This document shows positions 1 through 64,000 of a stretch of 64,000 nt of DNA, in pieces; position 1 is the stretch's first letter; each line of letters opens with the position of its first letter. Source of the stretch: Myxococcales bacterium (lineage in GTDB: Bacteria; Myxococcota_A; Polyangia; Polyangiales; Polyangiaceae). The position numbers and the translations under genes were made by a program. Under the pieces are notes generated by a model. That model saw nothing but the letters and a program-made list of their open reading frames with translations, ran no database searches and was not told where the DNA came from. The DNA lies in contig JACPVJ010000197.1 in NCBI GenBank assembly GCA_016191785.1, forward strand, positions 1 through 64,000, written 5' to 3'.

Positions 1-84
1 CGCTCGGCGCGCCACCGCCGCTCGGCGCGCCACCGCCGCTCGGCGCGCCACCACCGCTCGGCGCGCCACCACCACTCGGCGTCC
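1..84. repeat. 18-bp tandem repeat encoding PSGGGA
   Basis: Four 18-bp units (unit begins CGCTCGGCGCGCCACC) occupy 1-72, followed by a diverged fifth unit. Units 1-2 and 3-4 differ at one base near the end. The unit length is a multiple of three, so the array only lengthens the linker of the lipoprotein on the minus strand. The array continues past the left edge. Confidence 0.9.
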
Positions 85-274
85 CGGCACTGCCTCCCCC
101 GCCGGCCACCCCTCCCCCGCCCGGCACGCCGCCCGAGCCACCGGAGCTTGCGCCGCCCGCGCCCCCGACGCCTGAGTTCCCGCCCGTAGCGCCTCCGCCA
201 CTCGACTCGTCGCTCCCGCACGCGGCCAGACACCCCAAACCGCAAACCGACGCAACGACGAACCAAGTCTTCAT
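1..274 (-). CDS. Gly-rich lipoprotein, N-terminal part (runs off left edge)
   Basis: The reading frame starts with ATG at 274 on the minus strand and stays open to base 1, so only the first 91 residues are present. Residues 1-19 form a lipoprotein signal (MKTWFVVAS then a hydrophobic stretch, lipobox LAAC with the acylated Cys at 19). The rest is a Gly/Ser/Ala-rich linker that ends in a six-residue repeat (PSGGGA) encoded by an 18-bp tandem repeat. Such linkers are common on surface lipoproteins of myxobacteria and usually lead to a Cys-rich or enzymatic domain, which lies outside this window. Function cannot be assigned. The neighbour at 383 is divergent, and the 108 bp between them should hold both promoters. 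Confidence 0.75.
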   Translation of the reverse strand, partial: MKTWFVVASVCGLGCLAACGSDESSGGGATGGNSGVGGAGGASSGGSGGVPGGGGVAGGGGSAGTPSGGGAPSGGGAPSGGGAPSGGGAPS

Positions 275-382
275 CTTGCCCTCTGCGAGCCAGCATACGC
301 CACGTTGCGACGTCGTGCTCGCGGCCAATTCCGAGCACGGCGACGACCGCCACGGCGTGACCGAGCGTGCTAGCCTTGCCAA

Positions 383-1702
383 GTGCACTGGCGGCGGCTC
401 TCGACAGCGCTCTCGTCGACGACGCTCGCGCTGGTGGTGAGCTGCTCGCTGACCTCGAATCTGGACGATCTCTCGTCGGGCGAGGCCGTCCCCGGCGCGT
501 GCGGCGAGGGTCAGACGGTCTGCGGCGGAAAGTGCGTCGACACCCGGACCGACCCGAGCCACTGCGGCGGCTGCCAGGCCGAGTGCACGGCGCCGGCGGG
601 CGGCACGGCGGTGTGCGCGGCCGGGCAGTGCGACTTCGCCTGCAAACCCAAGGAGCGCTGCGGCGCCGCGTGCGTGGACACGAGCAACGACCTCGGGCAC
701 TGCGGCGAGTGTGGGAAGGCCTGCTCGTCCACCGCCGGGACGGTCGCGGCGTGTGTGAACGGCGCGTGCACAGCGAGCTGCGTGGCAGGCTTCAAGAGCT
801 GCGATGGCGCGTGCATCGATCCGAACAGCGATCCGGCCCACTGCGGCGGCTGCGGGAAGCCGTGTGCCGGCGGCCTGGTGTGCGCCAACGGGCAGTGCAG
901 CACTAGCTGCCCCAGCGGCCTGACCAACTGCAACGGCGCTTGCGTGGACGTGGGCAAGAGCGCGAGCCACTGCGGAAAGTGCGATAACCCGTGCCCCGGC
1001 GGCGCTGGGGGCCAGGCCAACTGCGTGGCGGGCGCCTGCGCGCTGACGTGCTCCGGGGGGCTCGCTCCCTGCGGAGGCAGCTGCGTCGATACCAGCACCG
1101 CCGTGAGCCACTGCGGCGCGTGTGGGAAGGTGTGTACGGCACCCACGGGTGCAGCCGCGACCTGCAGCAGCGGCGCGTGCGGCTTCGTGTGCGGGCTGGG
1201 GCTCGCGAAGTGCGCCTCGAGCTGCGTGAACACCCAGACCGATCCGAAGAACTGCGGCGGGTGCGGGGTTACGTGCGGGTCGGGCCAAGCCTGCTCGAGC
1301 GGGTCGTGTCAGACCACCTGCGCAGGGACCCTGTGCAACGGCTCGTGCGTCAACCTGAGCACCAGCACCAGCCACTGTGGTAGCTGCGGCAACGCTTGCA
1401 CGCCGCCCGCCAACGCCAGCGCGACGTGTTCGAGCGGCGCGTGCGGGTTCACGTGCACCGGCGGCTACACCAAGTGCGGCTCGTCGTGCGTCAACCTGAA
1501 CAGCAGCCCGAGCAACTGCGGGGCCTGTGGCACCGTCTGCAATGCACCGAAGAGCGGCGCGGCGGTCTGTAGCTCGGGAAGCTGCAGCGTCTCGTGCAAC
1601 ATTGGCTACTCGGTGTGCGCCGGCACTGCCTGCTGTTCTCAGACCCAGAAGTGCTGCCCTGACGGCTACTGCACGTGCGCCTCGTGCAACTGTCCGGTCT
1701 GA
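383..1702 (+). CDS. Cys-rich repeat lipoprotein, 8 tandem repeats
   Basis: This predicted surface lipoprotein has 439 residues and starts at GTG 383. Residues 1-21 are a signal peptide with lipobox VVSC. The mature part holds eight imperfect repeats of about 45 residues with the pattern CxGxCVDTxTDPxHCGGCGxxC. A C-terminal block contains adjacent Cys pairs (ACC, KCC, CTCASCNC). The regular Cys spacing implies a chain of small disulphide-knotted modules like those seen in many myxobacterial extracellular proteins, whose function is unknown. The gene is followed after 43 bp by an EAL-domain gene on the same strand. A second protein with the same architecture plan lies at 35152. Confidence 0.85.
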   Translation: MHWRRLSTALSSTTLALVVSCSLTSNLDDLSSGEAVPGACGEGQTVCGGKCVDTRTDPSHCGGCQAECTAPAGGTAVCAAGQCDFACKPKERCGAACVDTSNDLGHCGECGKACSSTAGTVAACVNGACTASCVAGFKSCDGACIDPNSDPAHCGGCGKPCAGGLVCANGQCSTSCPSGLTNCNGACVDVGKSASHCGKCDNPCPGGAGGQANCVAGACALTCSGGLAPCGGSCVDTSTAVSHCGACGKVCTAPTGAAATCSSGACGFVCGLGLAKCASSCVNTQTDPKNCGGCGVTCGSGQACSSGSCQTTCAGTLCNGSCVNLSTSTSHCGSCGNACTPPANASATCSSGACGFTCTGGYTKCGSSCVNLNSSPSNCGACGTVCNAPKSGAAVCSSGSCSVSCNIGYSVCAGTACCSQTQKCCPDGYCTCASCNCPV

Positions 1703-1745
1703 ATGGCTTGAAGTGCCGCTGGCGGCTGCGTACGCTTCGAGGTTC

Positions 1746-2831
1746 ATGTCAAAGCCGAAGCTCACCTGGACCTCGGACTCGCTGACCGGTGTGCGAGAGA
1801 TCCTTCGCGAGGACATCCGGGTGGTGTACCAGCCGATCGTCGACACCAGTACCGGCGCTCTGTTCGCACACGAGGTGCTCGTGCGCTGCCGCCGTCCGAG
1901 CCTGGCCTCGCCCCTGGCGCTGTTCGCGCGCGCGGTGGCCGAGCGGGCCACCGGGCGGCTCGGCCGCTTGATCCGCGACGTCGCGTTCGGTGAGCAACCG
2001 GAGCTTCCGCTGTTCGTCAACCTGCACCCCGACGAGCTCAGCTCGCGCTGGCTGATCCAGCCCGACGACCCGATCGGTTTTCATGCTGCCGGGGTGTACC
2101 TGGAGATCACCGAGGCCGCCGCCTTCAGCCACTTCGACCTGTGCTCGAGCGTGCTCAAAGAGCTGTGCGCCCGCACCGGCGCGCACCTGGTGGTGGACGA
2201 CTTCGGCGCGGGCTACTCGAACATCTCGCGCATCTTGGATCTGGAGCCGGCGGTGGTGAAGCTCGACCTCGCCTTGATCCGCGACATTCACCAGAAGCCA
2301 CGACAGCGGGCCGTGGTGGCACACATGGTCGCGCTGTGCCGGGACCTGGGCTGTCAGATCGTGGCCGAGGGCGTCGAGACCGTGGACGAGCTTTCGGCGG
2401 TGCGGGACCTGGGCGTCCAGCTGGCCCAGGGCTTCTTGCTGGCGCGACCCGAGAACCCGCCGCCGGCGGTGAACTGGCCCGACCAGATGGGGCGAGTGCT
2501 GCGCGTGGCGTCAGCCGATCGCGCACCCCTGCCGCGCGAGTCCACCAGTCGCCGCGCGCCGACCTTGCCCGCCGGCATGCCCAAGCTCTCGATCCCGGGG
2601 ACCCCCCGCGTGAACCTGGAGGAAGTGGTCCGGATCTCGCATTCGGAAGAGCTTCGGCCCAAACTGCGGCCCAAGGTGCAGCCACACCCGGCGCCCGCGG
2701 CCCGGAAGAGCACCGCGCCCACGTTGCGGCCCAAGCCCAGGAACGTCAGCCGCACCCCCGAGGCGCGCGAGACGGTGGGCCCGAAGCGCAAGGCCACACT
2801 CAAGGGCGTGCGACGCTCATCGCGATCTTGA
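1746..2831 (+). CDS. EAL-domain c-di-GMP phosphodiesterase
   Basis: This 361-residue cytoplasmic protein has an EAL domain at about residues 15-260. The signature is EVL (E43), followed by [30 protein letters not shown] and a final QGFLLARP. All acidic, Asn and Lys positions that bind metal and substrate in active EAL enzymes appear to be kept, so hydrolysis of c-di-GMP to pGpG is likely. There is no sensory domain before the EAL. Residues 270-361 form a basic, Pro-rich tail (RPK repeats) that may bind nucleic acid or a partner. I chose ATG 1746 because the frame upstream of it overlaps the preceding gene and shows no conserved features. Confidence 0.88.
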
Positions 2832-2877
2832 TCGCGCTGGTCGCCGCCGCACGACCCTGCTACCTCGGGGCTCTCTG

Positions 2878-3507
2878 ATGGCGAGCCTGAACCCCTTCCG
2901 CGTCGTGTTCGACCACTACCATCGGACCAACCCGGCCCCACGCCACCAGCGGATCTCGGACGCGCTGTCGGCGCACATCGGCAAGGCCGCGTCACTGCTC
3001 GACGTGGGCTGCGGCAACGGTGCGCTGACTCAAGAAGTGGCGAGCAAGGTCGGGGCCTCGCGCGTCGAGGGCGTCGACGTGGTGCTCCGCGCCGAGAACC
3101 ACATCGACGTGAAGCTCTACGACGGCCGGACGCTACCCCACGCCGACCAGTCGTTCGACGCGGTGATGATCGTGGACGTGCTGCATCACTGCGAGGACCC
3201 GGCCGCCGTGCTGCGCGAGTGCGTGCGGGTGGCCAAGCAAGTGGTGGTGGTGAAGGACCACTTCGCCTTTGGCCCGGTCAGCCACAAGATCCTCCATTTC
3301 ATGGACCTGTTCGGGAACGCGAAGGACTCGATCCACGTCCGCGGCATTTACTTCTCGCCGGAACGCTGGGTCGAAATGGCAGACCTCGCGGGCGCGCGCA
3401 TCTCCGAGCTGCGCTGGCCGATGAAGATGCACGACCTGCCCTGGCGCCTGCTGGCCTGGTCGGAGCTCCAGTTCACGGCCAAGCTCGTCCCGCTCCGCCC
3501 GGCGTAG
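2878..3507 (+). CDS. Class I SAM-dependent methyltransferase
   Basis: The protein has 209 residues. Motif [10 protein letters not shown], sits near residues 40-48. It is followed by an acidic residue at the end of strand 2 (VEGVDV) and the post-motif [13 protein letters not shown], typical of the Methyltransf_11 group of small-molecule or lipid methyltransferases. The substrate is unknown. The next gene (3572) begins 64 bp downstream and also carries a methyltransferase-like domain, joined to a glycosyltransferase, so a role in modifying a cell-surface glycan or lipid is a reasonable inference. Confidence 0.85.
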
Positions 3508-3571
3508 GGGCCGAAATCCGGGGAAAGACCCGCTCGGCGGCGCCGAGACCATGGTATGAGCCGCCCGTCGC

Positions 3572-4912
3572 ATGGTCCCCGTTCTGAAGGAAACCAACTT
3601 CGCCCTGGTCGAGAACCTGGGTCGACCGCGCAGCGCGCTGTTCGTGGGCGTCGGAGTCGCCGAGAGCGCGTCCGCGCTCAGGACCCTGGGCGCGAAGGTC
3701 GTTGCGCTCGAGGGCTCGGACGAGCTGCTGGACCGCGCCGTCGACCTGGTGCCCGAGGTCCACTCGGTCGATCTCCGCAAGAGCGAGGTCTTTCGTGCGA
3801 CCGAGGGGCGCCGCTTCGACCTGGTGGCGGTCGAGGGTGGCTGCGAGCAGGTTCCCAATCTGATCGACTTCTTCCAGGGCGCCCGCGAGCACCTGGTGGA
3901 CGGCGGTCACCTGGTGGTGTCGTTCGCGGCGGGCAGCGGCCCGTCGCGCGGCGCGGTGAAGTCCGCGCTCGAGAGCGCCGGGTTCGAGGTGATGCGCTAC
4001 GACATGAACCCGCGCTTCCTCCGGGCCGAGCTGACGCGGGCGGCCAAGGCGGTGGACGACCTACGGATCGCCCACACCACGTCGTTCCGCTACACCCGAC
4101 AGCTGGCCCGCCCGATGGAAAAGCTGGTGGCGATGCGGGACCCGGATCGCTTCGCTTCCGACCACGTGTGGGTGGCGCGGCTTCCGCCGAAGCGCGGCCC
4201 GCTCTCGCTGACCGTGGGCATGCTCACGCTCAACGAGATCGAGAGCGTCGAGCGCATGATCGACGACATTCGCGCGGTGGCCCCCGACGCCAAGATCTTG
4301 CTGGTCGACAGCTCGAGTGACAAGACGCCGGAGCTGGCCAAGACCAAGGGCGCGCGGGTGGTGCGCCAGCTGCCGCCGCAAGGCCACGGCCCCGCGATGG
4401 AGCGGCTGATGTACGAGGCCGCACAAGACACCGAAGCGCTGATCTACCTGGACTGCGATTTCACCTACCCGACCGAGATGATCCCGGTGATTCGCCGGGT
4501 GCTGGAGGACGGCGCGGACGTGGTGAACGCCAGCCGCACGGCGAAATTCCAAGAGGCCATGCCGCTGCCGAACTTCTTGGCCAACCGCTTCATGGCGGCC
4601 TCGGCCCAGGTCGCCCACGGTCTGCCGACCACCGACGTCCACAGCGGCATGCGCGGCTACCGTTGCTCGATGATCCGCGGGTTCTCGTTCGACGGCTCGG
4701 GCGACGCGATCCCGCTCGACACGCTGATTCTCCCGGCCAAGAGCGGCTACCGCGTGGTCGAGTTCCCGATCGACTACAAAGAGCGGATGGGCGTCTCGAA
4801 GCTGGCCAAGGTCCGGGGCGTTCTCTGGACGTACATCCGCATCGCCGGCGCGTTCGGCCACGGTCGACGCGTCGGGGGCCGGCACAGTCACTACGACCGT
4901 CGACGAAACTGA
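3572..4912 (+). CDS. Fusion: methyltransferase-like domain + GT2 glycosyltransferase
   Basis: This 446-residue two-domain protein has a Rossmann-like N-terminal part (about 1-200) that resembles a SAM methyltransferase: a Gly-rich loop FVGVGVAES, an acidic end of strand 2 (VALEGSD), and a later strand LVAVEGG. Residues 210-430 are a family 2 glycosyltransferase of the dolichyl-phosphate-mannose-synthase type: LTVGMLTLNE, LLVDSSS, and a DxD-type motif DCD at 294-296 in LIYLDCDFTYP. No membrane segment is evident after the catalytic domain. GT2 enzymes of this type transfer a sugar from a nucleotide donor to a polyprenyl phosphate or lipid. The fusion suggests glycosylation and methylation of the same acceptor. 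Whether the N-terminal domain still binds SAM is uncertain. Confidence 0.8.
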   Translation: MVPVLKETNFALVENLGRPRSALFVGVGVAESASALRTLGAKVVALEGSDELLDRAVDLVPEVHSVDLRKSEVFRATEGRRFDLVAVEGGCEQVPNLIDFFQGAREHLVDGGHLVVSFAAGSGPSRGAVKSALESAGFEVMRYDMNPRFLRAELTRAAKAVDDLRIAHTTSFRYTRQLARPMEKLVAMRDPDRFASDHVWVARLPPKRGPLSLTVGMLTLNEIESVERMIDDIRAVAPDAKILLVDSSSDKTPELAKTKGARVVRQLPPQGHGPAMERLMYEAAQDTEALIYLDCDFTYPTEMIPVIRRVLEDGADVVNASRTAKFQEAMPLPNFLANRFMAASAQVAHGLPTTDVHSGMRGYRCSMIRGFSFDGSGDAIPLDTLILPAKSGYRVVEFPIDYKERMGVSKLAKVRGVLWTYIRIAGAFGHGRRVGGRHSHYDRRRN

Positions 4913-4919
4913 GGGGACC

Positions 4920-5897
4920 TTGGCCTGGCTCTCGGCGGTGCGCGAGTGGTTCCTTCTGCGTGAGGCAGAGCGCCTGGCCGAAGGCTGCACCGACGACGCA
5001 CGCGCGGAGGTTCGCGTGCTCGGCGCGGGCATCGACGCCCGCGCCAAGATGGCGCGCGAGGCTGCGGACGAGCATTTCGACGCGGTGTCGGTGGTGTTGC
5101 TCGCGCAAGCGCTGGAGCTCGCGACCTCCGCGGTGTTGATCGGCAAAGGCGAGCTCGCGTGCGGCAGCGTGCTCGGCCGGGCCGAGTTGATTCGGCGGCT
5201 CGAATCGGGGGAACTCGCGGAGCTGGGGCTTTCCGAGAGCCTGGTGGAGCTGGCCGAGATCGTCGCGAGCGATGACCCCTCGCGCGTCGATCGGCTGGAG
5301 CCGCAACGGAGGCGCGACGCCATCGCGCTGCTCTCGGCGTCGCTGAAGCGAGTCCGGAAGCGCTACGAGGTGCGGACCCGGCGGCGGATTCGGGTGTTGC
5401 GCTGGCTGCGTCTCTCTGGGCTCGGGCTCTTGCTCTTGGCCATGCTGACCGGCGGCGTGGTCTGGGCGCTCATGCCCAGCAACGTGGCCCGCGGAAAACC
5501 GGTCACGGCCAGCAGCGTGCGGGCCGGCACGCCGTCGCCCGGGGGGCTGACCGACGGCGAGGTGACCGACGGGTATGGCGCGCACACCGAGAACGACGGC
5601 AAGGCCTGGTTCACGGTGGATCTGCTCGTGCCCCATCGAATCGATCGCGTCATCGTCCATCACCGCGGCGATGGCTATCACTCGGATCCGCTGCCGCTGG
5701 CGCTCGAGCTCTCGCTGGACGGTCAGACCTTCCAGCGCGCCGCCCTGCGCGACGGCACGTTCACCCACAAAAAGCCGTGGCGGGTGAAGCTCGGCGGGCA
5801 GACCGCGCGCTACGTTCGCCTGCGCGTGGATCGCAAGGACCCGAACAGCTACCTCGCGCTGGGCGAGGTCGAGGTCTACGGCAAGCCGTCGCGCTGA
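4920..5897 (+). CDS. Membrane-anchored discoidin (F5/8 type C) domain protein
   Basis: This 325-residue protein has a charged helical cytoplasmic region (1-160) and a single membrane span near 165-186 (SGLGLLLLAMLTG). An extracytoplasmic C-terminal domain (190-322) reads as an F5/8 type C or discoidin fold: NVARGKPVTASS at its start, then GYGAHTEND, WFTVDLL, IDRVIVHHR and VRLRV. Such domains bind carbohydrates or lipids. I chose TTG 4920, which lies just behind a GAGGGG sequence (4911-4916) and directly after the stop of the upstream gene. GTG 4938 is an alternative start. The tight spacing suggests co-transcription with the glycosyltransferase fusion. Confidence 0.75.
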   Translation: MAWLSAVREWFLLREAERLAEGCTDDARAEVRVLGAGIDARAKMAREAADEHFDAVSVVLLAQALELATSAVLIGKGELACGSVLGRAELIRRLESGELAELGLSESLVELAEIVASDDPSRVDRLEPQRRRDAIALLSASLKRVRKRYEVRTRRRIRVLRWLRLSGLGLLLLAMLTGGVVWALMPSNVARGKPVTASSVRAGTPSPGGLTDGEVTDGYGAHTENDGKAWFTVDLLVPHRIDRVIVHHRGDGYHSDPLPLALELSLDGQTFQRAALRDGTFTHKKPWRVKLGGQTARYVRLRVDRKDPNSYLALGEVEVYGKPSR

Positions 5898-5903
5898 GCG
5901 GCG

Positions 5904-6668
5904 TCAGGCCTTCCGCGCGACCACCAGGTACCCGAGGCTCTCGGTCGGGTCGTCGACGACGTGCTCCAGGGCGCGCGCCGCGGCAGCGGTGAAGACCATT
6001 GCGGGGACCACGAAGGGGACTGCCGCGAAGTTGGGACCCGCGCGTGTGGCGGCCTCGTGGGGGAGCTTGCCCACGACTTGCCCGAGCGCCTGCAAGCGAG
6101 CCACGCGAAACGCGAGGTAGCTGTTGATCTTGTGGGCGATCAGGCTGGGCAGCGAGCCGTAGGGCGTGAGGCGCTCGACCTCGAATCCAGCGCGCTCGCA
6201 GAGCAGGCGCAAGCCGTGGGGCGAGAACCGGAAGTAGTCGTGGGGCTCTTCGTGGATGCGGAACGAGAACGGGGCGGTCATGATCAGCACGCCGCCGCGT
6301 TTCAGGACCCGCGCGATCTCGGAGACGACGGTGGCCGGGCTCTCGGTGTGCTCGAGCACGTCGATGTTGATCGCGCTGTCGAAGCTCTCATCGGGGAAGG
6401 GCAGCGTCACCCCATCGTAGTATACGTCCGGCTTGCGCTCCCGCTGTGCGGCGTGCGTCCTGTCGAAAGCCGTGCCGTACTCGACGCCCACGTGCTCGCT
6501 CACGTAGGGCGCAAAGAGCTCGAGGTACGGCTTCTCGCCGCAGCCGACGTCGATCAAGCGCCCGCGGGCGAGCGGCGCCACTTTCGGCAGCACTCGGCGC
6601 TGCCAGGTCAGGTGCATGTCGACGTAGTCGGCGGGGAGCCTCGCCAACCGTTTCAGGGTTTCGTTCAC
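5904..6668 (-). CDS. Class I SAM-dependent methyltransferase
   Basis: The protein has 254 residues. Motif I, LIDVGCGEKPY, is at about 38-48. VGVEYG ends strand 2 and FDSAINIDVLEHTES follows, which fits the UbiE/Methyltransf_11 group. A PHDYFRFSPHG segment is typical of methyltransferases found in polysaccharide and lipid biosynthesis loci. GTG 6668 has a good ribosome site (GGAGG, 8 nt upstream). The gene lies 13 bp behind the GT-C-like membrane protein and ends convergently 6 bp from the discoidin gene. It is probably part of the same envelope-modification cluster. The substrate is unknown. Confidence 0.85.
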   Translation of the reverse strand: MNETLKRLARLPADYVDMHLTWQRRVLPKVAPLARGRLIDVGCGEKPYLELFAPYVSEHVGVEYGTAFDRTHAAQRERKPDVYYDGVTLPFPDESFDSAINIDVLEHTESPATVVSEIARVLKRGGVLIMTAPFSFRIHEEPHDYFRFSPHGLRLLCERAGFEVERLTPYGSLPSLIAHKINSYLAFRVARLQALGQVVGKLPHEAATRAGPNFAAVPFVVPAMVFTAAAARALEHVVDDPTESLGYLVVARKA

Positions 6669-6681
6669 TGAAAATCCTCCG

Positions 6682-7974
6682 CTACCAGGCCCTCATCCAC
6701 TGCTGCACGTGGCACTTGACCAGGCGGTTAGGCCCGAGCCCGCCGACGAAATCGCACATGTCCACCTGGAAGTAGTGGAACAGGCTGGCCGCGAGCCACA
6801 CGGCCAAGATCACCGGCCGGCGCTGGAGCGCAGCCGCCAGGGCAAAGAAGATCAAGAGCGCCATGATGGTGTAGCGATTCATGCCCGCGAACGCGATCCC
6901 CGACGAACCGAGCAGGCTGATGGCCATGCCGAGGCCCGCCTGACCGTAGAAGAAGACCTGCTCCGGGACGAAGACCCCGCGCATCGCGCGGCGGTGTCCG
7001 AACAGGAAGACGATGGTCACGAGCAGCAGCACCACGACCTCGTGCAGCGGGTGGTCGATGCCACGCAGCACCCACTCGAGCTTGGGCCAGAGCGCCGCCA
7101 GCGGGTCCGGCGAGTGGGCATAGGCCTGCGAGTGGGCGTTCGAGTAGAGGAACGGATCCCCGAAGCGCCACCAGTGGTAGCCCATCACTGCCATCACGCC
7201 CCACCCCGAAAGCGGCATGGCGATGATGCGCGAGAGCCAGCCCCAGATGCTGGTCGGTCGCACCACGAACAGCGAGACCAAGAGCGTGAGCGCGAAGGCG
7301 AGCCCCGTGCCCGCCGCGTTGATGCGCAGCGCCGTGGCCGCCCCGGCGAACAGCGCGCCGAGCAGCCACCAGCGCCGATGCAGGGCCAAAAACGCGCACA
7401 GCGTGAAGAGCAGCGCGGGGGGCTCGGTCAAGATCGAGACCAGCGTGTAGCCGGTCGAAAACGCGTTGAAGAGCAGGAATGCGATCCACGTCACGCGCAG
7501 GCCGAACACGTCGACGACCGATTTGCCGGTCCACAGGAACAAGAACCAGAAGCTGCAGAAGAGCGAGACCGCAAGCAGCGAGTAGTCGACCGGCAGCCCC
7601 GTGGCCCACATCACACCCCGGCCGAGCAGGGAGTACGTCGGGTAGAACGTGATGTCGCAGCGGGTGAAGTAGGGGCGCAGGTCGGTTCCAGCCGGAAGGG
7701 CCTTCGGGCACTGCGAGTACCCGCGGAGCGAGACCGCCATGTAGTGGGCGGCGTCCCAGCGCGCGACCACGAGGCGGTCCCAGTTCGTGGGGCGATGCTG
7801 AGTCGGATCTTCCAGCGCGGGCGCCTGACCCGGCGCCGAGTTGAACGGCATGTCGTAGCGGCTGGTCGCCATGTACGAAAAGGCGCCCAGGTGCGCCGCG
7901 AGCACCAGCGCAGCCACGACCAGGCGGAAGGGGATCGACTGAACGACGCGCCCAATGCCCGGGAACCGAACCAT
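6682..7974 (-). CDS. GT-C-type membrane glycosyltransferase, PIG-V-like
   Basis: This is a polytopic membrane protein of 430 residues with about ten hydrophobic spans. After the first span there is an extracytoplasmic loop with RWDAAHY followed by GYS. This matches the WD-containing loop that GPI mannosyltransferase II (PIG-V)-like bacterial proteins use for catalysis. Such enzymes use polyprenyl-phosphate sugars on the outer face of the inner membrane. Directly downstream is a methyltransferase (13 bp), and upstream is another large membrane protein of GT-C type. The family call rests on the loop motif and topology only. Confidence 0.7.
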   Translation of the reverse strand: MVRFPGIGRVVQSIPFRLVVAALVLAAHLGAFSYMATSRYDMPFNSAPGQAPALEDPTQHRPTNWDRLVVARWDAAHYMAVSLRGYSQCPKALPAGTDLRPYFTRCDITFYPTYSLLGRGVMWATGLPVDYSLLAVSLFCSFWFLFLWTGKSVVDVFGLRVTWIAFLLFNAFSTGYTLVSILTEPPALLFTLCAFLALHRRWWLLGALFAGAATALRINAAGTGLAFALTLLVSLFVVRPTSIWGWLSRIIAMPLSGWGVMAVMGYHWWRFGDPFLYSNAHSQAYAHSPDPLAALWPKLEWVLRGIDHPLHEVVVLLLVTIVFLFGHRRAMRGVFVPEQVFFYGQAGLGMAISLLGSSGIAFAGMNRYTIMALLIFFALAAALQRRPVILAVWLAASLFHYFQVDMCDFVGGLGPNRLVKCHVQQWMRAW

Positions 7975-8037
7975 CGCGGCGTTCTTACACCGCCCCGGGG
8001 CTCGCCGTCTAACACCGAACGGCGCTCGGCCGACGGG

Positions 8038-9969
8038 TTACCGCGCCGACGGGACGCGGCGAAACACCAAAGTGGGCGTTTGCGGGTGGGCGTGGAGCAG
8101 GCCCACCGTCTGCCAGCGATCGGCGCGTGCGCGTGCCAGGGCGGCGTCGGCACTGGCGGCTGGCACGGCGAGCCAGCGCGCACCCTCGGCCTCGGCGCGG
8201 TCGACCGGGCTCGTTCCGACGTACTTCAGGCGATTGTCGTAGCGCACGTTGTGGAGCGCGGAAGCAAAATCCAGATTCCCACTCCAGATCACCAAGTCCC
8301 CTCGCCCGAGCTCGCGGTCGCGCGCGACGATCGTCGGCTTCACGAACAGAGGAGACTCGGCTTCACGAGCGGCCGCCGAGCGCCCGAGGCGCGCCCGGAC
8401 GTCGGTCCACTTCACGCCCCAGCCGGGCTCCGACCAGAGCCACATCAAGAGGTTCGTCACCAACACCGCCGCGGCGGCGGCGAAGCGCGACGCCTCGGGG
8501 CGCGGAACGCTGGCGAACACCATCAGCAGCGCCACGCCGTGCAGGTTGTAGCGGGCACCCCAGAGGGCCGGCGACTTCCAGAGGGTGAACGCACCGATCG
8601 CGGCCACTGCCCACAGCGTGAGCGCGCCGACCTCGACCGGGGTGAGCAGGCGTCGCTCGACGAGACGCGCGCGGACCGCCCGAGCCGCGCGCGCGCTCGC
8701 GACCAGCACGCCCCAGGCCGCAAGGGGTAAGAGCAACACCCCAGTAGCGATGCCGTAGCCGGTGATGCGTGTGTCGACGTAGTCGTGACCCGGCACCGGC
8801 ACCGCGAACAGATTCGCGACGACGTCGGATTTCGCCCCGACCAGGACGGTGCTCGCCGAAACCGTGCCCGGAAAGTGCAGGCCGCCGAGATCGAGCGTCA
8901 CCGGCCAGAACGGGTTCTTGTAGCGAACGAAGCCGAGGACGTAGCTGACCCCTCCGACGGCGACGACCAGGACGAGCGCGCCGAGGACAGTGGCCAGGGA
9001 TTTCGCCAGCGCTTTGCGTCCGCCACCGACGACGAGCAGGGCCGTGGCCAACACCGCCAACGGCGGAACGGACAAGAGGGCCATTCCTTTCGTGCCGAGC
9101 GCCAGCCCGAAAGCCAGGGCCGCGATCACCGCGCGGCGACGATCCAGCTTGGGATCGGACGCGAAGTAGAAGGCGGCCAGGTTGAAGGCCGCAAATGCGT
9201 TGTCCACGTAGGTCGAGCGCATGACCAGACGCACGCCGGGCAAGAGCACGATGGCCGCGGCCCAGACGAAGGCTGCCGCGCGGCTCGCGGGCGCGACCCG
9301 ACGCACGAACGCGTACGTGCCGAGACCCAGCGCGAGCGCACCGAGCACGCTCGGCAGCTCGAGCCAGGTGCGCCCGGTGTAGAGCGCGAAGAGCAGCGAC
9401 AGCATCTCGGAGTTGCGCGGGTAGCCGTTGGCTTGCTGAAACAACGGGCCGATGCTGACGTCGGGGAGCTCGATGGGTGCGTAGCCGTGGGCCTGGATGG
9501 CGTAGCCCACCATCAAGTCGTGGTACCAGACGCCGTCCCAGCTATCGCTGGGGCACACGTACGTCAGGAGCGTGGCCCAACCCAAGGCGGCAACGAGCGC
9601 GCCGGCGGCCAGCAGCGCGACCGGACCGGCGGCGCGAAGCTCGCGAGCCAGCGGGCCGATCTGGCCCACGCTGTCCCAGAGCGCACGCGCGCTGGTCCGT
9701 GCCCGTTCGAGGAGCGCTTCGTCCGCACGGGTGAGCCAGAGGACCAGAAGGCCGAGCGCGAGCACGGCCCCGAACAGCGTCGCGGGCCAGAGCGCGTTCG
9801 TCACCCCGAGCGCGTGGATCGCCACCAGCAAGAGCCCGCTGCCGCCGAGCATCGTACCGAAGAGGTGCTCGGCCCCGCGCTCGAGCTGGGCGAAGCGCCC
9901 GAGCGACGACCCGGCCAGCGCCGCCACGACGACCAACGACAGCACGACGACGTGGCCCAGAACGAGCAT
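8038..9969 (-). CDS. Polytopic membrane protein, probable GT-C glycosyltransferase
   Basis: This 643-residue protein has a dozen or so predicted membrane helices and a soluble C-terminal region of about 120 residues. A first large loop holds DSWDGVWYHD, an acidic, aromatic segment in the position where GT-C/PMT-type enzymes keep their catalytic carboxylates. The C-terminal region (WSGNLDFASALHNVRYDN) resembles the periplasmic domain of such proteins. The gene ends 63 bp before the PIG-V-like gene on the same strand. The alternative is a transporter or O-antigen-ligase-like protein. The glycosyltransferase reading is an inference from topology and context. Confidence 0.6.
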   Translation of the reverse strand: MLVLGHVVVLSLVVVAALAGSSLGRFAQLERGAEHLFGTMLGGSGLLLVAIHALGVTNALWPATLFGAVLALGLLVLWLTRADEALLERARTSARALWDSVGQIGPLARELRAAGPVALLAAGALVAALGWATLLTYVCPSDSWDGVWYHDLMVGYAIQAHGYAPIELPDVSIGPLFQQANGYPRNSEMLSLLFALYTGRTWLELPSVLGALALGLGTYAFVRRVAPASRAAAFVWAAAIVLLPGVRLVMRSTYVDNAFAAFNLAAFYFASDPKLDRRRAVIAALAFGLALGTKGMALLSVPPLAVLATALLVVGGGRKALAKSLATVLGALVLVVAVGGVSYVLGFVRYKNPFWPVTLDLGGLHFPGTVSASTVLVGAKSDVVANLFAVPVPGHDYVDTRITGYGIATGVLLLPLAAWGVLVASARAARAVRARLVERRLLTPVEVGALTLWAVAAIGAFTLWKSPALWGARYNLHGVALLMVFASVPRPEASRFAAAAAVLVTNLLMWLWSEPGWGVKWTDVRARLGRSAAAREAESPLFVKPTIVARDRELGRGDLVIWSGNLDFASALHNVRYDNRLKYVGTSPVDRAEAEGARWLAVPAASADAALARARADRWQTVGLLHAHPQTPTLVFRRVPSAR

Positions 9970-10017
9970 CCGCCGCGCCGTCGTACCGCAGCTGGGCGGC
10001 CGGAGCGAGATTCGCGG

Positions 10018-10974
10018 CTACTGGACCGCGAGGACTACGTCGTGGTCCTTGGGCTGCCCGAGGCTGCTGGGCTGGGTGCCCGCGGTGATTTCGTAGGTTG
10101 GGCCACCGCCGCAGGTGATGGTCTTCTGGTTGGGGGCGCCCTGGCGCTGGCAGCTGGGCGGCACGCCACCGTCTTGCACCGTGCCTTTCACCGGGCTCTT
10201 TGCGTTCGCCACGTAGGCGCCGGCGCGCGGGAAAGTGACCGCGACGCTGCCCGAGGCGCTGGTCACGCGGCCCCCGCGGCTGCCGGGGTTGACCGCTGCC
10301 AGCCGGAGCGTGACCGCGGGGCTCGGCCCGTCGTGGCTGGGGTCGAGATTCGAGAGGTTCACCTCGTCGCTGACGTCGAACACGCTGATGCCCGCGCCGC
10401 ACTGCACGGTGGTGCTGCGCACGCTGGGCGCGCCTTGGATGAAGCACGCGCCCAGCGACGACTGATTGGTCACCGAGAGCGCCGTGGCCTTGCCCACCGC
10501 CCCGACCTTGATGTCGAAGTGGTTGAGCGGGCCGCCGCCCTTGTTGACGATGGTGAGCGGCCCGTCGAACCCGTCGGGCACGCGCACCACCACGTTGGCG
10601 CCTAGACCGTTGCTACCGCCCTCGCGCCCCACGGTGACCGCGTTGCCGGTGGCCGCGGTGCGCAGGTTCTGGGAGAGCTGCTGGTCGGCCAGGGGCTTCT
10701 CGTCGTGACCCGCGTACGCGAAGGGGAAGAACTGCACCTCGACCTTGCCCGAAGCGCTGCGCTGCACCTCGACGTTGCCGTACAGGACGTCGATGGTGAG
10801 CGGCGAGCCGGGAGCCCGATCGAAGGCCTGCGGCGCGCTCGGAGCGCCGTCGTAGCGCACCAGGCTCTTGGCCGAGCACTTGGTGCCGCTCGCGTCCTCG
10901 ATGCACGTGACGGAGCAGGCGGTGGTGGCGAGCGCGACAACGCCCAGAACGAGGGAAAGTCGATAGACGCGCAT
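10018..10974 (-). CDS. Lipoprotein with DUF4097-like beta-helical domain
   Basis: This 318-residue lipoprotein has signal residues 1-20 ending in a TTAC-type lipobox. The mature part alternates short beta strands (LTIDVLYGNVEV, KVEVQFFPF, VVVRVPDGFDG, SVAVTFPRAGAY) in the manner of the DUF4097 putative adhesin fold. Four to six Cys residues may form disulphides. It starts one base after the stop of the Bax-inhibitor-like gene, so the two are almost certainly co-transcribed. Its role is unknown; a cell-surface or periplasmic binding protein is likely. Confidence 0.65.
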   Translation of the reverse strand: MRVYRLSLVLGVVALATTACSVTCIEDASGTKCSAKSLVRYDGAPSAPQAFDRAPGSPLTIDVLYGNVEVQRSASGKVEVQFFPFAYAGHDEKPLADQQLSQNLRTAATGNAVTVGREGGSNGLGANVVVRVPDGFDGPLTIVNKGGGPLNHFDIKVGAVGKATALSVTNQSSLGACFIQGAPSVRSTTVQCGAGISVFDVSDEVNLSNLDPSHDGPSPAVTLRLAAVNPGSRGGRVTSASGSVAVTFPRAGAYVANAKSPVKGTVQDGGVPPSCQRQGAPNQKTITCGGGPTYEITAGTQPSSLGQPKDHDVVLAVQ

Positions 10975-10975
10975 G

Positions 10976-11680
10976 TCAGTCTCGCGAAGCGATGAAGATC
11001 CGGAGCACGTACCAGAGCATCATTGCCACCGAAGCGAACAGCTCGAGCGCCGCGGCCACGTACCGGTCTTCGGGGAAGTGATGGATGACGTTGGAGGTGT
11101 CGTACAGGATCGCGACGCCGGCGAGGCCCACCATCAGTACGCTGAAGAAGGTGCCGAGCTGGAAGCTGAACACCACCCCGGCAATGATCGCGATCAGCGC
11201 GACCAGACCGCCCCAGAACAAGAGGCCGCGCAAGAACGAGAAGTCCTTGCGGGTGACGAAGGCGATGGCAGTGAGGCCCGCGAACCCGAGCATGGTCACC
11301 AGCGCGGCGCTCTGGATGGCTCCAGGAGCCACCTTGTCGGCGATGAACATCAGCGGGACGAAGATGATGGCCTGGGCCACCACCATCGCCAGCAGCGCCG
11401 CGTATTGTGCGGGCTTCGAGAGCGCGCGATGCGCCACGTGGCTGGCGCCCCAGCTGATCAGCACGAAGCCGCCCAGCACGAGCAACCAGCTGCGGCCCAG
11501 CATGGCCTGGGCGATCACCCCGGCCAGGCCGGACGCGAACAGCCCGACCTCGATGGCGGCGAACAGGAGGATCGCCGCGAAGAGATGGTTGTACGTCCGG
11601 ACGATGAACTTGGCTCGCGCCTCGACCGGGTCTGCCCCGGCCCGCCCCCTGACGACCGACGATGCGTAGATCTGGCTCAT
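10976..11680 (-). CDS. Bax inhibitor-1 / YccA family membrane protein
   Basis: This 234-residue protein has seven predicted membrane helices, the layout of the BI-1/TMBIM family. The signature region VGLAGVAILYDTSNVIH near the C-terminal half matches the conserved LYDT pattern of the family. Bacterial members (YccA, YetJ) act as pH-sensitive calcium leak channels or as modulators of FtsH proteolysis; which applies here is unknown. I chose ATG 11680 (MSQIYASS) because it matches the usual start of the family. An in-frame GTG at 11704 has its purine-rich sequence too close to the start. The gene is followed at one base by the DUF4097-like lipoprotein gene. Confidence 0.88.
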   Translation of the reverse strand: MSQIYASSVVRGRAGADPVEARAKFIVRTYNHLFAAILLFAAIEVGLFASGLAGVIAQAMLGRSWLLVLGGFVLISWGASHVAHRALSKPAQYAALLAMVVAQAIIFVPLMFIADKVAPGAIQSAALVTMLGFAGLTAIAFVTRKDFSFLRGLLFWGGLVALIAIIAGVVFSFQLGTFFSVLMVGLAGVAILYDTSNVIHHFPEDRYVAAALELFASVAMMLWYVLRIFIASRD

Positions 11681-11731
11681 GGCTCGGCGGGGAAGATAGG
11701 TCACCTTCCCCGCCTGCGCCAGGGGCCGGCC

Positions 11732-13762
11732 TCAGAGCCGAGTGATGCGATTCGCGGGGCCGGGCGCGGTGGGCGTGTGCGCCGCCATGAAGCTCATGAG
11801 CGCATCGAGATCGAGCCCGCCGGGGGTCGGATCGGTGCCGCTCTTGAGCACCGCGAAGCCGTCGCCGCCCGCGGCGATGAAGGCGTTCACGGTGATTCGG
11901 TAGCTCTGCGTCGGCACGACCACGACGCCGCCGATCTTGATGGTCGACGGATCGACGCGGCTGCCGATGGGCTTGGTCGAGTCCCAGGTGTAGGAGAAAC
12001 CGGCGGAGACCTGGAGGGTGTTGGCCTTCTCGACGCCGCCCACGAGCGACCACTGCTGCTCGAGCATGGTGTCGAGCTGCTCGCCGGTGACGGTGACCGT
12101 CACCAGCGTGTTTCCGAAGGGCTGAACCGTGAAGGCCTCGCCGTAGGTCACCTGCCCGGCGGCCTCGCCGCCGCTCGACTGGGCGAAGATCAGGTCGGCT
12201 CGGATCCCGCCCGGGTTCATGAAGGCCGCCACGGCCTGGTTGCCTTTCGTGGCTTCGAGCTGGGCGTCGGCGATCACGTCGCCCAGCGGCGACTCGCCAG
12301 CGAGGTTGGGGGTCTTGAGGATGTCCGCGCTGATGCTGGCCACGACCTTGTTGGCCAGCGGCCCCGCCACGGCGTCGTACTTGGTGATGAGCGCGGTCTG
12401 CTCGGCGTCCTTGGCCACCGTGCGGGTCGCGATCACGTTCTGCCCCTTGAGCTTGGTGACGTGGCCCGTGAGCTCGTCGATCTCGAGGTCGATGTCGGTG
12501 ACCAAGCGACCGGCATGGGCGGCGCTGGTGATCAGCTTGCCGTCGATCTCACACACGTGGGCGGCGTTGGTGTGCCCGCTGACGACCACGTCCACGGCCT
12601 TGTCGAGCTGCTTCACGATCTCGAAGATCGGGCCCGAGACGCCGACGCACTCGTTGTACAGTCCCGTGGCCGCGCCGCCCTCGTGGATCAACACCACGAT
12701 GCTCTGGACGCCGCGCTTCTGGAGCACCGGAACCAGGGCGTTGATGGTCTCGGCCTCGTCCTTGAATTCGAGGCCCGAGACCCCGTCGGGCGCCGTCACG
12801 AGGGGCGTGCCTTCGAGAGTGAGCCCGATGAATCCGACGTGGGCCCCACGGAACGAGCGCACCGTGGTGCTGGGGAAGATGGTCTTCTTGGTGGTCTTGT
12901 CCACCACGTTGGCAGCCAGGTACTCGAAGCTGGCGCCGGCGAAGTCGTCCCCGTCGAGGCAACCGTCCACCGGGTGGCAGCCGCCGTTCTTCATGCGCAA
13001 GAGCTCGTCGACGCCCTCGTCGAACTCGTGGTTGCCCACCGAGGCGACGTCGAGCCCGAGCAGGTTCATCGACTCGATGGTGGGCTCGTCGTGGAACAGC
13101 GCGGACAGCAGCGGGGTAGCCCCGATGATGTCGCCGGCGGTCACGATCAGCGTGTTGGGGTTCTGCGCCTTCAGCGTCTTGATGTGGGTAGCGAAGAACT
13201 CGGCCCCGCCCGCCTCGACGAAGTCGGTGGCGGGGTTCGGGCCGGTGGTGATCTTGCCGGTCGAACCGGAGGGCGGCTTCAGGTTGCCGTGAAAGTCGTT
13301 GAACGCGAGCAGCTGGACCGGAACCGTGCCGCACGCCCACTCGGCGTGAGCCGTGGCGTACGCCCGAAGCTGCTTGAACGCCTTGGGCCCGACCCACTTG
13401 ACGGCGTCGAGCGCGGCCAGATCCTTGAACCAGTTGTCGTCGTGGGTTCCGAGCACGCCGTCCGCGCCTTTGCGAGACGCAACGATGTAGGCTGCGGCCT
13501 TCGAGTAGAGCGCCGCGTCGTCGTCCAGGACCTCGACGCTGGCCTCGCTGGCCAGGCGTAAGACCGCGCACGCCTCGGGGCTGCCGTCCTTGATGCCGGC
13601 GACGTCGGCCTTGCCCGTCAGAAACGGGTCGTCCTCGCCGTCTGCCTCTTCCTCGCCGGTCGCCGCGCCCGACTCGGTATCCGCTGAGCAGGCGACCGCA
13701 GCCGCCGGAACCAGCCCCGCCAAGAGAGCGCCGATACGCCAAAGCTTCGAGATGGTGTGCAT
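11732..13762 (-). CDS. 5'-nucleotidase / bifunctional metallophosphatase lipoprotein
   Basis: This 676-residue lipoprotein (lipobox AVAC near residue 25) first has a short helix-hairpin-helix-like segment (about 60-125; DGVLGTHDDNW, VGPKAFKQL) of a kind often seen in myxobacterial secreted proteins. The calcineurin-type metallophosphatase domain follows: AFNDFHGN, GDIIGATP, GNHEFDEG and VVSGHTN carry the metal ligands. The C-terminal 5'-nucleotidase domain holds NPGGIRADL, TVQPFGN and AAGGDGF. It should hydrolyse extracellular or periplasmic nucleotides, salvaging nucleosides and phosphate. ATG 13762 is preceded by GGGGAGA at the correct distance, which decides the start over codons further upstream. 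Downstream genes on this strand begin 51 bp away. Confidence 0.92.
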   Translation of the reverse strand: MHTISKLWRIGALLAGLVPAAAVACSADTESGAATGEEEADGEDDPFLTGKADVAGIKDGSPEACAVLRLASEASVEVLDDDAALYSKAAAYIVASRKGADGVLGTHDDNWFKDLAALDAVKWVGPKAFKQLRAYATAHAEWACGTVPVQLLAFNDFHGNLKPPSGSTGKITTGPNPATDFVEAGGAEFFATHIKTLKAQNPNTLIVTAGDIIGATPLLSALFHDEPTIESMNLLGLDVASVGNHEFDEGVDELLRMKNGGCHPVDGCLDGDDFAGASFEYLAANVVDKTTKKTIFPSTTVRSFRGAHVGFIGLTLEGTPLVTAPDGVSGLEFKDEAETINALVPVLQKRGVQSIVVLIHEGGAATGLYNECVGVSGPIFEIVKQLDKAVDVVVSGHTNAAHVCEIDGKLITSAAHAGRLVTDIDLEIDELTGHVTKLKGQNVIATRTVAKDAEQTALITKYDAVAGPLANKVVASISADILKTPNLAGESPLGDVIADAQLEATKGNQAVAAFMNPGGIRADLIFAQSSGGEAAGQVTYGEAFTVQPFGNTLVTVTVTGEQLDTMLEQQWSLVGGVEKANTLQVSAGFSYTWDSTKPIGSRVDPSTIKIGGVVVVPTQSYRITVNAFIAAGGDGFAVLKSGTDPTPGGLDLDALMSFMAAHTPTAPGPANRITRL

Positions 13763-13890
13763 TTTTCTCCCCGTGCCTGATGTAGGTGCCAGCCTCACAG
13801 TGGCGCACTATGTACGAGCACGGGGCACATTACAATCCTCATTTCGACGACGACCGTCCAAGACGGCACTCGGGCAGAGCGCGTGTGCGC

Positions 13891-15192
13891 TCACTTCACG
13901 ATGGTGGCGCAGCCGACCTGGATCTCGACCTTGGCGTTGGTCGACTTCTGCACGTCCGAGCACAGAGCGCCGATCAGCACCACCTGGCCACCCGCGTCGT
14001 AGTCCCAGCAGGGCGCCGCCTGGCAGGTATCGTTGGGATCGCTGCGTTTCGGCACGGTGGTGACCTTGCCGTCGAGCGTGACGACGACGTTCACCTTCTT
14101 CTTGTCGATCGCTTTGCCGGGCCCCGGGTCGGGAAGCTGGTAGACGCACCCCAGCACCGTCCCGCGGATCTTCACGATCGAGTCCGCCAGCGCCTGAGCG
14201 TTGAACGTGCCCTTGGTCAGATCGTAGTGACAGGGGACAGCGGGGTCACCTTGACTCTGCTGGTAAGTGCCATCGCAACCGGCGGGCACCAGATCTGGAG
14301 CACCCGCCTTCGCGAAGGCCGAGAGGGCGCGGCGCATGTAGTAAGGCGGAGCATCGGTGTCGGTCGGCTTTGTGTCGGAGCCGGGAACGCCAATCACGAT
14401 CGTGCGCGTCGGCTTGCTCGCATCTTTGTAGGCGGCGTCGAGCATGCTGACCACGTTGTCGGGGTTCTCCCAGTCCTCGCACCCGATCGAGTCCTTGTAG
14501 GCGGGACGCGGCGGGCTCGCGAGCGACGTGCAGGTGAAGCCACCATCCGTGATCAGAACCACCACCCGGAGCGCACCCGCGGGCAGTGAATACGCGCCGA
14601 GACCCGCGAGCCCCGCCTTCAGGGCGTCGTAGCCCGGCGTTGCCGAGCCGTTCGGTTGCGTGGCCGCGAGCCAGTTGTAGATGTTCTGCCGAACGCCAGG
14701 GGCATTGCTCTTGGCGGTGCCGGTGTCGGCGATCGGGACCTGGGGCAGCGCCGACACTCCACAAGCGACGGGGAAGCCCGCCACGCACGGCGGCCCGGGC
14801 ACTTCGCCCGCGGGATACGCGGTCAAGCCCAGCGAGAGGTTGTCGAAGCCCGCCGTGTCGATGGCCTGCACGATGGCAAGCTGTGCCGCGGTCCACTTGC
14901 CCGATTGGGCCATGCTGGTGCTCTTGTCGATCACCACCAGCATCCCGAGCGGCGCCTGCTTGGCTTCGACCTGCAGCTCGGCGCAGGCATCCCCCGCGGG
15001 CGCATCGCTCGGGCCGCTGTCGTTCAGGCCGCCCCCGGTGTTGCCGATGCCTCCGCCCCCGCCGGACCCGCCGGCTCCGGCGCCGCCCGAGCTCGAGCCC
15101 CCGCCGCCGCTGCTCGAGGCCGAACACCCACCAGCCAGCACCCAAGCCACCGAAGAGAGCGCGAAGGTCGCGCCGAAGAGCCAAGATCGCAT
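13891..15192 (-). CDS. von Willebrand factor A domain lipoprotein
   Basis: This 433-residue lipoprotein has a signal with lipobox AGGC and a Gly/Ser-rich linker. A VWA domain from about residue 75 follows, with MIDAS motif DKSTS (in VVIDKSTSMAQSG) and a later LITDGG. It should bind a divalent metal and a protein ligand on the cell surface. Cys-rich inserts between the core strands (SIGCED, VPAGCDG, DTCQAAPCWDYD) are probably disulphide-bonded. ATG 15192 starts a clean lipoprotein signal; the open frame further upstream lacks features. The gene is divergent from the multihaem gene at 15356, with 163 bp between the starts. Confidence 0.85.
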   Translation of the reverse strand: MRSWLFGATFALSSVAWVLAGGCSASSSGGGGSSSGGAGAGGSGGGGGIGNTGGGLNDSGPSDAPAGDACAELQVEAKQAPLGMLVVIDKSTSMAQSGKWTAAQLAIVQAIDTAGFDNLSLGLTAYPAGEVPGPPCVAGFPVACGVSALPQVPIADTGTAKSNAPGVRQNIYNWLAATQPNGSATPGYDALKAGLAGLGAYSLPAGALRVVVLITDGGFTCTSLASPPRPAYKDSIGCEDWENPDNVVSMLDAAYKDASKPTRTIVIGVPGSDTKPTDTDAPPYYMRRALSAFAKAGAPDLVPAGCDGTYQQSQGDPAVPCHYDLTKGTFNAQALADSIVKIRGTVLGCVYQLPDPGPGKAIDKKKVNVVVTLDGKVTTVPKRSDPNDTCQAAPCWDYDAGGQVVLIGALCSDVQKSTNAKVEIQVGCATIVK

Positions 15193-15343
15193 CAAACCCT
15201 CGCAGCCAGCGTACCACGGCACGCGCAAGGCCGGCGGGTCGCGGCTGGCCGGACGCAAAATTGACGGAGCGCCGTACCGAAGAACCGCGTAATACGCTGC
15301 CGGTACGTGGCTTGCACTCGCGACCGCGGGCGCAACTTTCTCT

Positions 15344-15348
15344 GGAGG
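15344..15348 (+). promoter_or_regulatory. Ribosome binding site of the 8-haem cytochrome gene
   Basis: A perfect GGAGG lies 7 nt before ATG 15356 and fixes the start of the cytochrome gene. Confidence 0.75.
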
Positions 15349-15355
15349 ACTCACT

Positions 15356-17443
15356 ATGTCGATTCGTCGTTCCTCGATCGCCGGCTGGCTCTTGGCCGGC
15401 GTGTTTGTCGTGGCTTCAGGTTGCGGGGGGGACGGTACCGACGGCAAAGACGGAAAAGCCGGAGTGAATGGCGCAGACGGGTCGCCGGGTGAGCCCGGCC
15501 AGAACGGCGCCGACGGCTCTGTCGGCGAGCCCGGCCCCGCCGGCGAAGCTGGTCCGCCGGGGAAGCCCGGGCAGGGCTACCTGGCGCTCGAGGAGGCAGG
15601 CATCGTCGGCTTCGTGAAGGACACCGCCGACAAACCCGTGGTGGGCGCAACGGTGTACCTGGTGCCGAGCACCGACATCCCCAAGACTGCGCTCGAGCCG
15701 AAGGACATCACGGTCGAGAAGACCAGCGCCATCGACGAGCCGCTCGAAGATCCCATCGCCGGCAAGGGCAGCGGCTACACCCAGGCCGTCACCGATGTCG
15801 ACGGCGTTTACCGCATCCCGACCGTACCCGCGGGCAGCTACTTCGTGACGGTGGTGCCCGCGAAGACGGATGACGCGCACCTCCCGGGCGGGAGCATGTG
15901 CAGAACGGCGGCGGCCTCGACCGCGCTGGTCGGCAAGCAGTGGAACATCGATCTTTCCACCAAGCCCAGCGCGAAGGCCGAATACGTGGGCACCAGCGTG
16001 TGCCTGTCGTGTCACGGGGTGACCCATCAGAAGCAGACACTGCACGCGCTGGGTCTGCGCGTGATGGGGCAGACCGGCGGACTGCAGAACTACAGCCGGT
16101 TCCCCGAGTGGAACAAACCGCTCGACACCAAGTTCACGGCCACGGGCACGACGCTCTACGTCTACGGGTACAACGGCAACTCCGCCTCCCCCGACTGGAA
16201 GGTCTCGGAGACCAACCCCGGTTCTGGAGTGAGCTTCACGATCAAGCTCTATTCGGCCGCCGGAAAGTACTACGTCGATCTGACCAACGTGGCCGGAACG
16301 GCTGCGACGAAGACCTACGAGACTCGCATCAGTTACGGTGGCGGCCTCTACAAGCAGCGCTACCTCACCAAGCTGGGCACGAGCTGGTACGTCATCCCGC
16401 TGCAGTTCAACTTCCAGGGCCAGGCGAACGAGGGCGCTCACCCCTACGCACGCTGGGTCTGGCAGCACTACAACGCCCAGAACTGGTACGACGAGGCGAC
16501 CAAGAGCCTGAAGGAGCCGGCCAAGACGAAGAGCTTCGACAACAACTGCGCGGGCTGCCACATGACGGGCTTCAAGCTCACCGGGGACGCCACCAGCGGG
16601 TGGACTGCCCACGGCGTGGCCGACGAGAAGGGCGAGATGGACTTCGATGGCGACGGAAAGCTCGAGCAGCTGAACATGGGCTGCGAGACCTGCCACGGAC
16701 CAGGCTCGGAGCACTGGGAGTGGGCCGGCCAGGGCCGCGCAGTGGTCAGCCCCAACCTGCTCACCCCCGAGCGCGAGGTCGCGATCTGCACCCAGTGCCA
16801 CAGCCGCCCGCTGGGGATCGGCGGCGGCGCCACCGAGACCCCGATGGGCGCGAATGGGCGGATGCCGCTGGCCGGCATCTCACGCGCCGACTTCTTGGCG
16901 AATCACGTGTCGAAGTTCGACGAGGGCCTGTGGGACGCGGTCAAGGGTGACGGCAAGCACTCCAAGAAGCATCACCAGCAGGCGTCGGACTTCATCCGCT
17001 CGGGCAAGTACCGCAACGGCACGCAGCTGATGACCTGCGCGTCTTGCCACGACGCCCACGGCAAGAGCGAAGAGAAGCACCAGCTGCGCGGCGAGGAAGA
17101 CAACACTGCCACCGGCGAAGGGCAGTGCATGAGCTGCCACGGCGCGACCTTCCCGACGGGCGCCACGTTCAGCGACCGCATGCGCGCGCACTACAAGAAG
17201 TACAACGTCCCGGACGTGCCCAAGGCCAATGTCAAGTGCGTCTCGTGCCACATGCCCAAGACGGCGAAGTCGGGCTCGGGCCTCCCCGGCCTGTCGGTGA
17301 GCGGCACGACCTACTACCACGGTGACATTTCGAGCCACATCTTCGACGTGCCACTCAAGGCCAGCATCCCGACCAAGGCCGCCGACATGATGCCGATCCC
17401 GCACACCGATGCGTGCGGCAGCTGCCACCCGTTCGCGCAGTAG
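15356..17443 (+). CDS. Octahaem c-type cytochrome lipoprotein with collagen-like head
   Basis: The protein has 695 residues. A signal with lipobox ASGC (Cys 23) is followed by about 15 Gly-X-Y triplets (residues 26-72, such as GADGSPGEPG), a collagen-like stalk. Next comes a carboxypeptidase-regulatory-like beta domain (about 80-185; GATVYLVPS, TDVDGVYRIPTVPAGSY). The cytochrome part has eight CXXCH motifs: CLSCH (from 216), CAGCH, CETCH, CTQCH, CASCH, CMSCH, CVSCH and CGSCH near the C-terminus. The haems should sit on the outer surface or in the periplasm, tethered by lipid and stalk. Several extra His residues (HYKKY, GDISSHIF) could be distal ligands. The gene opens the multihaem region. 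It may act as terminal reductase or electron relay; the substrate is unknown. Confidence 0.9.
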   Translation: MSIRRSSIAGWLLAGVFVVASGCGGDGTDGKDGKAGVNGADGSPGEPGQNGADGSVGEPGPAGEAGPPGKPGQGYLALEEAGIVGFVKDTADKPVVGATVYLVPSTDIPKTALEPKDITVEKTSAIDEPLEDPIAGKGSGYTQAVTDVDGVYRIPTVPAGSYFVTVVPAKTDDAHLPGGSMCRTAAASTALVGKQWNIDLSTKPSAKAEYVGTSVCLSCHGVTHQKQTLHALGLRVMGQTGGLQNYSRFPEWNKPLDTKFTATGTTLYVYGYNGNSASPDWKVSETNPGSGVSFTIKLYSAAGKYYVDLTNVAGTAATKTYETRISYGGGLYKQRYLTKLGTSWYVIPLQFNFQGQANEGAHPYARWVWQHYNAQNWYDEATKSLKEPAKTKSFDNNCAGCHMTGFKLTGDATSGWTAHGVADEKGEMDFDGDGKLEQLNMGCETCHGPGSEHWEWAGQGRAVVSPNLLTPEREVAICTQCHSRPLGIGGGATETPMGANGRMPLAGISRADFLANHVSKFDEGLWDAVKGDGKHSKKHHQQASDFIRSGKYRNGTQLMTCASCHDAHGKSEEKHQLRGEEDNTATGEGQCMSCHGATFPTGATFSDRMRAHYKKYNVPDVPKANVKCVSCHMPKTAKSGSGLPGLSVSGTTYYHGDISSHIFDVPLKASIPTKAADMMPIPHTDACGSCHPFAQ

Positions 17444-17459
17444 CGCGGCCCGCCCGCCT

Positions 17460-17744
17460 TCAGCCCTTCGAAGCCGGCTCCGATTTCGGGGCCGGCTTCG
17501 ACGTTGGTGGGAGCGAGCTGCGGGCGCCGGGGCGCGTGGCCATCTCGACCAGCACAGCCAAGCCGAAGCACGCAAAGCCGACCACGCACAACACGTGGCC
17601 CACGCTCATCGCAGCGATCACGGGCAGCGGCTTCGGGACGACGATCGAGTAGCTCATCACCGCGAGCGCGGCGAGCACGGCGTAGCAAGCGCTGCGTAGC
17701 AAGAGAGCCTGCGGCCAGCCCGCCAGCTTGCTGCGCAGGCTCAC
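17460..17744 (-). CDS. Small two-TM protein coupled to NapC-like cytochrome
   Basis: This 94-residue protein starts at GTG 17744, which overlaps the TGA of the NapC-like gene in a GTGA sequence, so translation is coupled. It has two hydrophobic segments (ALLLRSACYAVLAALAVMS and AMSVGHVLCVVGFACFGLAVL) and a Pro/Ser/Lys-rich C-terminal tail. No haem motif is present. It is likely an inner-membrane accessory or anchor for the quinol-oxidising cytochrome. I know no family name for it. Its last codons overlap a 10-bp inverted repeat. Confidence 0.7.
   Translation of the reverse strand: MSLRSKLAGWPQALLLRSACYAVLAALAVMSYSIVVPKPLPVIAAMSVGHVLCVVGFACFGLAVLVEMATRPGARSSLPPTSKPAPKSEPASKG
17469..17500. terminator. 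Bidirectional hairpin between convergent genes
   Basis: There is a perfect 10-bp inverted repeat (CGAAGCCGGC and GCCGGCTTCG) with a 12-nt loop. It lies 25 bp after the octahaem gene and inside the 3' end of the convergent small membrane-protein gene. No T-run follows, as usual in very GC-rich genomes, so intrinsic termination is only possible, not shown. Confidence 0.45.
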
Positions 17745-18463
17745 GGCGCACCTCCCGAGGCCGGCGGCGCCGCGCTGCTCGCCGCCGGTGCCGCGCTGGC
17801 CGAACCAGCGGGTTTCACCGTGCTCTTCTTCGGTGCCTTCTTGCCGAACTTGCTGAACGGGTGGGCGAAGCCGTGGCAGCCGCCGCTGGTGCAGCTGACC
17901 TCGTTCTTCCCGAGCTCTTTCTCGAGCGACTGGTGGTCCGAGATGCTCTTGAAGTGAGTCAGCGAGCCCGAGTGACACTGGCGGCAGTTGACGTTGTCGT
18001 AGGGCTTGTAGAGATCGATCTCGTCGATGGCGTGGTCGAGGGATTTGTCCTTGAACCCGCCGAAATAGTAGTGCCAAACGTGCTTCATGCCGTTCAGTTT
18101 GGTCATCGGGTACCCGAGCATCCCGTAGTCGGCATGACACACGTAGCAGTTGCGCTCGCCGAAGAACGGGTTGCGCGCGTGGCGAGCGGCCAGCGAGTCG
18201 CTCGCCGCGTGCTCGGCGTTCCACGTGTGGCCTTGCATGACGTGGCACGAGCCGCAGAATCTGCGCTCCGTCGTCGCTTGCATCCCGACGGTGGTCGATG
18301 CGATGGCCACCGCGGCTGGGAGCACGCCCACACCGAAGAGCAGCGTGAGCTTGGTGGTGAGCCCCAGCGCTGGCTTCTTCACCAGGTACCAAATCACGAT
18401 CGCCGCGGACGCCAGAGCCGCGACCAAACAGAGATACCCGACGGGAGTGACGTGTGACAGCAC
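17741..18463 (-). CDS. NapC/NirT-like tetrahaem membrane cytochrome
   Basis: The protein has 240 residues. It has two hydrophobic segments (8-28 and 39-61) and then a periplasmic tetrahaem domain: CGSCH (70-74), CYVCH (106-110), CRQCH (160-164) and a fourth site with CX4CH spacing (CTSGGCH, 191-197). The tail is Lys/Ala/Pro-rich. NapC/NrfH-type proteins oxidise membrane quinol and pass electrons to periplasmic cytochromes. They normally have one N-terminal anchor and four CXXCH sites, so the second hydrophobic segment and the CX4CH site are unusual. GTG 18463 has AGAGGA upstream. The start is divergent from the 27-haem gene with 56 bp between them, so the two are probably co-regulated. Confidence 0.85.
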   Translation of the reverse strand: MLSHVTPVGYLCLVAALASAAIVIWYLVKKPALGLTTKLTLLFGVGVLPAAVAIASTTVGMQATTERRFCGSCHVMQGHTWNAEHAASDSLAARHARNPFFGERNCYVCHADYGMLGYPMTKLNGMKHVWHYYFGGFKDKSLDHAIDEIDLYKPYDNVNCRQCHSGSLTHFKSISDHQSLEKELGKNEVSCTSGGCHGFAHPFSKFGKKAPKKSTVKPAGSASAAPAASSAAPPASGGAP

Positions 18464-18519
18464 TGTGCGGGATCCTCTTTGTCATTTCGCGCCGGCTGAG
18501 GCAATCTCCCCGATTGCTC

Positions 18520-20268
18520 ATGAGCTCGGAGCGGCGGTCGTGCGCAGAGTTTGCGCTGCGCGGATGGAGCACGGCGATGCTCGTCCTCGCGTGCGCGGTC
18601 TCATCTGCCTGCGGCGACGACGGCGGCGAGCACGGCTCGGGCATTCAGATCCCCGTCGAGTGGGCCCAGGCTCGCCGGGTGAAGAGCCATCAGGTTCACG
18701 TCGGCAAGCGCAAGATCGAGTGCAGCAAGTGCCACGAGCTCGACCGCGGAGCGCTCGGACGCGCGCCGCAAGAGCGGTGCGCCGAGTGTCACGAGGGCGA
18801 GGCCGAGATCGTGCACGCCGCCAGCAAGGCCAAGGAAGCGCACGGCCCGCAGGCGGGCGCAAGCTGCCTCGATTGCCACTCTTTCACCGTCGAAGCCAGC
18901 CAAGATCCCAAGAGCACGCCCGCTGCGTGGGAGTGCCAGCGCTGCCATGCCGAGCACCCGATCGACGACGCGCCCGCAGTGGTGGTGCACCGCTCGCAGG
19001 CTTGCCGCAGCTGCCACCAGCCGCACGCCAAGCCGCCGGTGGAGCAGACCAGCTGCCCCACGTGCCACAGCGGCGTGAACGCGACCCACGCGACCGAAGG
19101 CAAGGCGCCCGAGCGCGTTTGCACGACCTGCCACGTGTCGCAACACGCGCTCGGCAAGGCCGCCAATCTGCAGTGCCCGAAGTGCCACGCCGAGCAGAAG
19201 CCGATTGTCCCAGCCACGGCCACCTTCGCCGGAGGACACGAGACCTGCACGGGCTGTCACCGCCCCCACGACTTCCGTCCGGAAAGCGTGGTCAGCTGCC
19301 GGTCGTGTCACGAGGACCGCCCGGTGCTCGGCGGCGGTCGCATCCCGCAGCACGCGGCGTGCAACTCGTGCCACCGCCCGCACGACGTGAGAGCCGATCC
19401 GAGCGGCGCCTGCATCGCCTGCCACGGCGCCGGTAAGACCGACCACCCGAAGGCCAAGGGAAAGGCATCACCGTGCACCTCGTGCCACGATCCTCACCCC
19501 GGCAACGCGGTGGCGGCAAGGCCCCGAGCGTGCTCTAGCTGCCATTCGGAGGCTCCGGGCGACAAGGGCTTCCACGCCAAGGGCGTGGCGTGCACGTCGT
19601 GCCACGTTCCGCACCGCTTTGCCCTGGACAAAGCCAGCACGACCACCTGCGCGCGCTGTCACACTCAGCAGGTGGCGTTGACGCTACAGAGCGACGGGCA
19701 TCGCAAGTGCGGCGATTGTCACGCCGGGCTGCCCCACAAACCCAGCGCGGTGAAGACCTGCGGCAGCTGCCACGAGAAGCCCGCGGCGCAGGTGAACCGC
19801 GGCCACTCGGACTGTCAGCGCTGCCACGAGCCGCACAGCACGAAGGTGCAGAAGCGCTGCGACGGCTGCCATTCGCAAGAGCATCAGACAGCGCCGGCCG
19901 GGCACAAGGCGTGCGCCAGTTGCCACGAGGCACACACCGGCGAAACCAAGCCTGGGGGTTGCGGCCGATGCCACGCCGAGCAACAGAAGGCGCCCCACTC
20001 GAAGGTGGACGGCGGCTGCGCCAAATGCCATCGGCCCCATGGCCCGGGCGGCACAGCCAAGCCGCCGGCCTGCTCCAGCTGTCATCAGCAGGGCTCGCTC
20101 AAGGGCCTGCACCTCGATGCTCGTCACCGTGACTGCCTCAAGTGCCACACCGGTCATGGCGACCAGCGACCCGAGCGGGCGGCCTGTGGCGCTTGCCACA
20201 CGAATCTGCAAAAACACCACCCGGAAGCGGAGCGCTGCAGTGGTTGTCATCTGTTCAAAGGCGGCTGA
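18520..20268 (+). CDS. 27-haem c-type cytochrome
   Basis: This 582-residue exported protein contains 27 CXXCH motifs, about one per 21 residues, from CSKCH near the N-terminus to CSGCH close to the end. Many are followed by PH or have a His about 10 residues upstream (CHRPH, CHQPH, CHVPH), which fits bis-His haem ligation. There is no recognisable non-haem domain, so the protein is essentially a haem wire. The signal peptide has Arg residues, then MLVLACAVSSAC, which may be a lipobox. I chose ATG 18520 because it keeps the positive n-region; GTG 18454 and ATG 18577 are alternatives. It ends 3 bp before the OB-fold gene. Role: long-range electron transfer, either periplasmic or outside the cell. 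The terminal acceptor is unknown. Confidence 0.9.
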   Translation: MSSERRSCAEFALRGWSTAMLVLACAVSSACGDDGGEHGSGIQIPVEWAQARRVKSHQVHVGKRKIECSKCHELDRGALGRAPQERCAECHEGEAEIVHAASKAKEAHGPQAGASCLDCHSFTVEASQDPKSTPAAWECQRCHAEHPIDDAPAVVVHRSQACRSCHQPHAKPPVEQTSCPTCHSGVNATHATEGKAPERVCTTCHVSQHALGKAANLQCPKCHAEQKPIVPATATFAGGHETCTGCHRPHDFRPESVVSCRSCHEDRPVLGGGRIPQHAACNSCHRPHDVRADPSGACIACHGAGKTDHPKAKGKASPCTSCHDPHPGNAVAARPRACSSCHSEAPGDKGFHAKGVACTSCHVPHRFALDKASTTTCARCHTQQVALTLQSDGHRKCGDCHAGLPHKPSAVKTCGSCHEKPAAQVNRGHSDCQRCHEPHSTKVQKRCDGCHSQEHQTAPAGHKACASCHEAHTGETKPGGCGRCHAEQQKAPHSKVDGGCAKCHRPHGPGGTAKPPACSSCHQQGSLKGLHLDARHRDCLKCHTGHGDQRPERAACGACHTNLQKHHPEAERCSGCHLFKGG

Positions 20269-20271
20269 TCG

Positions 20272-21087
20272 ATGGCGGTAGACATGAAGATGAGCTGGGT
20301 GCTGGGCGCGGTGATCGTGGCCGCAGGTGGGTATGCCGTGTTCGGCGAGAGCTTCCGCCGCGACCGGCCGATGCCCGAGCCGACCTCGGCCCGCCCGGCC
20401 GCGCCCCTCCCCGACTTGGACCAGGCGCCCGCCGCGTCGGGCCTGATCGAAGGCACCGCGCTCGAGGTACTCGACGTACCGGGTTACTCCTACATTCGAG
20501 TGGGCCCCGCCGGCTCCGAGGGTCAGTGGGTCGCGGTCACCACCGCGAACGTGAAGACCGGAGCGCTCGTGCGGGTGCGCTCCGACACGGTGATGACCGA
20601 CTTCGAGAGCAAGACGCTGGGCCGCGTGTTCGCCTCGATTCACTTCGGTTCACTGGTCGACGGCAAGGCGGCCGGGCCGCTACCGCCCGGTCACCCGCCC
20701 GCCGACCCGGCGCTGCCGCCCGGTCACCCGCCCGCGGGTGTCAAGCCGGCTCCCGCCCCGAGCGTGGCCACCGGAAAGGCAACCGGGGCGAACGCGCGAA
20801 CCATCGTCGAGATCTTCTCGCAGAAGCAGGCGCTGGCCGGCAAGAAGGTCCGGGTGCACGGCACCGTGGTCAAGCTGACCAGCGGCATCATGGGCAAGAC
20901 CTTCCTGCACCTGCGCGATGGCACCGGCAGCGAGGCGGCGAAGAACCACGACCTGACCGTGACCACCACCGAAGAGCTGGCTCGCGACCAGAGCGTGACC
21001 TTGGAAGGCACGCTGGTGCTCGACAAGGATCTGGGCGCTGGGTACCGCTACGACGCGTTGCTCGAAGACGCGGTCAGCGTGAAGTGA
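20272..21087 (+). CDS. Membrane-anchored OB-fold protein of cytochrome locus
   Basis: This 271-residue protein has an N-terminal membrane anchor (about 8-27) and a first OB-like domain (55-125; EVLDVPGYSYIRV, GQWVAVTTANVKTGALV, DFESKTLGR). A Pro/His-rich hinge carries two LPPGHPP repeats (20690-20740). A second OB-fold domain (180-270; VRVHGTVVKLTSGIMGKTFLHLRDGTGS) resembles the bacterial NirD/BOF-type nucleic-acid-binding OB fold, but its predicted location is periplasmic. From memory, similar proteins occur next to multihaem cytochrome genes in delta-proteobacteria-like genomes and may help in cytochrome assembly. It follows the 27-haem gene after 3 bp, so the two form an operon. The exact function is unknown. 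Confidence 0.72.
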   Translation: MAVDMKMSWVLGAVIVAAGGYAVFGESFRRDRPMPEPTSARPAAPLPDLDQAPAASGLIEGTALEVLDVPGYSYIRVGPAGSEGQWVAVTTANVKTGALVRVRSDTVMTDFESKTLGRVFASIHFGSLVDGKAAGPLPPGHPPADPALPPGHPPAGVKPAPAPSVATGKATGANARTIVEIFSQKQALAGKKVRVHGTVVKLTSGIMGKTFLHLRDGTGSEAAKNHDLTVTTTEELARDQSVTLEGTLVLDKDLGAGYRYDALLEDAVSVK

Positions 21088-21088
21088 G

Positions 21089-22726
21089 TCACGGCACGAG
21101 GCCGGTCACCAGGCCGTCGACGTGGGTGTCGGGGAACAGGAACTTGAGCGTCGAATCGACGTTCTTGTGACAGAACCAGCACGCCGTCGACTGGACGTGC
21201 GGTGCCGGTGGAGGCAGCGCGTGACAGCCGTCGCAGCCCGCCTGGCTCCCGTCGACCACGGTCCACTTCGGCGCGGTGTGCTTGCCCCCTGACGGCGCGC
21301 CCCCCGGGAACGCCGCGCCGTGGCAGTAGCTCTTGCCGCAAACACCGTTCGCGTAGCTGGGCGCCGCGCCGGCGGTCAGCGCGACGCCGCCGAAGGCCAG
21401 CTCGGCAGGGCCCGAGCTGTCGAGGTGCCCGGGGTCCGTCACGGCCTTGGGGACCACGTGGCACTCGGCGCAGGGCACCGCCCGCGCACGCCCGTTGCTG
21501 GTCAGGTGGGCCTGGTGCGCTCCGACGCCCGGCGACGACGTGGACGAGCTGCCAGACAGGTCGCTCGGGGGTGCGTCGGTGGCGCCGCCGTGACAGCCGT
21601 TGCACTTCTCGGGGACTGCTACGTCGACCTTGCCGTCGACGTGCTTCGACCGGGCCGTGATGGTCACGTGGTCTTCACCGACCACGTCGGCGTGACATCG
21701 CCCGCACGCCTTCATCTGGACGTGCGGCGCCGGCGGCGGCATCGCGTGGCAGCCCGTGCACGCCAGGCGCCCGGTGTCGCTGGTCCACTGGGGCGAGGCA
21801 GCGGGCGCCGAGGGCGAGTGGCACCAGGCGTCGTTGCACGTGCGCGCCTGCCGCTGCCAGCTGGGATTGCGCTGCTTGGAGAGCCCCACCCCCGAGAAGA
21901 CGACCTCGGCCGGGGGGTCGGAGTCGACGTGCCCGGGGTCGCCGTACTTGGCCGGGACCTGGTGGCACTCACCGCACGCCAGCGCCCGGCCAGCGGCACC
22001 GCCCGAAAGGTGGACGCGGTGGGCACCGACCCCGAGCGCGGTCACACCATCGTTGCCGGCGAGGTCGCGCGGCGGCGCAGGGTCGCCGTCACTTCCGTGG
22101 CAAGCGTCGCACGCGAAGTTGCCGAGCTGAACCTTGCCGTCCACGTGGAGCGCGGCGTTCACGAAGCCCGCTTGGCCGATCACTTCACCGTGACAGCTGT
22201 GGCACTTTGCATTCTGCGGGTGCGGGGCCGGCGGTGGCAACCCATGGCAGCTGCCGCAGGCCGCATCCGATGACCGCGGCGCGGTCCACACCGCGTCGGC
22301 GGTGCGGTGGCAGTACGAGTCGGTGCAACGACCAACGGCCGCGTCGTAGCTCGGAGCCCTGCCCCCCTGCTTGGCCACTACGCCGAACGTGAGCTCGGCG
22401 GGCAGTGCGTCGTCGGCATGACCCGGATCGTCGGTGGACTTCGGTACCACATGGCACTCGGCGCACGCCACCGGGCCGTGGGTCGCGCTGGCGCCGAGGT
22501 GGCTCTGATGAGCGCCCACGCCGGGTTGCGCGACGCTAGAGCCACCCGCGAGATCCCTGGGCGGCGCCGCCCGCTCGAGCGCGCTGCCGCCGCGAGTGGA
22601 GTCGCCGTGACAAGACGAGCAGGCCGACTCGTGCTCGCGGCGTTCGTCGTCGCGCACGCGCTGGCAGCCAGGCGCCGAAGCTGCGGCCCAGAGAACGAGC
22701 AGCGTCCACCTCAGGTCAATTCTCAT
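21089..22726 (-). CDS. 15-haem c-type cytochrome of three 5-haem modules
   Basis: This 545-residue lipoprotein (Cys 21 in SAPGC) has fifteen haem motifs: twelve CXXCH and three CX4CH (CTDSYCH, CNDAWCH, CGKSYCH). The order CXXCH, CXXCH, CX4CH, CXXCH, CXXCH repeats three times, with matching spacer sequences such as PPRDLAG, VGAHQSHL, PGHxD, PAELxFG and LPPPAPH. This pattern fits the Geobacter-type CxxxxCH/CxxCH cytochrome family. ATG 22726 lies 11 nt inside the end of the upstream 12-haem gene, so the two are translationally coupled. It is probably the outer-face partner of the porin and the 12-haem lipoprotein. The start further upstream in frame is rejected because it overlaps coding sequence and lacks a signal. 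Confidence 0.9.
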   Translation of the reverse strand: MRIDLRWTLLVLWAAASAPGCQRVRDDERREHESACSSCHGDSTRGGSALERAAPPRDLAGGSSVAQPGVGAHQSHLGASATHGPVACAECHVVPKSTDDPGHADDALPAELTFGVVAKQGGRAPSYDAAVGRCTDSYCHRTADAVWTAPRSSDAACGSCHGLPPPAPHPQNAKCHSCHGEVIGQAGFVNAALHVDGKVQLGNFACDACHGSDGDPAPPRDLAGNDGVTALGVGAHRVHLSGGAAGRALACGECHQVPAKYGDPGHVDSDPPAEVVFSGVGLSKQRNPSWQRQARTCNDAWCHSPSAPAASPQWTSDTGRLACTGCHAMPPPAPHVQMKACGRCHADVVGEDHVTITARSKHVDGKVDVAVPEKCNGCHGGATDAPPSDLSGSSSTSSPGVGAHQAHLTSNGRARAVPCAECHVVPKAVTDPGHLDSSGPAELAFGGVALTAGAAPSYANGVCGKSYCHGAAFPGGAPSGGKHTAPKWTVVDGSQAGCDGCHALPPPAPHVQSTACWFCHKNVDSTLKFLFPDTHVDGLVTGLVP

Positions 22727-23741
22727 GGCAGTACCTGCACGTGCCCGAGCCCTCCGAGCGCGCGCTCTTCCAGCCCTTGGGGTGGGGGTTGCCACCGTAG
22801 GCGCCCACTTTGTGGCAGCGGATGCAGTTGGTCGCGGGGCCCTGCTCGTGGCAGCCCGCACAGCTCGTCACGTCACGCCGGGCGTCGCGGCCGTGGCCGC
22901 TGGGCGCGCCGGTGATCCAGCCAGCTGGGTGCGGGCTCCGACCGTTCTTGTGCCCGCCACTCACCCCGCGCTCGAGGTGGCAGCCATCACAGCTGGCGGG
23001 CGTGTGACAGCGTGCGCACTTCGCCGGCTGCGACTGGGCTTCGATGGCATGACGCGAGACGAAGTCGCCGCGGTGGATCAATTTGCGCTCGATGGCCTCG
23101 GGGCGGCGCCGCTCGACCGAGAGGTCTTGGCTTACGTCGTGGCAGTCGTCGCAGTGCTGCTGGGTGTGGCACTGCTGGCAGAGCTTCTGCTGCTGGCGTG
23201 CCGCTTGGCCGTGGTTGCGCTGAAAGCCGGCGTCGTGCTTGGCAAACGACTGCGGCAAGAGCCGTTCGAGGTCCTTTCTGACGTGGCACGGGGCGCACTC
23301 GGCACGGTCCCATTGCTTCCGGTGCTCGTGACACTCGAAGCAGCGTTCCATCACCGGGAAGAGCGGCGAATCACCCTCGGTGGCACCGGCATGACAGGGC
23401 ACGCACTGGCCCTTCACCTCGGGCATGGCAAGGTGCTTTTGATGGCTGAACCGAATAGTGTACGCCAAGGGCGGTGGCACGTGAACGGGCGGGGTGACCG
23501 CGAGCATCTGCGGGTCGTCGCCGCGGTGACAGCGCGCGCACAGCTGCTTGTCGGGGAAGACCTTCTTCGGCGTGGCAGTGAGCGAGTGGCACGTGGTGCA
23601 GCGCAAACACTCGGGGAGCCCGGGCCCGCCGCAGCTGAGAGCCGAGAGGTGCTGCGCATGGGGGAACCGGCTCGGCTCACGGTCGGCGCAGGCCAGGGCC
23701 AGGGCGACCGTGCAGGCGAGGGCGAGGAACAGGCCCTTCAC
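22716..23741 (-). CDS. 12-haem c-type cytochrome lipoprotein
   Basis: This 341-residue lipoprotein starts at GTG 23741, which overlaps the TGA of the porin gene (GTGA). The signal ends in lipobox ALAC. Twelve CXXCH motifs follow: CTTCH, CARCH, CVPCH, CFECH, CAPCH, CQQCH, CDDCH, CARCH, CDGCH, CAGCH, CIRCH and a C-terminal CRYCH. Closely spaced pairs (CQQCHTQQHCDDCH, CARCHTPASCDGCH) suggest parallel haem stacks. By analogy with porin-cytochrome conduits of metal-reducing bacteria, this would be the cytochrome held within or against the barrel; this is inferred from gene order, not shown. Confidence 0.9.
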   Translation of the reverse strand: MKGLFLALACTVALALACADREPSRFPHAQHLSALSCGGPGLPECLRCTTCHSLTATPKKVFPDKQLCARCHRGDDPQMLAVTPPVHVPPPLAYTIRFSHQKHLAMPEVKGQCVPCHAGATEGDSPLFPVMERCFECHEHRKQWDRAECAPCHVRKDLERLLPQSFAKHDAGFQRNHGQAARQQQKLCQQCHTQQHCDDCHDVSQDLSVERRRPEAIERKLIHRGDFVSRHAIEAQSQPAKCARCHTPASCDGCHLERGVSGGHKNGRSPHPAGWITGAPSGHGRDARRDVTSCAGCHEQGPATNCIRCHKVGAYGGNPHPKGWKSARSEGSGTCRYCHEN

Positions 23742-25096
23742 TTGGGACCTCCCGAAGTGAAGCGGATTCGGAGTTGCGTCTGCGCATCGGCGGTGGCGTG
23801 GGGCGTGCGAGCATACGAGGCGCCCCACAACGCCGCGAGCTCGGGCGACAGCGACCACTCGACCGTGCCGGCGTATACGCTCGACGTGTCGTAGCCGGCG
23901 ATGGGCTCGTCGTAGCGGTAGTGGTACGCCTCGAGCGTGGTGGAGACGTCGAGCTGAATGCGCTGGCGCCAGGCGTTGCGCATCGACAAGTAGCCGTTGT
24001 CCGGGGCGCTCACCCGGGTCACGGACAAGAGCAGGACCGTGCGCTCGGTGCGGCCGGGAGTGATGCGCGCGCCAACCTCGGTGCGCTGTCCCAGGTCGCC
24101 CGGTGAGTAGATCTGCACGAAGCCCGAGCCGGTGAGGGTCAGCTGGCGCCAGAGCTTGGCGCGGAAGCTGCCGCCGGCCTCTTCATAAGCATCCGTCGAA
24201 AACACGGCGAGCACGCTCTGCCGCGAAAGAAACAACGCAGGCTCGGCGTGCAACACCTCGGCCTCGAGCTCGAGCGGGGTCAGCGGCGTGTAGTGCGCCC
24301 ACAGGCGGCCATCGGCGACCCGCCGGGCGTCGAGCTCGAGGACGGCGTTGCCCCCGACGGTGACCTTCTGCGACGCGTCGAAGCGGGCATCGGCCCCGAG
24401 GTTCCGGTAGGCGAGCCCCTCGGCCTCGTGCTGCTCGTGCACCGAGGCACCGACATCGAGCTCCGGCGAGTCGTAGAACAGGCGACCGCCGGCCAGCCAG
24501 TGCTCGGCGCGACGCGGCTCGGCAAGCGCATCGGGATCGCGCCACAGCGACTCGGCGGCGGAGCCGAGCTGATGGTAGCCCGGTCGCGCCGCCCACCGCG
24601 GCAAGACCGTGAGCCCGGCGTAGGCCTCGGCACCAACCCCCCCGGGCAGCGTGGCGCCCGCAGCGAGTCCGTCGAAGCGGGCATAGCGAGCCGCGCCCCC
24701 CGCCACGTGTTGCCGGCCCAGGCGCAGCCACCCAGGACCCGTCCGATAACGCACGTTGGCGTTCTGCACGTCGCCGTCCATTCGCCGACCCGCCCCGGCT
24801 TCCCCGAAGGTGGCGCTCCCCCAGAGGTCGAGCTCGACGTCGAGGCTCTGCTTCTGCCAAGGCGCATCCAGATCGTGCGCGGTGAGCGACACGTACTCGA
24901 CGACCGGGGCGGCGGTCTGCTCGGTGACCAGGGCGCCGTGCGGTCCGGGCAAGAGCGCCCGCTGGTAGAGACGGAAGTGCGTCTCGCTCCTGACCAGGAC
25001 CTGAGGGCCGTGCGCGTCGACGTCGGCAGGCTGGGCCAGCGCCGTAGACGCCCACGCGACCGCAACGGCCAGGCACCGACAGCGCATCCCGCTCAC
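23738..25096 (-). CDS. Outer-membrane beta-barrel of cytochrome operon (porin-like)
   Basis: The protein has 452 residues. After a signal peptide (RCRCLAVAVAW, cleavage after ALA) the chain alternates short amphipathic strands (LDVELDLWGSATF, ANVRYRTGPGWLRLG, LELEAEVLHAE, LTLTGSGFVQIYS) and ends in a typical barrel-closing strand (QTQLRIRF). It lacks Cys beyond the signal. It heads a tightly coupled operon with the 12- and 15-haem cytochromes, which is the gene order of porin-cytochrome electron conduits (compare MtrB/MtrA/MtrC and the Pcc complexes). Sequence similarity to those porins cannot be judged by eye. I chose GTG 25096 since GAGGA sits 7 nt before it; ATG 25087 and GTG 25114 are alternatives. 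Confidence 0.8.
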   Translation of the reverse strand: MSGMRCRCLAVAVAWASTALAQPADVDAHGPQVLVRSETHFRLYQRALLPGPHGALVTEQTAAPVVEYVSLTAHDLDAPWQKQSLDVELDLWGSATFGEAGAGRRMDGDVQNANVRYRTGPGWLRLGRQHVAGGAARYARFDGLAAGATLPGGVGAEAYAGLTVLPRWAARPGYHQLGSAAESLWRDPDALAEPRRAEHWLAGGRLFYDSPELDVGASVHEQHEAEGLAYRNLGADARFDASQKVTVGGNAVLELDARRVADGRLWAHYTPLTPLELEAEVLHAEPALFLSRQSVLAVFSTDAYEEAGGSFRAKLWRQLTLTGSGFVQIYSPGDLGQRTEVGARITPGRTERTVLLLSVTRVSAPDNGYLSMRNAWRQRIQLDVSTTLEAYHYRYDEPIAGYDTSSVYAGTVEWSLSPELAALWGASYARTPHATADAQTQLRIRFTSGGPK

Positions 25097-25147
25097 GCCG
25101 TCATCCTCGATCACACGGGGGCAAATTGCCCGTGAAAGAATTGCGCT

Positions 25148-25723
25148 TCAGCAGGTCGTGCACTCGCACGAGACCTTGGCCGGACCGCTCGCGGGCATCA
25201 CGCAGGCGTCGTAGGGCGACACGCAGAAGTAGTCGGCGAGGCAGGAGCACGCGAGGGCCGCGCAGGTCATACCGGGAAGCACGCAGCGGTACTCGGTGGT
25301 CATCGACTTGTACTCGGCGCAGAAGCCCTTGGGGGAGCAAGCCGAGCAGTCCTTGACAGTGGCGCAGGTCAGGATCGGCACGCAGGGGCCCCAGCAGTTG
25401 TTCTCGACCGAAGGCACCTCTCCCTTGGCGCAGGTCGGCGGCATGGACTTGCAGTTCACGGGGCTCGGATCGCACGCCACGGGGCTTCCGCCACCCACGC
25501 CGCCGGTGGCGCCGCCGCCGCCGGTCGCGCCGCTGCCGCCGGTGGCGCCGCTGCCGCCGCTACCGGACGACCCGCCGCTGCCACCGGTCGCACCGCTGCC
25601 GCCTGCACCACCCGAGGCGCCACTGCCACCGGCACCGCCAGCTCCGCCGCTGCCGTCTTCCGACGACTCACCGCCGCAGGCCGCGCACGCAAGGCAAAAC
25701 AAAACCACCGAGGATCGCTTCAT
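25148..25723 (-). CDS. Cys-rich lipoprotein with Gly-rich linker
   Basis: The protein has 191 residues. The signal ends in lipobox CAAC. A long Gly/Ser/Ala/Thr linker (about 20-80) leads to a compact C-terminal domain with about 20 Cys (CKSMPPTC, CWGPC, CSACSPKGFC, CSCLADYFC, CECTTC). The function is unknown; a disulphide-rich surface module is likely. It sits 51 bp upstream of the porin gene on the same strand and could belong to the same transcript, though many such lipoproteins are scattered through this region. It is divergent from the Cys-rich gene at 25789. Confidence 0.8.
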   Translation of the reverse strand: MKRSSVVLFCLACAACGGESSEDGSGGAGGAGGSGASGGAGGSGATGGSGGSSGSGGSGATGGSGATGGGGATGGVGGGSPVACDPSPVNCKSMPPTCAKGEVPSVENNCWGPCVPILTCATVKDCSACSPKGFCAEYKSMTTEYRCVLPGMTCAALACSCLADYFCVSPYDACVMPASGPAKVSCECTTC

Positions 25724-25788
25724 GGCGCCGAGCAGCGTACCCGGAACTCGCCTGGAAGGTCGAGGCCCGTCGTGGTAGGCAGCCGGCC

Positions 25789-26681
25789 ATGAAACGCGGG
25801 TTCGGGTGGGCACTCTTGGGCTGGGTCGTGTTTGCGGGCTGCGGGGGCTCGACCGACGGGGGCGGCAGCAGCGCGACCCCGGTCGCGAAAGAAGATTTTC
25901 CGGCCGAGCTGGCGCGGGCGGTGTGCAACAACATCGGCTCGTGCTGCCAGCAGGCGGGTTATGTCCACGACGCCGCGAAGTGCGCCACGCTGCTCGAGGG
26001 CATGTACGGCAAGATGACCACCGGCGCGGTGCAGTACGACGCCCAGAAGGGCGGCGAGTGCGTGGCCTACGCGGTGACGGTCGTGCAGAAGTGCGGCGCG
26101 GACGCCGAGCCGGGTCCGTGTGGCAGCGTGACGACCGGCACCATTCCGGCGGGCGGCAAGTGCCAATCGAGCGCCGAGTGCATCGCCCCGTCGGGCGGCG
26201 ACGCGGACTGCAACGACGGCGTGTGCGTGCAGCAGCCGCGCGGCAAGGCGGGCGACGGCTGCTCCGGAACGTGCACCGAGGACGGCAACACAACCATGTG
26301 CAGCGGCGGTATGGGCGGCACCAGCGGTGGGAGCGCCATCTGCTACACCAACGACGGGCTGGTGTGTCGCCAGGACGGCAAGTGCGGCGCGGCCGCCAAG
26401 GTGGGCGAGCCGTGCTCGTACGACGACTGCGTCACCGACGCGTACTGCGACATGTCGGCCGAGAAGTGCGTGGCCCGGGTCGCGGTGGGCGGGTCGTGCA
26501 CCGGCGATGACCAGTGCGCCGACGGCGCATACTGCGCCGGCAGCAAGTGCGTCGACGAAAAGCCCCAGGGCGCGACCTGTGCCGAGTACTCCGAGTGCGA
26601 GTCCCACGAGTGCGAGGACGGCAAGTGCGGCTCGGACATGATCTCGAAAACCATGTGCTCGGGCACGGCCCCCACCCAGTG

Positions 26682-26682
<1 letters not shown>
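25789..26682 (+). CDS. Cys-rich lipoprotein (Dickkopf-like Cys pattern)
   Basis: This 297-residue lipoprotein has lipobox FAGC. The N-terminal half has a helical region with CNNIGSCCQQ. The C-terminal half carries repeated short Cys modules of the type GGKCQSSAECIxxxGGDADCNDGVC and VGEPCSYDDCVTDAYC, a pattern seen in many myxobacterial secreted proteins annotated as Dickkopf N-terminal-like. Its function is unknown. The stop shares one base with the start of the phosphofructokinase gene (TGATG), so translation of the two is probably coupled, an odd pairing for a surface protein and a glycolytic enzyme. Confidence 0.82.
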
Positions 26683-27967
<1,285 letters not shown>

Positions 27968-27980
<13 letters not shown>

Positions 27981-28612
27981 GCGCGCAGGCGCTGGGCAGG
28001 GCTGCAGCGGTGGCCGCGGCCCCGCAGGCACGTGGCGGCGCGGTCCCACACGACCGCGCCCACGGTGGCTGCGCTCGCCGTGGCGGCGTGCACGAAGAGC
28101 TCGCGCCCGCGGGTCTCGAGCGCCGTGACCTCGGCCCAGGGAACGCGCCACAGGCGGCCACTGCCCGCGACCAGCAGCGGCCGGCTCCCGGGGGACTCGG
28201 CTGCGAGCGGGACCGCCTCGCCAAACCCCACCGCCAGCACGGCGCCCGCCGCGCGCAGGGTGAACCCGTCGGCGGCCAGCGCGAACGCCGCGTCGCGCAC
28301 GGGATAGCGGATCAGCGCGCGGCCCGTCGCGCGCACCAGCGCCGAGTCCAGATCGCACGCCACGGCGAACCAGGCGAGCTCTCCCTGGTGGCGCACGGCG
28401 ATTCGCCACAGCGCCTCCGAATAATCGAGCCCCGGGCCAGGAAGGCCGCGCACACGGAGCGCGCGCATGCGAAAGACGGTGAGCGCGACTCGCGCGGCGC
28501 CGCCGACCTGCCAGAGCTCGAGATCAGGCGGCAGATGCGCGCGAGCCGCAGCGGGCGCGACGTTGCCGGTCAGCTCGAAGCTCAGCTCTTCGGTGCCGCC
28601 GAGCAGCAGCAT
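27968..28612 (-). CDS. DUF2071-like (acetoacetate-decarboxylase-fold) protein
   Basis: This 214-residue protein has no signal or membrane span. The order of conserved elements (LPPDLELWQVGGAARVAL, LDYSEALWRIAVR, AWFAVACDLDSAL) resembles DUF2071/YqjF proteins, which adopt an acetoacetate-decarboxylase-like fold with unknown activity. It starts one base after the stop of prephenate dehydratase, so it is co-transcribed with it. The family call is from recalled patterns and is moderately sure. Confidence 0.6.
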
Positions 28613-28613
28613 G

Positions 28614-29426
28614 TCACGCCGGCGCCCGCGGGTAAGAGCCGAAGACCTTCAGCCAGCTGGTCTTGTCGGACAGTCGCTCGAGCGCCTGCGCCACCGCAGG
28701 GTGCCGCCGGTGCCCTTCGAGGTCGAGCAGGAATACGTAGACGCCCAGCGCGCCCCGCGACGGCCGCGACTCGATCTTGGTCAGGTTCAGTCCACGGCTG
28801 GCCAGCTCGGCGAGCACGTCGACCAGCGTCCCGGGTCGATCGTGCGCGGTCTTGAACGCCAGGCTGGTCTTGTCGCGACCGGTCGGCTCGGCGTCGTGCC
28901 GCGCGACGATCACGAAACGGGTGACGTTGTCTGCGCGGTCCTGGATCCCGCGCGCCAAGACCTGGGCTGAGAAGCGCGCCGCCGCGCGTGCCGATCCGAT
29001 GGCCGCCGCCGCGGGCTCGCCCAGCGCGCGCTCGACGCCGGCCACCGTCGACAACGTCGCCTCGACGCGGGCGGCCGGGAGCTCTCGCTCCAGGTACTTC
29101 CGGCACTGGGCCAGGGCCTGCGGGTGTGAATAGACGATGTCGACCCTGCCGCCGAGCTCGCGCGCGATCAGGCAGTGCTCCACCGGCACGATCACTTCCC
29201 CAGCGAGGGCGAGCCCGGTGTCGTGGATCAAGAGGTCCAGGGTCTCACTGACCGAGCCCTCGATGCTGTTCTCGATGGCGAGCACGCCGGCGTCCGCCGC
29301 GCCGCCATCGACCGCGGCCACCACCGCCGCGTGACTTTGCACCGGCAGAAATTCGGCGTCGGGCGCCCACGCGAAGGCCGCGCTCTCGCCGAACGTTCCG
29401 GGCGGGCCCAGGTGACAGAAGCGCAT
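28614..29426 (-). CDS. pheA: Prephenate dehydratase
   Basis: This 270-residue enzyme of phenylalanine synthesis converts prephenate to phenylpyruvate. The catalytic domain spans 1-178 and starts with HLGPPGTFGESAA. It contains IENSIEGSV (51-59) and the catalytic TRF motif (169-171). The ACT domain (about 188-266) holds ESRP (219-222), the usual phenylalanine-sensing motif, so feedback inhibition by Phe is expected. There is no chorismate mutase domain, unlike the enterobacterial P-protein. I chose ATG 29426, which gives the exact family start. Upstream frame is shared with the divergent regulator gene that begins 49 bp away. Confidence 0.94.
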   Translation of the reverse strand: MRFCHLGPPGTFGESAAFAWAPDAEFLPVQSHAAVVAAVDGGAADAGVLAIENSIEGSVSETLDLLIHDTGLALAGEVIVPVEHCLIARELGGRVDIVYSHPQALAQCRKYLERELPAARVEATLSTVAGVERALGEPAAAAIGSARAAARFSAQVLARGIQDRADNVTRFVIVARHDAEPTGRDKTSLAFKTAHDRPGTLVDVLAELASRGLNLTKIESRPSRGALGVYVFLLDLEGHRRHPAVAQALERLSDKTSWLKVFGSYPRAPA

Positions 29427-29474
29427 CGCCAGTTCGCATAACTCGATCCGGCGGGCACGCGCTACCCTACCGGC

Positions 29475-31754
29475 GTGACGGAGCCCCTCATCGGTCGCGA
29501 ATCCGAGCTCCGCGAGCTCTCCGAGCTGCTCGCGTCGGATGCGCGGGTCGTCACGCTGAGTGGGCCGCTGGGGGTGGGCAAGTCCAGCCTGGCTCGCGCG
29601 GCGACCCAGTCGCTCTCGTCGGTGGAACACGTGGACCTCCACGCGGTCGGTGCGGCCGAGGCGCTGGACGACCTCCGCCGCGACACGGATCTGCTGGTCC
29701 TGGACGGCGCCGATGGCGTGCGCGACGCGCTGCGAGCTCGGGTCGCGCGCTGGCTCGATGCCGCGCCGGGTCTCACGTTGCTGGTCACTCTGCGGGAGGC
29801 GCTGGACCTGCCTGCCGAACACGTGATCGAGCTCTGCCCGCCGGCGCTTCCGACCGAAGGTTTCTCGGGGCCCGCCGCCGACCTCTTTCTCGCGCGAGCG
29901 CGGCGCGCGCGACCCGGCTATTCACCGTCGGAGGCCGAGCTGCCGATCTTGGCCGAGCTGGTCCGTGAGCTCGACGGATTGCCGCTGGCCATCGAGCTCA
30001 CCGCGCCTCGGCTGGCGGTCATGGGCCCCGCTGCGCTGCTCCATCGCACGCGCCAGAACCGCGCTTCAGGAGCGCTCGAGCGCGCGCTGGCCGGTGCCTT
30101 TGCCGCGCTCGAGCCAGAAGAGCAAGCGGCGCTCACGGAGCTGTCGGTGTTTGCCGGCGGGTTCTCGCTGGAAGCAGCCGAGCAGGTGATCGAGGGCCCT
30201 GCGCTCGAGCTGATCTCGCGCCTCCGGCAGAAGTCGTGGGTCCTGGCCCACGCGCTCCCAAACGGCGAGGTACGTCTCGCGCTCCTCGGGTCGGTGCGGG
30301 ACTTCGTCCGCCCGAAGGGGGATGCGCGGCGCATCGCAAACGCCAGCGCGCGTCACGCCGAGTGGTTCGCCAGGTGGGCCGAGCGCGGCAAACCCCTGGC
30401 CACCGAGCGCGAGAATCTCCAAGCGGTGCTCGAGTCGGTGCTCGCGGCGGGGCCCGTGACCGCGCGCCAAGCCGAGCCGGCGCTGCGGGTCCTGATTGCG
30501 CTGTCGGCGCAGGACCGCCGCCCACCCGACGCCCGCTATCTGGCGGTGCTGGACGCGGTGTTGGCAGGCACCCGCGATTCGGGGGCCGATCCCGTGCTCT
30601 TGGCCCAGGCGCTGTGGGTGTCGGGCATGGCGCGCCGGCGCGCGGGGGACGCGGCGCGGGCGCTCGGTGACCTGGGGCGCGCGCTCTCGGTCGCGCGGAC
30701 CCTCGCGGCCGCGGGCGTCGAGGGTCGCGTGCTGGCAGAGCTGGCAGAGCTGCTCGAGCTCCGCGGTGAGCACGGCGCAGCGTGCGAGCACGCTCGGGCA
30801 GCGGTCGCCGCGGCCACGCGCAGCGGCGAGCCTCGGCTCGAGGCAGCCGCGCTGACGACGCTGGCCCGGGTCGAGCCCGCCAGCGCCGACGCTCTGCTCG
30901 AGCGCGCCGCCGCGCTCGCTGCGGGAGCGCGCGACGAGGCCTCGCTGGTCGAGATCGAGCTCGCGCGCGCCGAGCTCAGCCTCGACGCCGAAGAGCACGC
31001 GCGGGCCGAGGCCCGAGTGCGCGCCGCAGGCGAGCACGCGCCCACTCCGACGGCTCGCGCCGCGTGCGAGCTGATGCGCCTGCGCATCGAGCACGACCGG
31101 GGGAGAGACGTAGCGGCGGGGTACGCCGCCCTGGCGTCGAGCGCACGTGAGCAGCCTCCGGGCGCGGTCGAAGCGCTGGCGCTGGGGCTCTCGGGGCTCT
31201 CGGCCGCCGAGCAGGGCCGATGGGGCGATGCGCATGCCCTGCTCTCGTCGTCGCTCGCGCTGCCCGAGCTCGACCCGCGTCCGTTCTTCACGGCGCTGGC
31301 GCGCTGGCTGGACGCCCGGGTCCTGCCCGGCGCCGCCGAGGTGGCGGCTCTGCCCGCGCCCCCCGGTAGCTGGTGGGCCCGCGCAGCGGCCCGCGTGCTT
31401 CGAGCGCGACAGGCCCCGGCGCTGCCGGCAGAGGCGCTGGTCATCGGACCCTTGGGGCGCTGGTTCCGCACACCGAGCGCCCCGCCCGTGAGCCTCGAGC
31501 GGCGCAAACCGCTGGCCAAGATCGTGGACCGACTGGCGGAAGAGCGCCTGACCCGCGCGGACGCGAGCCTGCCGTGGAACGAGCTCCAAGCCGCGGGCTG
31601 GCCGGACGAGCGCGTGCTCCCGGAAGCGGGCGCTCACCGGGTGCGGGTGGCAGTCTCGACCCTGCGCAAGCTGGGCCTGGGGCCCCACTTGCTCACCCGC
31701 GGCACGGGATACCTGTTCGACGCGGGCGTCCCGCTGGTCCGCGCGTCGGAGTGA
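29475..31754 (+). CDS. STAND-type ATPase regulator with C-terminal winged helix
   Basis: The protein has 759 residues. An N-terminal P-loop NTPase of AAA/STAND type has Walker A GPLGVGKSS (30-38) and Walker B-like LLVLDGADG. The middle (about 330-620) is made of Ala-rich helical repeats of TPR kind. The last 90 residues contain LPWNELQAAGWP and RVRVAVSTLRKLGL followed by TRGTGYLFD, which reads as an OmpR/SARP-type winged-helix DNA-binding domain. In AfsR-like proteins that domain is N-terminal, so the order is reversed here. A role as a transcriptional activator that senses a signal through the repeats is likely. GTG 29475 follows the divergent pheA start. The next gene, a membrane kinase, begins 3 bp after its stop. 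Confidence 0.8.
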   Translation: MTEPLIGRESELRELSELLASDARVVTLSGPLGVGKSSLARAATQSLSSVEHVDLHAVGAAEALDDLRRDTDLLVLDGADGVRDALRARVARWLDAAPGLTLLVTLREALDLPAEHVIELCPPALPTEGFSGPAADLFLARARRARPGYSPSEAELPILAELVRELDGLPLAIELTAPRLAVMGPAALLHRTRQNRASGALERALAGAFAALEPEEQAALTELSVFAGGFSLEAAEQVIEGPALELISRLRQKSWVLAHALPNGEVRLALLGSVRDFVRPKGDARRIANASARHAEWFARWAERGKPLATERENLQAVLESVLAAGPVTARQAEPALRVLIALSAQDRRPPDARYLAVLDAVLAGTRDSGADPVLLAQALWVSGMARRRAGDAARALGDLGRALSVARTLAAAGVEGRVLAELAELLELRGEHGAACEHARAAVAAATRSGEPRLEAAALTTLARVEPASADALLERAAALAAGARDEASLVEIELARAELSLDAEEHARAEARVRAAGEHAPTPTARAACELMRLRIEHDRGRDVAAGYAALASSAREQPPGAVEALALGLSGLSAAEQGRWGDAHALLSSSLALPELDPRPFFTALARWLDARVLPGAAEVAALPAPPGSWWARAAARVLRARQAPALPAEALVIGPLGRWFRTPSAPPVSLERRKPLAKIVDRLAEERLTRADASLPWNELQAAGWPDERVLPEAGAHRVRVAVSTLRKLGLGPHLLTRGTGYLFDAGVPLVRASE

Positions 31755-31757
31755 GCG

Positions 31758-33494
31758 ATGCACGAAGCACTGGCGTTCCACGTCGACGGACCCCGCGCTG
31801 CCGCGCTCTCGAAGAAGCGCGGCGGGTCCGGCGCGTGGCTGATGGTGCTCGGCATCTTCGGCATGTTGTTCGGCTCGTTCTGGATGCTGTGGGGTGTCGT
31901 CGTGGTGCTGACGGGCGTGGGCGTGGGCAACGGCATCATCGTGTTCTTCTTCGGCGGCCTGGGTCCGGCGCTCGGAGCCGCGATCGTCGCTTGGGCCGGC
32001 GTGCGGCGGCGGCGAGATGCCGAAGATCTGATCGAGCTCCAGCTGATGTCCGAGGGTCGGCCCGAGGTGACGCTGGACGAAGCAGCGCTGTTGATCGGCC
32101 GGGACCCCACCGGTCTCTTGCGGCTGGCCGGGCAGCACGGCGCGGCGACGCCAGTGCAAAGCTCGGGCTTCCGCGCCGCATCCCTGCCGGACGTGGACAC
32201 CCGAGCGCTAGCCGCGTTTCGCCGCTCGCGTCTGCGGCGCGCGCTCGTGCTCGCGCTGTGTGCGCTGGGTGTGCTCGCGTTCGCCACGCTGTGGATCGTG
32301 GTCGGCATCGCGGGGATTGCCACCGGCGAGTGGCTGGTGGGGCTCTTGCTCTTGATCCCCGGCGGTGCGTTCCCGACGGCCGGTGCGATCGCGCTCGCCT
32401 GGCGCGCGTCGACCAGCTGGCGTCGCTCGGCGCGAGCCGCGCGCCTGGCCGCCGCGCTCTCGTCTCGCACCGTGACGGGCATCGACGATCTCGCGCGACG
32501 CATGCACGTGTCGCCGAGCGTGGCTCGCTCGACGGCGCTCGAAGCGCTCGAGCTCGGGCTCGTCCCGCGTCAGGCGCTCGCGCGTTTGCTCGGGCCCTCC
32601 CAGCCCGGCGCGTCGAGCCCACCGCCGGGGCCGATCCCGCTCAGCGCCTGGCTGGGTCGAACCCTCGAGAACACGTGGCTGGTCGAGGCGCCGCTCTCGC
32701 ACGGCGGCATGGGCGCGGTGTTCCGGGGGCGGCATCTGCAGAGCCGCCACGCGGTGGCGATCAAGGTGCTCTTGCCCGAAGTGATGGGAAGTGAAGAGGC
32801 CCTGCGGCGCTTCGAGCTCGAGGCCGTCACCGCGAGCCGGCTCGGGCACCCGGGCATCGTGCGCATCCACCACTTCGGGCGCAGCGCCGAGGGCGCGGCG
32901 TACATGGTGATGGACCTGCTCGAGGGCGAGACGCTGGAGGCCTGCCTGCAACGTCGCGGGGTCCTGCCCTGGGGCGAGGCGCGGCGCATCGCCATCGAGA
33001 TCGGCGAGGCCCTCGCGGTGGCTCACGACGCGGGGCTCATCCACCGGGACATCAAGCCCGCCAACGTCTTCTTGACCGCTGGACGGGCGGTGCTGCTCGA
33101 CTTCGGGTTGGTCAAACCGCTGGACGAATCGGCGGTCTCACGCATGACCACCAGCGGCGTGGTGGCCGGGACGCCGCTCTACATGTCACCCGAGCAGGCA
33201 CGCGGTGAACCGCTCGACGTGCGCTCGGACGTGTACGGACTGGCCGTGGTCACCTACGAGATGGTGGCCGGCGTGCCGCCGTTCTTCGACAAGACGGTGG
33301 CCGAGGTCTACGCCCGGCTCTTGCGCGAGACGGCGCCGCGGCTCGGCCAGGTCGCGCCGGCGGCCTGCCCGCCGGCGCTCGACGCCACGCTGGGTCGCGC
33401 GCTCTCACCGTTGCCCGGAGACCGCCAGCCCACCCTCCGCGAGCTGGTCGCCGAGCTCGCCGCCATTCCTGCAGCGGACGCTTTGACCGGCTGA
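31758..33494 (+). CDS. Membrane Ser/Thr protein kinase, kinase domain C-terminal
   Basis: The protein has 578 residues. The order of parts is unusual for a bacterial receptor kinase: four hydrophobic segments come first (two near 27-80, two near 155-200). A short helical region resembling a helix-turn-helix (DDLARRMHVSPSVARS, about 240) is next, and the catalytic domain is last (about 300-570). Kinase motifs: glycine loop SHGGMGAVF (about 313-320), VAIKVL, HRDIKPAN (His 429), DFG (448-450) and SPEQ. All catalytic residues are present, so it should be active. It sits 3 bp after the STAND regulator gene and is probably in the same transcript, which suggests phosphorylation of that regulator. 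Confidence 0.88.
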   Translation: MHEALAFHVDGPRAAALSKKRGGSGAWLMVLGIFGMLFGSFWMLWGVVVVLTGVGVGNGIIVFFFGGLGPALGAAIVAWAGVRRRRDAEDLIELQLMSEGRPEVTLDEAALLIGRDPTGLLRLAGQHGAATPVQSSGFRAASLPDVDTRALAAFRRSRLRRALVLALCALGVLAFATLWIVVGIAGIATGEWLVGLLLLIPGGAFPTAGAIALAWRASTSWRRSARAARLAAALSSRTVTGIDDLARRMHVSPSVARSTALEALELGLVPRQALARLLGPSQPGASSPPPGPIPLSAWLGRTLENTWLVEAPLSHGGMGAVFRGRHLQSRHAVAIKVLLPEVMGSEEALRRFELEAVTASRLGHPGIVRIHHFGRSAEGAAYMVMDLLEGETLEACLQRRGVLPWGEARRIAIEIGEALAVAHDAGLIHRDIKPANVFLTAGRAVLLDFGLVKPLDESAVSRMTTSGVVAGTPLYMSPEQARGEPLDVRSDVYGLAVVTYEMVAGVPPFFDKTVAEVYARLLRETAPRLGQVAPAACPPALDATLGRALSPLPGDRQPTLRELVAELAAIPAADALTG

Positions 33495-33606
33495 GTGCCG
33501 CCTTTGACCGGAGTTTGACCGGCATTTGACGGCAGGGCGCCCCGCCCCGCCGCGTAGGTGGGGGCGAAACGGGCGGCGATGGGTCGCCCGCAACAGGAGA
33601 ATCGTC

Positions 33607-34146
33607 ATGCGCTATGTCGTTGGGTTTCCGGTTCTGGCTCTCTTGGCCGCGTGCAGCATCGGGGGAAAGAAGATCGAGAAAGACAAAGCCGCCGAAGGCG
33701 CCACGGGCGCCGCTGCGGCGACTCCGGCCTCGGGAGCGGGCGACCTCGCCAAGGTCTCGCTCGCGCCGCTTCCCCTCGAGATCGAGGTCAAGGCTGGAGG
33801 CATGGGTGCGATGGACATGTCGCTCGACGACAAGAAGAGCGTCACCGTCGACATCGGCGACGGCGCGTCGCTCAACGTCTCGCCGGAAGAGCGCAAGCTC
33901 GCCCAGGTCAAGAAGAGCTACCAAGGCGACACCATCCTGTTCCCCTTCAAGAAGTGGGAGAAGGAAGAGAGCAACATCGCCGTGCTTCAGTTCGTGAACG
34001 ACGGCAAGAAGGGGTACATCGGCTTCACTTTGGTCGAGGTCGGCGGCAAGAGCTACCTCTGCAAGACCACCGGCCTCGACGGCGTGCCGTCGGTCGAGGT
34101 AGCCGAGAAGCACTTGGCCGCGTGCAAGACGCTCAAGGCAAAGTGA
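33607..34146 (+). CDS. Small lipoprotein of unknown function
   Basis: This 179-residue lipoprotein has lipobox LAAC, an Ala/Thr-rich linker and a globular domain with alternating beta strands (LPLEIEVKAGGMGAMDMS, SVTVDIGDGASLNVS, SNIAVLQFVND, GYIGFTLVEVGGKSYLC). ATG 33607 follows a purine-rich AGGAGA, which decides the start. I do not recognise a family. It is followed by a strong hairpin (34162-34184) shared with the convergent beta-barrel gene. Confidence 0.75.
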   Translation: MRYVVGFPVLALLAACSIGGKKIEKDKAAEGATGAAAATPASGAGDLAKVSLAPLPLEIEVKAGGMGAMDMSLDDKKSVTVDIGDGASLNVSPEERKLAQVKKSYQGDTILFPFKKWEKEESNIAVLQFVNDGKKGYIGFTLVEVGGKSYLCKTTGLDGVPSVEVAEKHLAACKTLKAK

Positions 34147-34161
34147 AGGGCCGAGGTCGGG

Positions 34162-34184
34162 CGGCGGCCCGTCGGGGGCCGCCG
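34162..34184. terminator. Bidirectional terminator-like hairpin
   Basis: A perfect 9-bp stem (CGGCGGCCC and GGGCCGCCG) with a 5-nt loop lies in the 39-bp gap between two convergent genes. The position is right for a terminator acting on both strands. There is no long T-run. Confidence 0.55.
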
Positions 34185-34185
34185 T

Positions 34186-34983
34186 TCAACTTCCGAAGGT
34201 GAACGTGCCGACGGCAACCAGGCGCCACGGCAACGCAATGCCTTCGCGGTTTCCGTCCTCGTCTTTGCCAACGTCGCGGCACTTCTCGCTGCCGCTCGTG
34301 TCCTCTTCGCAGATCTCGTTCGACACGTGCAGGTAGGCGCCAAACTGTGGCCCGACGCGGAACAGCTTCGAGACCTGCCACTCGGCTCCGAGCGCGATCG
34401 GGTAGACCATGCCGCGAGCGCTGTAGGTGTAGGTGTCGGTCTTGTTCTTTGCTTCGGCCGTCACTGCGCCGAAGCCGATCCCGGCCTGCAGGTAGGGATT
34501 GAAGCTGCCGGGGTCGAACCAGTACCAGCGCACGAACGGCGCGAAGTAGCTCGACGTGAACTTCACCTCGTCCGCATCGCTCTGCAGTTGCCCGCGCCAC
34601 GACTCGCGCACCTTGAAGCTCCAAGCCGCCAGCTCGAGGCCGACGGACAGGTGATCGTGGAAGCGCCAACCGCCGCCGAGGGCGAAGGCGACGCCGCCGT
34701 CGACCGGGCAATCGCTGTCGGGCTTGTCGTTGTCGCACACCGCATTGCCGTAGCCGAGCAGCAGGTGAAGCTCGACGGGCTGACGCGTGGACCGCGGCGC
34801 GGGCGGGCGCGGGGCCTCCGCGGTCGGAGCCGCCGAGGGCGCGGGTCCCGGCGGCGGTGGCGGTGGCGGTGGCGGTGGCGTGGGAGGCGGGGACGCGGGC
34901 GGCGGAGGCGGCGGAGGCGCTTCCGGTTGAGCGTGGGCGACCGAGCTCAGCACGAGCAGCGAGACCAGGAGAGGAGCGCGCAT
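34186..34983 (-). CDS. Outer-membrane beta-barrel with poly-Pro N-terminus
   Basis: The protein has 265 residues. A signal peptide (cleavage after AHA) is followed by a striking poly-proline run (about 22-50) that probably spans peptidoglycan or forms a stiff spacer. An eight-stranded-type barrel follows (GGWRFHDHLSVGLELAAWS, APFVRWYWFD, PYLQAGIGFGAV, WRLVAVGTFTFGS). The C-terminal strand with terminal aromatic and small residues fits insertion by the Bam complex. Its function is unknown. A paired Cys segment (CDNDKPDSDC, CEEDTSGSEKC) in the loops is probably disulphide-linked. Confidence 0.75.
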   Translation of the reverse strand: MRAPLLVSLLVLSSVAHAQPEAPPPPPPPASPPPTPPPPPPPPPPGPAPSAAPTAEAPRPPAPRSTRQPVELHLLLGYGNAVCDNDKPDSDCPVDGGVAFALGGGWRFHDHLSVGLELAAWSFKVRESWRGQLQSDADEVKFTSSYFAPFVRWYWFDPGSFNPYLQAGIGFGAVTAEAKNKTDTYTYSARGMVYPIALGAEWQVSKLFRVGPQFGAYLHVSNEICEEDTSGSEKCRDVGKDEDGNREGIALPWRLVAVGTFTFGS

Positions 34984-35151
34984 GAGATCGCCGCATCACA
35001 GCAGCATTCGTACCAGGACGAAATGGCCCGCAAACGGGGCCGTTCGGGCACGGCGTGAACGCGACATCACACGACCGGCGTGAACGTGTAAGCCGAGGTG
35101 GCACCCCAAGCCCCTGACTTGCGCGGATTGAGGCTGCTAGGCTCGCATCTG

Positions 35152-37329
35152 GTGTCTTCGATTCGAGCTTGGGTCAGAGCCTCGCTGGCGACGGGGTTCT
35201 TGGTGGGCGCCTGCACCCTGGGCGCTCGGGACGCGGACGAGCTTTCGGGACAGCACGGCTCTGGCGGCTCCGGCGGCGCCGATGGCGGGGGCGGAGCTGG
35301 AAACTGCTCGGCCGGCACCGACGACTGCGACGGCGTGGCCGAAAACGGCTGCGAGACCGTGACCAGCAAGGACCCGAAGAACTGCGGCGCGTGCGAGAAG
35401 GCGTGCCCCAGCACCGACGGCAAGACGCCGACTTGTACCGACGGCGCCTGCGGCGTGTCGAACTGCAGCGCGCCGCTGGCGGACTGCGACGGCGACGGCA
35501 GCTGCGAAACCGACACCGCCACGTCGCTCGACCACTGCGGGTACTGCGACTACAAGTGCGCCCTGGCGAACGCCAAGCCCAGCTGCGACCAGGGCTGCCA
35601 GATCGACGAGTGCGACGTCGGATTCGCCAGCTGCGACGGTATCCCGAGCAACGGCTGCGAAACGCCGCTCAACACCCCGAGCAACTGCGGGAATTGCGGC
35701 GCGACCTGCACGCTGCCGAACGCAACCACCAGCTGCAGCACGGGCAAGTGCCAACTGACGGCGTGCACCGGCGGCTTCGACGACTGCGACGGGCTACCCG
35801 AGACGGGCTGCGAGTCCAACGTCCAAACCGATCCCGGCAACTGCGGCAAGTGCGGCACGAAATGCACCACCGGTCAGGTCTGCCAGGCGGGCAAGTGTGT
35901 GGTGTCGTCGTGCTCGGCCCCGATGGCGGACTGCGACACGAACCCCGGCGACTGCGAGACCAACACCGACACCTCGGTCGCGCACTGCGGCTTCTGCAAG
36001 AACCCTTGCGCTCTCGCCAACGCGAACGCCGCCTGCACCGCGGGCAAGTGCGCGGTCTCGAGCTGCAAGGCCGGGTGGGGCAACTGCGACGGCGTCGCCG
36101 CCAACGGCTGCGAAACGCAGCTCGGCACCACGACCAACTGCAAGAGCTGCGGCGACCAGTGCTCGGGGGGGCAGAACGTCCTGACCGCGACCTGCGCGCC
36201 GACCGGCTGCCAGCTCTTCTGCAACTCGGGCTTCGGAAACTGCAACACGTCGCCGACCGACGGCTGCGAGTCGCAGCTCGGCAGCGACCCCCTGCACTGC
36301 GGCAGCTGCACCAACGACTGCACCGCCAAGGCGCCCACGGGCACTCAGGCCGGGTGCGCCAACGGCGTGTGCACCTTCAACTGCGCTTCCGGTACGGCCG
36401 ACTGCGACGGCAACGGCTCGTGCGAGACCAACGTCAACACGAGCGCCACCAACTGCGGCCAGTGCGGCCACTCGTGCGGCGGCACGGCGTGCGCCGGTGG
36501 CTTCTGCCAGCCCGACTTGGTCGTGCCGGGGAGCAACCTGACCAGCGTGGACGCGGACAACGTCCCGTCGAGCCTGGTGTTCACCCGCGGTGGCGCTACG
36601 GGCGGCGTCTATCGGTTCAACAAGTCGACCAAGGTCGTGACCACGATCGCCGCGAACCAGGACGCCACGTCCGTCGATGTCGTCGGCAATTACACGTTCT
36701 TCACCGACGCAGACGACGGCGCGAAGCGCGTGCCCTCGAGCGGGGGCACGGCCACGCTGATCGGTCCGGCCGCGGGGGGAAAGCAGCTCGACTCGGACGG
36801 CAACGACGTCTTCTTCACCGCGGCGAGCGGGCTCTTGCGGGTCGACGCCGGCGGGGGAGCCGTGCAGGTCTGGGACTCGGCCCCGAGCGCCTTCGGGCTC
36901 CGCTTCGACTCGAGCGCCGGGTGGGTTTTCTGGACGGTGCCGGCCGTGGGCGAAGTGCGGTATTCGACCGACAACCTCTCCAACGTCCAGAAGGTCGCGA
37001 CCAGTCAGGGAGAGCCCGCGTTCGTGAAGGTCGACGCCTCGTACGTCTTCTGGACCGCCACCACCGACGGCGCGATCCGCCGCGCCACCAAGCCGGCGAG
37101 CAGCGTGACGACGGTCTTCACCGGTCTGCAGAGCCCATACGCGTTGGCCCAGGACGGCACGGAGCTGTTCTGGGCGTCCAAGGCCAGCGGAGGCCTGTGG
37201 AAGGGGCTGAAGACCGGGGGCACGCCGACCAAGCTCGCGGATTCACTGACCAACGTCCTGGGCATCGAAGTCGACGGCACCCACGTCTACTGGATTGACT
37301 CGGGTGGTATGAAACGCATCCCGCGCTGA
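35152..37329 (+). CDS. Cys-rich repeat lipoprotein with beta-propeller-like C-terminus
   Basis: This 725-residue lipoprotein has lipobox VGAC and a short Gly-rich linker. Eight Cys-rich repeats of about 50 residues follow, with the pattern DCDGxxxNGCET plus NCGxCGxxC (up to about residue 460). The C-terminal 260 residues are beta-rich repeats with YVFWT-, VFFT- and ELFWAS-type strands, like the blades of a beta-propeller found in myxobacterial surface proteins. A signal-bearing start at GTG 35152 is preferred over the open frame upstream. The repeats resemble, but are not identical to, those of the gene at 383. The role is unknown; adhesion or ligand binding is plausible. Confidence 0.82.
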   Translation: MSSIRAWVRASLATGFLVGACTLGARDADELSGQHGSGGSGGADGGGGAGNCSAGTDDCDGVAENGCETVTSKDPKNCGACEKACPSTDGKTPTCTDGACGVSNCSAPLADCDGDGSCETDTATSLDHCGYCDYKCALANAKPSCDQGCQIDECDVGFASCDGIPSNGCETPLNTPSNCGNCGATCTLPNATTSCSTGKCQLTACTGGFDDCDGLPETGCESNVQTDPGNCGKCGTKCTTGQVCQAGKCVVSSCSAPMADCDTNPGDCETNTDTSVAHCGFCKNPCALANANAACTAGKCAVSSCKAGWGNCDGVAANGCETQLGTTTNCKSCGDQCSGGQNVLTATCAPTGCQLFCNSGFGNCNTSPTDGCESQLGSDPLHCGSCTNDCTAKAPTGTQAGCANGVCTFNCASGTADCDGNGSCETNVNTSATNCGQCGHSCGGTACAGGFCQPDLVVPGSNLTSVDADNVPSSLVFTRGGATGGVYRFNKSTKVVTTIAANQDATSVDVVGNYTFFTDADDGAKRVPSSGGTATLIGPAAGGKQLDSDGNDVFFTAASGLLRVDAGGGAVQVWDSAPSAFGLRFDSSAGWVFWTVPAVGEVRYSTDNLSNVQKVATSQGEPAFVKVDASYVFWTATTDGAIRRATKPASSVTTVFTGLQSPYALAQDGTELFWASKASGGLWKGLKTGGTPTKLADSLTNVLGIEVDGTHVYWIDSGGMKRIPR

Positions 37330-37382
37330 CCGCCGCCCCGGAATCTGGGCCCGGCAACCCGGCGTGGTAGGCTTCGGGATCC

Positions 37383-38903
37383 GTGACGGACAGCCCGAGC
37401 GTCGAGCCCATCCGGATCATCGGCCGCTACGCGCTCCACCAGGAGATCGCGGCCGGTGGCATGGCCACGGTCCACCTCGGCCGACTCCTCGGCCCGGCCG
37501 GTTTCTCTCGCACCGTCGCCATCAAGCGCCTGCACGCTCAGTTCGCCAAGGACCCCGAGTTCGTCAGCATGTTCCTGGACGAGGCCCGGGTCGCGGCGCG
37601 CATTCGCCACCCGAACGTGGTCTCGACCCTCGACGTGGTGGCGCTCGACGGTGAGCTGTTCATCGTCATGGACTACGTCGAGGGGGAGTCGCTGGCGCGC
37701 CTGATCCGCGCAGCCAAAGGGCGGGGCGAGTGGATCCCGCGCAAGAACTCGATCGCGCTGATGACCAACGTGCTCTATGGCCTGCACGGGGCACACGAGG
37801 CGAAGGGCGAGCGCGGCGAGCCGCTGGGCATCGTCCACCGCGACATCTCACCCCAGAACATCTTGGTCGACATCGACGGCACCGGGCGGGTCGTCGACTT
37901 CGGCGTGGCCAAAGCCGTGGGTCGCCTTCAGACCACGCGGGACGGGCAGCTCAAGGGCAAGCTCTCCTACATGGCGCCGGAGCAGCTCAAGGGCGAGGCG
38001 GTCGATCGCCGCACCGACGTGTTCGCTGCCAGCATCGTGCTGTGGGAGCTGCTCACGGGCCGGCGCTTGTTCCAGTCCGAGAACGACGCGGCCACCTTCG
38101 GGAAGGTGCTCACCGCAGAGGTCCCCCCGCCCAGCAGCCTCGAGCCCGCGCTCTGGCCCGAGCTCGACGCCGTCGTGCTCAAGGGGCTGGCCAGGAACCT
38201 GGACGATCGCTACGCGACGGCGCTCGACATGGCCGAAGAGCTCGAGGGTGCGGCTCGTGAGCGTCCCACGCAACGCGCCCTGGGCACCTGGGTGCGCGAG
38301 CTCGCAGCGGAATCGCTGGCACGGCGCGCCGATCAGGTGCGCGAGCTCGAGAGTCACTCGGCGGTCGTCGCGTTGGTGGGCCAGCCCGACCCGAGCTCGA
38401 TTTCGTCGCCGAGGATCGAGCCGCCGCGTCTCGCACCGACACAGCCGATGCCGCAGCACCTGCCGCGCGACGAAGCGAGCGGCAACTCGAACCTGTCGAG
38501 CATCTCCGTCGCGCGCGGTCGCACCCTGCCGCCAACGGGCCGAGACCGGCGGCAGCTGATGCTGATCCTGGGCGGCATCGCCGGCCTGCTGGGGTTCCTG
38601 GTGATCCTGGGCGGCTTCTTGCTGATCCGGCGCGCGACCCGCCCGGTCGACGGTGGCTCGAGCATCGAGCCGCTCTCCGAGCCTGTCACGCCCGCGGCCA
38701 GCGCCGCGCCCGAGCCGCCGGCAAGGGCGGTGGCCCCGGATCCCGCTCCGCCGCCCTCGGCGGTCGCCGAGCCCACGCCGTCGGCGGCTGAGAAGAAGCC
38801 CGTTGCGCCGAAGCCGCAACCGGTCAAGCCCAAGGGCAACTGCAACCCGCCCTACACGCTCGACAAGGACGGCACGCGGATCCCGAAACCCGAGTGCCTC
38901 TAG
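37383..38903 (+). CDS. Membrane Ser/Thr protein kinase
   Basis: The protein has 506 residues. The kinase domain spans about 14-285: glycine loop IAAGGMATVHLG, VAIKRL, HRDISPQN (Ser in place of the usual Lys, common in myxobacterial kinases), DFGVAKA and MAPEQ. A linker of about 100 residues leads to one membrane span (about 393-415, LILGGIAGLLGFLVILGG). The external C-terminal region is Pro/Ala-rich and ends with a Cys pair in a short motif (GNCNPPYTLD, KPECL). This tail is typical of myxobacterial Pkn kinases. GTG 37383 is the start. The external tail could sense an extracellular signal. The target is unknown. Confidence 0.9.
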   Translation: MTDSPSVEPIRIIGRYALHQEIAAGGMATVHLGRLLGPAGFSRTVAIKRLHAQFAKDPEFVSMFLDEARVAARIRHPNVVSTLDVVALDGELFIVMDYVEGESLARLIRAAKGRGEWIPRKNSIALMTNVLYGLHGAHEAKGERGEPLGIVHRDISPQNILVDIDGTGRVVDFGVAKAVGRLQTTRDGQLKGKLSYMAPEQLKGEAVDRRTDVFAASIVLWELLTGRRLFQSENDAATFGKVLTAEVPPPSSLEPALWPELDAVVLKGLARNLDDRYATALDMAEELEGAARERPTQRALGTWVRELAAESLARRADQVRELESHSAVVALVGQPDPSSISSPRIEPPRLAPTQPMPQHLPRDEASGNSNLSSISVARGRTLPPTGRDRRQLMLILGGIAGLLGFLVILGGFLLIRRATRPVDGGSSIEPLSEPVTPAASAAPEPPARAVAPDPAPPPSAVAEPTPSAAEKKPVAPKPQPVKPKGNCNPPYTLDKDGTRIPKPECL

Positions 38904-39751
38904 AACGCGCCGCGAACGAAGGCCCCACCACCGCGCGGCAACGCCGTGACGCCCACCGTGGTCGCGCTCTCGGTCCTGGCCGGCCTGGTGAAGAACAAAT
39001 ACGCGGCGGCGCCGAAGGCCACCGCCGAGACCCCGAGCGAGATGTCGGCGATCAGCAGCTTCTGGTGGGCGGCGTCCACGTCGGCAGGGTCGCACTTCGG
39101 CGCGCAGCTGTCGGCCAGGTCGTCTTCGTCGCTCTTGCCCGTGGAGCCGAAGTAGGCAAACGACGCCAGTCCCAGCACCCCCACCCCACCGAGGACGTAG
39201 ACCAGCGCCGGGGTCTTGCGACCGCTCGACGGCACAGCGGCCGGCGCCGGGGCATCCGGCGCGGGTCGCGCTTCGCTCGGCTTCTGCTTGGAGAAATCGG
39301 CCAGCACCTCGCGAGCCTTCTCGCCCTTCTGCAGTGAGACCTCGACCTCGATCGGCTCGAGCCCATCGGCCTCGAAGCGGATCTTGTGCGCCCCCGGGTC
39401 GACCTTGAGCGGGCCGCTGGGCAGCTGGTCCCCGAGCTTCGTCCCGTCGACGATCACCCGCACCGCGCCGGTCTTCTTCCCGGCCAGATCGAGCGCGGCG
39501 AACGCCAACGTGGGTTGCTCGCGCTCGTTCTCTTCGAGCCAGGGCTTGCAGTCCTTCTTGACCGTGGCCGGGCAGGCATCGTCCGCGCAGACCTCGAGCT
39601 TCTGCCGGGCTTCGGTCAGCTTGTCGGCTTTGCGCAGGCGCTGAGCGTCCACGTAGGCTTGGACGCAGGCTTGCTTGGTCACGTCCGCGCGCGCGCCCGC
39701 CGAGAACGAGAGCAACGCACCGGTCAGAGTGACACCCAAGAGTCGACGCAC
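38900..39751 (-). CDS. PEGA-like surface protein with two membrane spans
   Basis: This 283-residue protein has a signal peptide (start GTG 39751, cleavage after ARA). An N-terminal helical, Cys-containing region (CVQAY, CADDACPATVKKDC) is followed by a PEGA-like beta domain (about 95-155; VRVIVDGTKLG, PLKVDPGAHKIRFEADG). A Pro/Ala linker and two hydrophobic segments near the C-terminus (about 185-205 and 235-255) complete it. PEGA domains are thought to act at the cell surface. It ends overlapping the kinase gene at 38903 by 4 bp on the other strand. The role is unknown. Confidence 0.75.
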   Translation of the reverse strand: MRRLLGVTLTGALLSFSAGARADVTKQACVQAYVDAQRLRKADKLTEARQKLEVCADDACPATVKKDCKPWLEENEREQPTLAFAALDLAGKKTGAVRVIVDGTKLGDQLPSGPLKVDPGAHKIRFEADGLEPIEVEVSLQKGEKAREVLADFSKQKPSEARPAPDAPAPAAVPSSGRKTPALVYVLGGVGVLGLASFAYFGSTGKSDEDDLADSCAPKCDPADVDAAHQKLLIADISLGVSAVAFGAAAYLFFTRPARTESATTVGVTALPRGGGAFVRGAF

Positions 39752-39788
39752 GCGCCCAAGGCTAGCGGACTTCGCGCGACGGGTCGAT

Positions 39789-41891
39789 TCAGCAGCTGCG
39801 GCGCCGGACCAGCGGCAGGCCCAGGACCACCGCGAACACCCAAGCGGGCACGCCGGGGAGCGGCCGCGGGTGGGCACTGCACGAGGCGCCGAGCTCGTCG
39901 GCGTTCGAGTCGTGTTCGGGACCCGAGCCCGCCGAGCCGCCCGGCTTCGCAGCGACGCCGGCGCTACCGCCCCAGCCCTGCTCACCGGGCGTGGGCATCG
40001 CAGCGGCGGACCCGGGCGAGGGCATGGCGTCGTCGATCATCTCGACCTTGCCGGCGCTGGACTTCACCAGCACCGGACGCGGCGGCAGCTTGGGCCCTTC
40101 GTACAGAGCCGTCACGTCCGAGGCCGGGACCTTCTTCACCGCGTCGAACGAGAGCGACCAGGTCGCCATGACCTCGGGGCTCGGCACGTGTCGCCGCCAC
40201 TTGCCGTCGACCAGCCAGACCTCGGGTGAGCCATCGTCCGCCTGGACCAGCTGCGGTGCGGCGGGCCAGGCGTCGGCTTCGTCGAGCGAGGCGATCTGCG
40301 AGTCCGACAGCGGCAGTGCGTCCCAGAACAGGTCGAGCTTCCACGCCTCGAGGCTCGCGGGGTCCACCACGTGTCGGCGCACACCCTTGGGCACGGTGGC
40401 CGTGCACGTCAGGCTCATCGGACTGCCGGCGAGCTGGGCGTTGTCGCCGCCCGCGCTGTCGATCCCATAGGCGTGGACCGCGTGCGGCTTGCCATCGAGC
40501 AGCGAGAGCGGCGGCAGGATGTCGAAGGCGTGGTTGCACGAGCCGATGGCGGTGCACAGGTCGTCGCGCTTCAGGTTGGCGGTGAGCGGTACCCCCGGTG
40601 CTCCGGACCCCGCCGGGCCACCGAAGTACACGTGCACGTCGACGGCCTTGGTCGCAGCGTCGGGGTCTTGCGCCCACCCGCGGACGGCGTCGCAGCTCAC
40701 CTCGTCCAGGTGCCCCTTGGGCGGCTTGTTGCACACGTCGCCTTCGTCGGCCTTGCCGTCGCAGTCATCGTCCTTCCCGTTGCAGACCTCGGTCTTCGGC
40801 GTGCACTCGCCGTTCACCACCAGGTCCATGTAGTGTGTCCAGTTCCAACCGCTGCCGGGATCGGTGTGGTCCGAGCAGTCCGGCGTCTCGCCGTGACCCA
40901 TGACGTGCTTGCGGTCCTTGGGAACGCCGTACTGATCGCACAGCCACCGCGTGAGCTTGGCCGACGACTTGTACATCGCCTCGGTGTACCACTTGCCGGG
41001 GTCGGCGACGTAGCCCTCGTGCTCGATGCCGATGCTGTTGGTGTTGAAGCAGCCGTCGTGCCAGGCGATGTCGGCATCATCGACCATCTGCGTCACCTGC
41101 CCGTCGCTCGAGCGAATGACGTAGTGCGACGAGACGTTCGACGACGAGTTCTTGAACCACGAGATCGCGCCGGCATAGCTGCCCTGCGTGGTGTGGATCA
41201 CCACGTAGTTGATTTGCGCTGCTCCGCGCGACGCGTTGGTGTAGTTGCCCGAGTACGCCGGGCTCCAGATCGCGCCGGGGAACCCCAGCCCTTGTTGCAC
41301 GCTGCCGACGTCGGCTTCGAGCCCGACGCCGCCAACGACGACCTCGAAGCCCTGGTCGTCGTGCCCCTTCCAACCGCTCGCCAAGAGCGAGCGCACTTCT
41401 CGAACCAGCGTCTCGCCACCGTAGGCCTCGACGACCGAGGACCAGGCGACGAGATCGTCACCGCCACCGACCCCGCGCGCGTGACCAGAGGTGCGGATCA
41501 GCGCGGCGGCAGCCAAGATGTTGGCGCGGGCTTCGGTCTTCACCCGCTCGACGGTCGTGCCCGAGAGGAGCGCGGCGGCGTCCGGAGTGGAGAGCCCACC
41601 GGCGCCGATGGCCATCAGGCCCCACTCCCGCGGCGCGTGATCGTGATCCGAGTCGTGCTCGTCGTCCCGGGCACCCAGGTTCATGCTGAGCCGCGTCTGC
41701 GCGTAGGCAATCGTCGCCAAGAGCTCGGCGGGGACGCCGCTCGCCTGCTCGGCAGCTCGAAAGTGCGCGACCAGCGGGGAGTCACCGGAAAGCTCGGCGC
41801 GGACCTGCTTCGGCCCGCGCTCCCCGGAGGGGCCGCAGCCGGCGATGACCAACGAAACCATCACCAGAACCCAGGCGAGACGTGTCGGCAC
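39789..41891 (-). CDS. N-acetylmuramoyl-L-alanine amidase, multidomain, dual anchor
   Basis: The protein has 700 residues. The signal ends in lipobox IAGC (Cys 19). Residues 35-170 resemble a lytic-transglycosylase-like helical domain. An Amidase_2 (peptidoglycan amidase) domain covers about 215-355 with VVIHTTQGS, GIEHEGY and GHGETPDCSDHTDPG carrying the zinc and catalytic His. A MopE-like Cys/Asp motif (CNGKDDDCDGKADEG) follows, then a beta-rich region. The C-terminus has GASC, a hydrophobic span (WVFAVVLGLPL) and RRR, which looks like a MYXO-CTERM signal for a myxosortase. It probably cleaves the Ala-muramic acid bond of prey or own cell wall at the surface. Confidence 0.85.
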   Translation of the reverse strand: MPTRLAWVLVMVSLVIAGCGPSGERGPKQVRAELSGDSPLVAHFRAAEQASGVPAELLATIAYAQTRLSMNLGARDDEHDSDHDHAPREWGLMAIGAGGLSTPDAAALLSGTTVERVKTEARANILAAAALIRTSGHARGVGGGDDLVAWSSVVEAYGGETLVREVRSLLASGWKGHDDQGFEVVVGGVGLEADVGSVQQGLGFPGAIWSPAYSGNYTNASRGAAQINYVVIHTTQGSYAGAISWFKNSSSNVSSHYVIRSSDGQVTQMVDDADIAWHDGCFNTNSIGIEHEGYVADPGKWYTEAMYKSSAKLTRWLCDQYGVPKDRKHVMGHGETPDCSDHTDPGSGWNWTHYMDLVVNGECTPKTEVCNGKDDDCDGKADEGDVCNKPPKGHLDEVSCDAVRGWAQDPDAATKAVDVHVYFGGPAGSGAPGVPLTANLKRDDLCTAIGSCNHAFDILPPLSLLDGKPHAVHAYGIDSAGGDNAQLAGSPMSLTCTATVPKGVRRHVVDPASLEAWKLDLFWDALPLSDSQIASLDEADAWPAAPQLVQADDGSPEVWLVDGKWRRHVPSPEVMATWSLSFDAVKKVPASDVTALYEGPKLPPRPVLVKSSAGKVEMIDDAMPSPGSAAAMPTPGEQGWGGSAGVAAKPGGSAGSGPEHDSNADELGASCSAHPRPLPGVPAWVFAVVLGLPLVRRRSC

Positions 41892-42016
41892 GACCTCCGC
41901 CCTCGCAATTCGCGCACCAGACCGCGAGGGCGTGATTTCGGCGAGTTACGCCCGCTTTCCGCCAACCGGTGGTTGGCAGCCTCGCGGCGCGGTTGGCATG
42001 CGAAGATGCCGGGGGC

Positions 42017-43984
42017 GTGATCGAGCGACAGGAGCTTCTGAGAACCTTCGGCGAGCGAGTGAGTCAGCTCGGGATCGCCGACACGGCGCTCGCCGGGGCG
42101 CTCGACGCGACGCACCGCCCCGAGGCCGCGCCCTCCGCCCGCGCCTGGACCCGGCCAGAGCCCGATGAGTTGCCGCGGATCTCCCTCTCCTTTGCGCAGG
42201 CGTCGATCCCACCGTCGAACCCGGACGCGCGCGCGCGGGCAGATCTCGAAGTGCACGGCGTGATCGGCGAGGGCGGCATGGGGGTGATCCACGCGGCGCG
42301 CCAGCGCTCCCTCGACCGCGAGGTCGCCCTCAAGACGCTGAAGACCCCCAGCGCCGGCGACGGACCGACGGCCGCGCTGCTCCGCGAGGCGATCGTCACC
42401 GGGCGCCTCGAGCACCCCGGCATCGTCCCGGTCCACGCCCTGGGGCTCGATGACCGCGGCGCCCCGGTGCTGGTGATGAAGCGCGTCGAGGGTGTCGAGT
42501 GGCGAGCGCTGATGGCCGATGCGCACCACCCGGCGTGGAAGCTCCACCCCGGCGACCGGCTGGAGGTGCACCTGGAGATCTTGATGCAGATCTGCCAGGC
42601 CGTGCACTTTGCCCACGACCGAGGCGTGATCCACTGCGACATCAAGCCCGAGAACGTGATGCTCGGGAACTATGGCGAGGTTTACCTGGTCGACTGGGGC
42701 ATCGCGATGCGCAGCGACGACCCCCGTGTGGCCGAGCGCGCGGGGCTGGTCGGCACGCCCGCGTACATGCCGCCCGAGCTGGTGTCGGGCGGCGGGATCG
42801 GTGCATGGACCGACGTCTACTTGCTGGGCGCGACGCTGCACCACGTTCTCACCGGGCGGTTTCGTCACGAGGGCGAGAAGCTGCAAGATGCCCTGATGTC
42901 CGCCTTCCTGTCCGAGCCTTTTGGCTACGACGCTTCGGTGCCGGAAGAGCTGGCTGCGCTCTGCAACCGCGCCACCCGCCGCGAGCCGGAGGCGCGCCAC
43001 GCGAGCGCGCTCGAGCTCAGGCAGGCGATCGCGGACTTCCTGCGCCACAAGGGCTCGATCGCGCTGGCCGACGAAGCCAGCGAACGGCTGGGCCGCCTCG
43101 AAGCGCTCCTCGCCGAGACCGCCGACGACGCCGCGCCGGCGGATCTGCGCCGAGCGTATCAACTGGTGTCCGAGTGCCGGTTCGGCTTCGCGCAGTCGTT
43201 GAAGGAATGGGGCGACAACGCCCCTGCGCGAGACGGGCTCGCACGCACGGTGATGCGCGCGGTCGACCTCGAGCTACGCCAGGGTCACGTGCAGGTGGCC
43301 GAGGCGCTCTTGGCCGAGCTCGGGGCGCCGCCGCCCGAGCTGAAAGAGCGCGTGCGCGCCGCGCAAAAGGAAGCCGCGAAGGCCCGGGCCGAGGACGAGC
43401 GCCTGCGGGCCCTGGCCCACGAGCAAGACAGCAGCGTTGCCGGCCGCGAGCGCACCAAGGGGCTCGCCGCCATGACCGGCGCCGCGATGGCGCTCTCGGC
43501 GTTCGCGCTCTCGCAGCCCAACCCGGCCAAGATCAAGCCCGAGGGCTTGTTCGTGTTCGGCGCGGTGGTGTTCGTTGTCACGCTGCTGGTCACCGCCGTT
43601 TGGCGCAAGCGGCTGTTCGCCAATCAGTTCAGCCGGCGCGTGACCGGGCTGATGCTGCTCTCGGGCGTGTTGCTCCTGGTGAGTCGCTCGTTCGGGCTCT
43701 GGATGCGCATGCCGGCCCCGCTGATCTTCGCTCAGGACTTGTTGGTGCTGGCCGCCGTCGCCGCCGTCGCGTCGGTGGCGATGCTGCCCTGGCTTGCCCC
43801 GCTGGCCGTGCTGATGGTGGGCGGGGCCGCCTACTGCCTGGCATCGCCCGGGCTCTCGCCGGTGGTGTTCTCGCTGGCCGGCGTGCTCACGCCCCCGTGC
43901 GTGGCCCTCGCGCTCTGGCGCCACCGCCTGGTGGAAGAGGCCGAGCGTGAAGAGGCAGTGCCCGAGAGCACGACCCTCGACTGA
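42017..43984 (+). CDS. Membrane protein kinase with HCD catalytic loop
   Basis: The protein has 655 residues. The kinase domain spans about 78-345: glycine loop GEGGMG (from about 84), VALKTLK, MPPEL in place of the usual APE. The catalytic loop reads HCDIKPEN (His 206), so it lacks the Arg of RD kinases, and the DFG motif is DWG (from Asp 226). A helical, Glu/Ala-rich region (about 370-480) is followed by about six hydrophobic segments to the C-terminus (LFVFGAVVFVVTLL, LMLLSGVLLLV, APLAVLMVGGAA). Non-RD kinases are usually activated without activation-loop phosphorylation. All metal and phosphate-binding residues are kept, so activity is likely. Start GTG 42017. Confidence 0.85.
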   Translation: MIERQELLRTFGERVSQLGIADTALAGALDATHRPEAAPSARAWTRPEPDELPRISLSFAQASIPPSNPDARARADLEVHGVIGEGGMGVIHAARQRSLDREVALKTLKTPSAGDGPTAALLREAIVTGRLEHPGIVPVHALGLDDRGAPVLVMKRVEGVEWRALMADAHHPAWKLHPGDRLEVHLEILMQICQAVHFAHDRGVIHCDIKPENVMLGNYGEVYLVDWGIAMRSDDPRVAERAGLVGTPAYMPPELVSGGGIGAWTDVYLLGATLHHVLTGRFRHEGEKLQDALMSAFLSEPFGYDASVPEELAALCNRATRREPEARHASALELRQAIADFLRHKGSIALADEASERLGRLEALLAETADDAAPADLRRAYQLVSECRFGFAQSLKEWGDNAPARDGLARTVMRAVDLELRQGHVQVAEALLAELGAPPPELKERVRAAQKEAAKARAEDERLRALAHEQDSSVAGRERTKGLAAMTGAAMALSAFALSQPNPAKIKPEGLFVFGAVVFVVTLLVTAVWRKRLFANQFSRRVTGLMLLSGVLLLVSRSFGLWMRMPAPLIFAQDLLVLAAVAAVASVAMLPWLAPLAVLMVGGAAYCLASPGLSPVVFSLAGVLTPPCVALALWRHRLVEEAEREEAVPESTTLD

Positions 43985-43990
43985 CGACGG

Positions 43991-44485
43991 TCACGGCAAG
44001 AGCTTCGGCAGGTCCTTCGACGCATCCACCTGGACCTCGCGCTGGAGCAAAAACCCGACCAGGGCAGAGTGCACCTCGCGATAGCGGGTGCCAGGCAAGA
44101 GCGCGAGCTCGTCCCCGCCGGCTTCGAGCCGAAGCCGCGGCTCGATCTGGACGCCCTGATCTTCCACGTCGACCAAGAGGCGGATCCCGCCGGAAACGTC
44201 GAGCACCCCGAACCGGACCCGACCTGCGGCCCGTTGCTGCTCGACGCGCAGCTTCTTGCCCTCGAGGGAGAACACCCAGCGAGTCCGGCGCGCGTGAGCG
44301 AATGCAGCCAGAGCCAGGCCGGCCGCCAGCACCGGCAGCCCGAGCCAGCGGCTCCCCCCGCCGAGCTCCCGCACCATCGCCAGGCCAGCGAACACGAGCC
44401 CGATGCACACGATGAAGAGCGTCGCGCGCGGGCCGCCGGTGACGACCAGCTCGGCCTGGGGCGGACTGCGATACGGATCCTTCAT
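43991..44485 (-). CDS. Small two-TM membrane protein, unknown
   Basis: This 164-residue protein has two hydrophobic segments near the N-terminus (ATLFIVCIGLVFAGLAM and LGLPVLAAGLALAAF) and a C-terminal soluble beta-rich domain (VRFGVLDVSGGIRLLVDVED, RLEAGGDELALLPG). The ATG overlaps the stop of the DUF362 gene (ATGA), so it is translationally coupled to it. It might be an inner-membrane partner of that lipoprotein. No family is recognised. Confidence 0.7.
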   Translation of the reverse strand: MKDPYRSPPQAELVVTGGPRATLFIVCIGLVFAGLAMVRELGGGSRWLGLPVLAAGLALAAFAHARRTRWVFSLEGKKLRVEQQRAAGRVRFGVLDVSGGIRLLVDVEDQGVQIEPRLRLEAGGDELALLPGTRYREVHSALVGFLLQREVQVDASKDLPKLLP

Positions 44486-46458
44486 TGGACGACCAGCACG
44501 CCGAACTTCTCTGGCACGTGGAAGTTGGGCTTCCGAGTCCGAGTCGGGCTGAAGGCCAGGTACTTGCGAGCTCCGGCCCCATCCATCCGGTAGAGCCCGA
44601 GCGGGACGCGCGCCCCCGGGCGCAGCGCAGCGAGGATCTCCTTCGCGGTGATCCTGGCCTCGATCACCGCGCGCCGCGCGCTCGGGTCACGAGTGGTGCG
44701 CGTGGTGAGCCCACTGGACCAGGCGGTGTCGCTCACGCCGCCCTTCTTCACGTCCAGGTCGAACCAGTGCCCAAACGGACCGAGCTCGATCTCGGCATAA
44801 TGCTTGGGGTCCGTGGCATCGTGGCCGAAGAAGATCTCGACGCAGTCTTCCTGATAGAGCTTGTCGCGCTCCTCGCCAACGGGGCGGCTGCGGTCCACGT
44901 TCAGCCCAGCACTCTCGAGCTCGAACAGCACGTACAGCGCCGCGCTCGACCACGCGAAGCGCGCCCGGGTCACTATCCCCGTCGCCGCGCCGGACCAGTC
45001 GGTGTCCCAGGCGACGGCGGGGGCGCGAGACCAGACCGCGTCACCTGCCTCACCATCGAGCTTCACGCTGTCGCCGCCTAGCGCGACGGCGATGGCCTCG
45101 GGGCTCGCGGCGGGAGCCGCGAGCCGAGTGGGCTGCCAGGGCTCGCTCGGCGATGAGTGCAGCTCGAAGCCCGCCATGGACCGGAAGTGGAACGGCCGCG
45201 GCCGGCCAAGGAGCTCGGCGGCATCGCCGTCGAAGGTGACCGCGTTCAGATCGAGCCCGTAGCGCTTGGCCGCCACCGTGATCAGCGGCGAGGTCTTGTG
45301 CCCGCCCAGCTCGTTCGCCAGACGCGGGTTGTTCCACAGCCCGAGCAGCTCCGCGCCCGCGCGATCCACGCTGACCGGGTGGGTGCCGCCGATGGCGACC
45401 CGCTCGTCGGTCGGATAGAGCTGCCAGAAGCCGTCGCCGCCCATGCCCGGCGCGCCCTCGGCGAGCACCACGTCGGGGGTCGAGATCTCGAGCACGTCCG
45501 CCATGCGCTCGGCAAAAGCCATGAGTGCGCCGACGTGGGCTTTGCGCTCTTCGGCCGGCTCCGCCAGACCCGCGTCGGCGGCACGGGCGGCCTTCTTGGC
45601 CTTGATCTGCTCGTTCAGCTCGCGGTGAGTGCGGAACTTCTGTTTGTACGCCGGGCGCGCGTCGCTGAGCATCACCGTCCCCTGCATGCCCTTGATGGCC
45701 ATCGAGGTGACACTGAAGCGGTGCGCCTTGACCTTGGGCAGCGAGACGAAGAGCCCGCGGTCGAGGTGCTGGGCGAGCACCTTGGGCATCAGCAGCGTCG
45801 GCACGCGGCTCTGCGCGATGCCGGTGATCGGCAGCGGCAGGCCCGGGCGGTCGCCCTCGACGTCGTACACGCCGTCGTCGTCCATGGCGACCAGCTCGAC
45901 GCCTTCTTCCTTGGCCATGCTCTGATAGCCGGTGATCGCCACGACGCGCTGCCAGTGCTCGTTGGAGATGCCGCAGCCTTCGGCGATGGTGATCCGCTGG
46001 TGCCCGCGCTTCTTCAGGCAGGTCACCACCCCGCGCGTGAACTCGACGTCGGTGGTCCGCCCGACCACGCCGTCGTCGCCCTTGCGCTTCTCCGGATCCA
46101 CGATGCCGTCGAAGCCGCACAAGTTCGGCTTGAGCAAGATGGGCGTGGCCTTCGGACGGCGCGGCATCACCCGCTCGCAGATCGCCTCGCCCAGGGCTCG
46201 AGGGGACTTCCCCGTGAGCAGGGTGACCGGGCTCCGGTCTTGCTTCAAGCGCTCGACGTGGCGCTTGCGCAGCGCGGCACCGTCCACCTTGTCGCTCCCG
46301 ATCACGCTGGGCCCCGCGTCGTAGAGCTCGCTGGCGGCCGAGACGGCGTCCGCGGACGAGGCCGCGGGCGCCGGCGCCGAGGCCGCGGGGGCCGGATCCT
46401 GGGGAGCAGCCTTGCTGCAACCGAAGAGTGCCAGCGCGGGGAGCACGAACCTTCGCAC
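44482..46458 (-). CDS. DUF362 lipoprotein with C-terminal CBM9-like domain
   Basis: The protein has 658 residues. The signal has lipobox LFGC, then an Ala/Pro-rich linker. A DUF362 domain follows (about 105-430; ILLKPNLCGFD, RGVVTCLKKRGHQRI, FVSLPKVKAHRFSVTSMAIKGMQGTV), a fold whose activity is not well defined. The last 190 residues are beta-rich and resemble a family 9 carbohydrate-binding module (VKLDGEAGDAVW, DLFWSG-type strands, DCVEIFFGHD, EARITAKE). A DUF362 domain exported as a lipoprotein and fused to a CBM9-like module is unusual. Start GTG 46458 lies 13 bp from the repeat region next to the SDR gene. The coupling to the small two-TM gene suggests a shared function. Confidence 0.78.
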   Translation of the reverse strand: MRRFVLPALALFGCSKAAPQDPAPAASAPAPAASSADAVSAASELYDAGPSVIGSDKVDGAALRKRHVERLKQDRSPVTLLTGKSPRALGEAICERVMPRRPKATPILLKPNLCGFDGIVDPEKRKGDDGVVGRTTDVEFTRGVVTCLKKRGHQRITIAEGCGISNEHWQRVVAITGYQSMAKEEGVELVAMDDDGVYDVEGDRPGLPLPITGIAQSRVPTLLMPKVLAQHLDRGLFVSLPKVKAHRFSVTSMAIKGMQGTVMLSDARPAYKQKFRTHRELNEQIKAKKAARAADAGLAEPAEERKAHVGALMAFAERMADVLEISTPDVVLAEGAPGMGGDGFWQLYPTDERVAIGGTHPVSVDRAGAELLGLWNNPRLANELGGHKTSPLITVAAKRYGLDLNAVTFDGDAAELLGRPRPFHFRSMAGFELHSSPSEPWQPTRLAAPAASPEAIAVALGGDSVKLDGEAGDAVWSRAPAVAWDTDWSGAATGIVTRARFAWSSAALYVLFELESAGLNVDRSRPVGEERDKLYQEDCVEIFFGHDATDPKHYAEIELGPFGHWFDLDVKKGGVSDTAWSSGLTTRTTRDPSARRAVIEARITAKEILAALRPGARVPLGLYRMDGAGARKYLAFSPTRTRKPNFHVPEKFGVLVVQ

Positions 46459-46470
46459 CGACCCAGCCTA

Positions 46471-46504
46471 GCGCTATCGTGCGCCAATCACATGACCGAC
46501 CGCA
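46471..46504. repeat. 34-bp direct repeat, left copy
   Basis: The 34-bp sequence starting GCGCTATCGTGCGCC is repeated perfectly at 47154-47187. This copy contains an ATG that opens only a short frame (about 25 codons, no feature). The two copies bracket the DUF4160/DUF2442 pair. Confidence 0.95.
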
Positions 46505-46625
46505 CGCAGCCGACCCGAGCGACGCAGACTGCCGGGGCGTCGCGGTCGAGGTCGGGGAGTTCCCGCTGACAGGCTCGAGGCCCCGTGCATTGCTCGAAGC
46601 CGCAACGCCAGCTAGGCTCGTCGAC

Positions 46626-46892
46626 GTGCCGCGCATTTCGGAGTTCTTCGGGATGGCGGTCTACATGTACTGGTTCGACACTCAGAAGCACCAGATGCCG
46701 CACATTCACGTTCGCTATCAGGGAGCGGAGGCAGTCTTCGACCTCGACGGCCGGGTGCTCGACGGCGACCTGGGCGCTCGTGCTGAGCGCCTCATCGCGG
46801 AGTGGTGTGCCGAGCGCCGTACGGAGCTGCGCGCGGCGTGGGAGTGCGCCGCGTCCGGAAAGGAGCTGCCATGGGTGCTCCCTCTGCGGTGA
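46626..46892 (+). CDS. DUF4160 protein of a toxin-antitoxin-like pair
   Basis: This 88-residue protein starts at GTG 46626 (PRISEFFGMAVYMYW). The conserved HQMPHIHVRYQGAEA segment is the DUF4160 signature. Such genes commonly sit beside DUF2442 genes, and the pair has been proposed to be a toxin-antitoxin-like system; no function is proven. It overlaps the next gene by 22 bp, as is common in such modules. It lies inside the 34-bp repeat-bounded interval. Confidence 0.82.
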   Translation: MPRISEFFGMAVYMYWFDTQKHQMPHIHVRYQGAEAVFDLDGRVLDGDLGARAERLIAEWCAERRTELRAAWECAASGKELPWVLPLR

Positions 46893-47137
46893 TCCTGAAG
46901 GTCGAGACCCCCGACTACGGGCGCGTTGTTGTGGAAGCTTCGGACGGCAACCGCTACCACGCAAGCCTTCTGCCGCTGGCGGGCGTCTACTGCTTTCCCA
47001 AGACCCGACAGGATTGGGAGCGCGTCGCGCCGGACAGCCACGGGCTCGCGCTGGTCTGGACCACTCGCTTCGAAGCACACGTCGATCAGGTCATGGGCTT
47101 GGCTGATCGCGTCGAACCAACCCTTCGTTCGGCGTAA
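46871..47137 (+). CDS. DUF2442 protein, partner of DUF4160
   Basis: This 88-residue protein starts at ATG 46871, 22 bp inside the DUF4160 gene. DYGRVVVEASDGNRYHASLLPL fits the small DUF2442 fold (NE0471 N-terminal-like). It ends 38 bp before the start of the SDR gene. Together with DUF4160 it forms the presumed module. Its DNA or RNA target, if any, is unknown. Confidence 0.78.
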   Translation: MGAPSAVILKVETPDYGRVVVEASDGNRYHASLLPLAGVYCFPKTRQDWERVAPDSHGLALVWTTRFEAHVDQVMGLADRVEPTLRSA

Positions 47138-47153
47138 CACGGGCGGCGCTGGC

Positions 47154-47187
47154 GCGCTATCGTGCGCCAATCACATGACCGACCGCA
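47154..47187. repeat. 34-bp direct repeat, right copy, includes SDR start codon
   Basis: This copy is identical to 46471-46504. The ATG at 47175 within it is the start codon of the SDR gene, and the first few codons (MTDR) are also part of the repeat. Confidence 0.95.
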
Positions 47188-47987
47188 GCTTCGAGAACCG
47201 CGTGGTGATGATCACCGGTGCCGCCGGCGGCATTGGCCGGGCCATCGCCCAGCGCTTTGCCCGGGCGGGGGCGCGCATCGTGGCGCTGGACGTGGACGAC
47301 TCGGGGCTCGACGAGACCCAGCGTGCGCTCACGGGTCGCGAGGTGCTCGGTCTGCGCTGCGACATCACGCGCGCCGAGGACTGCGAAGCCGCGGCCCGCG
47401 AAGCACTGGCGCGATTCGGGCAAATCGACGTGCTGGTCAACAACGCCGGAATCGTCCACCGCTCGGCGTTTCGCGACACGTCGGTCGAGGTCTTCCGTCG
47501 CGTGATGGAGGTCAACTTCTTCGGCTCGCTGCAGATGACCAAAGCGGCGCTCGAGCCGCTGATCGCGCGCCGAGGCCTGGTGATCGTCGTGTCGAGCGTC
47601 GCCGGGGTGGCGCCGCTCTACGGGCGAAGCGGATACTCGGCCAGCAAGCACGCGCTGCATGGTCTGTTCGAATCGCTGCGTGCCGAGCTGGCGGGCACCG
47701 GGCTCGAGGTCTTGATGGTCTGCCCGTCGTTCACCCGCTCGGCGTTCGAGCAGCGCGCCCTCGACGCGAGCGGCGGCCGGGTGACCCGCGGGCGATCGCG
47801 GGTGGGGACCGAGGCAACACCCGAAGCGGTTGCGAACGCCATCTTCGACGCTGCTCGTCACCGGCAGCGGCTCTTGGTCCACACCCCGGTGGGCAAGCTG
47901 GCGTTCGCGCTGTCCCGGCTCGCGCCCGGCGTCTACGAGCGGCTGATGGTGAAGAAGCTGTCGGGCGAGCTGGAAATCACGGATTGA
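47175..47987 (+). CDS. Short-chain dehydrogenase/reductase
   Basis: This 270-residue NAD(P)-dependent oxidoreductase has TGAAGGIGRA (cofactor-binding Gly motif), the acidic DVDD, NNAG, and the catalytic YSASK with an upstream Ser (VSSVAG). The acidic residue after strand 2 (ALDVDD) favours NAD over NADP. The C-terminal region has RSRVGTEATPEAVANAIF and GKLAFAL-type helices as in SDRs acting on lipids or sugars. The substrate is unknown. Its start codon lies in the 34-bp repeat, so the upstream control region has been replaced by the inserted interval. Confidence 0.9.
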   Translation: MTDRSFENRVVMITGAAGGIGRAIAQRFARAGARIVALDVDDSGLDETQRALTGREVLGLRCDITRAEDCEAAAREALARFGQIDVLVNNAGIVHRSAFRDTSVEVFRRVMEVNFFGSLQMTKAALEPLIARRGLVIVVSSVAGVAPLYGRSGYSASKHALHGLFESLRAELAGTGLEVLMVCPSFTRSAFEQRALDASGGRVTRGRSRVGTEATPEAVANAIFDAARHRQRLLVHTPVGKLAFALSRLAPGVYERLMVKKLSGELEITD

Positions 47988-48372
47988 ACGTCGCCACGCC
48001 CACCCAGTGTACGGTCCGGGAGCAGTAGCCCGAGCCGAGGGAACCGCGGCACGCATCCTCGCCCTCGAAGCGGGTCTCGCCGCGATCGAGCGCCCGCATC
48101 ACCGGCAGCGTGATGTCGTGCCCCCCGTCGCGACATGCGGAGTCTCCGCAGGCCAGCAGGAACAACGCGGGCGCGTGCTCGACCACGATGCGACGGATGT
48201 GCGCAGCGCCGGCCTGCCCGCCGCCGGCGGTACGCTCGTCGATCTCGAGCCGCAGGCTCGCGAGCCGGGGCAAGACCGTGTGGATCCGGGGCGCCGCGTC
48301 TTCTCGTTCGCGCCGCTCGGCGGCACGCACGGCCGCTTCGCTGGGCGGCCTGTTCATTCTTCGTGCAGCCAC
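47977..48372 (-). CDS. Conserved small Cys-containing protein, unknown
   Basis: This 131-residue protein has no signal peptide. Start GTG 48372 is preceded by AAGGGGG; ATG 48357 is an alternative with a poorer site. The middle has a basic helical segment. The C-terminal half has ACGDSACRDGGHDIT, EDACRGSLGSGYC, a Cys/His set that could bind zinc or iron. I do not recognise a family. It overlaps the SDR gene tail by 11 bp on the opposite strand. Confidence 0.7.
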   Translation of the reverse strand: MAARRMNRPPSEAAVRAAERREREDAAPRIHTVLPRLASLRLEIDERTAGGGQAGAAHIRRIVVEHAPALFLLACGDSACRDGGHDITLPVMRALDRGETRFEGEDACRGSLGSGYCSRTVHWVGVATFNP

Positions 48373-48405
48373 GGCGCCCCCTTTAGCACGGGGTTCGTGC
48401 CAGAG

Positions 48406-48774
48406 CTACTGCGTGCCGGGTGCAACGAAGGGATCGGACCCGCATTCGCGCTTCACGTCGTCGGCCGACGAGTGGCGGCTCGAGCTGTAGTACCAGTTGG
48501 TGATCTTCCCCTTCTGGCAGCCGCCGAGGGACGACGAGGTGTCGCAGCGGGTGGTGTTGAGGGAATAGCCGCTGGCGGGCGAGCAAATCGCGCGAACGCG
48601 GTCGTTGGGCTCGCTGTGAAAATCGAGGCACATCTTGCTGCCGCCGCCCGAGCTGTTGCGCATGTCGCAACTGCCCTTCACCTCCCCCGGGCTCCCGCCC
48701 TTCTTGCACGCGAGCAACGCGATGGCGACGATGGCGATGGGCAGCGGAGCGAGAATGCGGCGAGAGAACTTCAT
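48406..48774 (-). CDS. Small Cys-containing lipoprotein
   Basis: This 122-residue lipoprotein starts at ATG 48774 with a good positive n-region and lipobox LLAC (Cys 23). The mature part has several Cys (SCDMRNSS, KMCLDFH, ICSPASG, RCDTSSS, GCQKGK) expected to form disulphides. No family is recognised. It lies 33 bp behind the start of the small Cys protein and is divergent from the Hsp70-like gene. Confidence 0.75.
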   Translation of the reverse strand: MKFSRRILAPLPIAIVAIALLACKKGGSPGEVKGSCDMRNSSGGGSKMCLDFHSEPNDRVRAICSPASGYSLNTTRCDTSSSLGGCQKGKITNWYYSSSRHSSADDVKRECGSDPFVAPGTQ

Positions 48775-48850
48775 GAAATGACCCTCCAGCGTCGGGAGTA
48801 ACACGAACCCGGCCCAGCCGTCAGCCAGGCTCTTCGCCGAGAGAACTGCC

Positions 48851-48864
48851 GGCTCGGCCGAGCC
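48851..48864. promoter_or_regulatory. 14-bp perfect palindrome before Hsp70-like gene
   Basis: GGCTCGGCCGAGCC reads the same on both strands and lies 18 bp before ATG 48883 of the Hsp70-like gene. It may be an operator, but such GC palindromes arise by chance at this base composition, so support is weak. Confidence 0.25.
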
Positions 48865-48882
48865 CTGGTATCGTGCGGCGGC

Positions 48883-50367
48883 ATGCGCCTGGGGATTGAT
48901 CTCGGCACAACCCGCACGATCGTGGCGTTCCACGACCGCGGCAACTTCCCGAGCGTGGCTTTCGTCACGCCCGAGGGCGATCTCGTCGATCACTTCCCGA
49001 CGGTCACCGCCGAGGTGAGCGGCAGCCTTGTCCACGGGCTCGACGCCGAGGCCGCCGAGCGCGAGGGCGCGCCCAGCCTGCGCTCGTGGAAGCGCCTGCT
49101 CGCCAGCACCCGACAGGACGACCGGATCCCGATCGGCCATGTGGCCGTGACGCCCGCCGAGCTCGTGACCGGTTTCCTTTCCGCGCTCCGCGTCGCCCTG
49201 TGCACCCGCTCGAACGTCGCCCAGCTGGCCCAGGACCCACTCGAGGCGGTGATCAGTGTGCCCGCCAACGCCCACTCGACGCAGCGCTTCGTGACCCTGG
49301 ACGCCTTCCGACGCGCGGGCTTCGCGGTGCGGGCGGTGATCAACGAGCCGTCGGCGGCCGGGATCGAGTACGCACACCGCCACGCGAACACCCTGTCGTC
49401 GCGGCGCGAGCACGTGGTCGTGTACGACCTCGGCGGCGGGACGTTCGACGCCGCGTTGGTCCACATCGCCGGCGGCCATCACGACGTCGCGCTCACCTCG
49501 GGCATCCCCGTGCTCGGCGGCGACGACTTCGATCGCGCGCTGCTCGATCTGGCGCTCGAGCGCGCGGGGCGCTCGGACGACCCGCCCCCTGGGGCCCTGG
49601 CCGAGTGCCGGAGCGTGAAAGAGTCGATCCACGCCAACACCAAGAAGATCGTGGTCGACCTCGACCCGCCGATCGTGATCCCGGTGGCGGACTACTACCA
49701 GCGCGTGCGGCCGCTGGTCGAGGCGACGCTGACCGCCCTCGAGCCGATCGTCGAAGCGCTGACCCAAGAAGAAGGGGCCGGCGACCTGGCTGGCATCTAC
49801 ATGGTGGGGGGCGCCAGCGGCCTGCCGATCGTGCACCGCGTGGTCCGCGAGCGCTTCGGTCGCCGCGTGCATCGTTCGCCCCAACCCGCCGCGGCCACCG
49901 CCATCGGGGGCGCGATTCTGGCTGTGGAAGGCGAGCTGGCCGAGCCCCTGGCGCTCTCGGAGCGGCTCTCCCGCCACTTCGGCGTGTTCCGCGAGGCGGA
50001 GCGCGGCAAGCTCTCGGTCTTCGATCCGGTGTTCGAAAAGGGGACGCCCATGCCGGGCCGCGGCGACGACCCGGTGGTGGCAGTTCGGCGCTACCGGGCC
50101 GCTCACAACATCGGTCACTTCCGCTTCGTCGAGTCGGCCCACGTCGACCATCGCGGTGACCCCACCGGCGACCTCACTCCGCACGCCGACGTGTTCTTTC
50201 CCTTCGCGGCAGACCTGGCCGCCGAAGCCCTGCCCAGCGCGCCGGTCAGCCGCTTGCCAGGCGACGGCCCGCTGGTCGAAGAGCGCTACGAGGTGGACGC
50301 GGCGGGGGTGATCGCCGTGACCATCACCGACCTCGACGCGGGGAGAGTGGCGCGCTTCGTGCTGTGA
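48883..50367 (+). CDS. Hsp70-family ATPase, short C-terminus
   Basis: This 494-residue cytoplasmic ATPase keeps the actin/Hsp70 nucleotide-binding motifs: IDLGTTRT (N-terminus), ISVPANAH, INEPSAAGIEYA, DLGGGTFDAAL, and GGASGLP. After the ATPase domain (to about 380) only a short beta-rich region of about 110 residues remains, so the substrate lid of DnaK is missing (DnaK has about 640 residues). Such divergent Hsp70s are usually specialised. No DnaJ or GrpE gene lies nearby. Function unknown. Confidence 0.85.
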   Translation: MRLGIDLGTTRTIVAFHDRGNFPSVAFVTPEGDLVDHFPTVTAEVSGSLVHGLDAEAAEREGAPSLRSWKRLLASTRQDDRIPIGHVAVTPAELVTGFLSALRVALCTRSNVAQLAQDPLEAVISVPANAHSTQRFVTLDAFRRAGFAVRAVINEPSAAGIEYAHRHANTLSSRREHVVVYDLGGGTFDAALVHIAGGHHDVALTSGIPVLGGDDFDRALLDLALERAGRSDDPPPGALAECRSVKESIHANTKKIVVDLDPPIVIPVADYYQRVRPLVEATLTALEPIVEALTQEEGAGDLAGIYMVGGASGLPIVHRVVRERFGRRVHRSPQPAAATAIGGAILAVEGELAEPLALSERLSRHFGVFREAERGKLSVFDPVFEKGTPMPGRGDDPVVAVRRYRAAHNIGHFRFVESAHVDHRGDPTGDLTPHADVFFPFAADLAAEALPSAPVSRLPGDGPLVEERYEVDAAGVIAVTITDLDAGRVARFVL

Positions 50368-50368
50368 A

Positions 50369-50388
50369 GCCGAGGGGACCTCCTCGGC
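50369..50388. terminator. Hairpin after Hsp70-like gene
   Basis: GCCGAGG and CCTCGGC (7-bp stem, 6-nt loop) follow directly after the stop of the Hsp70-like gene. There is no T-run, so this is a possible but unproven terminator. Confidence 0.4.
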
Positions 50389-50415
50389 CGGCACAAGTTG
50401 GCACAGGTGGGGGGT

Positions 50416-53331
50416 ATGCGTGTTGCATCGATGGGGACCGTGAGCACCCGGTGGCTGACTCTGTTGGGCGCGCTGATCGCAGCGGTCTCATTCGGCTGCG
50501 GCGACGGCGAAGAGGGCGAGGGCGAGGTCTACTTCGATTCGGACGCGCCGGATTTCAACAGCCCCGGCTATGGCGCCGGTGGCTCGGGCGGATCGGGCGC
50601 CACCGGCGGCTCGGGCGGATCGGGCGGCGCCGAGCAGGCCATCGAAGAGGCCGACGTCATCCAGCTCCAGGGGCCCCGACTGTACGCGCTCTCGCGTTAC
50701 GGCGGGCTGAGCGTGGTCGACGTGTCGGCCAAGGACCAGCTGAAGCTGCTGGGGCGCTTCGAGCTGTCGGGTGAGCCCTTCGAGATGTACATCAAGGACG
50801 GCGTCGCCTTCGCGATGTACTCGGACTTCGCTCACCAGGCAGGCTGGGAAGGGCCGTTGCAGTGGGTACGGCCGAGTGCAGTGGTTGCGCTCGACGTGAA
50901 GAACCCCGCAAAAATCACCAAGCTCGGCGAGTTCCTGCTGCCCGGCGCGATCAGCGACTCGAAGAGAGTGGGCAACGTGCTCTACGTGGTGTCCCACGAG
51001 AACGGGGGTTGCTGGAACTGCGCACCGGGCGAGCGCACCAACATCGTCTCGCTCGACGTGACGGTGCCGAGCAAGGTCGCCAAGGTCGACCAGCTCACCT
51101 TCGCCGGTTCGGACGCCAACGGCTCGGGGTACCGGAGCGTGATGGCGACGCAAGACCGCATGTTCATCGGCGGGCGGGACCCGAGTGGAGCCCAAGGCTC
51201 GGTGATCGACCTCGTCGACATCTCGGACCCCGGGGGCAAGTTGGTCAAGGGCGGCAGCGTCCCAGTCGCCGGCAGCATCGAGAGCCGCTGGCAAATGGAC
51301 GAGAAGGACGGCGTGTTGCGGGTGATCAGCCAGCCCGGCTGGTGGTCGACCGCCGATCCACCGGTGGTCCAGACCTTCAAGGTCGTGTCGTCGCAAGAGA
51401 TCAAGCCACTGGCAAGCGTGCCCATGAAGCTGCCGGAACCCGAGCGCCTGCGCAGCGTGCGCTTCGACGGCGACCGAGGCTACGCCATCACCTTCCGACA
51501 GACCGACCCACTGTTCGTCATCGATCTGGGTGACCCGATCGCCCCCAAGCAGGTCGGGGCGCTGGTGATGCCCGGTTGGGTCTTCCACCTGGAACCTCGC
51601 GGCGACCGGCTGTTCGGCCTCGGTTTCGACCTCGGCAACCCGAACGGCACGCTCAACGTCTCGCTCTTCGACGTGGCCGACGCGACGCAGCCCAAGCTGC
51701 TCGATCGCGTGGATTTCGGCGGCGAATCGGGCAAGCTCCCCGAAGATCAGGATCGGATCCACAAGGCGTTCACCCTCCTGGACTCAGAAGGGCTGATCTT
51801 CGTGCCCCACGGGGGCAATGCGTACCAGGGCGGCTGCCTCACGTGGACCAGCGCCGTTCAGATCGTCGGGTTTTCCAAGGACGACCTGGTGAAGCGCGGC
51901 AACGCCCCGTCGCGCGGCATGGCGCGGCGGGCGCTCTTGCACGACTCGCGGTTGCTGACGGTCTCGGACTTCGCCGTCGAGCGCTTCGACATCACCAATC
52001 AAGATGCGCCCCAGGCGCTGGGAACCGTGCCCCTGGCCACGGTGGTGAACCGAGTCGTCGCTGCGGGCGACAAGGCCGTTCGTCTGGGTCACGACCAGTA
52101 CACCTCGCGCAACGCTCTGGACGTGGTCCCGCTCTCGGACATCGCTCGCGTCGGTGAAAACGGGGTGGACCTCAGCTCGACCTTCAGCGAAGCCGGCGAG
52201 TCGAAGTGCTGGTACGCACACGAGGTTCGCGATCTCTTCGCCCACGGAACGCACGTCTACGCATCGTCCGGCTGGGAAGCTCGAGTCTTCGCGGTGCTCG
52301 ACGTGTCCAGCGGCACGCCCGCTGTCGAGGGCAAGCTGACGCTCCCGGCGCCGGGCCTCGAGTCGTACTCCGAATTCCACGGCGGCGACGGGATCCTGGA
52401 CGCAGGGCGGCCCACGGTGCAGGTCGGGAGCACGCTGGTCGCGCTCCGACGGATGGCCAGGTGGAACGCGGCCGCGAAGGGTTACGACTTCGAGCTCTTG
52501 CTCGACGTGCTCGACTTCTCGAACCCGAAGAGCCCCGCGCTCGTCAACGTCCCCCTGCCCAAGGCCCTCGGCGCCACCGCGCTGGTGGCCTCAGGCGGCG
52601 ACGTGCTGTTCAGTCACTGGACGCCGTCGCCCACCGACCCGACCAAGGTCCGGTTCTACGTCGATCGCCTGGGCTTGGCCGACCCGGCGGCACCCCAGCT
52701 CTCGTCCACCCACACCCCTGGCCCCCTGCTCGCGATCAGCTCGGCCGGCGATCGCGCGCTGACCACGACCTACCAGAAGGTGGTCGAAACGACCGACCTT
52801 CAGACCTGCGCGGAGAAGTGGGGTCACGGGCATTTCGACGACAGCACCGGCCAGGTCGGCGCTTGCACCGGCTACTTGCTCGGGGTCGCGCTGGTGACGC
52901 TCGGTGACGCGGTCGCCAGTGTGCTCGACACCCGTGCCCTCGACCCGAGCCGACACCCGTTCCGCTCCGCGCTCGGCACCGACCGCGTGTACCTGAGCAC
53001 CGTCGACAAGTCGGTCGAGATGGGCCTGACCGTGCTGAGCGGGCTGTCAGCCGGCAAGATCCACGTGGCGAACGTAGCGCTGCCCAAAGACCATCTCCAC
53101 TCCACCATCACCGACCTCATCGGGGACGGGGCGCGCGCGGTCGTACTCGGCAGTGACCCTCGGTGGGTCTCGGTGATCGATGCCGCGAACCCGATCACGC
53201 CGACCTTCACCACGGTCGCAGCGCTCGTCCGGGGACGAGGCTTCCACGACAACCCCTCCACGGTGATCGGCGACACGTTGGTCGTTCCGCGTGGCCCCTA
53301 CGGCGTGGATCTGGTGGATCTGACTCCCTGA
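50416..53331 (+). CDS. Large beta-propeller lipoprotein
   Basis: This 971-residue lipoprotein starts at ATG 50416 (lipobox FGC). A Gly/Ser linker (about 50-75) is followed by a region that resembles the C-terminal beta-propeller domain family (EEADVIQLQGPRLYALSRYGGLSVVDVS). Its repeated blades contain short aromatic/hydrophobic strands and YGVDLVDLT near the end. Extra Cys pairs occur in loops (GCWNCAPGE). The protein is likely on the cell surface. Such proteins bind other proteins or metal ions; the ligand is unknown. The gene stands alone, with a hairpin before it. Confidence 0.8.
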   Translation: MRVASMGTVSTRWLTLLGALIAAVSFGCGDGEEGEGEVYFDSDAPDFNSPGYGAGGSGGSGATGGSGGSGGAEQAIEEADVIQLQGPRLYALSRYGGLSVVDVSAKDQLKLLGRFELSGEPFEMYIKDGVAFAMYSDFAHQAGWEGPLQWVRPSAVVALDVKNPAKITKLGEFLLPGAISDSKRVGNVLYVVSHENGGCWNCAPGERTNIVSLDVTVPSKVAKVDQLTFAGSDANGSGYRSVMATQDRMFIGGRDPSGAQGSVIDLVDISDPGGKLVKGGSVPVAGSIESRWQMDEKDGVLRVISQPGWWSTADPPVVQTFKVVSSQEIKPLASVPMKLPEPERLRSVRFDGDRGYAITFRQTDPLFVIDLGDPIAPKQVGALVMPGWVFHLEPRGDRLFGLGFDLGNPNGTLNVSLFDVADATQPKLLDRVDFGGESGKLPEDQDRIHKAFTLLDSEGLIFVPHGGNAYQGGCLTWTSAVQIVGFSKDDLVKRGNAPSRGMARRALLHDSRLLTVSDFAVERFDITNQDAPQALGTVPLATVVNRVVAAGDKAVRLGHDQYTSRNALDVVPLSDIARVGENGVDLSSTFSEAGESKCWYAHEVRDLFAHGTHVYASSGWEARVFAVLDVSSGTPAVEGKLTLPAPGLESYSEFHGGDGILDAGRPTVQVGSTLVALRRMARWNAAAKGYDFELLLDVLDFSNPKSPALVNVPLPKALGATALVASGGDVLFSHWTPSPTDPTKVRFYVDRLGLADPAAPQLSSTHTPGPLLAISSAGDRALTTTYQKVVETTDLQTCAEKWGHGHFDDSTGQVGACTGYLLGVALVTLGDAVASVLDTRALDPSRHPFRSALGTDRVYLSTVDKSVEMGLTVLSGLSAGKIHVANVALPKDHLHSTITDLIGDGARAVVLGSDPRWVSVIDAANPITPTFTTVAALVRGRGFHDNPSTVIGDTLVVPRGPYGVDLVDLTP

Positions 53332-53394
53332 TTCCGGTCGGGTCTCTCATGGGCCCCGGCTGCCCGTTTCCCCCGCGGGCCAGACGGCGTACAC

Positions 53395-54054
53395 GTGGCG
53401 GCGATGCAACTCGATCCCAACGCGCAGCAAGCCCTGCGCATGGCGCGCTACCTCTCGGCGGTCAGCATGTTCGCCCGCGGCGTGGGCATCCTCGGGGTCA
53501 TCGGCTCGGTGATCGGCGTCCTGGCCGCCATGGGCATGCGCCGCTCGGACGACCGGGTGGGCTTCTCGCTGATCTCGCTCGGCGTGCTGCTGATCGCCTT
53601 CGTGGTCTGGTCGGCCGCCACCTTTCACGGCATGCAAGCCAAGCTCGCGCCGTTGGTCGTGCGCCTCGACGAGCGCCTCGAAGCCCTCGAGACGCGCCAG
53701 CGCCTGCTTGCCACGATGCCGGTCGCGCCACCGATCGCGGCCGCGCCCACACCCGCGCCCGCCGCACCCGCACAGGTCGCGCCGGCGCCGCCCGCCCCGG
53801 ACCTGGCGCCTGCTTGGCCGGGGGCCGCTGCAAGCGAAGTCGCGAGCGCACCCGCCCCGGTCGCGAGCCAGGTCGAGCCGATCGCGACCCCGCCCGAGCC
53901 GATCGCGAGTCAGGCCGAGCCCGTCGCACCCGAGCCGGAGCTGACCCCTGCCAAACCCGAGCCGGTCAGAACGCCGTGTCCGAACTGCGGCGGGCTGATC
54001 CATCCGGAAGCGACCCGCTGCGTACACTGCATGAAGCGCGTGGCTCGGGCCTGA
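53395..54054 (+). CDS. Two-TM protein with C-terminal zinc ribbon
   Basis: This 219-residue protein has two hydrophobic segments (about 28-47 and 57-73; GVGILGVIGSVIGVLAAMG and FSLISLGVLLIAFVVWS), then a coiled region and a Pro/Ala/Glu-rich linker of about 90 residues. A C-terminal zinc-ribbon follows (CPNCGGLIHPEATRCVHC). The zinc ribbon would face the cytoplasm if the N-terminus is inside. Its function is unknown. The start is GTG 53395; ATG 53404 is an alternative. Confidence 0.72.
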   Translation: MAAMQLDPNAQQALRMARYLSAVSMFARGVGILGVIGSVIGVLAAMGMRRSDDRVGFSLISLGVLLIAFVVWSAATFHGMQAKLAPLVVRLDERLEALETRQRLLATMPVAPPIAAAPTPAPAAPAQVAPAPPAPDLAPAWPGAAASEVASAPAPVASQVEPIATPPEPIASQAEPVAPEPELTPAKPEPVRTPCPNCGGLIHPEATRCVHCMKRVARA

Positions 54055-54058
54055 CGCG

Positions 54059-54886
54059 TCAGGCGACGATCTCGCCCAAGAGCTTGCCGGTGTCCTTCAC
54101 CATGCTCACGCTCTGATCCAGCCCCTTGACGATCAGCTTCAGGTGAAGCACTAGCTTGGGGTTCAGGATCTGCGCCGGCGCGCTGGCCACCAGCGCCGCG
54201 CCGGCTGACGCGGTCTCGGCGGCCTTCCCCGCCAGCTTGGCGCCGAGCTCGGCGGTGGTGAGCCACAGCGTCTCGAGCTTGTTCGCGCCGCTCCCAGCGC
54301 TTTCCTTGATCTCCGAGAGGGCGGCGGCGACCTCGCTCTTTCTGATCTTCTTCTGGCCGCGCTCGACGTCCGGTGGCGGTTCGTCGCCCTTCACCTTGGC
54401 CTTGGCCAGGTGCACGTGCCGGCCGGTCTCCATCAGCTGATAGGCCGTGGCGTACATCTCGGCCGAAGCGCGGAAGAAGTTGTCGTACTCGGGCATGCCG
54501 ATCTGCACGTACTTGAAGTCGTACTTCGCGTCGGGGTTCATGCGCGCGACCTTCAGGTAGTCGTAGCGCACGTCGCCCTCGTAAGGCCTGAGTGAGGCCG
54601 AGAGCTGGCCCAGCGTGACCTGGCCTTGCGGCGGTACGTCGACCAGCTTCTTGGCAAGCTCGACCGTGGTGGCGCCGACCTGCTTGGCGAAGTCGCTGAA
54701 GTCGGTCGCGACCTCGCCCATGGCGTGTTCGAATTCGTCCCAGTTCTTCGCCTCGCGGACGCGCGTGGTCGTTTGACCGTTCTGGGTCTTGGTGGTGACG
54801 ATGGTCGCCTTCATGCCGATGGCCTCGCAGGCCGCCGCGAGGGCCGAGAGCACCGAGACCCCGAGCAAAGTTCTGCGGGTGAGCAT
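54059..54886 (-). CDS. Lipoprotein, helical, possible Tat export
   Basis: This 275-residue protein begins with LTRRTLLGVSVLSALAAAC: a twin-Arg-like RRTLLG and a lipobox AAAC. The mature part is mostly helical with charged segments (KNWDEFEHAMGEVATDFSDF, VELAKKLVD, KIRKSEVAAALSE). A region with PYEGDVRYDYLKV may be a conserved core. No family is recognised. It starts 30 bp after the stop of another lipoprotein gene on the same strand and may be co-transcribed. Confidence 0.72.
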   Translation of the reverse strand: MLTRRTLLGVSVLSALAAACEAIGMKATIVTTKTQNGQTTTRVREAKNWDEFEHAMGEVATDFSDFAKQVGATTVELAKKLVDVPPQGQVTLGQLSASLRPYEGDVRYDYLKVARMNPDAKYDFKYVQIGMPEYDNFFRASAEMYATAYQLMETGRHVHLAKAKVKGDEPPPDVERGQKKIRKSEVAAALSEIKESAGSGANKLETLWLTTAELGAKLAGKAAETASAGAALVASAPAQILNPKLVLHLKLIVKGLDQSVSMVKDTGKLLGEIVA

Positions 54887-54915
54887 GCCGGAGGAATACC
54901 CGAATGCTCGCTGCC

Positions 54916-55461
54916 CTACTTCTTCTTTTTCTGGCCCTTGTCCGGCTCGGGCTTCTCCCACTGACAGTCGCCGTCGGCGCCCTCGGTGGCCACCCCTTTG
55001 AGGTCGATCACGTCGTCCTTGATCTTGACCTCGAAGCTCCGGGTGCCGCTGGTCATCGGCAGCTCGATGCTGATCCACTTGTTCTGCACCAGCGGGATGT
55101 CCAGCTTGTCGTTCTTGCCGTCCAGCGCGTACGAACCGCGATAGGTGTACTCGGCCGCGACGATCTTGTCGGCCTTGATCTTGACCACCATCTTCTCGTT
55201 GCTCTTGGTGTCCTGCCCGTCGTAGCTGGACTCGTTGAACGCGCAGACGCCGGTCTTCGGAGCGGGGGGGCCAGCGTCGCTGCCCGCGTCCTCTGGCGGC
55301 GCCATGCCCGGGGGATACGCGGCCACCGCAGGTGACGCGGGGGTCGCGGCCGCGGTTGCCGAGGTCGCTGATTCGAGAGCAGGCGCCGGCGGGGGCGTCT
55401 TCTTCTCTTCGCACCCGAGCTCGAGGCACGAGAGCAAGACCAGTGCAGGGACGGTTCGCAT
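54916..55461 (-). CDS. Small lipoprotein, unknown
   Basis: This 181-residue lipoprotein has lipobox LELGC. The mature part has a Pro/Ala-rich linker (PPPAPALES, PPEDAGSDAG) and a beta-rich domain (CAFNESSYDGQD, KMVVKIKADKIVAAEYTYRGSY, SFEVKIKDDVIDLKG) that ends in poly-Lys (KKKK). The start at ATG 55461 gives the usual lipoprotein signal length; an upstream in-frame start is possible. Function unknown. Confidence 0.72.
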   Translation of the reverse strand: MRTVPALVLLSCLELGCEEKKTPPPAPALESATSATAAATPASPAVAAYPPGMAPPEDAGSDAGPPAPKTGVCAFNESSYDGQDTKSNEKMVVKIKADKIVAAEYTYRGSYALDGKNDKLDIPLVQNKWISIELPMTSGTRSFEVKIKDDVIDLKGVATEGADGDCQWEKPEPDKGQKKKK

Positions 55462-55568
55462 GGGTCCGGGCATTGTAGCGTGGTCGGCTGGCGGCACTTG
55501 CTGTCGCAGTCTGCCTCGTTATTTATCAGTCGCGGAGACGATCGGTAAGCTCGGTCGGACGATGTGCA

Positions 55569-56387
55569 ATGCCCTTCACGAGCCCGCGGGCCGAAGATCG
55601 GGTGACGCCGTTGCGCACCTGTTTTGGCGCTCTAGGCTCTCACCTGACAGACGTGACCGACCGAGCCGTCCACTCCCCTGCCGAGCTCGCGGATCCGAGC
55701 GAGAGCAACCCGGCAAAGTATGCCGTCCAGCGGCTGCGCGGGAGTGTCTGGGAGCACGTGCCGCTGGCGACGGCGGCCTACCGGGGCACGCTGGTGCTGG
55801 GCGGGTCGCTCAGCCGCACCGGGATCTCGGCCAACGCCATCACCTATCTGTCGCTCGGGGTGGCGGCGCTGGCGGGGCTCGCCGCGGCCTCGGGGTCGCT
55901 GGTCGTGGCCGCGCTGCTGGTGATCGCCAGCGGCGCGCTCGATCTGTTCGACGGGGTGGTCGCGCGCGCCACGGGCACCACCTCGCGCTGGGGTGCGCTG
56001 CTCGACTCCACGGTCGATCGGCTGTCCGACGGCCTCCCGCTCCTCGGGCTGGTGGTGTTCTATGCCCGCTCGGGTTGGCTGGTGGCCGTGCCGGGGCTGG
56101 CCATCTTGGGTGCGTTCACCGTGAGCTACGTCCGGGCCCGCGCCGAGGCCCTGGGTGTCGTGCTTCCGCCGCTGTTCATGCGCCGCGCCGAGCGGGTGGT
56201 CCTCTTGACCCTGTCGCTCTTTGCTGGCGTGATCCCGTGCGAGGAAGGGCGGTTGGAGGGGCCGCTCACGCTCCTGGGCGTGGCGGTGCTCGGTGCCTCG
56301 AGCTTCATCGGCGTGATCTCGGCGCTGCGATCGGCGCGCCACGCACTGTCGACGCCGGCGCCGGCGTCGCGAGCGCACTCGGACTGA
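55569..56387 (+). CDS. CDP-alcohol phosphatidyltransferase
   Basis: This 272-residue membrane enzyme has the complete family motif DGxxARx8Gx3Dx3D: D128, G129, A132, R133, G142, D146 and D150. It should transfer a phosphatidyl group from CDP-diacylglycerol to an alcohol with release of CMP. Predicted membrane helices follow the motif as in the family. The alcohol is not readable from sequence: glycerol phosphate, inositol phosphate or another polyol are possible. The neighbour at 56395 begins 7 bp downstream and is an Aur1-like PAP2 protein, which favours inositol phosphate. The exact start is uncertain; ATG 55569 leaves a long N-terminal extension. Confidence 0.85.
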   Translation: MPFTSPRAEDRVTPLRTCFGALGSHLTDVTDRAVHSPAELADPSESNPAKYAVQRLRGSVWEHVPLATAAYRGTLVLGGSLSRTGISANAITYLSLGVAALAGLAAASGSLVVAALLVIASGALDLFDGVVARATGTTSRWGALLDSTVDRLSDGLPLLGLVVFYARSGWLVAVPGLAILGAFTVSYVRARAEALGVVLPPLFMRRAERVVLLTLSLFAGVIPCEEGRLEGPLTLLGVAVLGASSFIGVISALRSARHALSTPAPASRAHSD

Positions 56388-56394
56388 GCACGAC

Positions 56395-57297
56395 GTGACC
56401 GTGGTGCTCCAGCACGTGCGCGGGCTCTGGGGTCGGTGGTGGTTCCTGCCGGGCGGGGTGCCGCTCGCGTACCTGGCATTCGTGGTCGCGATGGGCGACA
56501 CGCGCTTCGAGCACGTCCTCTTGATTGGCCTCGCCTGCGTGCTGGCCTACTCCGGTCCGCGCTCGAAGGCCTTCTTCGCCGACGGCTGGCCGTACCTCGC
56601 GGTCTTGATCGGCTACGACGCCGTTCGCTATCCGCTGAAGGCCCTGGCCAGCGCCGATCGCGTGCTGGGCTGTGGGCTGCGCAACGCCGAGCTGGTGGTG
56701 TTCTCCGCGGGCTCGGGCCGGACCTTCCAGGACCTCGCCCAAGCCCACACTCACCCGGTGCTCGATCTGATCTTCGCGGTGCCGTACGCCATCTTCGCCT
56801 ACCTGGCGCTGATCTACTCGGCGTACCTCTACTTCGTGGATCGCCCGCGCATGCGTCACTACCTGTGGGCTTTCGCCATCGGCAACTTCATCTCGTTCGC
56901 GATGTGGCTCGCGATCCCCGCCGCGCCGCCCTGGTACCTGCGCGCTCACGGCTGCGTGATCGACCTGGGCGCCGCGCCGAGCCCGGCCGGCCTGGGGCGA
57001 GTCGACGCGCTCTTGGGCATCAGCTACTTCCACGACTTCTACGCGCGCTCGTCGAACGTGTTTGGCGCCCTGCCCAGCATGCACTGCGCCTACCCCGTGC
57101 TCGGCCTCTTGACCGCGTGGAAGGCCGCCAGCTGGAAGACGCGGCCCATCCACATCCTCTACTCGGTCGTGATGTTCCTCGCGGCGGTGTACCTCGACCA
57201 CCACTGGATCATCGACGCCGTCGCCGGCTGGCTCGTGGCGATCGTGTCGGTGGTGGCAGCAAAGCGCCTTCTGGCGCGCTTTCCTCAACCCGCCTGA
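56395..57297 (+). CDS. PAP2-type membrane phosphotransferase, Aur1-like
   Basis: This 300-residue protein has about six membrane helices. The PAP2 motifs resemble the inositol-phosphoceramide synthase (Aur1/Ipt1) subgroup: GALPSMHCAYP (His 230) and LDHHWIIDAVAG (His 270, Asp 274). These His and Asp residues form the catalytic triad in the superfamily. Aur1-type enzymes transfer inositol phosphate from phosphatidylinositol to ceramide. It begins 7 bp after the CDP-alcohol phosphatidyltransferase, so a phosphoinositol-lipid pathway is plausible. A plain phosphatase role cannot be excluded. The start is GTG 56395, and the end overlaps the MMPL gene by 13 bp on the other strand. Confidence 0.72.
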   Translation: MTVVLQHVRGLWGRWWFLPGGVPLAYLAFVVAMGDTRFEHVLLIGLACVLAYSGPRSKAFFADGWPYLAVLIGYDAVRYPLKALASADRVLGCGLRNAELVVFSAGSGRTFQDLAQAHTHPVLDLIFAVPYAIFAYLALIYSAYLYFVDRPRMRHYLWAFAIGNFISFAMWLAIPAAPPWYLRAHGCVIDLGAAPSPAGLGRVDALLGISYFHDFYARSSNVFGALPSMHCAYPVLGLLTAWKAASWKTRPIHILYSVVMFLAAVYLDHHWIIDAVAGWLVAIVSVVAAKRLLARFPQPA

Positions 57298-59774
57298 GCC
57301 GTGCGGGACTTGGGTAACACCAGGAGCAACGCGGGCAAGAGCAAGACCCCAGCGACGAGGCACACCACCTCGCCCAGGACCGCCAAGAGCCCGAACAGGA
57401 AGAGTGCACGGTTCTCGGCCAGGAGCAGCGACGAGTAGCCGACCACGGTCGTGACCGAGCACAGCGCCACCGCGCCACCGGTGGCGCGGATCGCCGGCCC
57501 CACGTCGCGCTCCCCGTCACTCAAGTAGCGGCTCATGACGTTGGTCGCATAGTCGACCCCGATCCCGAAGGTGATGGGAAAGGCGATGAAGTTGGCGAAG
57601 TTGACCTTCACGCCCGTCAACATCGCGAAGGCACCGAGCCAGGTCACGCCCACGGCCAGCGTGCCCATCACGAGCAGCGTGGTGCGCCGGAAGCGGAACA
57701 GGCCGAAGACCACCAGGAAGACTCCGAGGAACGCCGCGACGCTCGCGAACACGCCGTCCCGCCGCACCGACGCCAAGATGTCTGCCGAGAGGGGCAGCGA
57801 GCCCGCCACCCGGGCGGCGGGCTGGCCCGCGTCGGCCGCGCGGCGCAGCGATGCGACGAAGGCTGCCAGCGGCGGCCCTTGCCAGAGCTCACGCGAGGGT
57901 CGAGGGAAGACCACCACGGTGTTGCCAACCCGGCCATCGAGCTCGCGCAAACCCACCAGAAGGCGCGGCGGCAAGTCGTCGGGCCCGACGGGCCCCGTGA
58001 GCTCGTGCGAGAGCAGCCGGTCGACTAGCTCGAGCTTGTCTTCCGGGATCTGAGCACGGACCCGCGGGGTCAACGCCGCGCGGATCTTCCTGGTCTCTTC
58101 GAGCTTCTCGGGCTGATCCCCGGGGATCACGTCGTCGATGGAGAAGACCCGCGTGACCATGGCGGAGAGCGGCGGCGTCTGCCGCGCTGCTTCGAGGCGC
58201 TCGCGCACCGCCCGCGCCTGCGCGGGCGAGTCGGCCAAGAGCACCGTCGGCGTCAAGTAGCTGCCCAGCACCGCGTCCATCTTGCGCCCCCAGTACCCTT
58301 CGCCGTCGACCCAGGTGTCGGCACGCCGCAGCTTCGAGAAGTCGTACTCCAGGTTGCCTTCGCCGACCGTGCTCAGCTTCGCCACCGAGGCGAGGGTGAG
58401 CAGCGCACCGCCCAGCAAGATGGCTCGTGGCCAACGCAGCACCACGTCGGCGACTTTGCCCATCACTACCCCCGTGGTCGCCGCCGGACTTCGCGCTGAA
58501 CCACCGTTTTGGTCGAGCCAGACCGTGAGCGGGGGGATGAGCACGAACGACACCGCCCAGGACAGCGCCATGCCGATCAGCCCGATGTAGCCGAACTGGC
58601 GGAAGCCACGGAACTCGGTGACGATCAGCGAGCCATAGGCGGCGCTGGCCGCGAGCGACGCCGACAGCGTCCCCGGGCTCGCGCCCCAAACCGCGATCGT
58701 CATGGCGTCTTCCAGCTTGACGCCCTGGCGGCGCTCTTCGGTGAAGCGCGCGAGCAAGATGATCCCGAAGTTGATGCCGTTGCCGACGATGATCGAGCCC
58801 AGGAACGCGGTGTTCGAGTTGAGCTCGGTCACGCGGCACGGCGGCAGCGACGCCAGCGCGAAGGTGTAGACGGTGGCGAGGAGGAGCGGAAAGATCAACG
58901 CCAGGATGCTGCGATACCAGCGGAAGTAGGCGAGCAGCGCCCCGCCCACGAGAAGCAGCACCACCACCGACGAGAAGGACAGGTCGTCTTTCAGCGCTTG
59001 GGTCTCTTCCACCGAGATGGCGATGTCGCCGGCGTAGCCCAGGCGCATGCCCGCGGCGTATTTCTCCGGCCCGCCCAGCGCGGCGACGTCGGCCTTCACC
59101 CGCTGGAGCAGCTCTGCCCCTTTGCCTTGCCCGGTGGAGAACGGCGCCACGTCCACCACCAGCAGCGTGTGCGCGATTTCCTTCGACGAGAAACGCCCGG
59201 TCGGCACTCGCTCGCCGCCGCCAGCCTTCGACTCGTACTTCTTCTCGATGTCGGTGAAGTCGAGGGGCGGTGGGCTGTCGTCGTCGTCGAGCAACTGATC
59301 GGTCGCCTTCGCCACCTCCCAGTCCCGCCGAGCCTCGACCCGCTCGCGGACCGAGACCAGGTCCGGCTTGTCCAGGTAGAGCGGCGCGTGCTTCTCGAGA
59401 AACGCGCGCTCGGCGTCATTCCCTACTCGCACCGAGCGGACCAGCTCGGGTGGATAGGCACGGACCTTCGCGGCAAGATCGTCCAAGAAGCGCTCGCCGG
59501 CCGGAAGATTCTGCGCGCCGCCGACCTCGACCACCACCCCCAGGTGCTGAAGGCCGGGCAGGCGCGCGCGTAGCTCCTCGATGGCGATCACACTCGGCGC
59601 GCTCTTCGGCAAGAGGTGCTCGAGCTCGCTGCGCAAGTTGGCGTAGAGCGAAGCGGTGCGCCACACCGCGGGCACGGCCGCGAGCAGCGCCACGAGCCAG
59701 ATCAACCGCGCGTGCCGCAGCGTGAAAGCGACGAAGCGGCGCGTGCGCTCGGGGACCTGGCCCGGGTCTGTCAT
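57285..59774 (-). CDS. MMPL / HpnN-like RND family exporter
   Basis: This 829-residue protein has about twelve membrane spans in two halves with a large extracytoplasmic loop after the first span of each half. Each half carries an RND core with paired TM helices (GFGI-type segments, IVGNGINFGIILLARF and ITFGIGVDYATNVMSR), which resemble the MMPL and hopanoid exporter HpnN families of lipid transporters. It should move a lipid across the envelope using the proton gradient. ATG 59774 overlaps the stop of the GtrA gene (ATGA), so the two are coupled. Together with the lipid-synthesis genes it may export their product. Confidence 0.82.
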   Translation of the reverse strand: MTDPGQVPERTRRFVAFTLRHARLIWLVALLAAVPAVWRTASLYANLRSELEHLLPKSAPSVIAIEELRARLPGLQHLGVVVEVGGAQNLPAGERFLDDLAAKVRAYPPELVRSVRVGNDAERAFLEKHAPLYLDKPDLVSVRERVEARRDWEVAKATDQLLDDDDSPPPLDFTDIEKKYESKAGGGERVPTGRFSSKEIAHTLLVVDVAPFSTGQGKGAELLQRVKADVAALGGPEKYAAGMRLGYAGDIAISVEETQALKDDLSFSSVVVLLLVGGALLAYFRWYRSILALIFPLLLATVYTFALASLPPCRVTELNSNTAFLGSIIVGNGINFGIILLARFTEERRQGVKLEDAMTIAVWGASPGTLSASLAASAAYGSLIVTEFRGFRQFGYIGLIGMALSWAVSFVLIPPLTVWLDQNGGSARSPAATTGVVMGKVADVVLRWPRAILLGGALLTLASVAKLSTVGEGNLEYDFSKLRRADTWVDGEGYWGRKMDAVLGSYLTPTVLLADSPAQARAVRERLEAARQTPPLSAMVTRVFSIDDVIPGDQPEKLEETRKIRAALTPRVRAQIPEDKLELVDRLLSHELTGPVGPDDLPPRLLVGLRELDGRVGNTVVVFPRPSRELWQGPPLAAFVASLRRAADAGQPAARVAGSLPLSADILASVRRDGVFASVAAFLGVFLVVFGLFRFRRTTLLVMGTLAVGVTWLGAFAMLTGVKVNFANFIAFPITFGIGVDYATNVMSRYLSDGERDVGPAIRATGGAVALCSVTTVVGYSSLLLAENRALFLFGLLAVLGEVVCLVAGVLLLPALLLVLPKSRTAQAG

Positions 59775-60175
59775 CGCTCCCCCGCGCGTTTCTTGAACAC
59801 CCACCCGCGCTGGAGCGGGAAGTTCCATCCCAGGCCGACGGTGACGGAGACGAGCACGCGGGCCAGCACGTAGTGCAGTCCGAGCACTTTGAACAGAAAG
59901 TGCTCACCGAGGGCGTTCCAGCCCGCGCTGGCGGCGGACACCAGCGAGTAGCGAAGCGCCTGGCCGCCGGCGGGCTCGTGCGCCACCCGGAAGACCCAGC
60001 GCCGGTTCAAGAGGAAGTTCACCACCGCGCCGGTGGCCGCGCCCAAGGCTGCCGCGGGAACCGGCGAAAGTCCGGCGAGCTCGACCAGGCCCACCATCGC
60101 GCCGAAGTCGGCGCCCGTGGCGGCGAGCGACGCCGCCTGGTGCCGCCCGAGCAGGCCAAAAAGCGGGGCCACCAT
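59771..60175 (-). CDS. GtrA-like membrane protein
   Basis: This 134-residue protein has four predicted membrane helices and the GtrA-family patterns ATGAVVNFLLNRRWVF and LGWNFPLQRGWVF. Family members flip polyprenyl-linked sugars across the membrane or help in their transport. It is translationally coupled to the MMPL exporter downstream. It may serve the lipid or glycan pathway of this region. Start GTG 60175. Confidence 0.85.
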   Translation of the reverse strand: MVAPLFGLLGRHQAASLAATGADFGAMVGLVELAGLSPVPAAALGAATGAVVNFLLNRRWVFRVAHEPAGGQALRYSLVSAASAGWNALGEHFLFKVLGLHYVLARVLVSVTVGLGWNFPLQRGWVFKKRAGER

Positions 60176-60281
60176 GGCTGACGCCGATCATAACCGGCGG
60201 CGCCGCTTTGCACGCGTTTTGTCGCGCCGGCCCCGAGAGAAACTGCTAGTTTTCGCGCCCCGCTTCGGAAAGGGTTGAGAC

Positions 60282-62108
<1,827 letters not shown>

Positions 62109-62139
62109 CGGCCGCCACGCGTCTGCTATCCTCCGCGGG

Positions 62140-62667
62140 GTGCGAACCTCGACGGTCTGGGTAGCGGCGGGTCTGCTCTCGAGCATCGGTTGGTGGGGCT
62201 GCAGCAGCAGTTCGACCAACACCGCAGCCGGCGGGGGTTCCGGCGGCTCGAGCGCCACCGGGGGTGGCGGTGCCTCGGGTTCGGGCGGCGGCGCCGCCGG
62301 CTCCGGCGGCAGCGTCGCCGGGTCGGGGGGCGCCGCCGGTTCGGACGGCAGCGCCGCCAGCGGGGGCAGCGGCGGCGGTTCGGGTGGCGATGCCGGGGGC
62401 GACGCGCCGTCGCTGTGCGACCAGCCGTTCTGTCCCACCGGCGTCCCAGCCCAGTGCTGCAACTGCATGCAGCTGAAGTGCACTCAGGTGTTCAACGCCT
62501 GCCGCTGCGAGCAAGACTGTCGCGATCTGTCCGAATGCCTGCGCAACTGCTCGGGCTCGACGACGTGCGAGCAGGGCTGCTACGGCAAGCATTCGACGGG
62601 CGCGAACTACTACGGCCCGTTTTACACTTGCAGCGAGGACAAGTGTAAGACCGAGTGCTTCAACTGA
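62140..62667 (+). CDS. Gly-rich and Cys-rich lipoprotein
   Basis: This 175-residue lipoprotein starts at GTG 62140 (lipobox WWGC). It has a long Gly/Ser/Ala linker (about 25-85) and a C-terminal domain of about 85 residues with 16-17 Cys (LCDQPFC, QCCNCMQLKC, CRCEQDC, CLRNCSG, CEQGCYG, CSEDKCKTEC). It has the same overall plan as the gene at 25148, with unrelated Cys spacing. Unknown function. Confidence 0.82.
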   Translation: MRTSTVWVAAGLLSSIGWWGCSSSSTNTAAGGGSGGSSATGGGGASGSGGGAAGSGGSVAGSGGAAGSDGSAASGGSGGGSGGDAGGDAPSLCDQPFCPTGVPAQCCNCMQLKCTQVFNACRCEQDCRDLSECLRNCSGSTTCEQGCYGKHSTGANYYGPFYTCSEDKCKTECFN

Positions 62668-62670
62668 GGG

Positions 62671-63927
62671 TCACAGGTTCTTCTTCGCCGTCGACGGCAG
62701 GTTCGGGTGCTGGAGGATGACCTTCTTCAGCGCCGTGCTCTTTCGCACGAAGGGCTGCTTGAGCAGGTGCACGAGCAGCGCCGGCGGACAGGCGGGGAAG
62801 CGCGCCAGGTTCTGGATGAACAGCACCGAGGTGAACTGGCGGCTGCACAAGATCGAGGTCATGCGCGAGTCGAAGGTCTGACCGATCAGCAGGGTCAGAC
62901 AGCGTGCCTCGGTGGCCACCACGAAATCGGCGCGCTCTTCGCTGGACGAGCTGCCCCAGCGTGAGCGCAACAGGCCGCGGGAACCGACGCGGTTCTTCTC
63001 GGCCACGTCGCGGTCGATGCAGACCTTGTACAGCTCGCGGAGCGGCTTCTGACCGACCAGCCGGCGCAAGAGCGCCTCGGTGAGCTGGCTGTTGCGGACC
63101 AGCAGCCGCTGGACCTGCGTGTCCCGCGCGAACTCGGTGCGCTGCACCACCAGCTCGAGGCCCGCCGGGTTCTTGTGGTGCTGCGCGATCAGCCGCGCGT
63201 GGTCGAGGCCCGAGAGCGCGTTCTCGAGCACGGCGCGGATGACCTGCGGTTCGGGGTCCAGGCAGAGCGCGCACAGCATCGAGCCGTCGGCGCCGTGCGC
63301 CAGCGCGACGCGAGCGTCCCGCTCGAGCGGTCGCAGCTCCAGCTCGTAGATCTTCCGGTAGTTGCGCGACGCCTCGAGGTCCTCGGGGGTGGCGGGCTCG
63401 GTTTCTGACTCGGGCTCGGGCTCGGGTTCGGGCTCGGGTTCGAGCTCGGGCTCGGGTTCGCGCTCGGGCTCGGGCTCGGGCTCGCGCGTGGCCTGGGGTT
63501 TGGCATCGGCGGGCGCCGTGGCATCGGCGTGAACGATCTCCAGTCCCGGCAGCGGCTGCTCGGTGTCGTCGAGGTCGGGCAGATCGTCCTCGCCAGGGTA
63601 CGCGCGCCATTCGTCCACTGGCGCCTCGTCGTGCACCTCGTGCTCGGGGCCCAGCACCGGCAGCGCATCGTCGTGCACCTCGTGCTCGGGGCCCAGCACC
63701 GGCAGCGCATCGTCGTGCACCTCGTGCTCCGGGCCCAGCACCGGCAGCTCGGGCTCGGGGATGGTCACCTCGACGTGGAGCTCGTGCTCCGGATCGAGCC
63801 CCGGAAGCTCCTTGGACGAGGACGACGAGGACTCCGAGAAGTCGGGTAAGGACTCGGCGAAGTCGGGAATGCTCGCCAGATCGACGCGGACCGCGCGCAC
63901 TTCTTCGGGGTCGTCGGGGTCGCCCAC
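62671..63927 (-). CDS. Protein with acidic repeats and conserved helical domain
   Basis: This 418-residue protein has no signal peptide. The N-terminal third is acidic and low-complexity: a Ser run, three 14-residue repeats (LPVLGPEHEVHDDA, about residues 60-102) and a Pro-Glu repeat (about 148-180). The C-terminal 220 residues are a helical domain (ALCLDPEPQVIRAVLENALSG, RLLVRNSQLTEALLRRLVG, LLVHLLKQPFVRKS) that resembles a HEAT-like repeat module found in myxobacterial proteins. No enzyme motif is seen. It may be a scaffold. Start GTG 63927. Confidence 0.75.
   Translation of the reverse strand: MGDPDDPEEVRAVRVDLASIPDFAESLPDFSESSSSSSKELPGLDPEHELHVEVTIPEPELPVLGPEHEVHDDALPVLGPEHEVHDDALPVLGPEHEVHDEAPVDEWRAYPGEDDLPDLDDTEQPLPGLEIVHADATAPADAKPQATREPEPEPEREPEPELEPEPEPEPEPESETEPATPEDLEASRNYRKIYELELRPLERDARVALAHGADGSMLCALCLDPEPQVIRAVLENALSGLDHARLIAQHHKNPAGLELVVQRTEFARDTQVQRLLVRNSQLTEALLRRLVGQKPLRELYKVCIDRDVAEKNRVGSRGLLRSRWGSSSSEERADFVVATEARCLTLLIGQTFDSRMTSILCSRQFTSVLFIQNLARFPACPPALLVHLLKQPFVRKSTALKKVILQHPNLPSTAKKNL
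63408..63490. repeat. Pro-Glu coding simple repeat
   Basis: A run of GGGCTC/GGGTTC hexamers encodes alternating Pro-Glu on the minus strand inside the gene at 62671. Confidence 0.8.
63623..63748. repeat. 42-bp tandem repeat, three near-identical units
   Basis: Three 42-bp units at 63623-63664, 63665-63706 and 63707-63748. Neighbouring units differ by only one base, so the array is very young. It encodes a 14-residue repeat on the minus strand and keeps the frame. Confidence 0.95.
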
Positions 63928-63936
63928 CCCCCAAGC

Positions 63937-64000
63937 CTACCCAGTGCAGGTCTTCTGATCCACCACCGGTTCGACCGGCTTGCACTTGCCGAAATCGCAC
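63937..64000 (-). CDS. Cys-containing protein, last codons (runs off right edge)
   Basis: A minus-strand frame ends with TAG at 63939-63937 and is open to the right edge, giving CDFGKCKPVEPVVDQKTCTG as the last 20 residues. The three Cys resemble the tails of the Cys-rich lipoproteins in this window. Only the end is visible, so it could also be a chance open frame, but it is placed directly behind the gene at 62671 on the same strand. Confidence 0.5.
   Translation of the reverse strand, partial: CDFGKCKPVEPVVDQKTCTG

Follow-up and report, generated by a model that had tools for sequence, protein, structure and literature searches.

Gene content of the locus

The DNA analysed here, a stretch of 64,000 nucleotides that we call the window, encodes five multihaem c-type cytochromes with 8, 4, 27, 15 and 12 haem motifs. 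Frame reading reproduced the total of 66 motifs given by the first-pass annotation, made up of 62 CXXCH and four CX4CH motifs. When each of the five proteins was shuffled 1000 times, CXXCH motifs arose at a mean of 0.014 to 0.56 with maxima of 1 to 4; these counts are far lower, and the number of haem motifs is therefore not a product of chance. A search of a plasmid collection returned no match.

The core of the locus consists of three minus-strand genes. The first (23738..25087) encodes a 449-aa protein modelled as a 22-strand outer-membrane beta-barrel, or sheath, with a signal-like helix at its N-terminus. It is followed by a 12-haem cytochrome (22716..23741; 341 aa; 12 CXXCH motifs; P0006) of presumed periplasmic or intra-barrel location and by a 15-haem cytochrome (21089..22726) with 12 CXXCH and three CX4CH motifs. 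Sequence reading bore out the overlaps reported earlier, the GTG start of the 12-haem gene overlapping the barrel stop by 4 bp and the ATG of the 15-haem gene overlapping the 12-haem stop by 11 bp. A porin-like barrel gene adjoining the gene of a multihaem cytochrome, here presumably periplasmic, is the arrangement that defines porin-cytochrome conduits (Pcc), and we read the locus as a new variant of this known kind.

The 15-haem protein is composed of three 5-haem units, each ordered CXXCH, CXXCH, CX4CH, CXXCH, CXXCH, that share 41-50% identity. An NCBIfam search matched it to TIGR01904 above cut-off over three stretches, and a lipobox-like Cys precedes the first haem in this protein and, by a crude test, in 39 of 50 frames. 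By score it belongs with the CxxxxCH/CxxCH domain cytochromes (TIGR01904, PF09698), although it stands in one unit with a barrel. We regard it as the putative outer-membrane multihaem cytochrome of the cluster, a lipoprotein with a predicted surface location.

The 12 CXXCH motifs of the 12-haem protein are matched by 12 conserved non-motif His residues, of which 11 are kept in all 80 rows of the family and H140 in 78, and its lipobox-like Cys18 is kept in 79. (Two sets of sequences were used for this family: A1, with 25 of 30 12-haem frames, and A5, with 79 of the 80 loci after L105 was left out, each joined by the window's own.) Profile searches of the PDB gave several multihaem matches, the best being 3ov0_A (E 7.5e-29), and also 6r2q_A (E 2.6e-8), which we take to be MtrA; the latter match is unspecific, since MtrC/MtrF and other multihaem proteins score above it. 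The structure model of the 12-haem protein is weak (pTM 0.47), with noise as its sole fold match.

The AF2 model of the barrel is of higher quality (mean pLDDT 88.3, pTM 0.81) and has 22 strands of at least 10 residues each, which rules out an ordinary 16- or 18-strand porin. The first-pass annotation had allowed for an unrelated transporter with no lumen of cytochrome size, and the protein instead models as a wide barrel, with a low-confidence loop (about 161-196) that might fold into the lumen. The top Foldseek matches were the ushers FimD and PapC, with a modest likeness to the wide usher pore of FimD and a highest TM-score by query length of 0.54; neither MtrB nor any other solved conduit barrel was among the best 50 of 786 matches. 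These results would suit a secretion pore or an ordinary transporter whose neighbouring cytochromes are merely co-regulated, a reading to which we give very little credence. Ushers carry extra domains besides the barrel, and the FimD chains among the listed matches have 634-800 residues, whereas the 449 aa of the window's protein hold little beyond the barrel itself; the barrel is also tied to a 12- or 13-haem gene across very divergent loci. MtrB itself is described in the accessible text of PMC7198977 as structurally similar to other secretion proteins and roughly FimD-sized.

Conservation of the barrel and 12-haem pair

The first-pass annotation had proposed a search for the same gene order in other Myxococcota, and the order of the barrel and 12-haem genes proved to be widely kept in three partly overlapping sets of 80, 34 and 19 loci. 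Among the 80 loci found via the 12-haem family, 78 have a barrel gene directly upstream, on the same strand, of a cytochrome gene with mostly 12 or 13 haems, and the two misses start at contig edges. Searching with the barrel sequence alone gave 34 loci (from 30 of 34 matching genomes, the window's own and three others being left out); in 32 of them a 12/13-haem gene directly follows the barrel, and the two misses are a contig edge and a frame unrecognised by the barrel profile. A third set of 19 loci came from the profile search, for which we took a single stretch from each of 18 among the 136 matching genomes; the adjacency was found in all except one truncated locus. Those 136 are drawn from 377 genomes of the phylum, with neighbours inspected in some of them. 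The barrel matched no Pfam or NCBIfam family at E 0.05, and two barrel queries found no PDB chain by sequence. If the conduit reading is right, the profile serves as a sequence marker, which neither family collection supplied for the window's barrel. Barrels passing 150 bits and 330 model columns came from 69 of the 80 loci and, with the window's, form set A4. In L091, the barrel frame extends 499 bp into the 12-haem match, perhaps through a sequence error.

A homologous barrel/12-haem pair is present in Anaeromyxobacter soli SG29 and A. terrae SG22, each genome having one 12-haem match at E 1e-20 (36 and 39% identity, respectively, in the best segment). The window's own genome holds a second barrel/13-haem pair elsewhere.

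Given the synteny of the barrel with 12/13-haem genes, the conserved His ligands, the 22-strand model and the overlapping starts, and because the homologous Anaeromyxobacter pair matches the published two-gene pcc cluster, we consider it highly likely that the barrel/12-haem/15-haem core is an outer-membrane porin-cytochrome conduit, with electrons most likely passing outward from the NapC-type protein. The predicted trans-outer-membrane unit is well supported by gene order, by the kept haem ligands and by the modelled barrel, and the pore with its haem proteins very probably moves electrons between cell interior and cell surface. What the computations show directly are the genes, their motifs, the conserved ligands, the barrel model and the synteny; from these we infer that the proteins form a complex, how it is oriented and lipid-anchored, which way electrons run, what the substrate is and which auxiliary cytochromes take part. 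In this picture the 22-strand barrel would insulate a wire of bis-His haems within it. The wire would be the 12-haem lipoprotein, entering from the periplasm and held by its N-terminal Cys in the inner leaflet of the outer membrane, and the 15-haem lipoprotein, with its three 5-haem blocks in a row, would form the cap at the surface. Menaquinol would be oxidised by the NapC/NrfH-type protein, from which electrons would cross the periplasm, perhaps via the 27-haem protein, and pass through the conduit to a final extracellular acceptor such as an Fe(III) or Mn(IV) oxide.

Auxiliary genes and the direction of electron flow

The proposed entry point is a tetrahaem protein of the NapC/NirT/NrfH type (17741..18463, minus strand) with three CXXCH motifs and one CX4CH motif, the latter in fourth place; this order recurs in 20 of 22 NapC neighbours of related loci. 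The protein matches PF03264 at 54.2 bits (cut-off 24.1) and NrfH chain 2j7a_C at E 3.5e-5, and its two N-terminal hydrophobic stretches led us to identify it with the small inner-membrane protein of the first-pass annotation. With domain, membrane anchor and four haem motifs present, it is likely a quinol dehydrogenase. The search of the genome gave no second PF03264 match, and the place of this one in the locus counts in favour of the conduit reading.

The 27-haem cytochrome (18520..20268, plus strand, in a frame open from GTG 18454) carries 27 CXXCH motifs, Pfam Cytochrome_C7/c3 repeats and a lipobox-like N-terminus. If translation began at GTG 18454, the frame would overlap the start of the divergent NapC gene, and an ATG further in, ahead of the lipobox (18520 or 18574), is the more likely start. 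We place the protein as a presumed periplasmic or surface carrier. Two further plus-strand genes appear to be accessory. The one at 20272..21087 encodes a 271-aa protein with a short hydrophobic stretch as a probable N-terminal anchor; it had been called an OB-fold protein, and the gene stands, although its match to PF01336 is sub-threshold (E 0.045). The other (15356..17443) encodes a lipoprotein-like cytochrome with eight CXXCH motifs, a collagen-like linker (PF01391, above cut-off) and a CarboxypepD_reg-like domain (PF13620, slightly under cut-off). Its best NCBIfam matches, the decahaem families GSU2203 and DmsE, fall far under their cut-offs, and its sole cytochrome match in the PDB at E 0.1 is a weak one to cytochrome c554 (E 0.0047).

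CXXCK is a signature of octahaem reductases, though not of every octahaem enzyme. The 8-haem protein has no CXXCK and no PDB match at E 0.1 to octahaem nitrite or tetrathionate reductases, and we rejected that assignment. Periplasmic enzymes of nitrogen or sulphur metabolism, the other outcome that the first-pass annotation had set against its claim, were rejected as the core on the same absence of CXXCK and of reductase matches, the sole PF02335 match of the genome lying on contig 76, in a multihaem protein that resembles NrfA.

That protein could be a different partner for the NapC-type protein. Two systems may lie side by side, in which the core is a conduit and the NapC, 27-haem, OB-fold-like and 8-haem proteins either supply the NrfA-like protein or form part of an electron buffer in the periplasm. 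The barrel/12-haem pair occurs in many loci without the auxiliary genes, relatives of the 8-haem gene recurring in four of the 80, of the OB-fold-like gene in 10, of the NapC gene in 22 and of the 27-haem gene in 31; no other frame with at least two haem motifs stands within the 17 kb surrounding the NrfA-like gene, and the one NapC/NirT match of the genome is in the window. It also counts against the conduit reading that in 13 of the 80 loci, including the two from Anaeromyxobacter and several on short contigs, the pair is accompanied by none of the five other genes under the thresholds applied, and that a same-genus genome (L032) has 9- and 33-haem frames and no NapC within 20 kb. Against a split, 19 of the 80 loci, a set selected by the 12-haem gene, have both a NapC and a 27-haem relative, and in the more distant members L051, L057 and L063 NapC directly adjoins the barrel in divergent orientation. 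We judge a split into two systems rather unlikely, and of the complete route from quinol to surface claimed at first, the core unit stands while the inclusion of all five cytochromes is less supported.

The same conduit could also work inward. Its surface cytochrome would then draw on an outside donor (Fe(II), sulphide, humics or another cell), and quinone would be reduced by the NapC protein. Conduits of the related Mtr type take part in oxidising Fe(II) (PMC4245776, accessible text), and COX1 matches in the genome would provide an oxygen sink. These matches suggest that the host can use oxygen, so the electron route of the locus may be optional. We found no RuBisCO match in the 95% complete genome, a weak argument against electrons entering for the fixation of CO2. 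According to the accessible text of PMC4245776, moreover, pcc clusters had up to 2014 not been found in any known oxidiser of Fe(II), and the Anaeromyxobacter Pcc protein Adeh_3392, akin to the window's protein by description, increases under Mn(IV) reduction. We accordingly consider inward flow improbable and retain the outward conduit.

Relation to known conduits and a candidate phylum-wide family

The closest published counterpart is the Anaeromyxobacter Pcc (Group IV of Shi et al. 2014), which the accessible text of PMC4245776 describes as two genes, for a porin and a 12-haem protein of ~340 aa, and no surface cytochrome. As in the window, where the protein has 341 aa, the barrel precedes the 12-haem cytochrome, Adeh_3392 being compared by description only; the window differs in having a putative surface protein with 15 haem motifs, besides a NapC protein and two further cytochromes. 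The Geobacter Pcc/Ext systems (OmcBC, ExtABCD, ExtEFG) combine a periplasmic multihaem cytochrome, a barrel of 18-21 predicted strands and a surface lipoprotein cytochrome (PMC6148476, in part), and some surface cytochromes bear CX3-15CH motifs (PMC4245776, in part). By description, the window shares this layout and motif type, whereas its 5-haem block repeat and NapC neighbour are absent from the Geobacter descriptions in the accessible parts of both papers. With Shewanella MtrCAB it shares a sheath, a multihaem wire and a surface cytochrome. Membership is ruled out by the 22 modelled strands against 26 in MtrB and by 12 and 15 haem motifs against the decahaem MtrA and MtrC; the wire also has a lipobox, the surface cytochrome comes from another family (TIGR01904) and the barrel is without a Pfam match.

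Our literature search for porin-cytochrome systems in Myxococcales found nothing. The accessible text of PMC10809760 gives FeGenie counts and names no Myxococcota conduit, that of PMC12133095 does not mention Myxococcota, and that of PMC11495043 reports Myxococcota MAGs with multihaem proteins, one of these MAGs belonging to Anaeromyxobacteraceae, and no conduit loci. A. dehalogenans is credited with 68 c-type cytochrome genes (PMC2330069, accessible text). No description of the 5-haem-block surface cytochrome or of the wide barrel family was found in the porin-cytochrome, Myxococcota and Anaeromyxobacter literature searched, whose scope excluded most subscription papers. The locus had been called notable for a Polyangia background; this should be toned down, given the 136 genomes that match the barrel profile and the published two-gene form of Anaeromyxobacter.

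Myxococcota are known mainly as aerobic predators. We tentatively propose, with slightly less than even confidence, that the phylum has its own, widely spread conduit family, in which a fixed core of 22-strand barrel and lipid-anchored 12/13-haem wire is combined with interchangeable surface chains of 1-7 five-haem blocks whose number sets the reach, the Anaeromyxobacter cluster is a stripped-down form and many uncultured Polyangia are capable of extracellular electron transfer. If true, such transfer would be a common capacity of this soil and sediment phylum. Of 78 non-identical 15-haem-like frames, 54 are not exact multiples of the 5-haem block, some being cut by contig edges, and 24 are; these 24 have one (3 frames), two (4), three (12, window included), four (4) or seven blocks (1), a natural series in which to test haem-chain length against reach and rate.

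Gene order and family assignments

Seven genes are encoded at 15356-25087. The first four code for a lipoprotein-like cytochrome with 8 haems (+), a NapC-like protein with four (-), a 27-haem protein (+) and an OB-like anchored protein (+). The core unit lies on the minus strand, where the barrel gene (25087-23738) comes first and is overlapped by 4 bp by the gene for the 12-haem cytochrome (23741-22716), which in turn shares 11 bp with that for the 15-haem cytochrome (22726-21089). Both overlaps and the 66 haem motifs counted in the first-pass annotation were reproduced: the five cytochromes carry 62 CXXCH and 4 CX4CH motifs, and shuffled versions of their sequences reached at most 4 CXXCH per protein.

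The NapC-like protein matched PF03264 above cut-off, the 15-haem protein matched TIGR01904 (CxxxxCH/CxxCH cytochrome) over three stretches, and c7/c3-type repeats were present in the 12-haem and 27-haem proteins. The 8-haem protein is c7-like with a collagen repeat and a CarboxypepD_reg match slightly under cut-off, and it scored far under the cut-offs of the decahaem families GSU2203 and DmsE. The OB-like protein gave a sub-threshold family match, and the barrel had no match in either Pfam or NCBIfam. We also noted that the last of the four haem motifs in the NapC-like protein (17741-18463) is CX4CH, and that 20 of 22 conduit-linked relatives share this motif order. Upstream of the cytochrome cluster lies a 5'-nucleotidase/metallophosphoesterase frame (11735-13807; PF02872, PF00149), and the window holds two protein kinase frames (31755-33491 and 37371-38900; PF00069).

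The barrel and its 12/13-haem partner

The same gene order was sought in other Myxococcota. With the barrel sequence alone as query, 34 of 377 phylum genomes gave matches, and a first set of 34 loci was drawn from 30 of them. A profile check placed a same-strand 12/13-haem frame next to the barrel in 32 of these loci; L048 stops at the barrel, and L060 lacks a CXXCH frame and gives no match to the barrel profile. A second set, searched with the 12-haem family in genome contigs and sharing some contigs with the first, yielded 95 relatives, 80 of which were retained; in 78 of them the upstream neighbour on the same strand is the barrel, and the remaining two (L105 and L109) begin at a contig edge. 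A barrel profile matched 136 of the 377 genomes, possibly a lower bound given that four candidates were scored per genome, and the weak matches among them may include other barrels. Eighteen stretches were taken from these matches (13 with barrel scores of 43-76 bits), and a second pair in the window's own genome (55 bits) was added to them. In 18 of these 19 cases the barrel has a 13-haem frame next to it on the same strand, that of L183 comprising 12 CXXCH and one CX4CH; the single miss, L174, is cut off by a contig start. The profile was trained on loci found via the 12-haem gene, a dependence that the barrel-sequence search does not share. Haem motifs are absent from the barrel sequences, so the association does not stem from motif matching.

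The AF2 barrel model, built from 70 sequences (pLDDT 88.3, pTM 0.81), has 22 strands of at least 10 residues and no separate plug domain, with pLDDT below 50 at residues 14-22 and 173-182. Foldseek returned the ushers FimD and PapC as its top matches, at modest similarity (TM by query at most 0.54), and MtrB was not among the best 50 of 786. By a textbook formula, rather than from the model itself, the idealised backbone diameter at 40 degrees tilt is ~40 A for 22 strands; 26 strands would give 48 A and 18 strands 33 A.

The 12-haem protein, P0006, has 15 histidines beyond its 12 CXXCH motifs. Across an alignment of 80 rows, 11 of these are His throughout and H140 is His in 78, while His 87, 196 and 264 are not conserved. 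With as many conserved distal candidates as haems, twelve of each, the protein fits bis-His ligation throughout. Family members carry 13 CXXCH in 44 rows, 12 in 33, 11 in two and 14 in one. Cys18 of a lipobox-like segment is kept in 79 of 80 rows, so this putative wire is probably itself lipidated. Its predicted structure was weak (pLDDT 75, pTM 0.47), and a fold search with it found nothing.

The putative surface cytochrome and accessory genes

The 15-haem protein consists of three units, each reading CXXCH, CXXCH, CX4CH, CXXCH, CXXCH, with 41-50% identity between units. Of 78 non-identical 15-haem-like frames, counting the window's own, 24 consist of a whole number of these blocks (one unit in 3, two in 4, three in 12, four in 4 and seven in 1) and 54 deviate. 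A crude pattern, prone to false hits, detected a lipobox-like Cys N-terminal to the first haem motif in 39 of 50 15-haem-type frames, 15 of 32 frames of the 27-haem family and none of five of the 8-haem family. The window's 8-haem frame was negative because its lipobox, at residue 23, lies upstream of the 150 residues preceding the first haem, to which the test is confined.

The first-pass annotation had treated the five cytochromes as one system with a quinol entry through NapC. The 15-haem type was found in 58 of 80 loci and in 28 of the 31 that span at least 19 kb; the 27-haem gene occurred in 31, NapC in 22, the OB gene in 10 and the 8-haem gene in four, with NapC and the 27-haem gene together in 19. 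Thirteen loci, including both from Anaeromyxobacter and some short contigs, lacked all five at the cut-offs applied. From these frequencies we infer that the core is the barrel plus the 12/13-haem cytochrome, usually accompanied by the block cytochrome, with NapC and the 27-haem protein appearing as frequent partners and the 8-haem gene as a local addition. All seven genes recur in the same-genus relative L031 and in L065 (Polyangiaceae bacterium MAG.220), which may be one and the same contig, so a Polyangia-like background for the window is likely. The same-genus locus L032 has 9- and 33-haem frames in place of NapC and the 27-haem gene; a 9-haem and 32-34-haem pair also lies near the conduit in L035, L036, L037, L039 and L064. 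Collectively, the barrel/12-haem synteny and the 22-strand model make it highly probable that the locus is a porin-cytochrome conduit, of which the NapC-like protein is a plausible candidate quinol entry, possibly in shared use.

Published conduits and the wider genome

Pcc clusters were described in PMC4245776 (Shi et al. 2014), where the ones from three Anaeromyxobacter strains consist of just a porin and a periplasmic cytochrome; the periplasmic cytochromes of Anaeromyxobacter and Kuenenia have 12-14 haem motifs in 338-344 aa, and an increase in Adeh_3392 under Mn(IV) reduction is reported there. In A. soli and A. terrae we found a pair homologous to the window's barrel and 12-haem genes, the cytochrome with 12 CXXCH and one match per genome at E 1e-20. 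Geobacter conduits, as outlined by Jimenez Otero et al. 2018 (PMC6148476), comprise three elements, each with a counterpart gene in the window. The variable putative surface chain agrees with that account, according to which replacement usually affects the outer surface lipoprotein. Outward electron flow is more likely than inward.

The window assembly (8.3 Mb, 95% complete, 216 contigs) contains further Cytochrome_C7 matches on contigs 81, 169 and 50, with one under cut-off on contig 45; this search is no census, since it listed only the 8-haem protein among the five window cytochromes. Contig 81 (~42700-47600) carries 17-, 23- and 10-haem frames with no barrel match in the stretch examined, contig 50 a 5-haem frame, and contig 169 (~166836-169777) the second, diverged barrel/13-haem pair, which similar pairs resemble in other family members (L169-L173, L175-L178). 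PF03264 and TIGR01904 were each found in one protein of the genome, in this locus. An NrfA-like (PF02335) frame on contig 76 (47643-49454) has seven CXXCH and one CXXCK, and the surrounding 17 kb held no further frame with at least two haem motifs. RuBisCO had no match in this genome, and COX1 gave three, on contigs 50 and 112.
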